IMG/VR virus record: IMGVR_UViG_3300041964_000086
Location: 1-51,732 of that record
DNA length: 51,732 bases
Reading direction: 5' to 3' (one strand)
Source of the DNA: a virus
Position 1 is the first letter of the stretch; each line of letters starts with the position of its first letter. Of this stretch, positions 1 through 51,732 are shown piece after piece. A program made the position numbers and the translations under genes. Below the pieces are notes generated by a model. That model made no database searches. It saw only the letters and a list, made by a program, of their open reading frames with translations, and had not been told where the DNA came from.

Positions 1-3000
1 GCATCTCGTATCCTCCCCCTCCCTCTCTATCAACATGCCCTATCCATCCACCTCTCATCCTACGTATCCTCACCCATATCATCCTCTGCCTCTAATTCTA
101 ATCTCGCCTCCCTTCGCTGTCTTCGTATGTATAGCTATCTACCCAATATCTTCGCGGAATCCGCTCATCTATCTATCCTATCGGGGCTCCAGTCCATCGC
201 TATCTCTCCATCCAATCCATCTTCCCTGCCTGTGTTAAAGAGTGAGAAAGGGAGCTACGTTAGTATTATTTAATAGTTCCTCCTCCTTATAATTAGAAAC
301 GTTCCGGCGTATAGCTATATCCCCCGCTTCTCTACTATTATCTATCTCCCTGTTCCTCTATATAAGTCTCCTCCTCCCTTCCTCTAATCTCCAGATTCAA
401 AATTCTCCAATTTTCCTCTACTTTCCTCTTCCTCCTCTATCCATCTCTAATCTCCTCAATCCAAATCCTATCTAATCTACAATTCTTCATGGCCAACCAG
501 ACGAACAAGACCAAGTATTTCCGCGGGCAAAATAAGCATGACGGAAAGGTGCGCCAAAGTAATGGGAACCAATTAGGAGAATGATGAGTAAGCCATTCAG
601 GCGTGGCTATACATCCGCAACTACATTCATCATTTTTGGCACTGATTTTGCCCGAGTTTTTAATTGTGTGGGCCGCTGCATACCCATAACTTTATCCTCT
701 AGTGTACTATATCTTCACTAACAGTTCACACCTCCCCTCCCCATCTATAACTAATCTCCAAGCTCCACCTCACTTCTCCTTCGTATCCCATCTCTCCTTA
801 CCTTTTCTTGATATCCGTATCTTAACACCTACAATCCACTAACTTATAAGTATATGGCTTCTTAGGTCCATTAGTCGTCGCTAATCACTACCCACTCCAC
901 ACCAATCAAAAAACAAACCATCCGGTCGCGCTCGAGCAACGAAACCCAAGACGGGAAACTCCGTTCGAAACTCGCACACAACGATTTACTCTTTCCTCTT
1001 GCGCGGGCGGGGTAGGAGCTAGCGTGAAGTGCGAGCACACGAAGAACCCATCAAGCCGCGCGGAGGCGTCAACGAGCGACGCTGTCCTTTGATGCACCCC
1101 TCCGGAGGGTGAGGGGGTCCTACTAGGACGGTCCGTGGTGGTGGGTGCGTCCCCCCCCCTTTACCACCGCCCATGGCCCGATCGGGACCATGATCGAGAG
1201 CCTCGTCGCGGGGCCGGTTGAGGATGGGAAGCGCTTCCAGCGTGTAGCCTTTGTAGTTCGTTAGCCTGCCCTCTCTCCCGCCGGAGGACGAAATGGGCGG
1301 AATATGGGCCCTCATGGGCCCTCGGCTCTTGTTTCGGCAACTGGTTGCCAGCGCTCGGAGCTGCGTGCGGCGACAGAGGTGCAAGATCGAAAACACAATT
1401 ATAATGAAATTAGAGATCATCAAGAATCCTTTTCTAGTTTTAGACATCATCCTGCAGGCTAACACCCTAACTCTCCTTATTATTTTTTATTTAATTTTTC
1501 CTCACAATCTTAATCATAACAACATGCATTACTATACCTTTAATACTATTAAAGGATATTATGAAAACGTGCTCCCCGTGTTGTTTTTCCGCATGTGTGT
1601 GCGCGTAGGGTCTTACTGTCTTCTTTGTATGGGGTGCGTCAGGTGGCGCTTTTTCCTGAATCCTAGAGAATTAGGGTTAATATCCGATTCCTCGCTCTGT
1701 GGCAGAAAAAAATCCTCCTTTCTGTTCGGCGCCGGTCTTACCAACATACCAACTACCCTTTAAAAAAACTACTTATCTTTTCTCGTGCCTTCGCTCTTCT
1801 GTTCACAACCCCTTACTATTTACACATGCCCCCTTCTCCAACATCACTAAAACTCACCTTTCCTACTCAACTAACACTCTAACTCTACTTTTCATAACAA
1901 CTACAATTGTATGGGCCTTCACAATAAAATCCTTCGGCTCCTTCAGCCCACCAGACACCTGTCTTTTTTAATCACTCCTCCTTGGCCTAGCCATCAACAC
2001 TCTTCTATTTCGTGTTTTTTACACCATTTCAAACAAAAACCACCACCTCATGCTAATCGCGTACACGTAAGGTGGAACCGGTGGCGGCCTACACCCAAAC
2101 CTACTGGCGATACTGGACGGCTTCCCTCACGGGGCAAGCGCCTGTGCCCTGAAATCTAAGGTATATAAAAAAACAAACTCATTATTAAAACTGTAAGTAC
2201 AACTCAAAGGAAAAAACGGCGCGGGTTACTAGCGGGTGTGCTGAGAGGGCTGCGGGGACCTCATCGAATGGCCAGGCACCTGAAAAGGGATGAGGAAAAT
2301 GAGCCGGTGCCTGCTATCAAGGTACTGACCTACTGGATGCTACGACTTTTTTTTTTTATTCGTCGCGGGTGCGTGGCTCTTTTCTTGCTTCCTTCATAGC
2401 GAATGCTTACTGTACGCAAAGCTACACAATAAGAAATTGGACCAAAGCATTGCTGTCAATTCATAGCCACGTTTCCTCAACACACCGTTCATTGCACGCG
2501 GCATGCACCTGCAACTCTTTTGTCTCACCGTAAACACTCTTAATTTTTTTTTTTCTTTTCTTTTTCTATTTTAAACAACAAAACAGACACAACCCTAAAA
2601 ACGGTACTGACAACACACCAACGTACAATCCTACATACAACACTCTTATCCAACTCACCTCTTCAGGCTAAAATTCTAACAAACCACCTCTTTTTATCGA
2701 GCCTTGTTACATCTAACGAATACCACATGCCAACAACACCATACTCAAACATCATGTATAGAATTGTCGGAGGGGAGAAGAGGCATACAGAATGCGCTAA
2801 AGGAGGGGGCAGTGACAGTCCGGGGCATCAGCGATGGAGCCACCCGTTCTCTCAGAAAACTCAACTGGATACGATTGAGAATGGAGCCTTTTCGCCACGT
2901 AATTAGGGGCGGAGAGGCAACACAAAAATGACTCCTTAACCCAAGGATACCAACGACTCTCAGTCCTTTTTATCGAAAGCGTCTTGGTTTACACCTCTCC

Positions 3001-3879
3001 ATCATTTAACACATCCATATACGAGTGGTTAACCTTCCAGCATCCCCCTTTAATCTTCCTTCTTACATTCCCTGGACCATCCTCCCTTCACTCCTCTCAG
3101 TTAGAGTATGGATGATTATACAACACACGTCGACAAAACAACGATCGGGGGGTTTGCCATACCACCCAAGGGGAAGACTAAAAACGGACCGGTTGACCAG
3201 GTGGACCTACTTCAACACTATTCAGACGAGGTATACCAGCGGGTTGAAATACGTGGAATCCTCCTACCTTTACCACGGACAGAGCACCCTAGGCGGTCGG
3301 AGCAGGGGCGGAAGCTCGAACGCGTCTTAGAATTCCAAACTGGGGTAAGGCATCTGTAACACTGAACATCTCACTACTGATATCCAACAATAAGCGATCT
3401 GAGAGATACGACGTCTATTTGGTTTCGCGGTTTGGGGACGGCATGTGAACAGAAAGAAACGTTCCCCGCAATATGGGGCTAACATGGGGAGCTCATAAGG
3501 AGCAAAGCGTAGAGAGTGTAGACAGCGTGCCTTTGGACGATACACTGATCAAGACAATGGAGACGACTCTTTTCTCCTTTTTTTTTACTTTTTTATTCTT
3601 TTTGTACAGTTTGGGAATACCTATACAGAAACAACCCTCTACGAGTACTCTTTATAGGGTGCGTTATCACGAAAACTCTTTTTTGTGTTACACTAGACTC
3701 TTTTCCCCACTTTTTCGTGTCGCAAGGAGTTGTGCCAAGTTGCGCGTAATGGCAAAAACCAACCCCAACGATAAATAAAAAAGTATAGAAAAAAAGATCA
3801 AAATAGGTGATCGATTAAGAAAGTCGAAAGTTCTGTGTGGGAATGGAGGGGTAGAAAGTTGCGTGTCACAAATTGATGT

Positions 3880-3897
3880 GGGGGGGGGGGGGGGGGG
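3880..3897. repeat. 18-base poly-G run
   Basis: An uninterrupted run of 18 G on the plus strand. With a second run of 29 G about 100 bases on, it is typical of sequencing or assembly artefact and unlike anything in the prophage. Confidence 0.9.
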
Positions 3898-3998
3898 CGT
3901 AATCATATGAGGAGATGGCAGTGAAGGATAGTTCGAGCCAATTTCAACGATCATCTCGAACTACGATTGTCCAGAGGGTATGGGGAAAATCCCTTAGT

Positions 3999-4027
3999 GG
4001 GGGGGGGGGGGGGGGGGGGGGGGGGGG
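3999..4027. repeat. 29-base poly-G run
   Basis: An uninterrupted run of 29 G. Long mono-G tracts are rare in bacterial genomes and common in low-quality reads. Confidence 0.9.
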
Positions 4028-4857
4028 TGGGGGAGATCCTCAAAAATCTAAAAATTGGCCGCAAACCGGCGCGCGCGTGAAGCCCGACAAGGAAAGAGTC
4101 GAGAACCAACTAAACATAACAACGAAGGAAACGGCAAAGCGACCCGACAACGCAAAAATATATTCCACTTGTCTTTCTTAAACTTAACTATTGCGCGGGT
4201 TTTTACGTAGCTCGTAATGGACACATGTGCAATGTATTGTACTACATTAGACTCTCAACTCTTCTTACTTCTATCTATAGGACAACAAAACAATCAGCTA
4301 ATAATTAAGGCCACTACACATTGAGGGGGACAGACATTCCAATAATAACCTTCTTAATAATTACTTGCAACCCTATATTTCCTACGCCTAAAAATAATTA
4401 CTATTCTTTCTACGGCCGCTCAATGGTTGCGACCGGGAATCAGGCTTGGGAGTATTAGTTATCGGCGAGTTAGTTTATTTATGTATTACGTTGCTATGAC
4501 TAAATTTATTCAAAAGTGGCATTGTCATGTTCTCCGTTAATGTAAGTAGGTACTACGAAATTCATACGGAGACCTATGTACGTTTCTGAAAATACTACCC
4601 CTATGGCCAAGGTCGATATAGCTAGTGAGTATAAGTGAATAGAAATGTAAATGAGAGTAGATTGGCTCAAATATACTACAAAGACGTATTTTGTTGCCGG
4701 GTCGTCTTTGACTCATGAAGTACGATGTCTTGTTGATGCTCGGAAGCAACTCGAATGGCATCGCTTGCTTGTGCTGGTTCCCTGAGCTGTTTTTCAGGTT
4801 AGCTTGTTAAGATTTACCGTCGACTATAAAGCTTCGTATGTTAGTGGGAGGGCAGGG

Positions 4858-5175
4858 CGGGGGGGGGGGGGCAGGGGGGGGGGGGGGGGAGGTCGGGCGG
4901 GGAGGGAGGGGGGGGGGGGGAGGGGGTGGAGGGGGATAGGGAGGAGGTGGGAAGGGGGGCAGAGGTTGAAGGCAGGAGGGGGATGGGAGGGGGGGGGGGA
5001 AACGGGGGGGTGGCGGGAGGGACCAAGGGCGGGGGGGGAGGGGTCGGGGGGAAAAAGGGGGAGAGTGTGGGATGGAAGGAGCGTGTAGGGGTCGGAATAG
5101 GGGAGAGTTGTGGAGTTCAAGACGCTATGGGGGTTTGTGAGGGAGGGGATGTGTGTTGGGGGGGGGAGTGATGAA
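4858..5175. repeat. G-rich low-complexity tract
   Basis: About 320 bases composed mostly of G with short A and T interruptions and many runs of 5 to 13 G. The glycine/arginine-rich and proline-rich frames here are composition effects, not genes. Confidence 0.85.
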
Positions 5176-6456
5176 TGTGCAGTCATACATACTCATGGGA
5201 CTGTTTGCGGTCACTGCATGTGGAGATTCTTAGATCGGAAGGGGGGGATGCATGGTTTGGGTGCAGAGGGGAGGGGGGAGATGGGGCAGGGGGTACGGGA
5301 GTAATGAACAAAGGGTAGGTCAAGAGCCTTGACAGGTCTCTGTAGGGGGGGGGTATATCTGAGAGTGAGGGGACAGCTATGAGAACGGAGGCGAACGACA
5401 ACTAAAAAAAACGCGCTAAGGGTATAAAGGAGAGCCTTGTAACCTATAGTAAATTTGAAAAAATGGCATAAGATCATAGAGACATGTAGAGAATAAAATT
5501 AAATAAGAATAAATATGGTAGACGAGTATGAATATTTATAAGATATCAAAGTGATGTTCTTGAGAGCGTAAAATGGAAATTACTCGCTGAATGGAAAAAA
5601 GAGATAAACGAAGAGGAACAGATAGAGGGTAGTAGAGGCAAAAAAAACGATGGAGAGAAAAGGGGAAGAGGAAAGATGACGAGGGGAGTAGCAGAATATG
5701 GGAAAAAAAAGAGAGATGAGACAAAGGAATGACAAGACTAGGCAGAGACAAGCCGGAAAGTGGCGAAAACAAAACTGCCGCGATCGATGCACAAATGTCG
5801 GAACCACGGAGAGCAGCCGGTAGGCTAGAGGCAAAGGTTCGTCAAACACCGGAAGACAAACGCTATCATGACCCGGAGAAGAAACAACGGGCGGGAAAAC
5901 AACCGACCGCAAGTCGTCCGCCACGAAGAGAGACAAGCAGAGATGGCCCAACCATCTCCAAAATCGAAATACCAGAAAGCTAAAATAAACACGTACGGCG
6001 CAACAGTGAAGCGTGCGCGGTCCAGTAAGCGGTGAGAGTCCAGCAAGTAGTACAATACCCACAAAAAGGCACAATGGCACCTAAGCAAATAAGGCCAAAA
6101 AAAAGGGCAAGACCTACACATCCAAAAGAAAAACCATGAGGCAAAGAAAACATAAACAAAACTAAAAAGAAAAAATGATAACTTCATGAAAGTCAATATA
6201 CAAAGAGACAAGCAATATTGTGGTACGATCGGTCACGTAAAAAAAGAAAACAAGAGGAATAAAAAAGAAGAACGAACAATAAAAAATAAGTGAGCGGTCT
6301 CAGGGGAGTAAAGAGTAGAAATTAAATAATACATGAATCTGAAAAAAATGGGTCAAAAGTAGACTACAACCGTGCTTTAGCGATGGATCACGAGGAACAA
6401 TCCACTTGCAAACGCATGGAGCGCCAACCATTTTTTAGCCTGCTACCTTTTGCGGG

Positions 6457-6536
6457 TGTCTTATCTCAGTAGATGGTAGAAGCGCCTCGAAATGTGCATT
6501 GAGTAGGTTTCAGGTGTTCGAATCCCCTAGGCTCCC
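6457..6536 (+). pseudogene. Damaged tRNA-like sequence (possibly tRNA-Ser, CGA)
   Basis: The 3' half has a convincing T arm (GTTCGAATCCCCT) followed by an acceptor-like AGGCTCCC. Upstream are a D-arm-like stretch and a loop CTCGAAA with the form of an anticodon loop for CGA. The 5' acceptor strand does not pair properly with the 3' strand and the anticodon stem is broken. This fits a tRNA corrupted by indels at the degraded contig end, or chance. A tRNA would be a plausible host landmark or a neighbour of the phage end. Confidence 0.25.
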
Positions 6537-6540
6537 TTTA

Positions 6541-7229
6541 AGCAAGGCCCGCGAATAGCGGGAACTTAGGAGCGCTCGTGGCTCTTACAGCCCATGACGC
6601 CAAGCTACAGGATAAACCCGCGCTCGCTTTGATAGGGAGTATTAGGGCGGTTGATACGTGGGGCTCAAATTGTAGCGGCCCGTGCACGGTCCATTGCATC
6701 GGCGGCGTGCAGCGACGTTTCCAAGGTGGTCGGCCGAGGCGGGGCCGTTGACCCGGATTGTGGCAGCCAGGCCGTCACCAGGGCAAAATATCGCACCGGC
6801 GCTGTCATGTGGCGGGCGCGGGTTGAGCCTGAGGAGCAAAACGTTATTGTCTCGTCCATTCGCCGCACGAAAGCATACCCGGCGAACTCGCCTATAGTCA
6901 GCCATTAAATGCTCGCGCCTGGCTTCCGCCAGCGAGTAGAAGCGTTAGCCGAGGCGCGGCGGTGCAGCCGCTCCCACAATGACCCGCCGCTTCGCGCTGG
7001 CATCGGGGTCGCATAGACAACTGGCGGGGGCAAGCATGGGCGGCGGCGCTCGATCACTCGAGAGACGGGCAGTGGCTGCAATGCGCGGAACCGGTGCGCG
7101 CGCGCCGAGCGGCCGATCGTTATCAGGGCGCCGGGGTGAGGTCGTTCGTGATCGATGGGCCGTCAGCCAGCCGTCGCACGGCACCGGGCAGCGGCCAGCA
7201 GATGCTTTGCCTTACTTCGCCGATCGCAC
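6541..7229. other. GC-rich stretch without a confident gene, beside the phage right end
   Basis: Composition becomes GC-rich like the prophage, but no frame is convincing in either direction. Short frames exist on the minus strand (6642-6905, 6945-7184, 7123-7239) and may be pieces of one frameshifted gene lying beyond the last tail gene. The right end of the prophage should lie here or further left; I could not find a terminal repeat or a TG/CA boundary. Confidence 0.5.
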
Positions 7230-8216
7230 TCATGAGCCGATGAGGCTGCAGACGACGTTTGCGACCCGCAGCTGCACGTTGGGGCCGAGCGGATCGGGCG
7301 CGAGCAGGAACACCTCGCCCCAAGGATCGATCGCCGAGTGCGGCTCGCACTGATAGCTGCACCGCCGGCGGGAGGATAGCTGACCACATCCCAGTTGATC
7401 TGCATGCTGCCGGATGCGTCGGCCGGCGGGAGAAAGCGGTACTTCACCGCGCGGTAAAAGACACTGTCCGGCGGCGTGGCAATCATCAGCGCGAAGATCG
7501 GCGAGAAGTTCAGATCAGTCGGATCAGCCGGAAAGGCGAGCGCGACCGCGCGCTCGATCAGGTCTTCAAAAGGATCTCGTCGTCGAGCGTCTCAACCACC
7601 GTGCCGCTGCTCGTCGCGGTCCCGCCGGTAACCGTGCGGGCCGTGGCCGATGCGCCGCTGGCGGTGGGGCCAGTGGGCGCGGATCCGCCACCTCCGGCTG
7701 CAGCTCGGAGTGTAAAAGCCGGGCGCAAGCCGAACGCCCAGAGCTGCATGTCTGGCCAGTCGTGAAACGCCGAGCGCGATGCGCGATGCGCGCGGATCGA
7801 TGGCGCAAAGGTCGTGCTGCACTCGGCGCCGGGGCTGCAGCTCGTGGTGGCCCCTTTGGTGAGGGACGCCTGCGCCGTGCCGCTGAAGTCGATCGTGAAA
7901 GGAAGCCCTGCAGGTCACGGTCGCAATCCCCCAGATCGGCATGGTACACCTCCGTCACCGATTCACTCCGCGACCCGTGCAGCGGCCCAATGCACAGCGA
8001 GCTGGTCTGAGTGCCGGTGCCGGTGAAACTGAACTGCAGCGTGAGCTGGCGAAACCAGCGGGCCGAGCCATCGATCGCCCGGATGCCGCACATGGTTTGG
8101 AGGGTCTGCGCGGAGCGAAAGACGATGTCGACGTGACACCCGCAGCCGCAGGGGTTCGTCGCGGCAAAGCATTCGCAGCAGGCCCCGCCCGTCGTGCTGG
8201 GAAAGAACGCGCTCAC
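7230..8216 (-). CDS. Phage tail-tip protein (frameshifted)
   Basis: Reconstructed protein of about 328 residues. It starts with GTG at 8216, overlapping the stop of the preceding gene (GTGA), and begins with a Cys-rich segment (CCECFAATNPCGCGCHVD) followed by beta-rich sequence. The frame has to be changed several times (near 7.93, 7.75, 7.55 and 7.38 kb) to keep sensible protein. The final segment, which includes DPWGEVFLLAPDPLGP, ends at a TGA at 7230. No family is recognised. Being second after the tape measure in a siphovirus-type order makes a tail-tip or host-contact role likely (inference). The indels look like sequencing errors because good protein continues in another frame each time. 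Confidence 0.5.
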
Positions 8217-9560
8217 CCGCGGATGATGAAGTTGTAATCCACGCTCGCCCCGCCTTCGCAGATGCTGATCGTCTTCACTTTGGTCCCTTGACCGAGCCCA
8301 TCATCCTGCTGCTTGTCGAAACCATACTGCTGCCAGCTCGATTCCCGGGCCGTCGGGGCGGTGCGGAGGCGATTGGGGACGCAAAAGGTCGAGGCGCTGC
8401 CCGAGCCCGAGCTGCGTTGGAGGGCCGCAGCGCACTGCCGTCGTGCCGGCGCCGATGTCGCGCACGATCTCCTGGCAGACGGCGTGCGCGGTGGAGTAGC
8501 CATCGCCGGCGCCGTCCACATCCAGAGCTCACCGACGCGGATCTCCCAATCGACCTCCTGCGCGCATGCTGGCGCCAGCTCATGTCGTAGTAGAGGCGGC
8601 TGTGCGCCGCGTGCAGTTCCTTGGCCAGGCCATCGGGCGGGCGCTCCTCGGCCGGCTCATATTGACTGCCGGTCCAGACCTGACCGCGCAGCTCGATGGT
8701 GGTTCTCTTCGCCGCCGAATGAGCCGTTGCCGATCGTGCTCACATCGCTCTGCAGCTCACGCCAGATGGCGGTAAACTCACCTGCGGTGGCCACGTGCGG
8801 AGCACGTAGCGGATGGCGACGAAGGGCGTGAGCAGATCGTAGCGCGGGATGCCGCGAAACTCGGTGAGCTCGGTCATCTTCGCCACATGCAGGCGGTTGG
8901 GATCACCCCGCTCCTGCAGCCCGGAGCGGAAGACCAGCGTGCTGCCCGCATTGGAGTGATCCCAGCGCGCGATGATGTGCGGCGCCCAGGCGAGCTGCCC
9001 GCGGATCACATCGGCGATGCGCTGATCCAACACGGCGCTTTCGGGCGGCGATACCTCGGGAATGTTGGCCAGGTTATAGCTGATCGGCGCACCCCAGCGG
9101 GTGATCGCGCACTCGAGCGCTTCCTTGATCTGCGCGCTGAGATCGAGCTTCACGCCGTCCCGCTTCCGGTTAAGGACCGCCTTGCTGAGGAGCCGGTCGA
9201 TGGTCAGGCTGAAGGGATTCGTCGGTCGGAGGCGATCGCCACGGCTGGATGAAAGGTGGCGCGGGCGAGGTAGTATTGCGGACCAAGAAGCTGATACTCG
9301 CGCTGCTCGGTCGCGGGGGTGGCGAGGCGATCGCGGGGCATGAGCACGCCGATGCAGCGCACCTGCCCCTGGATCAATGAGCGCGTAGCGACCGAGCGGA
9401 TTGAGGAGGGAGTCGAGATCGACATCGCGACGCATGCGCAGCACCAGGCGCTCTTCGCCGCCTGCAGCCTCAGTGTGCACCGCGCTGTCGATGCGAGCTC
9501 CTCGAGCGTCTGCTCGCGACCGCTGCCGAGCGGGCGGAGGCGATGAGTGGCAATGCTCAT
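8213..9560 (-). CDS. Phage distal tail / baseplate hub-like protein (frameshifted)
   Basis: Starts ATG at 9560, 4 bases after the tape measure stop. The reconstructed product of about 450 residues reads through several frames. Clear pieces include an N-terminal MSIATHRLRPLGSGREQTLE, a middle segment with LLGPQYYLARATFHP and a long C-terminal half with TIDRLLSKAVLNRKRDGVKL. The last segment ends VDYNFIIRG at 8213. Breaks fall near 9.48, 9.37, 9.22, 8.78 and 8.45 kb. Position directly after the tape measure fits a distal tail or hub protein, as in Mu or B3-like phages. Family membership is not visible from motifs, so the role is inferred from order. Confidence 0.5.
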
Positions 9561-9564
9561 TGGT

Positions 9565-12053
9565 TCATTGCTCCGCGTTGAGCCGGCTCACCTGCGCAGC
9601 AAGCGCTTTGATCTCTCCCTGCATCCGCTCCATGCCGCTCCCGATCTCGCCGGCAGCCGTCGTGAGCGCCTCGGCGGCGCCGGTGATCGTGCCGGTCGCT
9701 TCCGTCAGCGCGGCGGCTGCTTCCTCCATCGCGGTGCCGCCCTTGCCCATCTCATCAGCGGCATCCTTTACCGCAGCGCCGGCGCCGCCACCGTCGACAC
9801 CCGGAGCGTCCGGAGCGTTGCCGGGGGAAATCGGGATCGCATCGCCGAGTGTGGCGCCGCCGCTGCCGGGGAACATCTTGCGCCAGCTGTCGGCGGGCGT
9901 GAGTCCGTTGCTCATCGCGCCAGGGCCGCTCATGCCGCCGGGGCCGAAGCGTGCGGCCCAATCCGCATCGGGAGTGAGACCGCCGCCGAAGCCTCCCTGC
10001 CCCTCGGCGCGCGTGGCCGAGCCGCCGATTCGGCCGCTCTTGCGGCGCTCCTCGCGACGGAAAACATCCATCTCCGCCTCGACACGGCGCTGCGCATCGG
10101 CGGGGTCGAGATCGGGCGGCAGGCTTTGGCGAAACTCCACCTCGTGCATCCTTTCGCGCGCTTCGCGCTGGGCTTTGCGGCTGCGGCCGGCCTCGGCATT
10201 GCGCACCGCGGCCTGCGCATCGAGCAGCTCGCGCTGGCGCTGCTTCTCCTTTTCCGCGGTCTGCTTCTTCAGCTCGGCCGTTTGCTGTGCGAGCACGATC
10301 GCGCGTTCCTTTTCGGAAGGGAGCAGGTCGCTGGCGTTGATGTCGCGGATCTGCTTGGCCAGGTCGCGCTGCTGCTCGAGGTGAGCGACGGCGCCGAGGT
10401 TGCCGCGGGCGCGTTCGCGCTCGATGGCCAGCTCTCTTCCATCGTGGCGGTGAGCTGCTCCGCCTTTTCGAGCTGCTCCTGGTAGCTCTTGGTCTGCTCG
10501 GCGGTCCCTTTGGTCACCTCGGCGGTGAGCTTCAGGATCTCCCGCAGATCCTGCAGCAGCTCGGTCTTTGCCTCACCTGGAATGTTGGGGTTGGCGGCGA
10601 TCGATTGTGCGGTCTGCTGCGCGTCGAAATCGGGCGCGGTCGCCCAGCGTCGGGCGAACGATTCGCGCGCTTTGGCGAGCTGCTCGGTCTGCCGGGTGAG
10701 CTGCTCCGGCGCGGTAAGGGCAGTCATTCCCTCCGCGCCGATCTCCTTCATCAGGCGCTCGACCTGATCGGCGAGCTTCTCCGCGGCACGCGCCTGTTTC
10801 TCCGTCTGCTCGACCGCCTTGGGCTGCGTAGCGGTCTCTTCCTTCACGGTGGCGACGATGTCCGCGCGGCGGGCGAGCATCCGCTCCAGGATCGCGACAT
10901 GGCCTTCGAGTTGCGTCTTGACCTCGCCTTCCGCCTGGGCTGCTTCGGCGCGGCGTCGAGAGATTGCGGCCTCGATCTTCTCAGCGCCATCTTCCCCGCT
11001 GATCCCTTTCCGGAGCGAGAGCTTCTCCTTGTCGAGCTGCTCCGCGCGGGTGGCGCTCATGGCGGGATTGACGAGCGGCTTCCAGGTGGCGAGCAGGCCG
11101 CTCATATCCCAGAAACCATCCTTGCCGCCGAAGCCTTCCTTCAGCTTTTCGCCGACATCGCCGATCAGCGGGAGCACGTTGCCGAGCATGGCGCCGAGTC
11201 CAGCGGCCATCTGCTCCGCCTTCTCTGCGCCGAGCTCGGCGTTGATCCCTTTCAGCCCGTCTTTGATCTGCGTGAAAAACTCCTCCGTCGCCACGCCCTT
11301 CAGCTGGGTGAGGTTGTCCTCGAGGTTGCTGATCTGCGTGTTGTAGCTCTCCGCGCCGACGGCGCCGGCTTCGGCGAACGCATCGAGCTTGCTGGTGAGA
11401 AAATCGAAGAGCTGCCCGCTCTCCCGCGCGCTGTCGACCTGCGCCTTGGTGATGCCGAGGATGCGCGCCGCTGCGGCGTCTTCGGTGATGTTGCCGGTGA
11501 CGAGCGCGCGCGATTCCTGCAGGAGCTGATCGCTGCGGATCCCGAGGCCGCTGAGCGCTTGCGACATCAGCACCACGAGATCGACCTGCTGCTTGATCCC
11601 GAGCCCGGCGGCCGACATCGATCCGGCGAGCCCCTGAAAGCCGCCGACGAGCTGCTCAAAGGTGGCCGGGCTGGTCTTCGCCTTTTCCTTCAGCAGATCG
11701 ATCGCCTCGCCGCTCTCACGCATCGCATCCTGAAAGCTTTTGCTGCCCGTGGTGTCGAACTGCTTGAAGATGGCGGCCACCCCTAGGCGCGCGCTTTCCA
11801 CGGTGGCGTTGAAATTGAGCCCCTCGACCACCGCCTGCCGCAGCATGGTCGGGATTGCGGCGAGGGTGGTCTTGAGGTCGCCATAAACGTCCTGTCCGAT
11901 GCCTTGCAAGAAGCCTTGCTTCAGCGATGCACTCGACTTGCCGAGCCGTTGCACCTGGGCTTCCAGCTCGACGATGCGCTTTTCCATCGCCTCCACCCCG
12001 CGCGTGTCTGCCTCGGTGCCGATCCGGACCTTGATGAAGTTCTTGTCAGCCAT
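9565..12053 (-). CDS. Tail tape measure protein (one frameshift)
   Basis: About 829 residues: the N-terminal 540 or so in one frame to about 10440 and the rest in another, down to the stop at 9565. It is rich in Ala, Glu and Lys with long helical and coiled-coil stretches. An early segment resembles tape measure core domains (SMSAAGLGIKQQVDLVVLMS, with TKAQVDSARESGQLFDFL). The C-terminal third has Ala/Gly-rich repeats of the type AAEALTTAAGEIGSGMER. It sets tail length during assembly; the size suggests a siphovirus-like tail of roughly 120 nm by the usual 0.15 nm per residue. It follows the G/GT chaperone genes, the usual place. The break near 10440 (GAGAG) is probably a sequencing indel. 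Confidence 0.85.
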
Positions 12054-12076
12054 CGGAGTTCACCGCGAGGGGTATT

Positions 12077-12591
12077 TCATTTCAGCTTGATCCCGTGAAT
12101 GGCGGCGGCGAAGCGGTGCTCTTCGTGTTCGCGGGCGTAGAGCTCCTCGAGGAGGTGCAGGGAGTCGAGATGGCCCATGGCGTCGATCTCGGCGAGCGGG
12201 CAGCTCAGGCGGATGGCAAGGGCGCGGGAATCCCGGTCAAAGCGTTCAAGGCGGCGAGTGCGCCGATCAACCGGGCTTTTTTTTTGAGCCGCACGATCGC
12301 GACCGCTTGCGCCGGGTCGAACTGATGATGCGCAGCCATGATCGCGGCGAGAATCTCTTCCTCCTCGGTGCGGGTGAGCTCGCCATGCGGCAGGCCGCTC
12401 CCGCGGGTGAGCTCCTCGAGCTGCAGCGCGCGGCGGGCGTCGGCCTCGACTTCGCTCTCCGCATCGGGATCCGCCGGGTCGAGCGAAAGCGCCGCGCGCA
12501 TCTGGCCGCGGGTTGGCATTGGCACGGTATAGGCGGTGCCGTCTGCGCGCTCGAAAAGGAGCGGCTCGGGATGGCGCAGGGCGAGCTTCAT
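12077..12591 (-). CDS. Tail assembly chaperone GT (product of -1 frameshift)
   Basis: If ribosomes slip back one base on the A9 run at 12277-12285, the G frame continues into a 66-codon extension ending at a TGA at 12077, 24 bases before the tape measure ATG. The extension is good protein: it has LSCPLAEIDAMGHLDSLHLL then EELYAREHEEHRFAAA and ends IHGIKLK. The T domain of GT proteins binds the tail tube protein. Such -1 frameshifts between G and T are among the best conserved features of long-tailed phages (established knowledge). An undercalled base could mimic this, but the slippery run, the gene order and the end point all fit a programmed event. Confidence 0.75.
12205..12591 (-). CDS. Tail assembly chaperone G
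   Basis: 128 residues, acidic in the middle (LDPADPDAESEVEADAR), located between a tail esterase and the tape measure. Its 3' end carries a run of nine A within codons CTC AAA AAA AAA GCC, and a long open frame continues in the -1 phase. Size, position and frameshift signal match the G protein of the conserved G/GT tail chaperone pair of long-tailed phages, which coats the tape measure during tail assembly. Sequence similarity to known G proteins cannot be judged by eye, so the call rests on order and the frameshift. ATG at 12591 lies 5 bases after the stop of the SGNH gene. Confidence 0.75.
   Translation of the reverse strand: MKLALRHPEPLLFERADGTAYTVPMPTRGQMRAALSLDPADPDAESEVEADARRALQLEELTRGSGLPHGELTRTEEEEILAAIMAAHHQFDPAQAVAIVRLKKKARLIGALAALNALTGIPAPLPSA
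12277..12285 (-). other. Slippery A9 run for -1 translational frameshift
   Basis: Nine consecutive A on the coding (minus) strand, exactly filling three Lys codons in the zero frame. Slippage by -1 joins the G and T frames of the tail chaperone. Confidence 0.75.
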
Positions 12592-12596
12592 GGCAA

Positions 12597-14357
12597 TCAG
12601 TTCAGCACGAGAAAGCCGACGCTGGTCTCGCCCGTGGCCGCGGCCTCGAGGTTGATGGTGAAGCTACCATTAGCCGGCACGATGTTCTTCACCTTGGCCG
12701 TGGCGTCATTGGTGCGAATCACCGGGAGCACGACGCTCGCGGTGGTGGTGATCGCGCTCGCCACGGTCACGGAGGTGGCGCCGGCCGCGATATTCACCGT
12801 GCCCAATGGGGCGTGGATCGTCTGCGCGCCGACCACGCCGGCGGCCGTGATCTTGCGCGCCAGCTTCAGGTTACCCGCGGCCCGCAGGGCGCGCACGGAG
12901 TTCAGGGTTTCGGCGACGAGCTCGGCGAGGATGCCGGCGCCGGCGGCATTCAGGTGCAGGCCATCGGAGCGGAACGAGGAAGGGGTGACGACGGGATCGA
13001 GCCGCGGATCGCTTTCCGTGTCGACGAAGCCATCGGCGAAGGTCGGCCAGTTGTCCCGCAGCAGCTGCGCGAGGGCGGCGCGCTCGGTTTCCTTGGCCGC
13101 ATTCCAGAAATCGCCATCCTGCACCCGCTTGAGGATCGGCACGACTATGGTCTCGTAGCCGGCGGTGCGATCCGCTGCGCAATCGGCCTGGATCGCCGCG
13201 TAGAGGATCGCAGCACTGGCCGCGACCGGGCCATCCAGGGCGATATTGTTCGTGCCGATCATGCGCACGATCGTGCGGCGCGCGAAGCTCTCGCCGCCGA
13301 GGGTGGGAGGGCGTGCGGGCACCTGCGCATACTTCGCGCCGTCAAACGCATGCTTGTAGAGCCGCAGATTGCCGAGCCGCTGCGCGAGTCGGCGGGGCCA
13401 CGCGTTGTGATTGGTCCCAAAGCCGCGCGTGATCGAGTCGCCGACCGTAACCACCAGATGCGCGGGCGCCATGGTGGCCGTGTCGTACGTCTCATGCGCC
13501 CGCGCCCGCAGCCGGGCCATGGTGGCGAGGCTCAGCGGTTCGCTGTAGACGGCGAAATCGAGCAGCTCGCACTTGCCCCACGCGCCGAACTGGCTCTTGC
13601 CGATCCGGCCGCCGACGAGGGTGCTCAGCGGGAGCGCCGGAAAGGCAGTGGAGTTGCCCAGGTTGTCGAAGATCCGCAGCTCCGTGGCGCTCCCGGTCAT
13701 GGCGATCACGCCGAAATCGGAGTGCGCGGCCAGCAGCGAGTCGACCTCGTAGCCGCTGGCTCCCGTGGTCTGCGAGTTGACGACAAGCGTGCTCTGCTTG
13801 ACGAAGAGCTCCGCCGCCCCCGTTCCGGCCGGGCCGGCGTATTGCCCGAGGTGGCCGATGATCGCAAGGAAGACGCTCTGCTGGAGCCGGCCGACAAAGA
13901 TCATCGAGAAGCTGCGCGATGAGACCGTGAGAGAAGCCGGCAGATCGATCGCGGTGTCTTCTTCGCTCACCCCGAGGTTCAGCTGCGGATGCCGGAAATC
14001 GCCCGTCGCATGATAGCGCGGCTCGAGGCCCGCAGCAGAGGTGGCCGTGTGCCCATTGCCGGAGAGATCGGGCAGCGAGGCCAGCCGGGTGCGATCGGCG
14101 GCGGTGATGCGCCCGGCGGAATACCAGGCCGCCAGCGTCCCGAAACGCCGGGCATCGAAATCGAGCGGCAGCCGCTCGGCAGCCACGGTGCCGGTGGTGA
14201 GCTTGTCGGCATCGCCGCCCTTTACAAAGGGCCCGGAGTTGCCAACCCAGAGCTCCTCTTTGTCGAGCGTGAAGTGGAGCTCGCGAGTGCCCTGGATGGT
14301 GGCCTGGCGATCGGCATCAGTGCCGGCTTTCAGAAGGATGGGGCCGAGTTCAGGCAT
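12597..14357 (-). CDS. Tail-associated SGNH-type esterase
   Basis: 586 residues from ATG 14357. Residues about 70-290 form a beta-rich, LamG-like region containing AWYSAGRI and DLSGNGHTATS. An SGNH hydrolase domain follows: block I GDSIT (residues 306-310, nucleophile Ser308), a GTNN block (368-371) and the Asp-x-x-His motif DGLH (465-468). A C-terminal beta domain ends LVLN. The family includes esterases that remove acyl groups from carbohydrates. Placed between tail protein genes, it probably deacylates a surface polysaccharide during adsorption (inference). It lies downstream of the tube genes and just before the G chaperone, an unusual place for a tail enzyme. The frame is intact. Confidence 0.8.
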   Translation of the reverse strand: MPELGPILLKAGTDADRQATIQGTRELHFTLDKEELWVGNSGPFVKGGDADKLTTGTVAAERLPLDFDARRFGTLAAWYSAGRITAADRTRLASLPDLSGNGHTATSAAGLEPRYHATGDFRHPQLNLGVSEEDTAIDLPASLTVSSRSFSMIFVGRLQQSVFLAIIGHLGQYAGPAGTGAAELFVKQSTLVVNSQTTGASGYEVDSLLAAHSDFGVIAMTGSATELRIFDNLGNSTAFPALPLSTLVGGRIGKSQFGAWGKCELLDFAVYSEPLSLATMARLRARAHETYDTATMAPAHLVVTVGDSITRGFGTNHNAWPRRLAQRLGNLRLYKHAFDGAKYAQVPARPPTLGGESFARRTIVRMIGTNNIALDGPVAASAAILYAAIQADCAADRTAGYETIVVPILKRVQDGDFWNAAKETERAALAQLLRDNWPTFADGFVDTESDPRLDPVVTPSSFRSDGLHLNAAGAGILAELVAETLNSVRALRAAGNLKLARKITAAGVVGAQTIHAPLGTVNIAAGATSVTVASAITTTASVVLPVIRTNDATAKVKNIVPANGSFTINLEAAATGETSVGFLVLN

Positions 14358-14373
14358 CGGAAAGGAAAAGCGG

Positions 14374-14954
14374 CTAGACGTAGCTGCCGGCGTCGATCGA
14401 GTAGGTGCTGCCGAAAGGGAGATTGTCGCGGTAGTGGCCGCCGTCGACTCCGGCGCCGACCACATAGCTCTGGCCGTAGATGCCGCCATCGATGCCGGCG
14501 TCCTCGACCTCGGGATCTACGGGATCAGGGTTGCCGCTGCCGGGCTGAGTGAGCACATCGATCGCGCCGGTCTGCACCTGATAGATGGTGCGCGTGGCGA
14601 CGCCGATCACCTCGGGCGTGTGGCTCAGCCAGCCGGCGCGCCTGGCGCGAAAGATCGTGTTGGTCACGGGCGCCAAATGCTTGATCCGCAGCTCGGCCGC
14701 GCCGGGGAGCTCGCCCGCATCCTTCAGCGCGAATTGCAGCGCGGCCGCTTCCGAGGCATGCACGCGATAGACGGCAAAGCGGATGGCTTTCGTCTTCGTG
14801 AAGCGGTCGAAAAAGCGCGGCTGCACCGCCCGGATGAAGGCGACGATGTCGACCGAGCGCTGCCATCGATCAGCAGATCCTCGACCACGCCGAGCCCGTG
14901 CGGGTCGCCATCCGCGAGCAGCGCGCCATTGCATCGGATCTGCAGATTCATCAT
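14374..14954 (-). CDS. Phage tail structural protein (one frameshift)
   Basis: About 193 residues. The start MMNLQIRCNG at 14954 is in one frame, and from about 14860 the protein continues in another as SVDIVAFIRAVQPRFFDRFT to the stop at 14374. The middle reads like a small beta protein (RIKHLAPVTNTIFR); the C-terminus is Gly/Asp/Tyr-rich. It lies between the tube protein and the SGNH esterase, so a minor tail role is likely. No family recognised. The break is probably one indel. Confidence 0.55.
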
Positions 14955-14973
14955 GGCCTTGCGCGGGCTTCGA

Positions 14974-15930
14974 TCAGGCTACGACGCCGAGCGTGAAGAG
15001 CGGTTGCAACACGCCTGCATTGGCTTTGCGGTGCGCGGCCATGGTCACTTCGCTGACGCGGGAATCGCTGCCGAACCGGACGCCGCCATCCTCGGCCGCC
15101 GCGAGCGGGATGGTGAGCCTCGCCTTGCCCGTGCCGCTGCCGGTGACGGTGAGCTGATCGCCCAGCACGCCGCGCAGCTTGCCGCGCGTCACGCCGGTGC
15201 CGTCGAGCTTCATCAGCACATCATACCAGTCGGCCTCGGTGATATTCTCCGGGGTGAAGCGCACCTCGGCGCTCACTCCGTCGATCATCATATTGTAGGT
15301 GCCCCGCCGGGCGGTCTTGCGCGGGGTGAGATCGACCGTGGGCGCGAAGCGGACGCCGCCTTCATCGGTCTCGATCGAGTTGAACGGCGCCGCCGGCGTG
15401 CCGGTGCCGTAGGTGACGGTGTAGAGATCGAAGAGGATGTCGAGCGGGTTCAGCGCGGGCTCGGTGTAAGCGGAGTTCGCCACGGTGACGAAGGCATCCG
15501 CGTCGCTGCTCGCCGCGTTGTTTTTGATCAGGCAGGTGAGCTCGGCGCGGCCGAAAAAGACCTTGTCCGGCGCGAAGGTGATCTCGGGCATCTTCGTGAG
15601 CGCTGCGCTGCTGAAGGTGATGCTCCGCCCGGCCTGTGTCTGGATCACCGCCGGCAGATCCGTGCTGGGGAAGATGAGCTGCCCGCGCATGCTCGGCTGG
15701 TAGGGAAAGAGCTTCGTGAAGAGCGTGGCGATCGAGGCGCCAAAGGCGATCGGGGTGAAGCTGATCTTCGCCATCACATCGCTGATGCCGCGCGCGACGC
15801 GGCCCTGCAGATTGGTGACGACATCGAAGTGCTCGGGCGAATCGTCGACCGTCCAGTCGTCGTGCATTTGGAAGGTGACGCCGTTCCAGGTGAGGTAGGC
15901 GGGGCCGCCGGTGAAGAGTGCGCGATCCAT
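14974..15930 (-). CDS. Major tail tube-like protein
   Basis: 318 residues in one intact frame. Mostly beta-strand sequence with many Thr, Val and Gly, no membrane segments, opening MDRALFTGGPAYLTWNG. The order head completion, terminator-like protein, this gene, then chaperones and tape measure is where the tail tube gene sits in long-tailed phages. That, with the size and beta-rich character, supports the call. It could be another tail protein of similar build. Confidence 0.6.
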   Translation of the reverse strand: MDRALFTGGPAYLTWNGVTFQMHDDWTVDDSPEHFDVVTNLQGRVARGISDVMAKISFTPIAFGASIATLFTKLFPYQPSMRGQLIFPSTDLPAVIQTQAGRSITFSSAALTKMPEITFAPDKVFFGRAELTCLIKNNAASSDADAFVTVANSAYTEPALNPLDILFDLYTVTYGTGTPAAPFNSIETDEGGVRFAPTVDLTPRKTARRGTYNMMIDGVSAEVRFTPENITEADWYDVLMKLDGTGVTRGKLRGVLGDQLTVTGSGTGKARLTIPLAAAEDGGVRFGSDSRVSEVTMAAHRKANAGVLQPLFTLGVVA

Positions 15931-15975
15931 AGTGGTGAGTGGGTGTGGTTAAACCGCGAAGAGGCGAAGGGGGAG

Positions 15976-16199
15976 CTACTGAGCGCTGGGGGTTGAGGGT
16001 TCTGAGCGGGCGGGCTCGGGTGCGTGGCCGGCGTCGATCTCATTGGCAGCCTGCTCGACGAAATGGCTCCAGCCGGGAGCTCTTTGCGCTTCTCCGGCTT
16101 GAGCTCGAACCGCTTGTCATTCGCCTCCTGCAGGAGGGTGTAGGCGCGGTCGGTGATCGCCGCTTCGCGCGCTTCGGGGGTGAGTTCAGTTTTGGCCAT
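15976..16199 (-). CDS. Small phage protein between connector and tube genes (one frameshift)
   Basis: About 74 residues. N-terminus MAKTELTPEAREAAITDRAY in one frame. After about residue 43 it continues in the next as WSHFVEQAANEIDAGH to a TAG at 15976. Restoring one C in the CCC run near 16075 joins them. Helical and charged; function unknown. The ATG is 8 bases from the stop of the preceding connector gene. Confidence 0.6.
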
Positions 16200-16207
16200 G
16201 GTAGAAG

Positions 16208-16687
16208 TTAGGAGGCGGGTTGCAGGGCGAGCTTGGTGTGAAAGCGGGCATCCCAGCCGTCGAAGTCTTCGGCTTCTTCCTCGTCCGGTTTCGCGGGGAT
16301 GATCGCGAGTTGCCGCAGCGTGTCGTCGTGCGGGTGGATGAGATCCGCGCCGGGCACGGTGGGCTTGCGGAATTGCAGCAGCGCCATCGCGCGCTCGGCG
16401 AGGTAGGCACTGCTCTTGCCGGTCTTGTTCAAAAGCGGATCCTCGGCGATGCGCACGATGATCTGCACCGGGTCGAGGATCGGGCGCTGCGATTGCCTGG
16501 CGTTCGACTTCGCGCTCGGGATGAGCACTACGGCCACGATCTTCGTCTTGCCGAGCTCGCGCTCGATCTGGTTCTGCAGATTGCCGACCTTGCGCGAGAG
16601 CACCTTCACGCCGCGGAAATCATCCGAGCTCGCAAGGTGCTCCGTGATCCAGTCGCGCAGCGCTGCAAGTTCGGAAAGATCAGCCAT
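16208..16687 (-). CDS. Head-tail connector / tail terminator-like protein
   Basis: 159 residues from ATG 16687, overlapping the stop of the preceding gene by 8 bases. Mixed alpha/beta sequence with a strand-rich middle (KTKIVAVVLIPSAKSN and DPVQIIVRIAEDPLLNK). Its position after the gp36-like gene and before the tube gene matches head completion or tail terminator proteins. No sequence motif proves it. Confidence 0.5.
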   Translation of the reverse strand: MADLSELAALRDWITEHLASSDDFRGVKVLSRKVGNLQNQIERELGKTKIVAVVLIPSAKSNARQSQRPILDPVQIIVRIAEDPLLNKTGKSSAYLAERAMALLQFRKPTVPGADLIHPHDDTLRQLAIIPAKPDEEEAEDFDGWDARFHTKLALQPAS

Positions 16688-16928
16688 GGGAAGGAAGCGA
16701 AGCAAGGAGCGCAGCGAGCTCGCGCGCGGCTGCGGCCTGGCTGTCGGCGGCGGCGAGATCTTTCGGGCGGGAGTTGCGGGCGCCGTAGCTCTCCGCGTGT
16801 TGCCGGCGGATCTTCGCCTGTTCGAGCCAGTGCTGCGCGGTGTGCGTCAGCCGCGTGCGCAGATTGTCGGAAAGTTCGACGTTCGGCGTTCGCCGTTCAG
16901 CGTTCGACGTTTGCCCCTGCTGATCCAT
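16680..16928 (-). CDS. Small helical phage protein carrying an in-frame repeat insertion
   Basis: 82 residues, starting ATG 16928 directly at the stop of the upstream gene. Residues 6-17 (QTSNAERRTPNV) are encoded by a dispersed repeat of TTCG-rich units also found inside the head protein gene near 20.98 kb. The rest is Ala-rich helix containing AADSQAAAARELAALLASL. Function unknown; perhaps a connector accessory. A real start after the repeat is possible. Confidence 0.55.
   Translation of the reverse strand: MDQQGQTSNAERRTPNVELSDNLRTRLTHTAQHWLEQAKIRRQHAESYGARNSRPKDLAAADSQAAAARELAALLASLPSHG
16874..16917 (-). repeat. Dispersed TTCG-type repeat within a gene
   Basis: Tandem units such as GTTCGACGTTCGGCGTTCG, then GTTCGACGTTTGCCCC at the end. 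The same sequence recurs at 20959-21001 and a relative at 21876-21915. It encodes the peptide QTSNAERRTPNVE on the minus strand. Confidence 0.85.
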
Positions 16929-17375
16929 TTAGAGCCCACTCCTCTCATGGCGCGCGTCGCGCCGTGGCCGGCCGCTGAAACTGGGCGTCTCTCCGCCGGT
17001 CGGTTGCTCCGGGCCGGGCTCGGGCGTTTCGCCGATGTCGAACTGGCACTTTCCGACGAGGATCAGCCTGGCCTGCGCCCGCTCGGCGGCATCTTCGCGC
17101 ACCTTCTTCGGGGCCTTGCCGACGCGGGCCGGGATCCGCACGGCGAGCAGATCGAGCGCGGTGCTCTTCAGTCGCGAGGGGATCGTGCCGGCCGGGCCGA
17201 GCACGTTGCGCGTGCAGGCGGCGATGTGGCCGCGGATCTCCTCGATGACGTTCTCGATCTCCGGCTGCACCGGATCGGCCTGCACATCGCCGAGCGCGGC
17301 TTCGCGATAGCCTTCCAGCTCCGGCCCGGAAAGGACCGCGAGGATGTCGGCTTCAGTGAGGGTGATCCAGGCCAT
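16929..17375 (-). CDS. gp36-like head completion protein (DUF1320)
   Basis: 148 residues from ATG 17375 (MAWITLTEADILAVLSG). The opening pattern (Met, 3 residues, then Thr-Glu-x-Asp-Ile/Leu) and a middle EEIRGHIAACTRNVLGP resemble the DUF1320 family to which Mu gp36 belongs. These proteins form part of the head-tail connector. The gene follows the capsid gene, as in Mu. A longer in-frame extension upstream is possible but reads poorly. Confidence 0.65.
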   Translation of the reverse strand: MAWITLTEADILAVLSGPELEGYREAALGDVQADPVQPEIENVIEEIRGHIAACTRNVLGPAGTIPSRLKSTALDLLAVRIPARVGKAPKKVREDAAERAQARLILVGKCQFDIGETPEPGPEQPTGGETPSFSGRPRRDARHERSGL

Positions 17376-17486
17376 GAAGAAAAGGAGGCAAAGCGTGAGC
17401 AAAGAAACTCCCCCTCGGTGGGCGCGAACGCCGGCTGCAGAAGCGCCGAGGGGGAGGCTCATGAAATCAGGTCTCGCGACTCAGCC

Positions 17487-18647
17487 TTACGCCTCGGCGA
17501 CGTTGAGGCGCTTGCCGGCGGGCGCGTTCGTCACGCGGGCATCGGCGCTCCAGTCGAACTTCGCCACATCGTTCCGCTTGTCCGGCGTTTCGTAGTAGCC
17601 TGGCACCATGAATTGCCCGCGGAGGCGGAAGGTCTTCATGAAGCTCGGGTCGAACCGATTCGGCTGATCTTTGCTGGCAAAGATGAGGATGGTGCTGTCG
17701 AGGATGAAGCGGACGTCTTCCGCGAGCCCCTCGGCGCCGGCATCGTAGATCGAGTAAGTGCTGCGCACCTGCGGCTTGCCGAGGAGCATGCCGGAGAGGA
17801 GCTCTTCATCGACCTGCAGATTGCTCGCGCCTTTTGGGTTGTTCGTGATCTTGGCGGTGACCTTGGGATGATTCTTCAGGATCAGCAGCGCGGTGGCGCC
17901 CATGAGCACCTTGATCTGCATCTGGCCGCTCATCTTCGCCGCCTTCATGACGGCGAGGATATTCTCGTCGAGGATGCGGATCGGATCTGCCGCCGCATTG
18001 AAGACCGCGGCCGTGCCCGCACCCATGGCGGTGAGCGCCTTGTCGACCACCTCGAACTCGTGCGCCAGCGCACCGACATCGGCGATGATGTCTGCGCCTT
18101 CCTGCAGCACGTTGATCATCTCGTTCTCTTCGGTGACGATCTTCGGCACCGGGAAGTCGAGCGCGTTGGGCTCCACATTGTAAAAGGCATCCTTCGCGTC
18201 GAAGCCGATCACCGTGGCCTGGCCACCGGGCGCAAGGCGGGTCTTCGGGATCCGGAAGCGATGCTTCTCATCGTAGACCTTGTACTGGCCCGTCACCGTC
18301 CCGACTTCGACTGTGGGCGCGAGGAAATTGGCCACGAAGCCCACCGCCCTTTGCGCCGCCCCCTGGGCATACTCGCGCACCTCGGCCTTGGCGGAGACGT
18401 TCTGCAGGAGCGTGGGGCCGATGAGGAAGAGGACGCCGCTGCTCAGCAACAGCGTGAGCACGGAACGTCCGGAGCCGGGGAGCGCGGGCGTCTCGGCTGC
18501 CGGCGTCGGCGGGAGGTCTGGCACCGCAGAGGCGAGCTCGTGCGGAACTGGAGGAGCCGCCGCAGCGGTGACGGGAGTGCAAGCGCCAACGAGCAGCGTG
18601 GCAGCGAGGAGGATGGAGCTGAGGAACTTCATTTTATGAGGGTGCAT
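17487..18647 (-). CDS. Major capsid protein with lipoprotein-like N-terminus
   Basis: 386 residues. From about residue 85 it reads as a capsid protein: SAKAEVREYAQGAAQRAVGF, a glycine/beta region with VTGQYKVYDEKHRFRIPKTR, then DAFYNVEPNALDFPV. This resembles the major capsid group common in verrucomicrobial and proteobacterial transposable phages, and order (scaffold, decoration, this, connector) supports it. Oddly, the first 85 residues begin with a signal peptide and lipobox (MKFLSSILLAATLLVGAC, Cys at residue 23), then Ala/Pro-rich linker and a hydrophobic segment LTLLLSSGVLFLIGPTLL. The capsid may start further in, or an N-terminal piece may be cleaved. Start alternatives are ATG 18647 and ATG 18632. 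Confidence 0.7.
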   Translation of the reverse strand: MHPHKMKFLSSILLAATLLVGACTPVTAAAAPPVPHELASAVPDLPPTPAAETPALPGSGRSVLTLLLSSGVLFLIGPTLLQNVSAKAEVREYAQGAAQRAVGFVANFLAPTVEVGTVTGQYKVYDEKHRFRIPKTRLAPGGQATVIGFDAKDAFYNVEPNALDFPVPKIVTEENEMINVLQEGADIIADVGALAHEFEVVDKALTAMGAGTAAVFNAAADPIRILDENILAVMKAAKMSGQMQIKVLMGATALLILKNHPKVTAKITNNPKGASNLQVDEELLSGMLLGKPQVRSTYSIYDAGAEGLAEDVRFILDSTILIFASKDQPNRFDPSFMKTFRLRGQFMVPGYYETPDKRNDVAKFDWSADARVTNAPAGKRLNVAEA

Positions 18648-18733
18648 TCAGGTGAGGCTTTTTGCCGCCGCGAGCCCGAGGCGCTTGCGCACGCTCAGGC
18701 TGGGCGAGGATTATGGAAGGTGGTGCCAGTCGT

Positions 18734-19174
18734 TTACGGGACCACGATGTTGCCGATGTCGGCAGGGCGCATGAGCACCCACTGCCCCTCGACGAAGTCT
18801 TCCTCGGCGATGCCGATGCCGCGGTACGTGCCGGAGGTGGCAGGGAGCGCACGCACCTTGCCGCGATCCGCTGGGGTGGCGGTGTTGGCCTGCACGAGCA
18901 CAGCACCCGCAGCGCCTGCGCCTTTGGCGACGACGCGCACATTGCCGGGATCGTTTAGCGGCTTCACGTAACTCAAGGCGCCGGCCGCATTGCCGTCGAT
19001 GATGAGAAAGGGGGTGTGATCGGTGATCGCAGTCGGCGCCGCGAGCTGCGGTTTGCCGCCGCTGCTGATGAGCTTGGCGAGGTGTCCGCTGAGGGCGGAT
19101 AGATCTTCAGACCCGACAAACGGAAGGATTCCGCCGGGGTTCGTGTTCGACTGCGTTGCTTTGGATGTGGGCAT
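18734..19174 (-). CDS. Capsid decoration-like protein
   Basis: 146 residues, Ala/Gly/Val-rich beta protein containing VKPLNDPGNVRVVAKGAGAA and TSGTYRGIGIAEEDFVEGQ. Size and composition resemble small capsid-stabilising (lambda gpD-like or DUF2190-like) proteins. It lies between scaffold and major capsid genes, the usual place. The exact family is uncertain. Confidence 0.6.
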   Translation of the reverse strand: MPTSKATQSNTNPGGILPFVGSEDLSALSGHLAKLISSGGKPQLAAPTAITDHTPFLIIDGNAAGALSYVKPLNDPGNVRVVAKGAGAAGAVLVQANTATPADRGKVRALPATSGTYRGIGIAEEDFVEGQWVLMRPADIGNIVVP

Positions 19175-19183
19175 GAGAGTGCG

Positions 19184-19771
19184 TTAGGAGTTGGAAAGTT
19201 GCTTCGTCGCCAGGCGCATCGCCTCATCCCAGGAGGCGGCCTTTTTGCTGGTCCAGAGGGTGCGGGCGAGGCGCGCGATCTCATCCTCGCTCGGGCCGGA
19301 CGGCGCCGCGTCGCCAGCCGGATCGTGCATTGGCGTGGGCGCTTCCTCGGGAGGTGCGGCCGGCGCGGGGATGGCCATGCCGTTGAGGATGTCGATGCCG
19401 CTCTCGCGGTCGCTCAGGAGGATGCCGCGGATCCGCGTCTTCGCCTTTTCATCGGTGAGCCGATCGGCGAATTGCTCGAGGATCGCATCGACCTCGGCTT
19501 CGCGTTGCTGGCGGTGCAGCTCCTCCTGCTTTTGGTGGAGCGCATCATACTCGGCGCGGATCTTGTCGAGCTCCGCCTGGATCGATTCCACCGTGCCAGC
19601 CGATGTGGTGACATTCCCGAGCAGCTCGGTGATGCGCGCTTCGACCGCGGCTTCATCGGCCGTCTCCTCGAGCCCGAGCAGGGCGAGCAGCCGGGCGAGG
19701 AAAGTAGGTGCGGGCGCAGCTTCTTCCGCCGGCGCGTTTTCGGTCGTAGGGGTATCAGTCGGGTCCGCCAT
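19184..19771 (-). CDS. Capsid scaffold protein (gpI C-terminal-like)
   Basis: 195 residues from ATG 19771. Coiled-coil centre (AELDKIRAEYDALHQKQEEL) followed by VDAILEQFADRLTDEKAK and a Pro-rich stretch. This pattern is that of the scaffold part of Mu-type protease-scaffold proteins. No protease motif is visible, so it seems scaffold only. It acts inside the prohead. It starts right after one of the three conserved intergenic elements, which suggests separate control of the head block. The frame could extend to 19813, but that part covers the conserved element, so 19771 is preferred. Confidence 0.65.
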   Translation of the reverse strand: MADPTDTPTTENAPAEEAAPAPTFLARLLALLGLEETADEAAVEARITELLGNVTTSAGTVESIQAELDKIRAEYDALHQKQEELHRQQREAEVDAILEQFADRLTDEKAKTRIRGILLSDRESGIDILNGMAIPAPAAPPEEAPTPMHDPAGDAAPSGPSEDEIARLARTLWTSKKAASWDEAMRLATKQLSNS

Positions 19772-19781
19772 GAATTGACGG

Positions 19782-19848
19782 CAAGCCTGATGCAACGCCG
19801 CTGCAGCCGCCATGCACCGCCCCGATTTGCGGCATGTGCGGACGGGAA
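19782..19848 (-). promoter_or_regulatory. Conserved intergenic element, copy 1 (upstream of scaffold gene)
   Basis: A 40-bp core at 19809-19848 (plus-strand reading GCCATGCACCGCCCCGAT, one variable base, TGCGGCATGTGCGGAC, GGGAA) begins directly after the stop of the gpG-like gene. Exactly 19 bases further along the coding strand comes the box CAGGCTTG (19782-19789), 10 bases before the ATG. The same layout occurs at 30138-30203 and 33635-33700. The core has an imperfect dyad (CATGCCGC against GCGG-TG-CATG). Interpretation as a phage promoter or start-associated element is inference. Confidence 0.75.
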
Positions 19849-19849
19849 T

Positions 19850-20431
19850 TTACACGCCGCGGGCGAGCATTCGCGCGAGGTGCTTCTCCCCCGTCTCCTG
19901 CACGCCGCGGCTCAGCTCATCGAGCGGCGGCAGAGCGCGCGGATCCGCGCGCTGCGTGATGCTCGTCGCCAGCGCATAGACCGCGATCGCCTGGCCATCG
20001 AAATCGGCCATCAGCACGCGCGCACCTTTCGGCTGGAACACCTTCTTCCCCGTCTCCTCCTCGAAGACGCTCACGCGGCGGCCATGCGCGAGCTGATGGA
20101 TCGGGATAGTGAGCGCGCCGCCATTCTTCGCCGTGATCGTGCCGCCGTAGAGCTTCTGCGCAAAGGCGAGGTGCGCGATCGTCACCGTCGCGCCGCTGGC
20201 GTTGATCTCGGGATTCTGCGTGGCCTCGCGCACATCGCTCCAGAAATGGGTGCGCCGGCCGCCGAGCTTGTTGGGGCTATCGGCCTCCCGCTTGCGGAAG
20301 TGCGTGCGCAGATCATTCGCCACGCGCCGCCCGGCATCCTTGTAGAGCGCCACGGGATTCTGCAGCTGCGCCGCGATCTCGCGCAGCCGCGCGCTCACGG
20401 GATTGGAGATGCTGACGGCGCCGCGGATCAT
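19850..20431 (-). CDS. Virion morphogenesis protein (Mu gpG-like)
   Basis: 193 residues, ATG 20431 overlapping the stop of the MuF-like gene (ATGA). Contains the motif line typical of this family: helical N-terminus LREIAAQLQNPVALYKDAGR, DLRTHFRKREADSPNKLGGR, then a strand region with VTIAHLAFAQKLYGGTI. Mu gpG is involved in head-tail morphogenesis. Location immediately after the MuF gene is the same as F then G in Mu. Confidence 0.75.
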   Translation of the reverse strand: MIRGAVSISNPVSARLREIAAQLQNPVALYKDAGRRVANDLRTHFRKREADSPNKLGGRRTHFWSDVREATQNPEINASGATVTIAHLAFAQKLYGGTITAKNGGALTIPIHQLAHGRRVSVFEEETGKKVFQPKGARVLMADFDGQAIAVYALATSITQRADPRALPPLDELSRGVQETGEKHLARMLARGV

Positions 20432-21867
20432 GGGGAAAGTGGGATGGGCACCTTGCTGCGATCGCGAGCGGAAAAGAGCAACGTCGGGATCGTCACCTCT
20501 GCCCCGTCGAAGACGCTGGTGCCCGTGTATTTCTTGCCCGCTCCTTTGCGGAGGTAGGCGATCGTCGCGTGCGGGTGATAGTCGGGAAAATCGTTCTCGT
20601 TCGGCAGCTCGCTCAACTTGCCGTTGATCCTCTGCAGATCGTCGCTCTCGATGTCGACCTTCAGCACATCGTATTTCTCATTCTCAAAGAGCGAGAGCTT
20701 CCCGAGGCGGAGCTTGATCGGCCCTTCTCCCGCAAGCGCTTTGCGCACCTGCTCGGCGGTCTGCTTATCCTCTCCGGTCAAGCCGTAGAGCGCAGTGACG
20801 TGCGGCTCCTCTTCGCGGCCGAAGCCTTCCTCCTCGGTGTAGAGATCCTCATCGGGGATCGAGTTCGCGAAGTCGCTCATGGGCTGCGCGATCTCCGGCG
20901 GCAGATTCACTTGAGTTGACGATCTCTTGAACGGCGGCGGCTCCTCGCTTTCCTCCCCTTCGACGTTCGAAGTTCGGCGTTCGGCGTTCGACGTTTGCCC
21001 CCACCTGGCTTTGTCCCCCGCGATCTCCAGCTGCCCGCCGAACTGCTGCTGCAGCCACCCGCGCGCCTCCGGATCCAGCCCGGCGATGCTCGCCTCGGGC
21101 GCCTCATCCGGCGGCTCGGGCGTGAGCTGCTCGCCGGGTTGCACGAGGCCGAGCGCCTCGGCGTCCTCGCGATCGATCTCCTCGACGCCCATGCCGCTGC
21201 CGAAATCGAACGGCGGCCATGGGCGGCCGAAACGGGAGAGCGCGCGCCAGATCGGCGAGGTCTTCAGCGCGACCATATCGGCCCCGCTGTAGACGCCGAC
21301 ACCGCCCACCGCGGCCCGCGCATCGCTCCAGCGCTTTTTCCAGTCGCGCTCCTTGTCGCGGGCGCTTACCCGGATGAGCCGCTGCGCCGGCCAGGCATCG
21401 AGGATGTCGGGATCCTGCCCCTGCCGATGAAACGCCTTCGCCTGGGCGCCGCCGATCTGCTGCTCGTAGATGAGCTGCAGCCGGCGTTCGCCGCCGAAAT
21501 CCTGCACGCCCCCGCGCTGCTCCTGCTCCTGGGTGCGGAGGCCGAGGCGGTTGGCGGTTTTCTGGATCGTCTCGATGAATTTGCTGCGATCCATCTGGAA
21601 CGCGCCGGGCTGGCCTGCATTCGCCGCGCTCGGCACGGCCGGCGTGGCATCGCGGGCGAGCGTGATGATCTTTTGCAGCGCGCTCTTCACCTCCTGCATG
21701 GCGCGCACGCTCTCGACCCGTGCGGAGAATTGCGCGGCTTCGCGGAGCGCGGCCGGCACGCGCGTTTCCCACTCGGCCGAGCTGAGCGCCGCGCCGATCG
21801 GCGTCTTGCGGCTGAGCGCGCGCACGGCGTCGGCGAGAGGCTGCGGCTTGGTGAAGTCGAAGGGCAT
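20428..21867 (-). CDS. MuF-like head morphogenesis protein fused to a 2H phosphoesterase
   Basis: 479 residues from ATG 21867. Residues 1-280 are MuF/gp7-like: helical N-terminus, then RQGQDPDILDAWPAQRLIRV and the PWPPFDFGSGMG stretch. MuF proteins are minor capsid proteins injected or placed near the portal. Residues about 350-470 carry two His-x-Thr motifs, HVTALYG (His356, Thr358) and HATIAYL (His433, Thr435), separated by 77 residues, diagnostic of the 2H (LigT/2'-5' RNA ligase-like) phosphoesterase fold. The linker holds a repeat-encoded insertion (residues 291-303). MuF proteins with C-terminal effector domains are known; a 2H domain could cut a cyclic or 2'-5' signal nucleotide of host defence (inference). 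Confidence 0.8.
   Translation of the reverse strand: MPFDFTKPQPLADAVRALSRKTPIGAALSSAEWETRVPAALREAAQFSARVESVRAMQEVKSALQKIITLARDATPAVPSAANAGQPGAFQMDRSKFIETIQKTANRLGLRTQEQEQRGGVQDFGGERRLQLIYEQQIGGAQAKAFHRQGQDPDILDAWPAQRLIRVSARDKERDWKKRWSDARAAVGGVGVYSGADMVALKTSPIWRALSRFGRPWPPFDFGSGMGVEEIDREDAEALGLVQPGEQLTPEPPDEAPEASIAGLDPEARGWLQQQFGGQLEIAGDKARWGQTSNAERRTSNVEGEESEEPPPFKRSSTQVNLPPEIAQPMSDFANSIPDEDLYTEEEGFGREEEPHVTALYGLTGEDKQTAEQVRKALAGEGPIKLRLGKLSLFENEKYDVLKVDIESDDLQRINGKLSELPNENDFPDYHPHATIAYLRKGAGKKYTGTSVFDGAEVTIPTLLFSARDRSKVPIPLSP
20959..21001 (-). repeat. Dispersed TTCG-type repeat inside the MuF-2H gene
   Basis: Copy of the repeat at 16874-16917, with units GTTCGGCGTTCGGCGTTCG and GACGTTTGCCCC. 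In frame it encodes QTSNAERRTSNVE between the MuF and 2H domains. Confidence 0.85.
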
Positions 21868-21869
21868 AC

Positions 21870-22889
21870 TCAGAGCGAACGTCGAACATCCAACATCGAA
21901 CATCCAACATCGAAGGCAGAGGGGCGCTTCGTTCTCGAGATCCGCTCCTCGATGAGCGGCTCGTACCCCGGATTTAACTCGATGAGGATTGCTTTGCGGC
22001 CAAGCGAGAGAGCTACGGCGCCAGTGGTGCCGCTACCGCCGAAAGGATCGAGCACCACGTCGCCAGCTCGTGAGCCGGCTAGGATACAAGGTGTGATGAG
22101 CGCGGGGGGGTAAGTAGCAAAGTGAGCGGCTGCATAAGGGACCGTCGGCACTGTCCACACGCTGCGCTTGTTGCGCGTTTCAGTGACCGCACGGAAGGCT
22201 TCGCGTCCAGGGAGGGCGTTCGTCTTCCCAGCAAAGCCGCCCCGCGCAATGCTCTCGCGGACTTTCTTAGATCGGCGGTCTTGGCCGGGTCCATTCGAGC
22301 GCCCTGGGGTCGAGTGGTGCCACCCTCCCGCCGGTTCTTTGATTGCGTCCGCGTCGTAATAGTAGCGGGCGGACTTACTCAGCAGGAACAGGTATTCGTG
22401 CGCCGTGGTCGGACGATCAGTCACGCTCTCGGGCATCACGTTCGGTTTGTGCCAGATGATGTCGCGGCGCAGAAACCAGCCATCCGTCCGCAACGCAAAC
22501 GCCACCTCCCACGGGATGCCAATCAAGTCTTTCGGCTTCAGCCCGGTGTATCGCTTGTTCCTTCCGATGGGGGAATCGTGAAGGGCCTTCGCATGTTTTC
22601 CGCCCGTGTGTCCGCCCCACTTACCATCGTTCGCGTAGCTGTCCCCGAGGTTGAGCCAGAGAGTGCCGTCATCTTTGAGCACCCGGCGCACTTCGCGAAA
22701 CACTGAGACGATCTGCTCGATGTATTCGGCGGGCGAAGGCTCAAGCCCGATCTGCCCATCGACTCCATAGTCGCGCAGCCCAAAGTATGGCGGGGAGGTG
22801 ACGCAGCACTGCACGCTTTGAGCCGACATCTCGCGCAGCATCGTGCGGCAGTCTCCAACGAGCACCTGCAAACTGTCCTGGCTAGTCAT
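21870..22889 (-). CDS. Site-specific DNA methyltransferase (beta class)
   Basis: 339 residues, ATG 22889 overlapping the stop of the upstream Zn-ribbon gene. Catalytic motif IV is TSPPYFGLRDYG near residue 31, with NLGDSYA following. The AdoMet motif I is near the C-terminus (VVLDPFGGSGTTGAVALSLG). Motif order IV then I makes it a beta-class N4-cytosine or N6-adenine enzyme. Phage-borne orphan methyltransferases like this often protect phage DNA from restriction; there is no restriction gene beside it. The last 20 residues (RPSAFDVGCSMLDVRRSL) are encoded by a dispersed repeat and are probably an acquired tail. Confidence 0.9.
   Translation of the reverse strand: MTSQDSLQVLVGDCRTMLREMSAQSVQCCVTSPPYFGLRDYGVDGQIGLEPSPAEYIEQIVSVFREVRRVLKDDGTLWLNLGDSYANDGKWGGHTGGKHAKALHDSPIGRNKRYTGLKPKDLIGIPWEVAFALRTDGWFLRRDIIWHKPNVMPESVTDRPTTAHEYLFLLSKSARYYYDADAIKEPAGGWHHSTPGRSNGPGQDRRSKKVRESIARGGFAGKTNALPGREAFRAVTETRNKRSVWTVPTVPYAAAHFATYPPALITPCILAGSRAGDVVLDPFGGSGTTGAVALSLGRKAILIELNPGYEPLIEERISRTKRPSAFDVGCSMLDVRRSL
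21876..21915 (-). repeat. Dispersed repeat at the methyltransferase 3' end
   Basis: Tandem units CGAACATCCAACAT and CGAACGTC, related to the TTCG repeats at 16.9 and 21.0 kb. Supplies the C-terminal codons of the methyltransferase. Confidence 0.8.
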
Positions 22890-23104
22890 TCAAAGAGCGC
22901 GGTTCTTACGTGGTGGCGGCTGCCGCGGGTGTGGCCGATGTGCCAGCCTTGGCAATGCGGGCACTGGTAGGCATTGAGGCCGCTGGTGCGGGCTGCGGCG
23001 GCACCGTGTGCGGTCTTGCGCATGGCGATCTTTGCGCCAGCGGCATCCTTGTGCCGGACCTTGCCGTCACACGCCTTGCGTCGGATACGTCGTTTAGAGG
23101 CCAC
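22886..23104 (-). CDS. Small zinc-ribbon phage protein
   Basis: 72 residues with a GTG start at 23104 (VASKRRIRRKACDGK). Basic N-terminus and a C-terminal CPHCQGWHIGHTRG in which two Cys and two His could bind zinc. It overlaps the methyltransferase start by 4 bases. Perhaps a nucleic-acid binding accessory; no family named. An upstream in-frame extension reads as low-complexity and is not used. Confidence 0.65.
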   Translation of the reverse strand: MASKRRIRRKACDGKVRHKDAAGAKIAMRKTAHGAAAARTSGLNAYQCPHCQGWHIGHTRGSRHHVRTALFE

Positions 23105-23178
23105 GGGAAAAGGCGGACGTAGGAAGGCTAAGGGGCTACGCGGGCGAGCTCCGGGTCGAACGTCGCCCGCCCACGGGT

Positions 23179-23415
23179 TCAACTCTCGAGCTTCGTGAAG
23201 TCGAGGTGATAGGTCTCGCCCGGATTGAACTTCCCGAAGAGCTCTGGATTGGTCAGCATTAGCTTGAGTTCACCCGTGGGAGTGAACCTCGCGTAGGTGT
23301 TGTCCTCATCAGCGCCGTTGATCGGGTAGGCTCCAGACCTGCTTACCGGATTCATTGTGAGCTCCTCACCGTGCTCGGTCCGGTTGATGGAGGTGATCTT
23401 CATTTTTGCTCTCAT
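23179..23415 (-). CDS. Small conserved-looking phage protein
   Basis: 78 residues in a clean frame from ATG 23415. Strand-rich, with TMNPVSRSGAYPINGADEDN and a C-terminal KFNPGETYHLDFTKLES. No membrane segment or known motif. It lies between portal and Zn-ribbon genes. Function unknown. Confidence 0.6.
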   Translation of the reverse strand: MRAKMKITSINRTEHGEELTMNPVSRSGAYPINGADEDNTYARFTPTGELKLMLTNPELFGKFNPGETYHLDFTKLES

Positions 23416-23616
23416 AGGTTTTTTCTCTAATCGCCCAATGGCTCAGTGAAGAGGAACGGCGGGCGCAGCCTTTCCCTTGTGGATTGTCTGAACTGGAGTC
23501 CGGGCTTCGTGTGACAGGTCGCGCGGGGCGGCGTTGCATTCGCACAAAACGGCGTTGCATTCGCGTTGCAGGCAGTTTCCTGCCCGTCGATACCGTCAAA
23601 CGCGCTGGCGGGCGTT
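23416..23616. other. Intergenic region with 14-bp direct repeats
   Basis: About 200 bases between the portal stop and the next start. The sequence GGCGTTGCATTCGC occurs at 23530-23543 and 23551-23564 with a period of 21, and part of it again at 23563-23570. No gene seen. Confidence 0.6.
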
Positions 23617-25305
23617 TTAAGCACGCGGCGCGGCCCTCCCGGCAATGGCGTCGCGGACGCCCTGGATGGCGGCCGGGCCGCTCGCTTTTTCCAGCGCATC
23701 GGCGAGCGCGGCGACATCGAGCATGCCGAGGATCTCGGGCAGCTGGGTGAGCAGCGCTTCGGCCTTGGCAATGATCTCCTCGGGATCCGCGCCGTCGAGG
23801 ATGAGCTGCTCGAGCGCATCGAGCGCGGGCTTCACCGGCGCGAAGACGCGGGCATCGACATCGAGATCCTCCGCGAGCGCGGCTTCGACGATCGACGGCT
23901 TCGGCTGCCCGGAGGCACTGGGGAGCGCGCGCGTCTCGCGTGTAGCGGCGGGCGCCTCGCCCGGCGGCAGCCGGGCCGCGGGCTCTGCTGCGGCGGGCTC
24001 GGTGACGGCTGGAGGATTCGCGGCGGTCGGGATGCCAGGATCCGGCGGGGCGCCAGATCCAGCACCCGAGGCGGGTGCGCTCCCCGGAACTGCGCTCGCC
24101 GGAGCGGGCACGGCTTTCTTCGTGAGGGTGTAGCCGCTCTTTTCGCTGAGCTCGTTCTCATCCATCTCGTAGCCGGCCTCACCCGCCAGCTTGGCATCGC
24201 CGAGGATGATGCTCGGGCTGGAATCCTTGGCCGGCTTCTGCAGCTCGAAGTAGGCGAGGTGCGGCTCGCCGGGGTGCGCGCTGCGCAAGATCCCGGCGTC
24301 GAATTGCTCCTGGTAAACTTCGCTCACATTCCCGCCGATCTCGGCGGCGATCGCGAGCCAGGTATCGTCGTGCTCTTCCGCCGGGCCTTTGCCGATGCCG
24401 GTATTGCCGTCGAGCGTGGTGAGGATGCCGCCCGTGCCGGCGAGCACGATCTCCTCGCGGAAGTAGCGCAGCCGCTCGGTGAAGGGACTCCCGCTGCCGC
24501 CGCGTGCGTCGAGGATGTGCGGCTTGGCCCCGTGCGGGATGTAGCCGCGGCCATCGCTCACGATCTCATTGGCGGTCTGCTGGTAGGCGGCTTCCTTCTC
24601 GCGCGAGACTCCGGGCGGCCCCTCGAGGAAGATCGGCGGCACGGCGTAGGTGTCGCAAAACTGATCCCAATCGGCATCGGTGACGCTCATGCGGATGTGC
24701 GCCCAGGCGAAGATCTCCGCGGCGGGATCGTCGACCTCGCGCACGATCCAGTGCTGCAGCGGGATGGGCGCGCCGGTGTTGGTCGGCTCGGCCTTGCGAT
24801 CGTAGCACCACGGGGCAAAGAGCCCCAGGCGGCGCATGTGCCACTGCGGCACGGGGCGCAGCTCGACGACGGTGAGCGGCGGCAGCGCGGCGAGCTCCTC
24901 GGCGCGCGCGGGTTCGCTGCTCTTCAGCTGCCGCGCGAGGTGGCCGGCGTGGATCTTCTCGCAATGAGCAAAGCCGAGGATGTCGGCCATGGCCAGGTGT
25001 GCCCACGATTTGCGCAGATTGCCGATCCGCTCATATGCGGTGCGCAAGGTCTTCTGCTGCGCGTTCGCCTTCGCTTCATCGAAGCCGGCGGCGTCGCTGC
25101 GGATCTTGATGTCCCAATCGAGCTTGCCGAGCGAGCCGGCGAGCTTGCGCCGCACCGCGCGGCCCGTGGCGTTGCGCTTGAGGATGAAGCGGTAGAGCCA
25201 CTGCAGATCGGCATAGTAACCTTGCTCACCCATCTCGAGATGGCGCACGAGCCCGTCGAGGGTGAGGCCGCGGAGCGGGTTGAGCTGGGAAAGGCGGTCG
25301 ATCAT
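23617..25305 (-). CDS. Portal protein (DUF935, Mu gp29-like)
   Basis: 562 residues in one frame. The N-terminal 400 show the DUF935 pattern, including SLGKLDWDIKIRSDAAGFDE, EKIHAGHLARQ and ERLRYFREEIVLAGTGG. The C-terminal part is an Ala/Pro-rich linker and a helical tail. The protein forms the ring at the packaging vertex through which DNA enters and leaves the head. It is next to the large terminase, as in Mu (gp28-gp29). Confidence 0.9.
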   Translation of the reverse strand: MIDRLSQLNPLRGLTLDGLVRHLEMGEQGYYADLQWLYRFILKRNATGRAVRRKLAGSLGKLDWDIKIRSDAAGFDEAKANAQQKTLRTAYERIGNLRKSWAHLAMADILGFAHCEKIHAGHLARQLKSSEPARAEELAALPPLTVVELRPVPQWHMRRLGLFAPWCYDRKAEPTNTGAPIPLQHWIVREVDDPAAEIFAWAHIRMSVTDADWDQFCDTYAVPPIFLEGPPGVSREKEAAYQQTANEIVSDGRGYIPHGAKPHILDARGGSGSPFTERLRYFREEIVLAGTGGILTTLDGNTGIGKGPAEEHDDTWLAIAAEIGGNVSEVYQEQFDAGILRSAHPGEPHLAYFELQKPAKDSSPSIILGDAKLAGEAGYEMDENELSEKSGYTLTKKAVPAPASAVPGSAPASGAGSGAPPDPGIPTAANPPAVTEPAAAEPAARLPPGEAPAATRETRALPSASGQPKPSIVEAALAEDLDVDARVFAPVKPALDALEQLILDGADPEEIIAKAEALLTQLPEILGMLDVAALADALEKASGPAAIQGVRDAIAGRAAPRA

Positions 25306-25311
25306 TGGTTT

Positions 25312-25441
25312 ACCACGAAGGGCACTAAGGGCACGAAGGGGGGAGGATTTGAGGATCCGAGAAAGTCACCGGCACGACGCGGGCGGCGAATGGCGACGGA
25401 AAACCGTTCCGAACCTTTGTGCTCTTCGTGCCCTTCGTGGT
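25312..25441. repeat. Dispersed inverted repeat element A (ACCACGAAGG type)
   Basis: Left arm 25312-25341 (ACCACGAAGGGCACTAAG...), right arm 25416-25441 reading TTTGTGCTCTTCGTGCCC then TTCGTGGT. The arms are inverted copies around a 74-base centre. The element fills the gap between portal and terminase genes. Two further copies lie at 27.1 and 27.9 kb. Repeats of this kind are common in Verrucomicrobia and Planctomycetes intergenic DNA (general knowledge). Confidence 0.85.
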
Positions 25442-25452
25442 GAGATCTCTTT

Positions 25453-26990
25453 TCATCCCACGCACCCCCTGCGTTGCCGGGTCATCTTCTCCCGCGCGCT
25501 GCGCACCACGCCGGCGGTCTGCTCGGCGATGCGCACCGCGAGCTCGTGAAAGCGGCGGAACGTCCCGACCTCGGCTTGCGAGTAGCCGGCGCGCACCGCG
25601 AGCGCGAGCGCCCAGAAGCGATCGGCATGGCCGCGCACGCCGTCGCGGCTGGCGGCGATGCTCACCCGGCCGCCGGGGCTGACGATCTTCTCGGGCTTGC
25701 GCAGGTCGTCGCGCAGCTCCGGATCCTGAAAGATCTCGAGCGTCTTATCCTCGAAGCAGCCGCGCAGATCGGTGGCCATGATCTCCGTCACCTTCGCGGT
25801 GAGCGTCTTGCGGCCTTCGGTGGCGATGCGGGCGGTGATCGGCTCGGTGCTGGCGAAGTGCACGCCACCGATGAGCTCGTCGCTAAACTCATCGACGAGA
25901 TAGTCGTAGGCGCCGGTGCCGTTGCCGGTCATGTCGATCTCCAGCCGGCGAAAGCGGGGCATGGTGCAGACGACGCGCGCCTGCGCATTCTGCTGCGGGG
26001 TGCGCAGATCTTCCATGATGAGCTCGGCGATCATGCGGCGGGTCTCGCCGATGCGCTCGAGCACGGTGATGACCGAAAGATCGCGGTTGCGGGCGAAATC
26101 CCATCCGCATTCGAGCACGCCCTCGGCGCGGTAAAGCCGCTGGATCGTATCGATGCTCCACTCCTGCCGATCGGGCTGCAGCAGCTCCACCCGCATCGCG
26201 GCGTCGATGAGCTCCTGCGTGAGGAGCGGCATGTTTTCATCCTCAAAGGTGCACTCGTAGTTTTGGTCGTAAGCGCGCTTGTCGCTCGCCTCGGCGCGGG
26301 CCTGCTCGGGCGTGATCGGTTGCCCGGTGACGGCGCTGTAGATCTTGATCGCGCCCATGGCATACGCATCCGAGCGGCGCACGCGGTAGTACGGCATCCG
26401 CCCTTCGCTGATGAGCTGGAAGAACATGTTCTGCCGGCCGTTGCCGGTGCTGGCGATGCGGCAGAGGAAATCGGGATTGCTCGAGATGATCGGCTCGGCC
26501 GCATTCCCAGATCGCGCGGCTGTCTTCGTGGAAAGCGAACTCGTCGAGGATGAGATCGCCGGAGAAACCGCGCGCGGTGCGGGGATTGGCGGCGAGCACC
26601 TTGATGCGGCCGGTCTTGCCGCCGATGGTGATGCGGATCTCGAACCGCATATTGTCGAACTTCAGATCTTCGCTGAGATCTCCGCCTCGATGACGACGCC
26701 CATCTTGTGGCAAACGTCCTGGCCTTGAGCACGAACTCGCTGCCGTTGTCGCGCGAGTTGCTCAGCACCGTGACGACCGCCGGGGTATTGCAGGAGCCGA
26801 TCGACGGCCAGGCGGCGAGGGTGTAGCTCTTCCCGATCTGCCGCGACCAATGGATGATCTGCGTCTTGGTGACGTGATCGTAAAAGACCGGCACCTGGTA
26901 GGTGCGCATCGGCACCAGCGGCGGCGGGGCGTTCACCTCGCCCGTGGCGAGGATGCCGAGGCGAAGATCCGCGAACATCGAGGCGTGCAT
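25453..26990 (-). CDS. Large terminase subunit (Mu gp28-like; frameshifted)
   Basis: About 512 residues rebuilt from three frames. N-terminal ATPase: a Walker A-like RQIGKSYT after IIHW, then the Walker B-like LILDEFAFHEDS. Breaks occur near 26.70 and 26.50 kb; the last 324 residues from 26427 are intact. The nuclease domain begins GWDFARNRDLSVITVLE, with acidic catalytic candidates, followed by EIDMTGNGTGAYDYLV. It cuts and pumps DNA into the prohead. Start taken at ATG 26990 (MHASMFADLRLG); 26978 is an alternative. The breaks are probably sequencing errors, as protein quality continues across them. Confidence 0.8.
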
Positions 26991-27062
26991 GTGTCGACGC
27001 CGCAGGTGATCAGCCACGCCCAGATGAGCTTGAGGGTGATCACGCTTGCACCTCTCGGATTT

Positions 27063-27347
27063 TACCACGGAGGGCACGGAGAGCACGAGGAGGAGAGGGA
27101 CTGCTTCTCGATGCAGTCGTGCTCGCGAAGTGGTTCGTTTAGCCCCATCTCGCGCTTGCCGATCGGTGCATCGAGCAGATCAGGCACTTGCCGGAAAGTG
27201 ACGCTTGAAATCAGCGACCATCCTCTCGCGGAGAAAGCGCGATCGCGCCAGTAGCACTCGTAAGGGTTGCGGTCTTGCGCAGCACAAAGCGACGGATTGC
27301 GTCTTTGATTTTTCTCCACCCTCCGTGCTCTCCGTGTTCTCCGTGGT
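27063..27347. repeat. Dispersed inverted repeat element B
   Basis: Arms ACCACGGAGGGCACGGAGAG (27063 on) and CTCCGTGCTCTCCGTG...CCGTGGT (27320-27347) enclose 225 bases. The enclosed minus-strand frame (27062-27319) is likely incidental. Same family as elements A and C with G for A substitutions. Lies between terminase large and small genes. Confidence 0.8.
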
Positions 27348-27350
27348 GAA

Positions 27351-27931
27351 TCATCCGGCGCTCCTTACTCCCACGGGTTTGAAGTCGGCGGGGGCGGCGC
27401 CGAAGAGGCGCAGGCGCACGCGGTTGATCTTCTCGGTTTCGTCGATCGACTTGTCGCTCACGATGCCCTGGATCTCCTTGGCGTGTTTGATCGCCGCCTG
27501 GCTGGCATCGAACTGATCCTGCTCGATCTTGTGCGCGAGCGCCTGGGCGCCGCGGTCGCTGTCGCGCATGCGCTTGATGATCTTGCTCAGCACATCGAGA
27601 TCGAGCTCCTTGTCGTCAGTGTCGCGGTTGACGAGTTTGTCGAGGATCTCATCGCTGATGATCAGCGCGGCGGCGTCGGCGGTGGAATTGCCGGCGCGGG
27701 TCGCCTCGCGCATCTGCTCGCGCAGCTCGGCGGCTTTGCCGATGCGGGCGAGGTGCTGGCAAACGTGGTGCTCTTGAAGCTGCGCGCGCCCATGAGCGAG
27801 ACCTCGATGCCATACTCGCCCGCGAGCTCCTGCACCTTGGCCAGGGTGAGGCCGGGTGTCTTCCAGCAGCGATCGAGAAACTCCTGCAGCTCCTCGGCGC
27901 TCAGCGATTTGGCGATCTTGTTGGCGTCCAT
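27351..27931 (-). CDS. Small terminase-like protein (Mu gp27 / DUF3486; one frameshift)
   Basis: About 193 residues. N-terminus MDANKIAKSLSAEELQEFLD, then a helix-turn-helix-like TLAKVQELAGEYGIEVSLMG. After FKSTTFA (near 27.76 kb) the frame changes and continues as LARIGKAAELREQMREATR and a helical, charged middle to RLRLFGAAPADFKPVGVRS. This fits the gp27 family found beside gp28 in Mu-like phages, thought to recognise DNA for packaging. Start at ATG 27931. Confidence 0.75.
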
Positions 27932-27940
27932 CTGAATCAA

Positions 27941-28139
27941 ACCACGAAGGGCACGAAGAGCACGAAGGGGGAAGGGAAATGCCGGATGATCCAAAACCCT
28001 CTCTTTTGACGGGTCCGGCTGACTCCGTGCTGCATGTCCGCCTCAATGCAGCGAGGCTGGCTTTGCTTGCGCAGTGAGCCACTCGGGTAGCGTCCAAAGT
28101 GTTTCCGAGCCCGTTGTGCTCTTTGTGCCCTTCGTGGTG
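27941..28139. repeat. Dispersed inverted repeat element C
   Basis: Left arm ACCACGAAGGGCACGAAGAG (27941 on), right arm TTGTGCTCTTTGTGCCCTTC (28114 on) then GTGGT. Encloses about 140 bases without a gene. Third copy of the ACCACGAAGG family within 3 kb. Confidence 0.85.
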
Positions 28140-28154
28140 AAACATCGGGTGAGT

Positions 28155-28420
28155 TTAGGCGAGGCCTGGGTGGCGAGGTGATCGCGGCCTTGGCGCGGAT
28201 CCGCCAGCGGGCGTTCTCGGGGCTAATCAGCTTCTCGGTGGTCTCGGCGAGCTGGTGATCTTGCAGGTAGAGGAGCTCGCTTTTCACCTCGTCGGTGGTC
28301 ACGGGAAAGCGGCCAGCTTCGCCCGATCTGGAGCGTGGTGATGGGCAGGCCACTACTTGCCGAGCCGTTGAGCTGGAGCAGGAGGCAGTTGCGGAAGAGT
28401 TCGCGAGATTCAGCGTTCAT
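28155..28420 (-). CDS. Small winged-helix-like phage protein (frameshifted)
   Basis: About 88 residues: MNAESRELFRNCLLLQLNGS and LPITTLQIG in one frame; then FPVTTDEVKSELLYLQDHQL and LISPENARWRIRAK in another. It ends, after restoring two G, with RDHLATQGLA at a TAA at 28155. The pattern (helices, then strand WRI near a C-terminal RDxLA) resembles small winged-helix proteins often seen before gp27 in Mu-like phages. All three breaks are at short G/C homopolymers. Confidence 0.6.
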
Positions 28421-29033
28421 GAGTTTTTGCGGGGGAGGCGCTCGAGGATCCGCTCCTGCGTTTGCTGGATGCTGGAGAGCTGTTGCGTGTGGCTCTCGAC
28501 GTTCTGCGCCACCGCCGCGAGCTTGAGCTCGGCCCTTTGAGGTCGCGATGCACCACGCCGATATTGTTGGCCCGCCGTTCATCGACTTGCTTGAAGCCTT
28601 CATCGACTTTGCCGGTGAGCTTTTCGAAGTCTTCCCGGAGCTGCTCAAACTTGTTTTGCATATCCAGTTTCAGGGCGTTGTCCCGTTGTCGGCCGTCGTG
28701 CCGCGCTTTCGAGATTTGCTCTTCGAGTCCGCGCTCCCGCAGGCGGTTTTCCTCTGCGTGGGTGCTGAATTCCTTGCTGCTTACGAGTCCGGCGACGTTC
28801 ACCTCGAGGCGGTCGACGGTGTGCGCGTCGGCTTTCTTGGCCAGTGTCATCGTCGACCGATGGGTTGCGGCGAAAGCGTTTCTCGATCGCTTCCCACACC
28901 TTGAGCAGGATGGCACGACGCCGAGGAGGTAGAGCACATTGAGCAGCCATTCGCCCAGGCCGGGCGGCGGGGTGCTCGGGATCTGCGCGATACAAATGGG
29001 AAGCGCCGGGATGGCGTCGATGAGCCTAGACAT
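28417..29033 (-). CDS. Membrane-anchored coiled-coil phage protein (frameshifted)
   Basis: About 206 residues. N-terminal hydrophobic anchor (GLGEWLLNVLYLLGVV) in one frame, then ILLKVWEAIEKRFRRNPS in the next. A long coiled coil follows in a third (KFEQLREDFEKLTGKVDEGF); after about 28.54 kb the end is AELKLAAVAQNVESHTQQ...ERLPRKNS. Stop overlaps the next gene's ATG. Position beside the endolysin suggests a lysis or envelope role, perhaps spanin-like, but this is inference. The third break needs one extra G in GGG. Confidence 0.6.
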
Positions 29034-29601
29034 TCTCGGTGAGCAGGTAGGGGATCGTCTTCTGCCCGTGCCGCTTCAGCTCCTGCTGCACGAGCGCGAT
29101 GAAGGCCGGCCATTGATCCGGATGAATGGTCTGGCACCCGAGCGAGCTGGTGCCGGTGCGCCCGCCGCGATGGATGTTGATGCCGAAGTAGCCGGTGTCC
29201 AGGACCGGCTTGCCGCCGCGCGTGGCCGAGTCGCGCGCCACGGTGACGGGCGCCGCCTGCACGAGCGCGGTGTACTGCTGCGCCTTTGGCTTGCTGAGCC
29301 CATGGATCCCGAGCTTGTAGCTCCAGGCGCCGGGAATGAGGCTGGCGATGCCTGGCCGGTGCGCGCTGGGATCGGTGTTCGCATTGAAGGTCACATGAGC
29401 CGTGCCCGTCGCGTAAAGGATGATGGCGTCGTCGTAGATCCCGCGATCGTTCTTCGCCGGATCGCCCATGCTGCGGAGGTAGTAGCCGCGCCGGCCAAGG
29501 AGGAAGACATTCCCCTGCAGGCCGCTCTCGGCGATGATGCGGGCGGTCTCTTCGCGCGTCTGCTGTGGGCGCGCCGGTGGGAGGATTGTTTTGCTACTCA
29601 T
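29026..29601 (-). CDS. Phage endolysin-like, YkuD-type catalytic motif
   Basis: 191 residues, intact. The C-terminal half has GINIHRGG (His144) followed by TSSLGCQTI (Cys156), matching the His...Ser-x-Gly-Cys signature of L,D-transpeptidase/YkuD-fold enzymes, which act on peptidoglycan. No signal peptide. It sits downstream of a holin-like gene and a small membrane protein and upstream of a membrane-anchored coiled coil: a lysis cassette. The ATG overlaps the stop of the small membrane gene. Confidence 0.7.
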   Translation of the reverse strand: MSSKTILPPARPQQTREETARIIAESGLQGNVFLLGRRGYYLRSMGDPAKNDRGIYDDAIILYATGTAHVTFNANTDPSAHRPGIASLIPGAWSYKLGIHGLSKPKAQQYTALVQAAPVTVARDSATRGGKPVLDTGYFGINIHRGGRTGTSSLGCQTIHPDQWPAFIALVQQELKRHGQKTIPYLLTENV

Positions 29602-29743
29602 GGCCGTGGCACGCGGAATCCCCGCAGCGATAGCGCCGGTTTAGCTGCTCTTTGCGCGCATCGCAGGCGGCCACGATGAACGGCCAGAGCAGGAACGCCG
29701 CGAAGAGGCAGACGCCGAGGAGGAATAATGCAGCGATCAGCAT
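29594..29743 (-). CDS. Small single-span membrane protein in the lysis cassette
   Basis: 49 residues: MLIAALFLLGVCLFAAFLLW then PFIVAACDARKEQLNRRYRC, ending HGHE. One N-terminal membrane segment and a charged tail with three Cys. Starts 6 bases after the probable end of the holin-like gene and overlaps the endolysin start. A holin, antiholin or spanin part is likely. Confidence 0.65.
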   Translation of the reverse strand: MLIAALFLLGVCLFAAFLLWPFIVAACDARKEQLNRRYRCGDSACHGHE

Positions 29744-29749
29744 GGCCGA

Positions 29750-30131
29750 TTACTTGGCGAGGCCGCTGCGGCTCGGGAGCGGGAAGAGGTAATTTGCGCT
29801 GACGGCGGTTTTTTCCGTCGCTCCAGCTCACCGTCGCGCCGCCGCCAGCGCAGCCCGCGAGCACCAGCAGGAGCAGGAGCAGCAGGAGCAAGCGCGCCGC
29901 CGCAGTCGGCAGCTCGATCCGCTTCGTGGCGGTGATGCGGCCCCAGACGACGAGGAAGAGGCCGACGAGAGTAAAGATCCCGTCGAGGACGCTCAGCAGC
30001 TGGGTGAGCGCGGCGACGAGATGGGGATCATCCGCCGCGAGCTCGATGCCCCACCAGCGGGCGGCCGTGACGATGAAAAGAAGCAGCGCCCCGAGCAGGG
30101 TCTTGCTGGCAAAAAGGCTCTTGGAAGGCAT
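29750..30131 (-). CDS. Holin-like membrane protein with internal lipobox (one frameshift)
   Basis: About 126 residues. Two hydrophobic segments (LLGALLLFIVTAARWW and FTLVGLFLVVWGRI) are followed by a basic stretch and a third segment of nine Leu ending LVLAGC, a lipobox. The native frame then appears to shift at an A6 run near 29.81 kb to give TAVSANYLFPLPSRSGLAK and a stop at 29750, neatly before the next gene. In the unshifted frame it runs on 150 bases over the next gene, less plausible. It may be a holin and a small lipoprotein joined. Preceded by conserved element copy 2. Confidence 0.6.
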
Positions 30132-30137
30132 AACGCC

Positions 30138-30203
30138 CAGCCTGCGGCAAGCGTCGTGCAGCTGCCATGCACCGCCCCGATCTGCGGCATGTGCGGACGG
30201 GAA
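30138..30203 (-). promoter_or_regulatory. Conserved intergenic element, copy 2 (upstream of lysis block)
   Basis: Core 30164-30203, identical to copy 1 but for the variable base and a C/T. The box CAGGCT at 30139-30144 is 19 bases from the core, as in the others, and about 7 bases before the ATG. It follows the stop of the tail accessory gene by 6 bases. Confidence 0.75.
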
Positions 30204-30209
30204 AAGGCG

Positions 30210-30599
30210 TCAGAGCATTGCGGCTGTGCGGAACGCATCATCGACCTGCGCATCACTCAGGCCGAGCGCGGCGGCGAGATGCGCGACGAGCGGGTGCTCG
30301 CGGCGGATCTCCAGCGAGTATTCCCACTCGATGCGGGCGGCATCATCGGTGAGTTGCGCGTCGATTGCAGCGAGCGGGATGCCGACCGAAAGGAGCCAAA
30401 GCCGGAGCTGGCGCGGGGTGAGTGCTGCGGGCACCTGTGACTGCGGACTCGGCGGGTCGACTAGGTCGCTCTCGAAAGCCTCGGGGCTGGGCTCTCCGCG
30501 AGCGGGGAGGCCGACGACGCGCCCGTCGCGAGTTCGGACGATGTAATGGCCGCCGCTGTGCTCTTCGACGATGCCGATCGATACAAGGTAAGGGTCCAT
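30210..30599 (-). CDS. Tail fibre accessory / assembly protein
   Basis: 129 residues: a small strand-rich N-terminus with SIGIVEEHSGGHYIVRTRDG, a Pro-rich linker, and a helical C-terminal part with ALTPRQLRLWLLSVGIPL and LAAALGLSDAQVDDAFRTAA. This C-terminal pattern recurs in proteins encoded directly after phage tail fibres. Likely a tail fibre assembly partner; family not certain. Confidence 0.55.
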   Translation of the reverse strand: MDPYLVSIGIVEEHSGGHYIVRTRDGRVVGLPARGEPSPEAFESDLVDPPSPQSQVPAALTPRQLRLWLLSVGIPLAAIDAQLTDDAARIEWEYSLEIRREHPLVAHLAAALGLSDAQVDDAFRTAAML

Positions 30600-30612
30600 A
30601 GATTGCGCGGAG

Positions 30613-32472
30613 TTAGAACGCGATGCGGTGTCCCTCGACGGTGATGGCGAGTTCGCCGATGACGTTGGAGCTGATCCACACGTTTGCGGTCGCCATCGTG
30701 CGCGTGAGTAGCGGCACGTCTACGGTGGTCCCGGCGGGAATGCTAAGCGCGGAGACGTATTGCGCGCCGCCGGAGACGTTGCCGATTGAGACTGTGGCAG
30801 CGCTCGTGCCGTTGTTGCGGACGGTCACCGAGTCGATGCGATGCCGCTCGGGCGTGGAAACGATCGATCCGCCGAGCAGTTGCTGATTCCCGCTCGCGCT
30901 GATGTGCGTGCGGCCGCTCGCGCTCCACCATTTCTCGTTCGTCTGCGGCACGCCACCGACAAGGAGCATCTGATTTGCGTTCGCGGTCCCGTCCAGGAGG
31001 GTCATGTTGCCCTGTGGGGTTGGGATGGAGAGAGCACCTAGCTGAGTGATCGTGACATCGTCGATCCAGATGCTGCGCGATGTTTGACCGCCGCCACGCT
31101 TAAACATCGCCACCGGCGATGTTGATGTGGGCACGAAATCGACAGAGTAAAAGGCCCATGATGTGGTGAGCGTGGCGATCGTGACGCCACCTCCTACATC
31201 ACTGACGACGATCGTGCCTGCAACGTCGGAGCGAGCCCAGAAGCTCACCCGGTAACGACGCCCGGTGACAATGAGGGACGCCGAAAGAGAGACCTGGGCG
31301 ATAGAACTGCTCGCGTCTATGTCCAGGCGACAGCTTGCGGTGCCGCTGACGCTTTGCGTCGTATCGCGAACCACCGCGCTCGTCCCCTGCGAAAACTCAA
31401 CCCACGTCGCAAACACATCCACGCCGCCAGTGCCAGCTGTCTCGAATCCGCCGTTGTTGAGCGTCGGGCTGACGATCGGGATTGCGTTGCCGCCCTCAAA
31501 ATCACTCGCGGGCAGCCTTCCTGTGGTCTGCCACCAATCCACATCGGCCTGCGCCCATGCGCGGTTGATCGGAATGACGTTCGGCATCACGCCAGCAACC
31601 CAATTGAGGCCCGCGACAAAGTAAGTCGTGGCGAGATCGGCGGGCATCCAGTTCGGAGGCATCCCGCCGGTGCTGGCGGTGAATCCTGCGCTCACATCCA
31701 CGCCATTGACCCAGATGGTGGGCGACACGGCGGAATCGCCGGGGATTGAGACCACGACGCGGACCCAGCGCCCAGCGTAAGTCGCACGAAAGGTGGCGTG
31801 AGATAACGAGCGGAAATCGGTGGACGCGGCCCCGCGAATCACCACCTGACAGGCGCCCGCAGTCCGGATGCGACAGTATAGAGTGGGGCTGGCACTCGAC
31901 GGCCCAGGATCGCCGTTGAGTGCCGCCACGTGAAACATGTAGATGTCGACGGCCGGGTTGCTCGTCGGCACGTACACAATCGCCGCGAATGTCATCGGAC
32001 TGCCCGCCACGTTGGCCCGAGCGCCCCAGACCCCTTCCATACGCCGGTTGGTCGTTGCACCATCGCTCTGCACGTAGTCGCGGGTAGCCTTGATTGCGTC
32101 TAGACGCTGGATGTCCTCGGGCTGCACCGTATTGCCGGCAATCTGCGTCCAGCTCCCGCTGGTGCCGTTGTAGACCGCTAGATCGCCGAGCGCCCAAGTG
32201 ATGCCCTGCGAAGTCCCTGCGCTGGTGATGCGGTAGTAACGACCGGCTGCGGTCGCGGTCGCTGGCACGGCATTGCCCGCGATGCCACCGGGGATATACA
32301 AGCCGATGATGGCATTTTGCGCCGTGGCTGCGCTCGCGGCGGCTGCGCTCTGGCTTGCTGCGGCGGCGGCCTGGCTCGCCGCTGCGGCGTCCTTGTGGAC
32401 TGCTACGGCCGCGGTCAGAGCGGCGGTAATGGGCGGGATAGCGTCTGGTGTGAGGCCGGTTACTGTAGGCAT
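30613..32472 (-). CDS. Tail fibre / receptor-binding protein with lectin-like domains
   Basis: 619 residues, intact. Short Ala/Ser helical repeat near the N-terminus (AAAASQAAAAASQSAAAAS), then a knob-like segment with RYYRITSAGTSQGITWALGD, a LamG-like beta domain (about 130-300) and a CBM4/9-like carbohydrate-binding domain (about 345-470, with NNGGFETAGTGGVDVFATWV). C-terminal beta domain. Probably binds surface sugars of the host. It is far upstream of the tail genes, in the block after the early operon. Confidence 0.75.
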   Translation of the reverse strand: MPTVTGLTPDAIPPITAALTAAVAVHKDAAAASQAAAAASQSAAAASAATAQNAIIGLYIPGGIAGNAVPATATAAGRYYRITSAGTSQGITWALGDLAVYNGTSGSWTQIAGNTVQPEDIQRLDAIKATRDYVQSDGATTNRRMEGVWGARANVAGSPMTFAAIVYVPTSNPAVDIYMFHVAALNGDPGPSSASPTLYCRIRTAGACQVVIRGAASTDFRSLSHATFRATYAGRWVRVVVSIPGDSAVSPTIWVNGVDVSAGFTASTGGMPPNWMPADLATTYFVAGLNWVAGVMPNVIPINRAWAQADVDWWQTTGRLPASDFEGGNAIPIVSPTLNNGGFETAGTGGVDVFATWVEFSQGTSAVVRDTTQSVSGTASCRLDIDASSSIAQVSLSASLIVTGRRYRVSFWARSDVAGTIVVSDVGGGVTIATLTTSWAFYSVDFVPTSTSPVAMFKRGGGQTSRSIWIDDVTITQLGALSIPTPQGNMTLLDGTANANQMLLVGGVPQTNEKWWSASGRTHISASGNQQLLGGSIVSTPERHRIDSVTVRNNGTSAATVSIGNVSGGAQYVSALSIPAGTTVDVPLLTRTMATANVWISSNVIGELAITVEGHRIAF

Positions 32473-32484
32473 ATCGAGTCGGAG

Positions 32485-33276
32485 TTACGGAAAGGTGAGG
32501 GTGAAGCCGGGGAATGGGCTGTTGACGGGGGTTACCGTGACGTTTGCCCCGGTGGAAAAGGTGAAGCTCTGCGCGTCGGATGAGATCAGGACGAGGACGT
32601 TTCCGACTGCGGCCATTGCGTCGTTGCGTGCGAGCTGCGCGTCTGCAGCTGAGCCGCTCGCTGCGGTCGCACTGGTAGCGGCTGCGTTCTGGCTGGTTGC
32701 GGCAGCGTTGGCGCTCGCGCCTGCAGCGTTCGCGCTGGTGTTGGCAGCGTTCTGGCTGTTGAGCGCCGCGGTTGCGCTTGCGCCTGCGGCGGTGGCGCTC
32801 GTGTTCGCGGCGTTCTGGCTGTTCAGTGCGGCGGTTGCGGAGCCGCTCGCCGAAGTTGCGCTCGCTGCGGCGGCCGTCTGGCTGGTTGCTGCTGCTGTTG
32901 CGGAGCCGGTCGCGGAAGTTGCGCTCGTGGCGGCGGCGGCCTGGCTGGCTGCGGCGGCGGTCGCTGAGCCGCTCGCGGCCGTGGCGTTCGCTGCGGCGGC
33001 GGCCTGGCTATTGAGGGCGGCCGTGGCGCTGCCGGCCGCCCCGCTCGCGCTGGTTGCTGCTGCGCTTGCGGCGGCTTCGGCGCCTTGCCGGGCTAGGATG
33101 GCGGCGGCAGCGCTTGCCGCGGCTGGGTTATCCGCATCGAGCCACTCTTCGAGAGTGAGCGGCGGTTGATCCGTCGTGCTCTCGAGGTAGAGCTGGTAAG
33201 AGGTCTTTCCCGGCGAGCCTTGCGGGCCGATGTCGGTGATCTCAACGGAAGCGATGCTCTGCTCAGGATGCGGCAT
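32485..33276 (-). CDS. Tail fibre protein with tandem 21-residue repeats
   Basis: 263 residues. N-terminal 60 include YQLYLESTTDQPPLTLEEWL, the usual attachment-type domain. Residues 83-208 are six tandem 21-residue repeats of the form SATAALNSQNAANTSATAAGA, each three heptads long, suggesting a rod. A beta C-terminus follows. It shares its Ala/Ser-rich motif with the N-terminus of the next gene, so the two probably assemble into one fibre. Confidence 0.75.
   Translation of the reverse strand: MPHPEQSIASVEITDIGPQGSPGKTSYQLYLESTTDQPPLTLEEWLDADNPAAASAAAAILARQGAEAAASAAATSASGAAGSATAALNSQAAAAANATAASGSATAAAASQAAAATSATSATGSATAAATSQTAAAASATSASGSATAALNSQNAANTSATAAGASATAALNSQNAANTSANAAGASANAAATSQNAAATSATAASGSAADAQLARNDAMAAVGNVLVLISSDAQSFTFSTGANVTVTPVNSPFPGFTLTFP
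32653..33030 (-). repeat. Six tandem 63-bp repeats in tail fibre gene
   Basis: Six in-frame units of 63 bp, each encoding 21 residues beginning SATA or SANA. Repeats four and five are nearly identical, pointing to recent duplication. Confidence 0.8.
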
Positions 33277-33625
33277 AAGGCGGCTGGGTGCTCGGGATCT
33301 GCACGTTCACGAAGCCGGCCACCAAGGGGCCGATCCGCTCGCCGTCGGGATTCTCGAGGAGGAGATCCCACGCGCCCTCCTCGAGCCGCGGGTAGGCAGA
33401 GGTCTGCTCATCGGTGCGGTAGATGGTGACGACGCCCGCAGGCGCATCGGTGATCTGCGGAGCGAGATCGAAGAGCAGCGGGCCGAGCGGTCTCTTGCGC
33501 GCGTGCGCCCACACTTTCCAGCCGATGAGATCGACCGGATTGCCTGCATCATCCTTGAAGGCAAAGCGCTTCGGCCCAAAGGTGGCACCACGCCGGATCG
33601 TGATGTCGTGGATGGCTGGCTTCAT
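33263..33625 (-). CDS. Tail-associated beta protein
   Basis: 120 residues starting MKPAIHDITIRRGATFGPKR. Beta-rich with FAFKDDAGNPVDLIGWKVWA and APAGVVTIYRTDEQ, resembling small tail or fibre-base proteins with a Ig-like fold that open IHDxTIRRGxTF. First gene after conserved element copy 3, so it heads the late block. The 3' end overlaps the fibre gene by 14 bases. Confidence 0.6.
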   Translation of the reverse strand: MKPAIHDITIRRGATFGPKRFAFKDDAGNPVDLIGWKVWAHARKRPLGPLLFDLAPQITDAPAGVVTIYRTDEQTSAYPRLEEGAWDLLLENPDGERIGPLVAGFVNVQIPSTQPPYAAS

Positions 33626-33634
33626 TCAATCTCC

Positions 33635-33700
33635 AAGCCTGCCGCAGCCGGTGCAGAGCCGCCATGCACCGCCCCGATGTGCGGCATGTGCGGACGCGTT
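33635..33700 (-). promoter_or_regulatory. Conserved intergenic element, copy 3 (start of late block)
   Basis: Core 33661-33700 (variable base G; end GGACGCGTT differs slightly), 19-base spacer, box CAGGCTTG at 33634-33641, then 9 bases to ATG 33625. It lies between the winged-helix gene that ends the early operon and the first tail gene, where Mu-like phages have a middle or late promoter. Confidence 0.75.
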
Positions 33701-33716
33701 TTGCGTCTGCCTTGGG

Positions 33717-34028
33717 TCAGAGCAGCGTGAGCTGTGCAACGCGATTGCACGGCTCCTGCCAGACGATTGCGCGGTAGGTTTTCACCTCGACGCCGCAGCC
33801 GCCCATCTTCAGCGGCGCATCCTCGATCGTGCCGGCGGCGCGCAGCTCGGCGATGCGCCCGCAGATGCTCGACTCCTTGCGCCCCAGCTTCCGCGCGAGA
33901 TCCTCGATCGAGGGGCCGATGTGCGGGTGCGGCCAGGTGCGGATCGCTTCCCACACCTCGCGCTGCAGCCCGCGCAGATCCTCCTGGATCGCCCGGTAAC
34001 CGATGCGGCTGGTGTAGGCGATCGGCAT
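33717..34028 (-). CDS. Winged-helix-like protein, candidate late regulator
   Basis: 103 residues from ATG 34028, overlapping the GemA stop (TGATG). Sequence GLQREVWEAIRTWPHPHIGP then SIEDLARKLGRKESSICGRI is a clear helix-turn-helix, followed by a wing (AELRAAGTIEDAPLKMGG). It is the last gene of the early operon and lies after GemA, where Mu has its middle regulator Mor, though it is not Mor-like in sequence. Regulating the late block through the adjacent conserved elements is a hypothesis. Confidence 0.65.
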   Translation of the reverse strand: MPIAYTSRIGYRAIQEDLRGLQREVWEAIRTWPHPHIGPSIEDLARKLGRKESSICGRIAELRAAGTIEDAPLKMGGCGVEVKTYRAIVWQEPCNRVAQLTLL

Positions 34029-34567
34029 CAGAAGGGATCTTCGGACTGGTGAATGAGGAAAGCAGGAACAGAGGAAACGGAATGGGCAGCAGTGTCCGAA
34101 TCCTCTTCTTTTCCTGCTTTCTTGCTTTCCTGATTCATCCTCCGCCGTTGCTGCTCGAGCGCGATGATCACCTTGCGCAGATCGCCCGCCGCGAGCTGCT
34201 CCAGATCGGCGCTGCCGAGCCGGCCTTCCTGATTCATCCGCCGCGCGATGCCGCTGGCGTACTCGACGCCGCGCCCGAGCTCCGCACAGAGCTGGCGCAC
34301 CTTCCACATCCCGCGCCGGGCGGGCTGCGCCTGCGCCCCGAGCTGCGCCTCGAGATCGGCTGGCCGCGTGAGCGCGCGAAACTCCGCGAGCACGCGATCG
34401 AGCTCGTCATTCGTGAAATCCTTGCTCGAACGCTGATAGCCGAGCGCCTGCTGATGCAGCTCATGCCGGCGCGCATCGCACTCCTTTGCCTCGACGCCCT
34501 GGCGCCGCAGCATCATCCGCACGCCGTTCCATTCGCGAAAGTAGAGCTTGGTCTGCGCAGGGCTCAT
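34028..34567 (-). CDS. GemA-like phage regulator (gp16 family)
   Basis: 179 residues from ATG 34567. The opening QTKLYFREWNGVRMMLRRQG and KDFTNDELDRVLAEFRALTR are typical of the GemA/gp16 family of Mu-like phages (DUF1018), early proteins that affect host DNA topology and expression. The C-terminal 30 or so residues (SKKAGKEEDSDTAAHSVSS, then PAFLIHQ) come from an inserted repeat and are probably dispensable. Confidence 0.8.
   Translation of the reverse strand: MSPAQTKLYFREWNGVRMMLRRQGVEAKECDARRHELHQQALGYQRSSKDFTNDELDRVLAEFRALTRPADLEAQLGAQAQPARRGMWKVRQLCAELGRGVEYASGIARRMNQEGRLGSADLEQLAAGDLRKVIIALEQQRRRMNQESKKAGKEEDSDTAAHSVSSVPAFLIHQSEDPF
34048..34139. repeat. Inverted repeat element inside the GemA 3' end
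   Basis: Arms near 34048-34080 (GAATGAGGAAAGCAGGAAC) and 34104-34139 (TTCCTGCTTTCTTGCTTTCC, TGATTCAT) are inverted. A related GGCAGGAAGGCAGGAAC stretch lies near 35.65 kb at the end of the small zinc protein gene. The element ends up coding the GemA tail. Confidence 0.7.
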
Positions 34568-34896
34568 GGGGTGCGAGCCTCCAGCCGGGCCACCGCGGCG
34601 GCGCAATCGAGATCGATGGCCGCGGGCCGGGTCCGCTCGATCGCCTGGCGCACGGCTTTCAGGAAAGCCTGCTGGCGCTGCCCCTCACGGCTGGCCGCGA
34701 TGCTCAGCAGCTCCGGGGTGGAGCAATCGCCGACTGCCGGCGTGTGGTAGCGCAGCTGGCGGAAGATCTCGGTGAGCTCGGCCTCGAGCGCGGGCGTCCA
34801 AAACACTTCCGTTCCTGCGTTGCTCGCGCCCTCCCGGCGCGATCCTTCGGGCTCCCGGCTGTCTCGCTCCGCTCGGCTCCGCCCTTCGTGATTCAT
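34564..34896 (-). CDS. Early phage protein, unknown function
   Basis: 110 residues; ATG overlaps the upstream stop (ATGA) and its own stop overlaps GemA. The first 30 residues are Arg/Glu-rich, probably repeat-derived. The rest is helical: TPALEAELTEIFRQLRYHTP and REGQRQQAFLKAVRQAIERT. No family recognised. Confidence 0.55.
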   Translation of the reverse strand: MNHEGRSRAERDSREPEGSRREGASNAGTEVFWTPALEAELTEIFRQLRYHTPAVGDCSTPELLSIAASREGQRQQAFLKAVRQAIERTRPAAIDLDCAAAVARLEARTP

Positions 34897-35174
34897 GCGA
34901 GAGCCTTTCGTGGTTGAGCCGGGCGGGTGAGCCAGGCGTGCAGCTCGGGCGTGCAGCGCAGCTTCAGCAGCCGCCCGGTGGCGTCGCTGCAGAGCCGCGG
35001 GAAGGCCGGGCAGGCGGGATGATGCAGCCGCGCATGAAAGCGCCGGAGCGGCACGCCGAGCCGGGCCTGCAGCTGCACCGGCCTCTCGTAGGGCGGCAGC
35101 CCATCGGGCGGCGCGGTGATCGAGTAGCCGAGCCCGCGCAGGTGATCGATCGCCTCATTGGTGGTGATCGCCAT
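34893..35174 (-). CDS. Small early phage protein with HTH-like start
   Basis: 93 residues opening MAITTNEAIDHLRGLGYSIT, which resembles a short DNA-binding or excisionase-like helix pair, then QLQARLGVPLRRFHARLHHP. The stop overlaps the next ATG. Function unknown; order suggests an early accessory. Confidence 0.55.
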   Translation of the reverse strand: MAITTNEAIDHLRGLGYSITAPPDGLPPYERPVQLQARLGVPLRRFHARLHHPACPAFPRLCSDATGRLLKLRCTPELHAWLTRPAQPRKALA

Positions 35175-35630
35175 TTAGCTGCTCCTCCCCATTTTACGCC
35201 GGAACTCTTCGGCCTGCCGCCGCACCTCCGCGGCGATCTCGGCCGGATCGCGCGCGGGCGGTGCAGGCGCGAGCACCGTGGTGCGGCTCCCATCGGGCAG
35301 CGCGCGCGTCTGCGGCACATCGGGCTGCTTCACCGCGCCGCGCCGGCGCAGTCGCTCCTGGCGGATCTTGATCGCCCGCTCTTCGAATTTGTCCACGTCG
35401 CCGATGGCATTGCGGAAATCGAGCGAGGCATCGGTGTAGCCCTTCGTGCCGCTGGCGATGAGCCGCTTCAACTTGCCGAGCACGAGGCGCACATCCTCGG
35501 GCGTGAAGCCGCGATCGTGGAGCTCGGTGAGCACCCGCGCCCGCTCGTAGCTGAGCGTGATCGGCAGCCCGGCCACCTCGATGTAGGCATCGAGGAGGGC
35601 TTTGAGATGCGGCGGCGGCTCGAGCTTCAT
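35175..35630 (-). CDS. Early phage protein, replication accessory-like
   Basis: 151 residues from ATG 35630. Helical sequence with YERARVLTELHDRGFTPEDV and RLIASGTKGYTDASLDFRNA (a pattern common in phage accessory proteins that end near a DnaC-like or HNH context). C-terminal part Arg/Glu-rich. Begins 8 bases after the previous stop. Function not known. Confidence 0.55.
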   Translation of the reverse strand: MKLEPPPHLKALLDAYIEVAGLPITLSYERARVLTELHDRGFTPEDVRLVLGKLKRLIASGTKGYTDASLDFRNAIGDVDKFEERAIKIRQERLRRRGAVKQPDVPQTRALPDGSRTTVLAPAPPARDPAEIAAEVRRQAEEFRRKMGRSS

Positions 35631-35638
35631 TTGATGAA

Positions 35639-35857
35639 TTAAGAAGGCAGGAAGGCAGGAACGGAGGAGGGCAGCGGGCCCGGCGGGTTCGCTGCGCGGT
35701 GCTGCGCCTCTGCGGCGGTGCGGGATTTCGGCGAACTGCTGCGGCACTCCAGGCGCGAGCACTCCAGCCAATGCCACGCGGGCGGGATGCCTTTATCCGG
35801 GTTGGCATCGCTCGCCGGTTCCATCGGCGCGCTGCAGTAGAGGCACCGCGAGTTCAT
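35639..35857 (-). CDS. Small zinc-ribbon-like early protein
   Basis: 72 residues, start overlapping the DUF5131 stop. Cys5, Cys8, Cys33 and Cys38 (CLYC and LECSRLEC) could bind a metal. The C-terminal PLPSSVPAFLPS is encoded by a repeat. Confidence 0.6.
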   Translation of the reverse strand: MNSRCLYCSAPMEPASDANPDKGIPPAWHWLECSRLECRSSSPKSRTAAEAQHRAANPPGPLPSSVPAFLPS

Positions 35858-36912
35858 GCGCGCGTTGGAAAGCCGTTGTGCTCGACGCCATCGAGGAGGC
35901 GGCCGGCGCGCTTCTTGCCGACGCGGGCCATCTCTGCGGAGCCCTTTGGTGCCTCACCGAAACAGGAGATTTGGGCGCCTGCTGGAGTGATCCGCGTGCC
36001 ATCGAAGCTCCTTCCTTCTGGCGCATCGAATTGGTAGATCCACTCGCCCCACTGCTTAAAGAAAAACGGCACGCCAGCCGCTGAGCATTGATCGCGCAGG
36101 CTGCGTGCCCAGTCCGGGTGCATCGGTCGAGCATTCGCGCCGCTCTCGCCACCGCAGATCACCCAATGGATCTTTTCCTCTAGTTTCTCGACCATCACGA
36201 GCCGTCCGAACGAGTCAAAGTCGGCCCGGCCAAATTCTGCTTTGAGCTGCAGCGGAATCTCCACCGGACCAAGCAGCGGCTCACAACTGAGAAACCGCAC
36301 CTTCGCCGGAATCTCGAAAAGCTTAGGCAGGCGTTCATCTGCACGCGTCTGACCCTCCACCGTTGTGCCGATCCAGACGTTAGCTGGGGCTGTCCCGAGA
36401 AACCACGATTGCAGCCAATCGCTGAACGGCGTGCCCGTCTCATCCTCTTCCTGCCAGATATAAATGAGCGATCGATCGATTCGATCTTTCCAGTTCTGCG
36501 GGCGCTTAGTCAGCAGCAACCAAACGAGATGCGGCGTGGCGTGAATGCGTGCCAGTAGATCCGCTAGCCACTCGATCGGCACTTCATCATCAAGCCAGTC
36601 CGCGAGACTCGCGCAGAAGACGCGAGCGCGGTGCCTGGTCGTCGCATTGCATTGCAGGCATCGCTCACCCTCGGTCACGTCGGACCCTCCGCACCCGTCG
36701 CAGATCCATGGAAGGCGGTTCCACTTCAGCGGCTCTTTCCAATTGCTCGCGCTCGTACGCACGCGCGGCTGGCCTTTGCCCCACTGCGCCTTGTGATAGC
36801 GATGATCCATCAGCTCCTCGGCGTAGCAATGGGCACAGCCGGGCGAGACTTTCGTGCACCCGATCCACGGATTGAAGGTGTGATCCGTCCACTCGATCTT
36901 TGAGCCCTTCAT
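35854..36912 (-). CDS. DUF5131 (phage Gp37/Gp68 family) protein
   Basis: 352 residues from ATG 36912, overlapping the HD gene stop. N-terminal [20 protein letters not shown] then GCAHCYAEE: Cys19, Cys26 and Cys29 are the three-Cys cluster of this family, which has a radical-SAM-like layout. A zinc-binding insertion follows (WICDGCGG and CLQCNA). The core has [20 protein letters not shown] and [18 protein letters not shown], hallmarks of the family. Biochemical role is not established; a radical-type nucleic acid modification is possible (inference). Confidence 0.85.
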
Positions 36913-37454
36913 TGCGTGCGCCGGGCTTTCAGGAACTCGTAGCGCTCGAGGAAGATCCTTCGCGCCAGCTGCGGCGATTGCCGGAAGATGGTCTTTGCCA
37001 GCGGCTGCACGCCGGCGATGAGCGACCACTCATCATCATGCGCGGGCATCATGTCGCGCTGCTCGGTTGCGAGCAGGATCAGGTCGGCCTGCTTTACGCT
37101 CGGCGGCAGCTCGGGAGGCAGGCCGAAGCGGGCGAAGACCGCCGCTTCGACGCGCTTCTCGATCGCCCGATAATCGGGCAACAGCTGCTTCAGGGGCCGC
37201 GCCACGTCGCCGATGAATGCCTCGGGCGCATCGTGCAGGAGCGCCGCAAAGGCATCTTCCGGCGGCACAAGGTAGCTCGCTTCGACGCAATGTTGCGCGA
37301 CGGAGTAGAACTCGCGGCAGTGCCCCGCAAAGCGGCAGATATTCGAGAGCGCGTGCGCCACATCTTCGATGCCGAAGACCGAGTTCTCCGGCTCGAGAAA
37401 ATTGAAGTAGTGCCCGGTGACGGTGAGGATGTCGGGACGGATGGAGTGTCTCAT
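36909..37454 (-). CDS. HD-domain phosphohydrolase (YfbR-like 5'-nucleotidase)
   Basis: 181 residues from ATG 37454. HD motif residues His34, His55 ([10 protein letters not shown]), His74-Asp75 (LLHDAPEAF) and Asp124 ([11 protein letters not shown]) match YfbR/YfdR-like deoxynucleotide monophosphatases. Such enzymes shape the nucleotide pool during phage replication. ATGA overlaps on both sides place it in the early operon. Confidence 0.85.
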
Positions 37455-37678
37455 TGCGCTAGATTCGAGTGAATGATCTCGGTGGGGCTGATGCGGGCGA
37501 TGTGCTCGCGGCGATGCCACGGGCGCGGCAGGGCGATCCAGCGGCGGAGCATCCGCCAGAAGCGCCGCTGCCGCAGCCGCCGCGCTTCGCGCCGGCGGGC
37601 GTGCTCGAGCATGCGCCCGATCGCCAGCGGCGCGTCGCTGATGGTGGACGTGCCACCGCACAGATGCAGCGCCCTCAC
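37451..37678 (-). CDS. Small Arg-rich early protein
   Basis: 75 residues with a GTG start overlapping the Gam stop (GTGA). Very basic ([19 protein letters not shown]). Possibly nucleic-acid binding or a membrane-proximal peptide; unknown. Confidence 0.55.
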
Positions 37679-38271
37679 GCGGCCTCCTTCGCAGGCGCGG
37701 GCGCCGGTTCCGTGGTGGCGATGCCCTCGGCGCTCGGCGCCTTGATGGTGATGAAGAAACGCTCGCTCTGCTCGAAGCGGATCCCGACCTCCTGCAGCTG
37801 CTCCGGGGTGAGCTCGGCGCGGTCGCGCAGCAGCGCATCCTTCGCGAGGATCGGCCCTTTGTAGTCGATGTATGGATCGCCCCAGGTGGCCGATTCCAGC
37901 CGCGCGGCGATCGCATCGAAGGTGTCGCCCGCGATGATCCGCTCGACCTTCGGCGGGTTCAGCTCGAAGCCGACCACGGCGTTGCTGTATTCGCGGCTCT
38001 TCGGGGTGGTGAAGAGCTCGTCTTTATGCGCCGTGCAATAGAGCTGCACGCTCCCCTCGAGGCTGAGGATCTCCTCGCGGAGCGGGAGCACTTCCTTGTC
38101 GAACTCGGCGGCGAGCGCCGCGACTTTTTCATCGTGCCTGGCCTGCTTGCGGGCGAGCTCGAGCTTGGCGAGCACGTAGCGGTTGAGGGCGGCGACGAGG
38201 CCGTCTTCGGAGGCAATGAGGATGACCGCGAAGGGCTTCTCTTTCTTCTTTTTGGATGTCGATTTGCTCAT
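37675..38271 (-). CDS. gam: Mu Gam-like DNA end-protecting protein
   Basis: 198 residues. N-terminal Lys-rich region, then a long coiled coil ([20 protein letters not shown] and [20 protein letters not shown]) and a C-terminal part with [20 protein letters not shown], the pattern of the Gam family (PF07352). Gam binds DNA ends and blocks exonucleases during replicative transposition. Downstream of the A and B genes, as in Mu. Confidence 0.85.
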
Positions 38272-38277
38272 GGTTTT

Positions 38278-38544
38278 TTAGGGGTTGGAAACGGAAGTTG
38301 CGGGGGTGGTGCTGAAGCGTTGCATGACGGATGCAGCGCCCTCGGTCTGGACGGCGTGCCGCTCGTGCCGCTGGGCGATGGTGAGCCAGAACTCACAGGC
38401 GACCATGGCCTCGCGGACCTGCCGCACCGTGGCCGCGAGCTGCGCGGAATCGCGGATCGCCGAGGGGAGCGCGAGATTCAGCTCGCGGTGCAGGCTCTGC
38501 GCGGCCTGCCGCAGCGGGAGCCCGGAAGCGGTGATCTTATCCAC
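38278..38544 (-). CDS. Small helical early protein
   Basis: 88 residues with a GTG start at 38544 overlapping the previous stop (GTGGATAA). Contains LPLRQAAQSLHRELNLALPS and REAMVACEFWLTIAQRHERH. Unknown function. Confidence 0.6.
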   Translation of the reverse strand: MDKITASGLPLRQAAQSLHRELNLALPSAIRDSAQLAATVRQVREAMVACEFWLTIAQRHERHAVQTEGAASVMQRFSTTPATSVSNP

Positions 38545-38782
38545 GGGGCACCTCCTCGACGGGGTCGGGGGTGCCGTGAAAGGCCGCGGCCATCTTCTCC
38601 TGCAGCTGTTCGATCTGGCTGGTGATCTCATCCTGCGCGGCCGGAGTGAGGTGCGGGATGATCCCGCAGAGGATCCCATCGGCGACGTGGATCTCCGCGA
38701 CGACGGTGCAGAAGCGGTCGCACAACTTGCGCAGATCGTAGACGCGCTGCGCCGCCTGGCCCTGGGCTTCGAGCGCGTTCAT
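38537..38782 (-). CDS. Small early protein, helical
   Basis: 81 residues from ATG 38782 overlapping the stop of the tiny membrane gene. MNALEAQGQAAQRVYDLRKL and AAQDEITSQIEQLQEKMAAA. A C-terminal acidic tail. Unknown function. Confidence 0.6.
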   Translation of the reverse strand: MNALEAQGQAAQRVYDLRKLCDRFCTVVAEIHVADGILCGIIPHLTPAAQDEITSQIEQLQEKMAAAFHGTPDPVEEVPRG

Positions 38783-38883
38783 CGATCGTCTCCTCTCCCC
38801 AGCAGCCACGAGAGGCCGAGGATCAACAGCAGCGTGAGGGCCGCCAGCCCGAATCCCTCGAGTTCGTAGACCCAGGCAATCAT
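38779..38883 (-). CDS. 34-residue membrane peptide
   Basis: MIAWVYELEGFGLAALTLLL followed by ILGLSWLLGRGDDR: one membrane segment. ATGA overlaps with both neighbours show it is translated in the operon. Too short for family calls. Confidence 0.6.
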   Translation of the reverse strand: MIAWVYELEGFGLAALTLLLILGLSWLLGRGDDR

Positions 38884-39011
38884 GAGAGCACCGCCTTTCC
38901 ATCCCCGCTCATCTGCTTGCGCAGGGCGATTGCTTTGCGCACGTGGTTCTCGTCCAACGCCTGGCTGGCCTTCGTGGCCATGCGGCTCGCCACTTTTAGC
39001 GTCTCGGTCAT
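38880..39011 (-). CDS. 43-residue early peptide
   Basis: MTETLKVASRMATKASQALD, charged and helical, overlapping the transposition ATPase stop (ATGA). Unknown role. Confidence 0.55.
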   Translation of the reverse strand: MTETLKVASRMATKASQALDENHVRKAIALRKQMSGDGKAVLS

Positions 39012-39991
39012 GATCCCAGGCGGCCGGGTTGATTTGCGATCTCCTCCAGCTGGCTCATGAGATCCGCGCCGGCATCGTCGAGGAACTGCTGCACGATCGG
39101 GCGGATGTCCTTTTGCGTGATGCGCGTCTTCACCCGGATCGGCATGCCGATGCGGCCGAGCAGCTGCTCGTACTGGTAAGCGCCCTTCTCGAGCCGGAGC
39201 GGGAGCCGCTTCGTGGAGATGAGCGCCAGCGCGCACTTGGTCATGTCGTGCACGTCGCGCAGGAACTCGAGCGTGGCGGGATTCGCCGTGCGGGCATCGC
39301 TCGGCAGGCAGCGGTGCGCCTCGTCGACGATGAGGATCCGGTTGGGATTGAAGGCCCGGTAGATCGCCTCGACCATGCTGGCCATGTCCTGGGATTTATT
39401 CACCCCCACGGCGGTCGCGACGCGGCGCACAAGCGCCTTGGTGCCGCCGATCGGCGGGGCGGTGATGAGGACCGAGCGGCCGTGATTGTTTGCCTGCTGC
39501 CAGGCGGTGGCCGCGATGGTCTTGCCGCTGCGGCTCTCGCCCTCGATCAGCGTGATCGAATTGTTCGCCATGGCGTAGTCGAGCCCGGCCCAGATGAGCG
39601 CCGAGATGCTATTCGGCGTGAACTCGTTTTGCTGGATGCTCCCGCGCTGCTCCTGCAGTTTGCGGTAGCTGCGGATCGCCTCGACAATCTTCTGCCAGTT
39701 GCCTTCGTAGGTGCCTTTGAGCACGCGGAAGACGGTCGATTTATCGTAGTTCAGCGCGCTCTCGCATTCCTTCCAGCCGAGCTTCGCGTCGAGCACGTGC
39801 TGGTGAAACCAGAGCAGCTCGCCAGAGGTCTCCTCGGGAAGTCCTTTCCAATTTTCGAGGTTGAGCGGTATATTGATGCGGCTATGGGCACTGCTCGCTT
39901 CGGCGCTGAGTGTCTTGCTCTCGACCGGCGCCAGCGTAAGAGGCTGTGCGCCGGTCTTTTTCGTTTCGGGTGGTGATGATGTCGTTACCAT
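39008..39991 (-). CDS. Transposition target/ATPase protein (MuB / TniB-like AAA+)
   Basis: 327 residues from ATG 39991, overlapping the transposase stop by 7 bases. Walker A GESRSGKT (151-158), Walker B ILIVDEAH (219-226), a sensor-like ALISTKRLPL. The N-terminal 140 residues include a helical DNA-binding-like segment (GWKECESALNYDKSTVFRVL). AAA+ partners of this type deliver target DNA to the DDE transposase and give target immunity in Mu. Confidence 0.9.
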   Translation of the reverse strand: MVTTSSPPETKKTGAQPLTLAPVESKTLSAEASSAHSRINIPLNLENWKGLPEETSGELLWFHQHVLDAKLGWKECESALNYDKSTVFRVLKGTYEGNWQKIVEAIRSYRKLQEQRGSIQQNEFTPNSISALIWAGLDYAMANNSITLIEGESRSGKTIAATAWQQANNHGRSVLITAPPIGGTKALVRRVATAVGVNKSQDMASMVEAIYRAFNPNRILIVDEAHRCLPSDARTANPATLEFLRDVHDMTKCALALISTKRLPLRLEKGAYQYEQLLGRIGMPIRVKTRITQKDIRPIVQQFLDDAGADLMSQLEEIANQPGRLGS

Positions 39992-42186
39992 GCGGTGGGG
40001 TCTCCTTCTTCTGCGGTTTGCTGCGGGTCCGAGGCGAAAAGCGTGCTGATCTCCTCGGGTGAAAATGAGTCGTCGTCTGCGGCAGCCGGCCGGCTGAGCG
40101 CGGCGGCGCGATCGGCGGCGCTGATGGTGCGGGCATCCTCGCGATGCTCCTGCTGGCGGCGGGTGGCGGTGCGCTGCTGATCGGCGATGGCGCGGTGCCC
40201 CTCGGGTGCCTCCGCATCGGTGACGAGCGGATTCACCGGGGCGACATTCAGCGCGCCGGCACGGGCGAAGACTTCGAGGTTTTGCTCGATGCGCGCTTCG
40301 TTCTCCTCGGCCACCTGGGGCGCGTTGCGGTTGAGCCGGGCGAGCGCGGCATTCAGCATCCGCTTCTTGGTGGCAATGGCGTCGCTCGCGCCGGTGAGGT
40401 CGCGCCGCGAGATGCCGCGGGTGTGCTGCAGCGTCCCGACCCACCGGCCATCGCCGGTCGTCACATAGAGGCGCTCGGGTGGGATCTGGCCGCCGCTCGC
40501 GTCGTAGTAGGCGAGATACTCGCGCCCGGCTTCCATCGCCTCGAGCGTCGGCTGATTCGCCGCGGTGTAGGGCGAGTATAGGCAGACTTTTTTCTGCAGC
40601 TCGAAGCTCACCTGCCCCTTCTCCAGCGAGATCCAGCGCTGATCCTCGAGCAGCCGGGGCACGCTATCATCATGCAGCCGGAAGAAGCGCGTGCCGGCCT
40701 CGCGCTCGGCGCTCATGAGCCGCTCCATGCGCTCGAGCGGGCGCTCCAGCCGGGGCCGGGTGAGCACGCGATCGCGCACGGCCTCGGGATACTCGAGCAG
40801 CTCATGCAGCGGGCGCCATTCGTCGCCCTCGCGGAAGCGCCACTCGATGAGCTCCTCGAAATCCTGCAGGGCGTGATCGTCGCGCAGGTTCAGCGCGTGG
40901 ATCGCCTCGGCGAGCAGCGGGCGCACTTCATCGAGCCCGCGATATGGGAGGCGCAGCTCGGCTTTCAGGTGCGAGGGCAGATGCCGGCCGGCCTTGACGA
41001 GCGCGGCGAGCTCCTGCCGGCGGCCATGATCATCCTGCGGCGAGACATCGTAGCGGCGGCCCGTCTGCCCCTCGATCGCCGCGAGGCGATTGTGCAGCGG
41101 ATTGAACCAGCTCTCGAGCCAGCTCTTCGCCCGGCTATTGCCGACGGCGCGATCGGCAAAGCCGCCTGCCCAGGCCGTGCCGCGCAGCAGCGAGGCGGGG
41201 TGAAACTGCACCAGCCCGCCGGTGGCCTCGGCGATGGCCGCGATGAAGGCGCTGTCGAACGTGGCGGTGCCGAGCTCGTAGATGATGTGCATGCCGTATT
41301 CCGGCCAGCCCCACGCCTGCAGCAGGTGCACGATGACGGCCTTCACGTCGCGGCGCTTGATGTGATCCTTGGCCCCGCTCTCCTGCATGAGCGCGGGCCG
41401 GACGCCGAAGCCGAGCCCGAGCGCGCAGCCGATGTCGAAGACCGGCAGCGCGATCACGTCGACGGGCTTGCCGAGATCCTCGACGTGCACGCGGAAATCG
41501 AGCTTCACGTCGTCGAGCGTGATCCACTCCAGCGGGCGCATATCGGCGCGGGTGCCGGGGATGCTGGGGAGCTCGCTGAGCGCCGCGGCGATGCCGCGCC
41601 GGGCGGCGGCGGTCTCGACTTTGTCGAGCTTGCGGATGAGGTTCTCGTAGGTCCAGCCGGTGGGGAGATCGGGCGGGCAGCTGCGCGGCACGGGGCGATC
41701 GGGCCAGCGGCCGGCAAACCAGTGGCGCCAGGTGCCGTAGCCGGGCACCTCGCCGCCCTGCCGCCAGTGCCGCTCGAGGAAATCGGCCCAGCCTTGCTTG
41801 CTGCTGCGCTTGTTCCGCTGCATCCAGCCGTGAATGAACTGCACGGCCTCCTCGGGCATGCCGCGCTCGGCGACGGTGGCGGGGAGCAGGGCGGAGATGC
41901 GGCGCCCGCCGCGCAGCCATTTGTAATAGTCGTTGTAGAGCCGGCTGGCGCTGAATCCGCGCGCTTGCAAGCGGTCTGCATGCTCGGTGCAGCGCTGCAT
42001 GACGATGCGGGTATTGCGGGTGCGCTCGACCTCGCGCCAGATGCTGCGGAAGATCTGCTCCTTCAGCTCGGCGCGGTCCCGCTCCTTGTGCGTGGCCTTG
42101 GCCAGCGCGAGGCGGTCTTTATCCATCCGCAGGCTGAGGGCAGCCCCGGCGGGCACGATGGCAGCGGTGTCGGCGAGGGCGATCAT
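39985..42186 (-). CDS. Phage DDE-type transposase (MuA-like), second Asp replaced by Glu
   Basis: 733 residues from ATG 42186, with ribosome site GAGGAAACGC upstream. Catalytic core: first acidic residue in EWITLDDVKLD (Asp225/226), second position in IIYELGTATFD (Glu304 where Asp is usual), third in RAKSWLESWFNPLHNRL (Glu358). Spacing of 54 between second and third compares with 56 in MuA. The flanking GTA and LHNRL patterns are typical of phage transposases. A C-terminal Mu beta-barrel-like part and an acidic tail follow. It carries out integration and replicative transposition. Confidence 0.85.
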   Translation of the reverse strand: MIALADTAAIVPAGAALSLRMDKDRLALAKATHKERDRAELKEQIFRSIWREVERTRNTRIVMQRCTEHADRLQARGFSASRLYNDYYKWLRGGRRISALLPATVAERGMPEEAVQFIHGWMQRNKRSSKQGWADFLERHWRQGGEVPGYGTWRHWFAGRWPDRPVPRSCPPDLPTGWTYENLIRKLDKVETAAARRGIAAALSELPSIPGTRADMRPLEWITLDDVKLDFRVHVEDLGKPVDVIALPVFDIGCALGLGFGVRPALMQESGAKDHIKRRDVKAVIVHLLQAWGWPEYGMHIIYELGTATFDSAFIAAIAEATGGLVQFHPASLLRGTAWAGGFADRAVGNSRAKSWLESWFNPLHNRLAAIEGQTGRRYDVSPQDDHGRRQELAALVKAGRHLPSHLKAELRLPYRGLDEVRPLLAEAIHALNLRDDHALQDFEELIEWRFREGDEWRPLHELLEYPEAVRDRVLTRPRLERPLERMERLMSAEREAGTRFFRLHDDSVPRLLEDQRWISLEKGQVSFELQKKVCLYSPYTAANQPTLEAMEAGREYLAYYDASGGQIPPERLYVTTGDGRWVGTLQHTRGISRRDLTGASDAIATKKRMLNAALARLNRNAPQVAEENEARIEQNLEVFARAGALNVAPVNPLVTDAEAPEGHRAIADQQRTATRRQQEHREDARTISAADRAAALSRPAAADDDSFSPEEISTLFASDPQQTAEEGDPTAW

Positions 42187-42590
42187 GCGGGCGTTTCCTC
42201 GGCAGAGACTGCGATCACCTTTTCCTTGCCGACCATGCCGACGAGCTCGGCCATCGGGTCGAGTGAGAGCCATGCATCAGCGTGGCAGGCGATCTCGTAG
42301 TCTGCGGGAAGTGGCAGCGTTGCGAGCCACGCTCGCACGCCGTCCATCGGTGTTTCGGCCGCTTTGATGGCCGCATCGAGTTTTGCTAGCTCTTCAGCCG
42401 TGCCTGCGGCCGCCAGCTGGGGATGCTGATCTAGGATCAGCGGAGCGGCGAAGCGGCAAGCCCGCGGCAGAACGTGCGTGAAAAGATTGTCTCCGGTGAC
42501 GTGGTTCAGAATCTCATACACGCCGCCCATGTCGCAGCAGAGCCGGCCTGTGGTGATGCTCAGGACGTGAGCGAGAGGGAAGGTTTTCAA
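42183..42590 (-). CDS. Conserved-type phage early protein (DUF7736-like)
   Basis: 135 residues, ATG overlapping nothing upstream by more than 4 bases; its stop overlaps the transposase ATG. The opening KTFPLAHVLSITTGRLCCDM, then GGVYEILNHVTGDNLFTHVL, is a pattern found in many phage early proteins. Function unknown. Family call is from pattern memory, not from a search. Confidence 0.6.
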   Translation of the reverse strand: MKTFPLAHVLSITTGRLCCDMGGVYEILNHVTGDNLFTHVLPRACRFAAPLILDQHPQLAAAGTAEELAKLDAAIKAAETPMDGVRAWLATLPLPADYEIACHADAWLSLDPMAELVGMVGKEKVIAVSAEETPA

Positions 42591-43363
42591 ACCTGGCCTC
42601 CCTTCAGCTGCTCAGTAAGAGCCGCGGTGATGCCGATGAGCCGCTGCCGGATGGCCTCGGCCTCGCGGCGGTTCCAGGTGGTCTGCGTGGCGATGGCCTC
42701 GACGAGCGGCACGGTGGCGTCGATGATCTCGAGGCGCTTTTCGTTCGGCAGCCGCACCCAGGTGGCCGTCTCCTGCCCCTCGAGGATGAGCCGCGAGCGG
42801 AAGCGATCCCACAGCTCGAAGAGCTCCATCTGCTCCTGGCGCAGCAGCTCCTCGGGCGTGGCCGTGGAATCGGTGTGCTGCTGGTGCGCGTCCTTTTCCC
42901 GCAGGATCCCGCAGTCGCGGTAGATCGTCGTGAGTGAGCGCCCCGCGATCCAGGCGTCGGCGGCGTCGCGGAGGCTATCGATAGGCGATCCGATCGAGCC
43001 CGTCTGCAGCCAGTCGGATCCGGCTGGCTTCTGCGGGGTCACTGCTATGAAGGTCGCCGCCACGCGCATGTAGCGGCAGAGCCGCGTCTTCAGCGCCTCG
43101 GGATCGGCGCTCAAAAGTGTCACAGTGACACTTTTGCCGATCTGCTCACGCCATGCTTCGAAGCCGCCATGGGGCACTACCTCTTTTGCCACCTGCCCGA
43201 TCAGTCCGGCGCGGAGGGCGGCGAACGCATGGGCGCGCTTGCTTTCGATGGCGACGATGACGGCATGTCCAGCCATCGCGCTGAGGATGGTGGGGCCGCT
43301 TTCGTCGCGGCTGTAGACAGAGACGAAGGTGGAGAGGTCCAGGGATTTGGATTTTTTGGGCAT
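42587..43363 (-). CDS. Early phage protein (DUF3102-like pattern), unknown function
   Basis: 258 residues. N-terminal part has IESKRAHAFAALRAGLIGQV and EAWREQIGKSVTVTLLSADP, then KTRLCRYMRVAATF, resembling the helix pattern of DUF3102 regulators. The C-terminal half is helical (ELLRQEQMELFELWDRFRSR). A perfect 25-bp palindrome lies inside the gene (43112-43136). Stop overlaps the next ATG. Confidence 0.55.
   Translation of the reverse strand: MPKKSKSLDLSTFVSVYSRDESGPTILSAMAGHAVIVAIESKRAHAFAALRAGLIGQVAKEVVPHGGFEAWREQIGKSVTVTLLSADPEALKTRLCRYMRVAATFIAVTPQKPAGSDWLQTGSIGSPIDSLRDAADAWIAGRSLTTIYRDCGILREKDAHQQHTDSTATPEELLRQEQMELFELWDRFRSRLILEGQETATWVRLPNEKRLEIIDATVPLVEAIATQTTWNRREAEAIRQRLIGITAALTEQLKGGQV
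43112..43136. repeat. Perfect 25-bp palindrome inside an early gene
   Basis: CAAAAGTGTCAC, one A, GTGACACTTTTG: 12-base arms with no mismatch, within the coding sequence for IGKSVTVTLLSA. Could be a protein-binding site or a hairpin. Confidence 0.85.
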
Positions 43364-43367
43364 AAAG

Positions 43368-43718
43368 TTACCGGGAAGAGCCGGAGAGGAGCCGCTCGAT
43401 CAGCACCTTGCGCTGAGCGGGTGTGAGCGTGCGGGCGAGCTTGACGATGACCTCGATGAAGTCGTCGGGGAGGTACTCTGCGGTGCGGGCGAAGTAGGCG
43501 AGGACGCTGCGGCGAGTCACCCGAAGATGCTTCCTTTCCCCGCCAAGTCCCCGATGGGCCTCCAGCGTGCCGTCAGCGATCAGGTCGTAAACGTAGGAGC
43601 GCTCGTAGTGGAGCACCTCCGCAACCTTCTTCGGATGCACAAGAAGCTGACGCTCCGGGATCGTCATGAGGAAATCGAAGCCGAGCTGATCGGGCGTTCT
43701 CGTGTCGCGCGGGATCAT
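43368..43718 (-). CDS. Excisionase-type helix-turn-helix protein
   Basis: 116 residues. Residues about 26-62 (LVHPKKVAEVLHYERSYVYD then LIADGTLEAHRG) form the MerR/excisionase-like helix-turn-helix, with a wing reading LRVTRRSVLAYFAR. C-terminal helices with TLTPAQRKVLIERLLSG. Early regulator or transposition accessory. Confidence 0.7.
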   Translation of the reverse strand: MIPRDTRTPDQLGFDFLMTIPERQLLVHPKKVAEVLHYERSYVYDLIADGTLEAHRGLGGERKHLRVTRRSVLAYFARTAEYLPDDFIEVIVKLARTLTPAQRKVLIERLLSGSSR

Positions 43719-43933
43719 TTTGCCGGAGAGGTGCGGGGCTGCTCGATCAGCTCGAGCTGCTCGGCCGCGGAGTTCAGCCGCATGTAGGCGGAGCGGATCT
43801 CGCCCATCGCCTCATGATTCCCGGCGACGGTGAGCGCGCCGCGCAGGAAGGCGGCGGATTCCCGCAGCGGCAGATCGAGCGCGGTCTCGACCACCTTGGC
43901 CCGATAGAAGGCGATGACTTCCTGCTCGGTCAT
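43715..43933 (-). CDS. Small early protein
   Basis: 72 residues: EQEVIAFYRAKVVETALDLP and REAMGE-like helix ESAAFLRGALTVAGNHEAMG. Stop/start overlaps (ATGA) on both sides. Function unknown. Confidence 0.6.
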   Translation of the reverse strand: MTEQEVIAFYRAKVVETALDLPLRESAAFLRGALTVAGNHEAMGEIRSAYMRLNSAAEQLELIEQPRTSPAK

Positions 43934-44127
43934 GCGGCTCCTTTCAGCCGCAGCGAGTCGGCGATCTTGCGGCGCACGGTGGGCAGCACGGGATGATTGA
44001 TCGCCATGCTCACGGTGTTGCGGGCGAAACCGAGTTGCTCCGCCAGGGCGGTGACCGTGAGACCGTGCTCGACGAGCGCCTTCTTTGCGGCGACGCGGAA
44101 TTTGTCTTGTGGCGATCGGGTTAGCAT
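43930..44127 (-). CDS. Ner/Cro-like DNA-binding protein
   Basis: 65 residues from ATG 44127 (MLTRSPQDKFRVAAKKALVE). The helix-turn-helix is LTVTALAEQLGFARNTVSMA with INHPVLPTVRRKIADSLRLK after it. It is the first gene of the early operon, opposite the repressor, as Ner is in Mu. An upstream in-frame start would cover the operator region, so 44127 is preferred. Confidence 0.75.
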   Translation of the reverse strand: MLTRSPQDKFRVAAKKALVEHGLTVTALAEQLGFARNTVSMAINHPVLPTVRRKIADSLRLKGAA

Positions 44128-44135
44128 GTTAGCAG

Positions 44136-44199
44136 GTGAGCATTGCGATTGCTCACTTGTAAGGCCGAGAGTGAGCAGCGTCAAAAAGAAAAGTGAGCA
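44136..44199. promoter_or_regulatory. Operator region: four GTGAGCA motifs
   Basis: GTGAGCA occurs at 44136-44142, 44171-44177 and 44193-44199, and inverted (TGCTCAC) at 44150-44156. The last copy includes the repressor start codon. More copies lie in the repressor gene (44389-44395, and inverted at 44441-44447). They overlap the early promoter, as expected for repressor and Cro/Ner-like binding sites. Confidence 0.75.
44156..44184 (-). promoter_or_regulatory. Early promoter for the transposition operon
   Basis: On the minus strand TTGACG (44184-44179), 17 bases, TACAAG (44161-44156), about 30 bases before the Ner-like ATG. Two GTGAGCA motifs lie on or between the boxes. Confidence 0.65.
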
Positions 44200-45083
44200 A
44201 TTTAGCAAATTTGGGGCAGCGAGTGAGAACGGGGCGAAAGCATCTGAAGATGTCTCAGAAGGATGTGGCGGCGGCGCTCGGCTACAGCCGGAATTACATC
44301 TGGATGGTGGAGAGCGAGACGAAGGATCCCGGCCCCGGATTTCGGGAGGCGTGGGAGCAGTTTGAACGCGATCGCGGTCTCACTTTGAGTGAGCAACCGG
44401 CAGTGAGCGGCCCGCGCGGTTTGCTCAAAGAAACGCTCGCTGCTCACCAGATGACGGCTGCCGAGTTAGCAAAGCGGATCGGCTACGAGATCGGCCCCGT
44501 GCAGGCGGTGGTCGACGGCGGGGCGCGGATCAGCGAGTCGATGGCCGAGGCGATCGAGCGCGAGCTGCCGGAGCTGGAGAAGGAAGCGCTGCTGGGCGGG
44601 TCCGACACCCCGCGGATCACCACCGATAGCGGCACTTACGGCACGATGGGCGCGAAGCCGCAGATCGCGGTGCCGAAAGGGATGGACGTGCGCATGGTCC
44701 CGCTGATCTCATGGGCGCAGGCGGGGGCGATGAGCAGCTACGACGACGAGGTCTATAGTCACGAGGCGATTCCGGTCTTCGATGTGCCGGACCGCAAAGC
44801 CTTTGCCCTGACGGTGCGCGGAAATTCGATGACGCCGGAGATCAATGAAGGCGACAAGGTGATCGTGTGCCCGAGCTGGCAGCCGCGGAATGGCGATGAG
44901 GTCATCTGCCGCACCGTGGACGGCGATGTGATGTGCAAGATCTACCACTCGAAAGAGGGCGGGAAGATCGTGATCCTCTCGAGCTACAACAGCGGCGCGC
45001 ACCCGCCGTTCGAGCTCAACCGCGACGAGATCGCCTGGATTTACCCCGTGCAGGGCGTGCAGAAGACGCGCCGCAGTTCCTGA
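44193..45083 (+). CDS. LexA-like phage repressor with two HTH domains
   Basis: 296 residues with a GTG start at 44193. HTH 1 (residues 8-60) includes RTGRKHLKMSQKDVAAALGY. A second HTH-like region (75-125) has LAAHQMTAAELAKRIGYEIG. The C-terminal S24 peptidase domain has the Ala-Gly cleavage site WAQAG (177-178), Ser212 in GNSMTPEINEGD and Lys249 in VMCKIYHS. So it should self-cleave on SOS/RecA activation and release the lysogenic state. Transcribed opposite to the early operon. Confidence 0.9.
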   Translation: MSNLANLGQRVRTGRKHLKMSQKDVAAALGYSRNYIWMVESETKDPGPGFREAWEQFERDRGLTLSEQPAVSGPRGLLKETLAAHQMTAAELAKRIGYEIGPVQAVVDGGARISESMAEAIERELPELEKEALLGGSDTPRITTDSGTYGTMGAKPQIAVPKGMDVRMVPLISWAQAGAMSSYDDEVYSHEAIPVFDVPDRKAFALTVRGNSMTPEINEGDKVIVCPSWQPRNGDEVICRTVDGDVMCKIYHSKEGGKIVILSSYNSGAHPPFELNRDEIAWIYPVQGVQKTRRSS

Positions 45084-45088
45084 TCGAC

Positions 45089-45475
45089 ATGAAAACACCC
45101 CTCTTGATTTGCCTGGCGGCAGCGCTGCTGCTCGGCTGCGAAAAAAAACCGGCCGCGCAGCTCGAAAGCTCGCCGTCGTCCGAGCAAAGCTCCGCCCCTG
45201 CGGCGACCCCCGAGCCAAAGATCACCGAGGCGGAGTTGCAGGCGTTCGAATCAGGCCGCAGCCTGGGCTTCGACATGGGCAGCGATATGGCGGCGGCCGG
45301 GAATGGGCTGATGGCCGGCAGGGCTCTCGAGAAGGTTGCCGCGATCCAGGCGAAGGAGTCGGGTGTTGATGAAGAGGCGCGCGGAAGTTGGCAGCGCGGT
45401 TTCGCGGTTGGTTATCGCGAGGGTTTCAACGGTGATCGCAAAGCGTTCCGGCCGGTGAGTTCTGGCTCTTTGTGA
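45089..45475 (+). CDS. Small lipoprotein co-transcribed with the repressor
   Basis: 128 residues starting 5 bases after the repressor stop. Signal peptide and lipobox (LAAALLLGCEKK, Cys17), a Ser/Pro linker, then Gly-rich repeats SGRSLGFDMGSDMAAAGNG and WQRGFAVGYREGFNG, with a glycine-zipper look. Expressed with the repressor, it may change the lysogen's surface, e.g. block superinfection (inference). Confidence 0.75.
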   Translation: MKTPLLICLAAALLLGCEKKPAAQLESSPSSEQSSAPAATPEPKITEAELQAFESGRSLGFDMGSDMAAAGNGLMAGRALEKVAAIQAKESGVDEEARGSWQRGFAVGYREGFNGDRKAFRPVSSGSL

Positions 45476-45937
45476 GCTCTATGCAATGCGGCTGCATCAT
45501 GATTGCACCGCGCGGGAAATTCTTTCTCTTTCCCTATCAATCTTCTGTCATTCGCGCTCCTCAGCCCGTCTGGCATATCATTCGCCTCATCTGCCCGGCC
45601 TCTCCCGGTTTTCAGTGTAGGTGATGCCTGCTAAGGCTTTTTAAGCCTATCAGTCCCCGTTCAACTCCTCACTACAGCTAATGCGGCGCGCTCTGGCAAT
45701 GCCGACGCGAATCGCTGAGGTCGCCGTGGCGATGTTCGTCGCGTGAAAGCTTTCGGAAGATCGGAAACTCAGTTTCGCCGACTTCGCTCGGTCCGCGGAA
45801 GATGAACGAACCCATGAGGCGGTTTTATCCTGCAACGCCCGACGCGGGCGCGGCGCACGGCTTTCGAGACAGCGATGATGGCCGTAGCGTCGGCCGATGA
45901 TGCGCTTGCTGAAGCGGCGTTCAGTGCAGATGGGCGA
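45476..45937. other. Phage left end and host junction region
   Basis: 460 bases without a gene between the lipoprotein and the stop of the host secreted protein. For a Mu-like phage the left end and transposase sites should lie here. I could not identify terminal inverted repeats or a flanking duplication. Confidence 0.5.
45634..45648. terminator. Weak hairpin AGGCTT-TTT-AAGCCT
   Basis: Six-base stem with a three-base loop, downstream of the lipoprotein gene. No T-run follows, so termination is uncertain. Confidence 0.35.
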
Positions 45938-48900
45938 TCAAGGCGCCTGCCGCATCCTGTGCCGGCGACGAGCAGCCAGGAGCGGCAGAACGGCAATCGC
46001 GAGCGTGAGGGATGTCGGCTCAGGGACAGCAAATATCACCAGGTCGTTGCCGTCGCCGCCGAAGTAGCTGATTCGCATCGCCTGCGAGCCCACAAAGAAG
46101 GTTTCGCCTTCGCTCAGTTCGTTTCCCTGAAAGCGGAAATGACGTGGCTCGGCGCCGATAATCGCATCTGTGCCGTCGTTATCGACGAGGAGGAACGAAT
46201 GCACCTCATCGAGAGGGTCGTAGCCGAGGGTGAGCTGGAGATGGGCGGTGCCGGCGATCTCGAAAGCGCCACGCACGACGAGTCGGTCGTATTCAGTGGG
46301 AGAAAGAATTTCGAGCGCCAACGTCGTCAGCGTCACGTTTCGAGCGGTGAGGGTCGCGACCCCGGGGCCCGGCGCCACCGTTCCAGAGCCGGAAATGTCA
46401 CCGTCCCACGTCCCATTGCCGGCGATACTGCCCGCAGAATTGGTAAAAGCGCCGCCGGCGAACGAGCCCTCGATCACCAGCAGCCCTTCCTGAACAAGGG
46501 CGTTGCCGGAATATTCGTCGGCATCGCGGATCGTAAGCACGCCTGAGCCGTACTTTATCAACCGCCCCGAACCGAGCACGGGGCCATTCCAAACAACGTC
46601 GAAATCTCCTGTGGAGACTTGAGCATTGCCCGAGGGGTAGATCGTCCGGTTCGTCGTCCAGGCAAAGGTGGGCTGAAGCTGGCCGGCCGTAAAGCGCACC
46701 GCCCCCTCCCCAAGCGCCGCATCAGAGGTGAACTTTAGCGTGGCTCCGCCGACGATCGTATCGCCGGCGTAATTATTATTCCCGAAAGGAAGATGTCACT
46801 GCCGCTGCCGGTGAACTTGATCGGGCCGCTTCCACTAATCTGCCCCTATGACCGAAAGAGTGCCCGCACCGTGGGTCACCCCAATGGACCCACCGTCGGG
46901 GCCGAGAGAAATCGGATGAGCGAAAGTTGCCGCCGGGCTGCCGGTGTAGTTGAGCGCCCCCCCATTGAAATGCACGGGCACGGTGTCGGCTCCCAACGCT
47001 CGATTTTCGAATAATTGACGTAGCCCTCGAGGATACGAATGGTGCCGTCGAGGACATTCGTGCCGCTGAGGGCGATCCCGTTGGAGCCCACTTTGGTGAG
47101 TCCGCCGCGGCCGGTGATTTGCCCGTTGACTGTGATGAAGCCGTCCCGGCGTGGAAGATCGCTCCTGACTTCCGAAGTTCAGCGGCGCATTGACTGTAGC
47201 GACAATCGAGTCGGTGAGCACGGCGCCGCTGGTAATGGTGAGCGGCGCGGTACCATTCAGCGTGGCAAAGGAAACGTGGTCGCTCAGGAGGAGCGAGTTG
47301 ACGGTTAGCGGCGCCGCCAGCGTCTCGGTGGCCGGAGAGGCGGAGATTGTTCCGTGGGAGAAGTGACCGCCGCGAGGCTCTGCGCAAACTCGGTGGAGGG
47401 AATTAGAGGCTGCAGGCCCTTGATAGGGTCGTGCGTCATGAAAGTCGCGCTGACGCCGGAGAGCGAAGTGTCTGGCGACGATCCAGGGGATGATGCTTCG
47501 CGAAGTGCCGCTTGCCGCACCGCCGCCGATCATCGCCGGGGCGATGGAAGGGTGAATCTCGATCCGCTGTGGCGCGGCGACATCGCCGAGGTAATCGGCG
47601 GAGATTCTCAATGCAGCATGATCCTCGCGGATAATCTGCTCGGGCCGCAAATCGAGGACGGATGTGGTGGAGGAGGAAAAGAAGGAGGAGGGTCGGGACA
47701 AGCTCAGCACGCTGCGCGGTCCCGCGTGAAGGGCGCCGGTCCTCTCTATTACTGTAAGGTCTTGCGGGCCGGTGGCGGAAAGTATCCCGTTGCGAAGGTG
47801 GATTGGTGCGGCGTCGTTCAGACGCTCGGCGTTGCTGTTTCCGTAATCTACGTAGAGTTCTCCGGAACGGATTCGGACGGGCGAAGGTGCGGTCAGTGAC
47901 CCGTTTATTCCCTCCAGGCGGAGCCGGGTACCACCGTTCCCGGAGACGATCGTTTCTCCGGTATGATTCGCGGCGATCCGCAGCGAGAGTTCCGTAGTGG
48001 CATCGATATGTAGCGCGCCTGGACCGGTGATCGTGGCCGGTGAATCAATCGCGAAATAGCTGCCTCCACGAATGCGCGCGTTCCCCGTGAGAACCAATGG
48101 GACGCGAAACGTCGTGAGGTTTGCAATCTCCAGCGCACCGCCAGCCAACGTGAGCGCGGTCGGGTTGGTGGTGTTCGCGTCCCGATACTCAAATCGCCCG
48201 GAGGCGAGCGTAACCGTCGCGCCACCAGGTTTGCTCGCGAGGTTGAGGATGCGCAGTTGGGTGCGCTCGCCTCCATCCTCGATTCGCACCTGACCAGGCC
48301 CAGCGAATGTGCCGGAGAAATTGAAAAATTCTCCGGAGGTCCCCAGCGTCAGCGTGGCACCGCCAAGGTTCACCGAGCCCGTGCCGTTGAACCCGCCCAC
48401 GGTCGTATCGCTGCCGGCAAGGTCGAAGACGGCGTCCGTCCCTGCGAAAGCAAGCATCTGCCTGTCGAGCGCCGTCGCGGAGAATGCGCGGACCGCTCCC
48501 GTGCCGATAGTAAGGGCCGCGGCGCCCGTCGGCTGAGTGCCGAGCGTCAGCACACCCGGCCCCACCTTCGTCCAGCCCGCACTTCCCGTCACTGCGGCAG
48601 TGAGCACAAGATCACCGAAAAGGGCCACGGTTCCGCTTTGGGCTCCGAACGCGAGAGTGCCGCCAGAAAGTGTCGCCGGGCCGCTGCCGGAGCGGACGAG
48701 GACCTGCCCGCTGGTCACCGCGAGTGTTTGGGAAGCGGCCTGAGACAAGGTTCCGCCGCTTTCGAAAGTGAGGCTCCGGATCGTGTTGCTGCTGCCGACG
48801 GTCGTCGCGCCGGGCTGAATCAACGCGTGTGCGGTCGAAGGCGTTGCGGGATTCTGCAGGACCGTCGTCGGTACATATGTGGAAGCCAGGGATTCCAGAC

Positions 48901-50290
48901 CGATCACCCCTGCGGCGTCACTGCTCCCATTGTAAGTCGTAAGGCTTTCCCCACCGCCGAGTGTCGGGGCGGTATACACGCCTGGAACGATGCCTGCGAC
49001 GGCGGAAGGAGCAGTTCCAAACCGCAAGGCGCGTGAACGAGGTTCCGCTCGCACCGCCGAGCGCATCGGCGCGCACCAGCATTTCTGCCGTTGAGCGAAT
49101 GAACGTCCCTGCTTGCAGCGTCAGCGATCCGGTCCCCTGCGCGACCAGCCCGATATTGCTGCTGAGACCGCTCGAACTGACCGCTAGGGAGCCGATATTC
49201 ACGTTCGTGGCGGTTGTCGAGTCACCGATCACTCGCAATCCTCCTCCGGTTAGAGTTAGCGCCAGGCTCGACTTGAGCCGCGGTCCGGTGCTCCCGGTCT
49301 CATCCAACTCGAGTTCCGCTCCGCTGTTCACCGATATTCGATCGCTTTGGATCGCAGCACCGCCACGAAGCAGCATGGTTCCGCCATCGACGGTCAGGTT
49401 TCCGGAAAATGGCACCGTTGTCGTCAATGCAAGTGTGCCCGCGCCGCTCTTGGTGAGGGCCGCCACGCCCGTGAGAGTCCCATTCCACGTCGCGTCGAAG
49501 CCGTTGGTGTCCACCTTTCGGCTCAGATCGATGTTGTTCGGGTTTCCGGCGCTGCCGGAGACTTGAATGCCCCGCGACGAGGTCCACGGGCCAAGGAGCC
49601 GCAACGTGCCAGCACCGATCGACACATTCCCCGAGCCGAAGGCTGCATCGTTGGCAAATTCCAGCGTCCCGCTCGTGAGCGTGGTGGATCCAGCATGGGA
49701 GTTCGCCGCGTTCAGGCGCACCGTGCCAAGACCACCACCGCCCACACGCAGGGGGCTCGCACCACTCAGGGCCGCATCGAGTGAAAGAATGCCGCCGGCG
49801 CTCGACGCAGTCGCCGTGACCAAATTGTCCGATGGGTTCAGAAGTAGCGGCGCGGTGATCGAAGCGGTCCCAGCATGCTCCTGCGTGATCATCGTGCCGC
49901 CTCCACTCAGCACGATGTTGCGTCCACCCGATGAGGCGAGCGTCAGCACGGTACCAGAAGTTTGACTGAAAGTCAGTCGATTGACCTGGAAGCCGTTGTT
50001 CAGGTCGTGGGTGGAGATGGTGCTCGCCCCCCGGCGGTGGCGAAGCGAAGAGCCAACGAAGAGCCACCTGCAGCGGCTGGAGCGGTGCCGTCCAGCCAAT
50101 TGCTTCCTAAAGACCAGTTGCCGCCCACGGCGCTGTTCCAGACTTCCTCCTGTCCCATCGCGCACGGCGCGCTCGGCCAACAGATCGCAAGCGCGCCAAG
50201 GAGGAGGTAAACCCTCGACGACTGTGTAAAACGTTCGAAATCCGGTCTGGGTCCGCAAGCCATCGCGGACTGACGCATGGCCCGGCTCAC
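45938..50290 (-). CDS. Large secreted protein with autotransporter-associated beta-strand repeats and PEP-CTERM (frameshifted)
   Basis: About 1450 residues over several frames. Start GTG 50290 (ATG 50278 is an alternative), long signal peptide with LLLGALAICWPSAPCAMG. The body is repeats of the type GAGTLALTTTVPFSGNLTVD and GTLRLLGPW. The end is PEP-CTERM: VPEPTSLTLAIAVLPLLAAR followed by basic RRRHRMRQAP. Breaks near 50.03, 49.02, 47.45, 47.35, 47.16, 46.99 and 46.8 kb. PEP-CTERM proteins are sorted and processed at the envelope by exosortase systems and are often surface or EPS-linked. Typical of Verrucomicrobia. Breaks resemble sequencing indels since repeats continue across them. Confidence 0.8.
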
Positions 50291-50742
50291 CTGTCACGTA
50301 ATAATCCCGCCCAAGCTGCACTCGCGGGCACTACGGTTTGGCTGGGCGTGCGCCATCCCCGCTTGGCGAACCGGGTGCGAGCTTTGGGAGATAAAATCCG
50401 AGGCGGGTCAGCAACGCTCTTTCGCTGGCGGCGCAGAAACACTCCCAGATGATCGCCCCACGACCTCCAAACCATCGGCCTCTCTGCACCATCTGACCTT
50501 TCCACTGGAACTCCCTGCCCAATCTTCCCTGCCTCTCAGAATATAACAATTTTACCGCTCCGGCACACTCCGGCTAGTCTAGTTCCTAACTGCGGACGTG
50601 ACGGTCTACGAAATGCGATTCGACGAATTTACCCGAGTGGTAGAGCAGGCTCGCTACTCTGAAGGAACTCCCACAGAGAAAATGGAGCCTTGGACTCCGT
50701 TCCCTTTCTGTTACGGCGCGTGGTCACCTCCGTGCTTGGTCC
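50291..50742. other. Intergenic region upstream of the secreted protein
   Basis: No convincing gene. A possible -10 TATATT is near 50540 on the minus strand, without a good -35. Nothing else stands out. Confidence 0.45.
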
Positions 50743-51264
50743 TCATTTGGTAAATGTGCAGTCGTTTAGGCAGATCGAGAGCGTGAACTGTCCCCATACA
50801 TCCAGGTATTCGACCGTAGAGAGCACGCCCTCGAGAACGACGCTGTTCCCCTTCTTCAGGGCCGCGAGCTTCGGCACTTCATCCTCTGAGAACCTTCCGA
50901 AGACTCGGATGTGGTATCCCTCCTGATTCTTGACCTCGGAAAAAAGAGTCATGAATCCCGGGCCGCTCCACGGAGCGATTTCCCCGACTTTGAGACGGAG
51001 TTTGCCGGGAGTGCCCGGCTCGACCAAGGCTTCCTTCAACACGGCATTGACCATCTCTCGTTGAGCCTCGGTCCATTCCGTGGCCTTGATCCGCCGCAGG
51101 TCGGCGGGCACAAATGCCAGCACATCTCTGTAGCTCTGAATCGGCGTCGGCTCGAGTGCCGGGTTGCCTCTCGGAGGCGGAACAAGAGGCGTCGTGGGAG
51201 CCTGGCCAGGTGCAACTCCGCCGGCCGTGAGAAGGAGCAATGCGGCTAGTATGGTTCGATTCAT
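50743..51264 (-). CDS. Secreted protein with OB-fold-like domain
   Basis: 173 residues from ATG 51264 (GTG 51270 is possible). Signal peptide MNRTILAALLLLTAGGVAPG. The C-terminal domain has GYHIRVFGRFSEDEVPKLAA and NSVVLEGVLSTVEYLDVWGQ, a strand pattern seen in small OB-fold (tRNA_anti-like) secreted proteins of planctomycetes and verrucomicrobia. Function unknown. Intact frame. Confidence 0.65.
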   Translation of the reverse strand: MNRTILAALLLLTAGGVAPGQAPTTPLVPPPRGNPALEPTPIQSYRDVLAFVPADLRRIKATEWTEAQREMVNAVLKEALVEPGTPGKLRLKVGEIAPWSGPGFMTLFSEVKNQEGYHIRVFGRFSEDEVPKLAALKKGNSVVLEGVLSTVEYLDVWGQFTLSICLNDCTFTK

Positions 51265-51270
51265 GTCCAC

Positions 51271-51633
51271 GTTGAGAGGCGCGCTATGTCACCTGTCGTG
51301 CAATATGCGCGCAAGCGACGGCGCCGCACGCTCTCGAGCATGCCGTGCTGAAGGCCATCCTCTATCTTCATCCCACGGAGTGTTCTCCTCCCCACTGGTG
51401 TGGACAAGCCGAATCTCGCCGGACCATGTGCGCAGAAGCTGCTCATTCGAAACGACTCAGTCAGGTTCATTGTTCAAGCTCGATCCGGGTGTCGACCTCC
51501 CATACTGCGGTTGCTCATCGAATGGCGGGACGACGAGTGCGAGTGCAGCTGCTTGACTACAAAGGGGACGGAGACGTTATCGCGCAGTGCAACGTCAGCA
51601 GGCAGTGCCAACAACGAGCTCTCTTGTCCCCTG
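51271..51633. other. Intergenic region, no gene seen
   Basis: Short frames on both strands have poor protein character. Nothing supported. Confidence 0.4.
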
Positions 51634-51732
51634 CTATTCTTTCGCAGCTTTCTCGCAGCGTTGGAGCAGACGGGGCGCTTCCATTCGTTGCGTCCACTCC
51701 TCGAACGCAGGCGTGGCACCGCGCCAGCGGAG
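51634..51732 (-). CDS. Partial gene at the window end (C-terminus only)
   Basis: Minus-strand frame open to the window edge: WRGATPAFEEWTQRMEAPRL then LQRCEKAAKE and a TAG at 51634. Reads like a protein tail; only about 32 residues are present. Confidence 0.3.
   Translation of the reverse strand, partial: LRWRGATPAFEEWTQRMEAPRLLQRCEKAAKE

Follow-up and report, generated by a model that had tools for sequence, protein, structure and literature searches.

In phage Mu, C drives the lys, I, P and mom promoters (PMC4461284), and Mor acts on a 16-bp element containing two 5-bp inverted repeats (PMC4390567). The excerpt of the Leptospira study drawn on here takes Mor/C as a marker of transposable phages, describes the Leptospira transposable prophages as being without it, and leaves both this absence and the activation of their late genes unexplained (PMC8705779). 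With those prophages the phage described here shares transposable phage genes, GemA and the absence of Mor/C. The same excerpt names neither a replacement protein nor a late element (PMC8705779), whereas the window has candidates for both. A further point of comparison is BldC, which binds 9-bp sites head-to-tail (PMC5859096).

The Mor/C profile PF08765 matches Mu, B3, D3112, BalMu-1, SuMu and RcapMu above its cut-off. The activator gene of this family lies directly after GemA in Mu, B3, D3112 and BalMu-1 and close by in SuMu and RcapMu, which bears out the initial annotation in placing Mor near this position in Mu.

Phage layout and the protein encoded after GemA

The window (the whole stretch analysed, IMG/VR virus record IMGVR_UViG_3300041964_000086, 51,732 bases) carries a Mu-like transposable phage on its minus strand, from about 44.1 kb down to 8 kb. 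MuA, MuB, Gam, GemA and Mu-like head genes are all present; in the profile search Gam matched PF07352 and there was a Mu-like_Pro match. The gene order is ner-like, HTH_17, MuA, MuB, Gam, DUF5131, GemA and a gene for a 103-aa protein, followed by genes for tail fibre, lysis, packaging, head and tail. From 44.1 kb down, most of the early genes overlap or stand a few bases apart, and several early proteins are without a family match among the PHROG and Pfam profiles.

44250-45083, opposite direction to the phage operon: S24-type repressor
43368..43718, minus strand: HTH_17 (Xis/MerR-like) early protein (PF12728, E=4e-7; homologue in relative G007, 38%)
39985..42186, minus strand: MuA-like transposase, with homologues in relatives
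39008..39991, minus strand: MuB-like transposition ATPase (phrog_296, E=8e-34), the query used to find relatives
34028..34573, minus strand: GemA (Pfam GemA, E=6e-9), its stop overlapping the start of the 103-aa gene
33717..34028, minus strand: 103-aa winged-helix-like protein, candidate late activator, with an ATG start, closing the early operon

The GemA stop and the ATG of the 103-aa gene overlap as TGATG, suggesting coupled translation of the two. The next gene begins 92 nt beyond the 103-aa gene, and between them lies the first of the repeated elements described below (element 3), which starts 21 nt past the stop codon. The gene is the last of the overlapping early operon after GemA, as originally annotated. 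The same annotation described its product as a short winged helix without Mor-like sequence. The absence of Mor-like sequence holds, PF08765 giving no match in the window at E<=1, and the winged helix is probable on profile matches and a predicted model. The HTH_36 match (E=0.013) is weak and falls below the Pfam cut-off. Residues 5-74 match phrog_1123 (E=2.8e-9), a family without an assigned function, and there are further matches to phrog_3502 (E=5.5e-5) and, faintly, to the D5-like regulators phrog_323. The AlphaFold model, predicted from one sequence, is of poor quality (pLDDT 56) and shows three HTH-type helices. Most of its Foldseek neighbours are winged helices of the AsnC, IclR, GntR and Zalpha kinds, but none reaches significance (E at least 0.14). 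Among the Mu-like records tested phrog_1123 had no significant match and was marginal only in D3112 and B3, and no close homologue of the 103-aa protein was found in other phages (IMG/VR and annotated phages).

Several other features of the window were recorded. The large terminase (25453-27086) is read in two frames, so that this copy is frameshifted or contains a sequence error. Copies of ACCACGAAGGGCACGAAGAGCACGAAGG occur in both orientations at 25306-25346, 25414-25446, 27061-27098, 27324-27350, 27936-27975 and 28110-28144, flanking the gaps of the terminase region inside the packaging operon; it resembles a dispersed intergenic repeat of the host type. Repeats of the TTCGACGTTCGGCGTTCGACGTTTGC type are found as direct and inverted copies at 16875-16914, 20957-20998 and 21875-21916, and the relative G005 carries a similar repeat, GAACATTCAACATTCAACGCTGAA. 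The stretch 3880-5045 has long runs of G and low-complexity, G-rich sequence, possibly a sequencing or assembly fault outside the phage. Beside the phage, at 46776-50321, are broken frames of a repeat-rich beta-strand (autotransporter-like) protein; the sequence suggests that this is host DNA and that the phage may be inserted into or near an autotransporter-like gene.

Three late elements and their repeat structure

The initial annotation had noted three similar elements downstream of the 103-aa gene, and these proved to be copies of a 36-nt sequence, GCCATGCACCGCCCCGATNTGCGGCATGTGCGGACG (as read on the plus strand), at 33661, 30164 and 19809. All are in a single orientation and only one base in 36 varies.

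33661..33696, minus strand: element 3, preceding the tail-fibre module
33263..33625, minus strand: first gene past element 3 (phrog_1084; weak match to tail-fibre assembly phrog_3304)
30164..30199, minus strand: element 2, preceding the holin-like membrane protein gene and the lysis/packaging operon, a Plys-like place
29598..30131, minus strand: first gene past element 2, small, with hydrophobic helices, putatively holin/spanin-like
19809..19844, minus strand: element 1, preceding the protease/scaffold I gene, a PI-like place
19184..19768, minus strand: first gene past element 1, C-terminal part of a Mu-like protease I/scaffold (PF10123, E=4.4e-4; phrog_328, E=2e-6)

There is an upstream ATG inside element 1, and the start of the I gene was therefore taken at 19768. 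Judged against a hand-curated gene list, all three elements are intergenic over 36 of 36 positions; each stands shortly past a stop codon, and the next start lies 36, 33 and 41 nt downstream (for 33661, 30164 and 19809, respectively). A random 36-mer is fully intergenic at 4.3% of positions and falls in the band 20-50 nt upstream of a start at 1.1%, giving a three-fold chance of about 1e-6. The 29-nt core has three exact matches in the window where shuffles predict none, and there is no fourth copy in the window at up to 3 mismatches, nor at up to 11 of 35.

The Mu C-dependent promoters serve lys and I, and the places of elements 2 and 1 thus agree with Mu. This position, at the Plys and PI places, makes a role in the late switch likely. 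No sigma-70-like promoter was found in 19.6-34.1 kb of the window, which fits a need for an activator. The window encodes no sigma-70 region 4; a search for a T7-type RNA polymerase gave no match, but neither did its control. The elements fold as RNA no better than shuffles, and Rfam and tRNA searches gave no match. We consider it probable that the three elements are control sites of late promoters.

The exact core has no match in any other phage in IMG/VR. A 20-nt part was found in GTDB genomes in four actinobacterial contigs only, taken as chance, and an 18-nt part in 11 IMG/VR contigs, none of which (0/11) encodes a window homologue. A short peptide, MPQIGAVHG, was also considered as the meaning of the element and dropped, as it has no ribosome site and conservation ends at the core.

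On the coding strand the core includes TCCGCACAT followed by GCCGCANAT, a direct repeat with a 9-bp period (p=0.013 against shuffles). The same period is seen in the repeated element of the relative G001 (p=0.007) and in three of the four elements of G007 (p=0.0002-0.007). It had been noticed in the window and in G001 prior to testing there, so G007 is the fairer test. Arms of the form CATGC...GCATG with a spacing of 21 bp can be picked out in the window element on visual inspection but are not beyond chance. From sequence, a direct repeat appears better supported in this element than inverted repeats of the Mor/C type, in contrast with the Mor site of Mu. Direct repeats would fit head-to-tail binding, as by BldC on its 9-bp sites, although BldC needs AT-rich repeats and those of the window are GC-rich. 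Lambda CII is likewise a DNA-binding activator on direct repeats near the -35 region; its repeats are spaced 10 bp apart, as against the 9-bp period here. The likeness to CII, BldC-type and response-regulator activators would lie in direct-repeat binding near -35, with no sequence relationship to the window protein shown.

Elements and post-GemA proteins in related phages

Scans with MuB gave eleven related contigs, none of which has a PF08765 match. In 7/11 (G001, G002, G004, G006, G007, G008 and G010) one winged-helix family is encoded at or close behind the post-GemA position; GemA itself was not recognised by profile in G001, where the slot was assigned from gene order. The family is well predicted as a winged helix with a long C-terminal helix (pLDDT 82) and has no Pfam match and no convincing PHROG match. 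Its genes include:

L006 12844-13215: post-GemA winged helix (G001)
L008 15841-16179: post-GemA winged helix
L012 15090-15464: post-GemA winged helix
L052 15126-15518: post-GemA winged helix
L053 15334-15669: post-GemA winged helix
L055 14683-15027: post-GemA winged helix

Homology of the 103-aa protein to this family was rejected (hhalign probability 0.2%). A winged helix near GemA ending the early operon is thus a common theme, and the window has a different one.

The nearest relative of the window is G007 (MuB 64%, terminase 57%), which has homologues of its ner, HTH_17 and GemA genes. G001 and G007 are more distant from each other in MuB (54%) and terminase (28%), but MuA also groups them together. 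The HTH_17 gene is conserved in G007, G004, G002 and G006 and weakly in G003 and G001.

In G001, ATCGAACTGAGCGAACCGC occurs at three sites only: across the end of the winged-helix gene, ahead of a D12 methylase gene; before the packaging operon; and before I. The orientation of these copies tracks transcription, not the genome, and the copy past the winged helix overlaps a terminator. In G007, elements of the form GAGCGAA[T/C] stand 51-63 nt ahead of I, of the late operon and of two genes of the tail-fibre region; of the six GAGCGAA[T/C] copies in the contig, four fall within upstream gaps, which account for about 4% of its sequence, and there is no element past the winged-helix gene. GAGCGAA[T/C] is the core shared by both phages. 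The sequence of their elements is unlike that of the window element, but the kind of place is shared: I and the lysis/packaging operon have an element ahead of them in every case. In all three phages the sites are found where late operons begin, in most cases at 33-63 nt from a start codon. The other nine relatives have no comparable element set: G006 has one weak GAGCGAA tandem only, and G002, G004, G008 and G010 have the same post-GemA family but no clear repeated elements.

The D12-class adenine methylase of G001 (L006 13402-14166), behind the element downstream of the post-GemA winged helix, recalls by analogy mom, the late-controlled DNA modification gene of Mu. In G007 the protease I and the major head protein are fused in one 784-aa frame (L057 14204-16558). 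The G001 core was found in IMG/VR in G001 and in two contigs without related genes, save one short methylase match. A further candidate, TAACGGTG, was set aside as a late motif common to G002, G003 and G004, since its copy in G003 proved to be a terminator stem.

A candidate late switch and its alternatives

We infer that the elements are promoters, that the 103-aa protein reads them and that it activates. Early transcription would pass through GemA into the 103-aa gene; the protein would accumulate and, as a head-to-tail pair, bind the tandem 9-bp repeats that lie on the coding strand some 70 nt before the start codons, and once bound would recruit host RNA polymerase to three late operons (tail fibre, lysis/packaging and protease/head). 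Such a switch would share with Mu a candidate activator encoded last among the early genes after GemA, candidate activator-dependent promoters before lys and I, and the lack of a good -35. It would differ in that the protein is outside the Mor family and no separate middle C gene was found in the window. The suggestion in the initial annotation of a late regulator working unlike Mor/C is upheld as to the Mor slot, the absence of Mor and the Plys and PI places; the link between protein and element is one that we infer.

That link is favoured by comparison of the three phages. Between the window and G007 both the element and the post-GemA winged helix differ while other early regulators are shared, and G001 and G007 have the post-GemA family and the GAGCGAA core in common. 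This would be expected if the post-GemA protein is the reader, and the sequences of these three phages suggest that element and protein change together. The match may however be one of ancestry, as MuA groups G007 with G001. Also against the link are the relatives that encode this family but have no clear element set, and the lack of an element past the winged-helix gene in G007. For the reading as a whole, late-promoter control sites together with the 103-aa protein as their binding activator, we put the probability at roughly 0.42. Taken on its own, the proposal that this protein reads the elements is tentative, and the protein could instead serve replication or early autoregulation.

If the elements are late-promoter sites, another factor might read them. 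This could be a regulator or sigma factor of the host, or one of the early proteins that have no recognisable fold, such as those encoded at the following positions:

34564-34896: early candidate without recognisable fold
34893-35174: early candidate without recognisable fold
35175-35660: early candidate without recognisable fold
42587-43363: early candidate without recognisable fold

Near identity over 36 nt exceeds the usual requirement of one small protein and may mean that the element is contacted by several, and the early proteins without a family match offer candidates. We nevertheless regard this as unlikely, because the differences in element sequence among related phages would not be easily accounted for by a host factor and none of the fold-less early candidates is in the Mor slot. 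The HTH_17 early protein is a real rival as reader, given that BldC, which has a related fold, binds direct repeats of 9 bp; the post-GemA protein would then have another job. The HTH_17 protein matches PF12728 (E=4e-7) and its gene is conserved more widely among relatives than the window's winged helix. However, this gene lies near the start of the early operon, so that its product would appear earlier than a late switch requires, the protein is conserved between the window and G007 (38%) although their elements differ, and no solved structure, BldC included, was matched by its sequence. These points make it improbable. Many phage winged helices sit in replication clusters. It is nonetheless very unlikely that the elements are RNA leader signals, or module-boundary sequences that duplication or recombination has spread, with the winged helix acting in replication or early shut-off: the near identity of the copies could reflect recent copying and one G001 copy overlaps a terminator, but the elements fold no better than shuffles, those of G001 follow the direction of transcription, and the sites of all three phages stand close before late operon starts.

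Finally, what is new here is that G001 and G007 have element sets of their own at comparable late starts and that the 9-bp repeat is present in all three phages. A broader reading, in our view somewhat unlikely, is that a lineage of transposable phages without Mor carries an exchangeable late-control cassette. This would pair a small winged helix in the Mor slot with matched operators, 9-bp tandem repeats at every late operon, and close relatives would have had both replaced jointly. The window offers a concrete candidate replacement for Mor/C, with one protein, three sites and relatives that have matched sets of their own. If this is true, transposable phages would control their late genes through an interchangeable module, and repeated intergenic elements ahead of I and of the lysis operon could serve to recognise late promoters in phages whose hosts are poorly studied.
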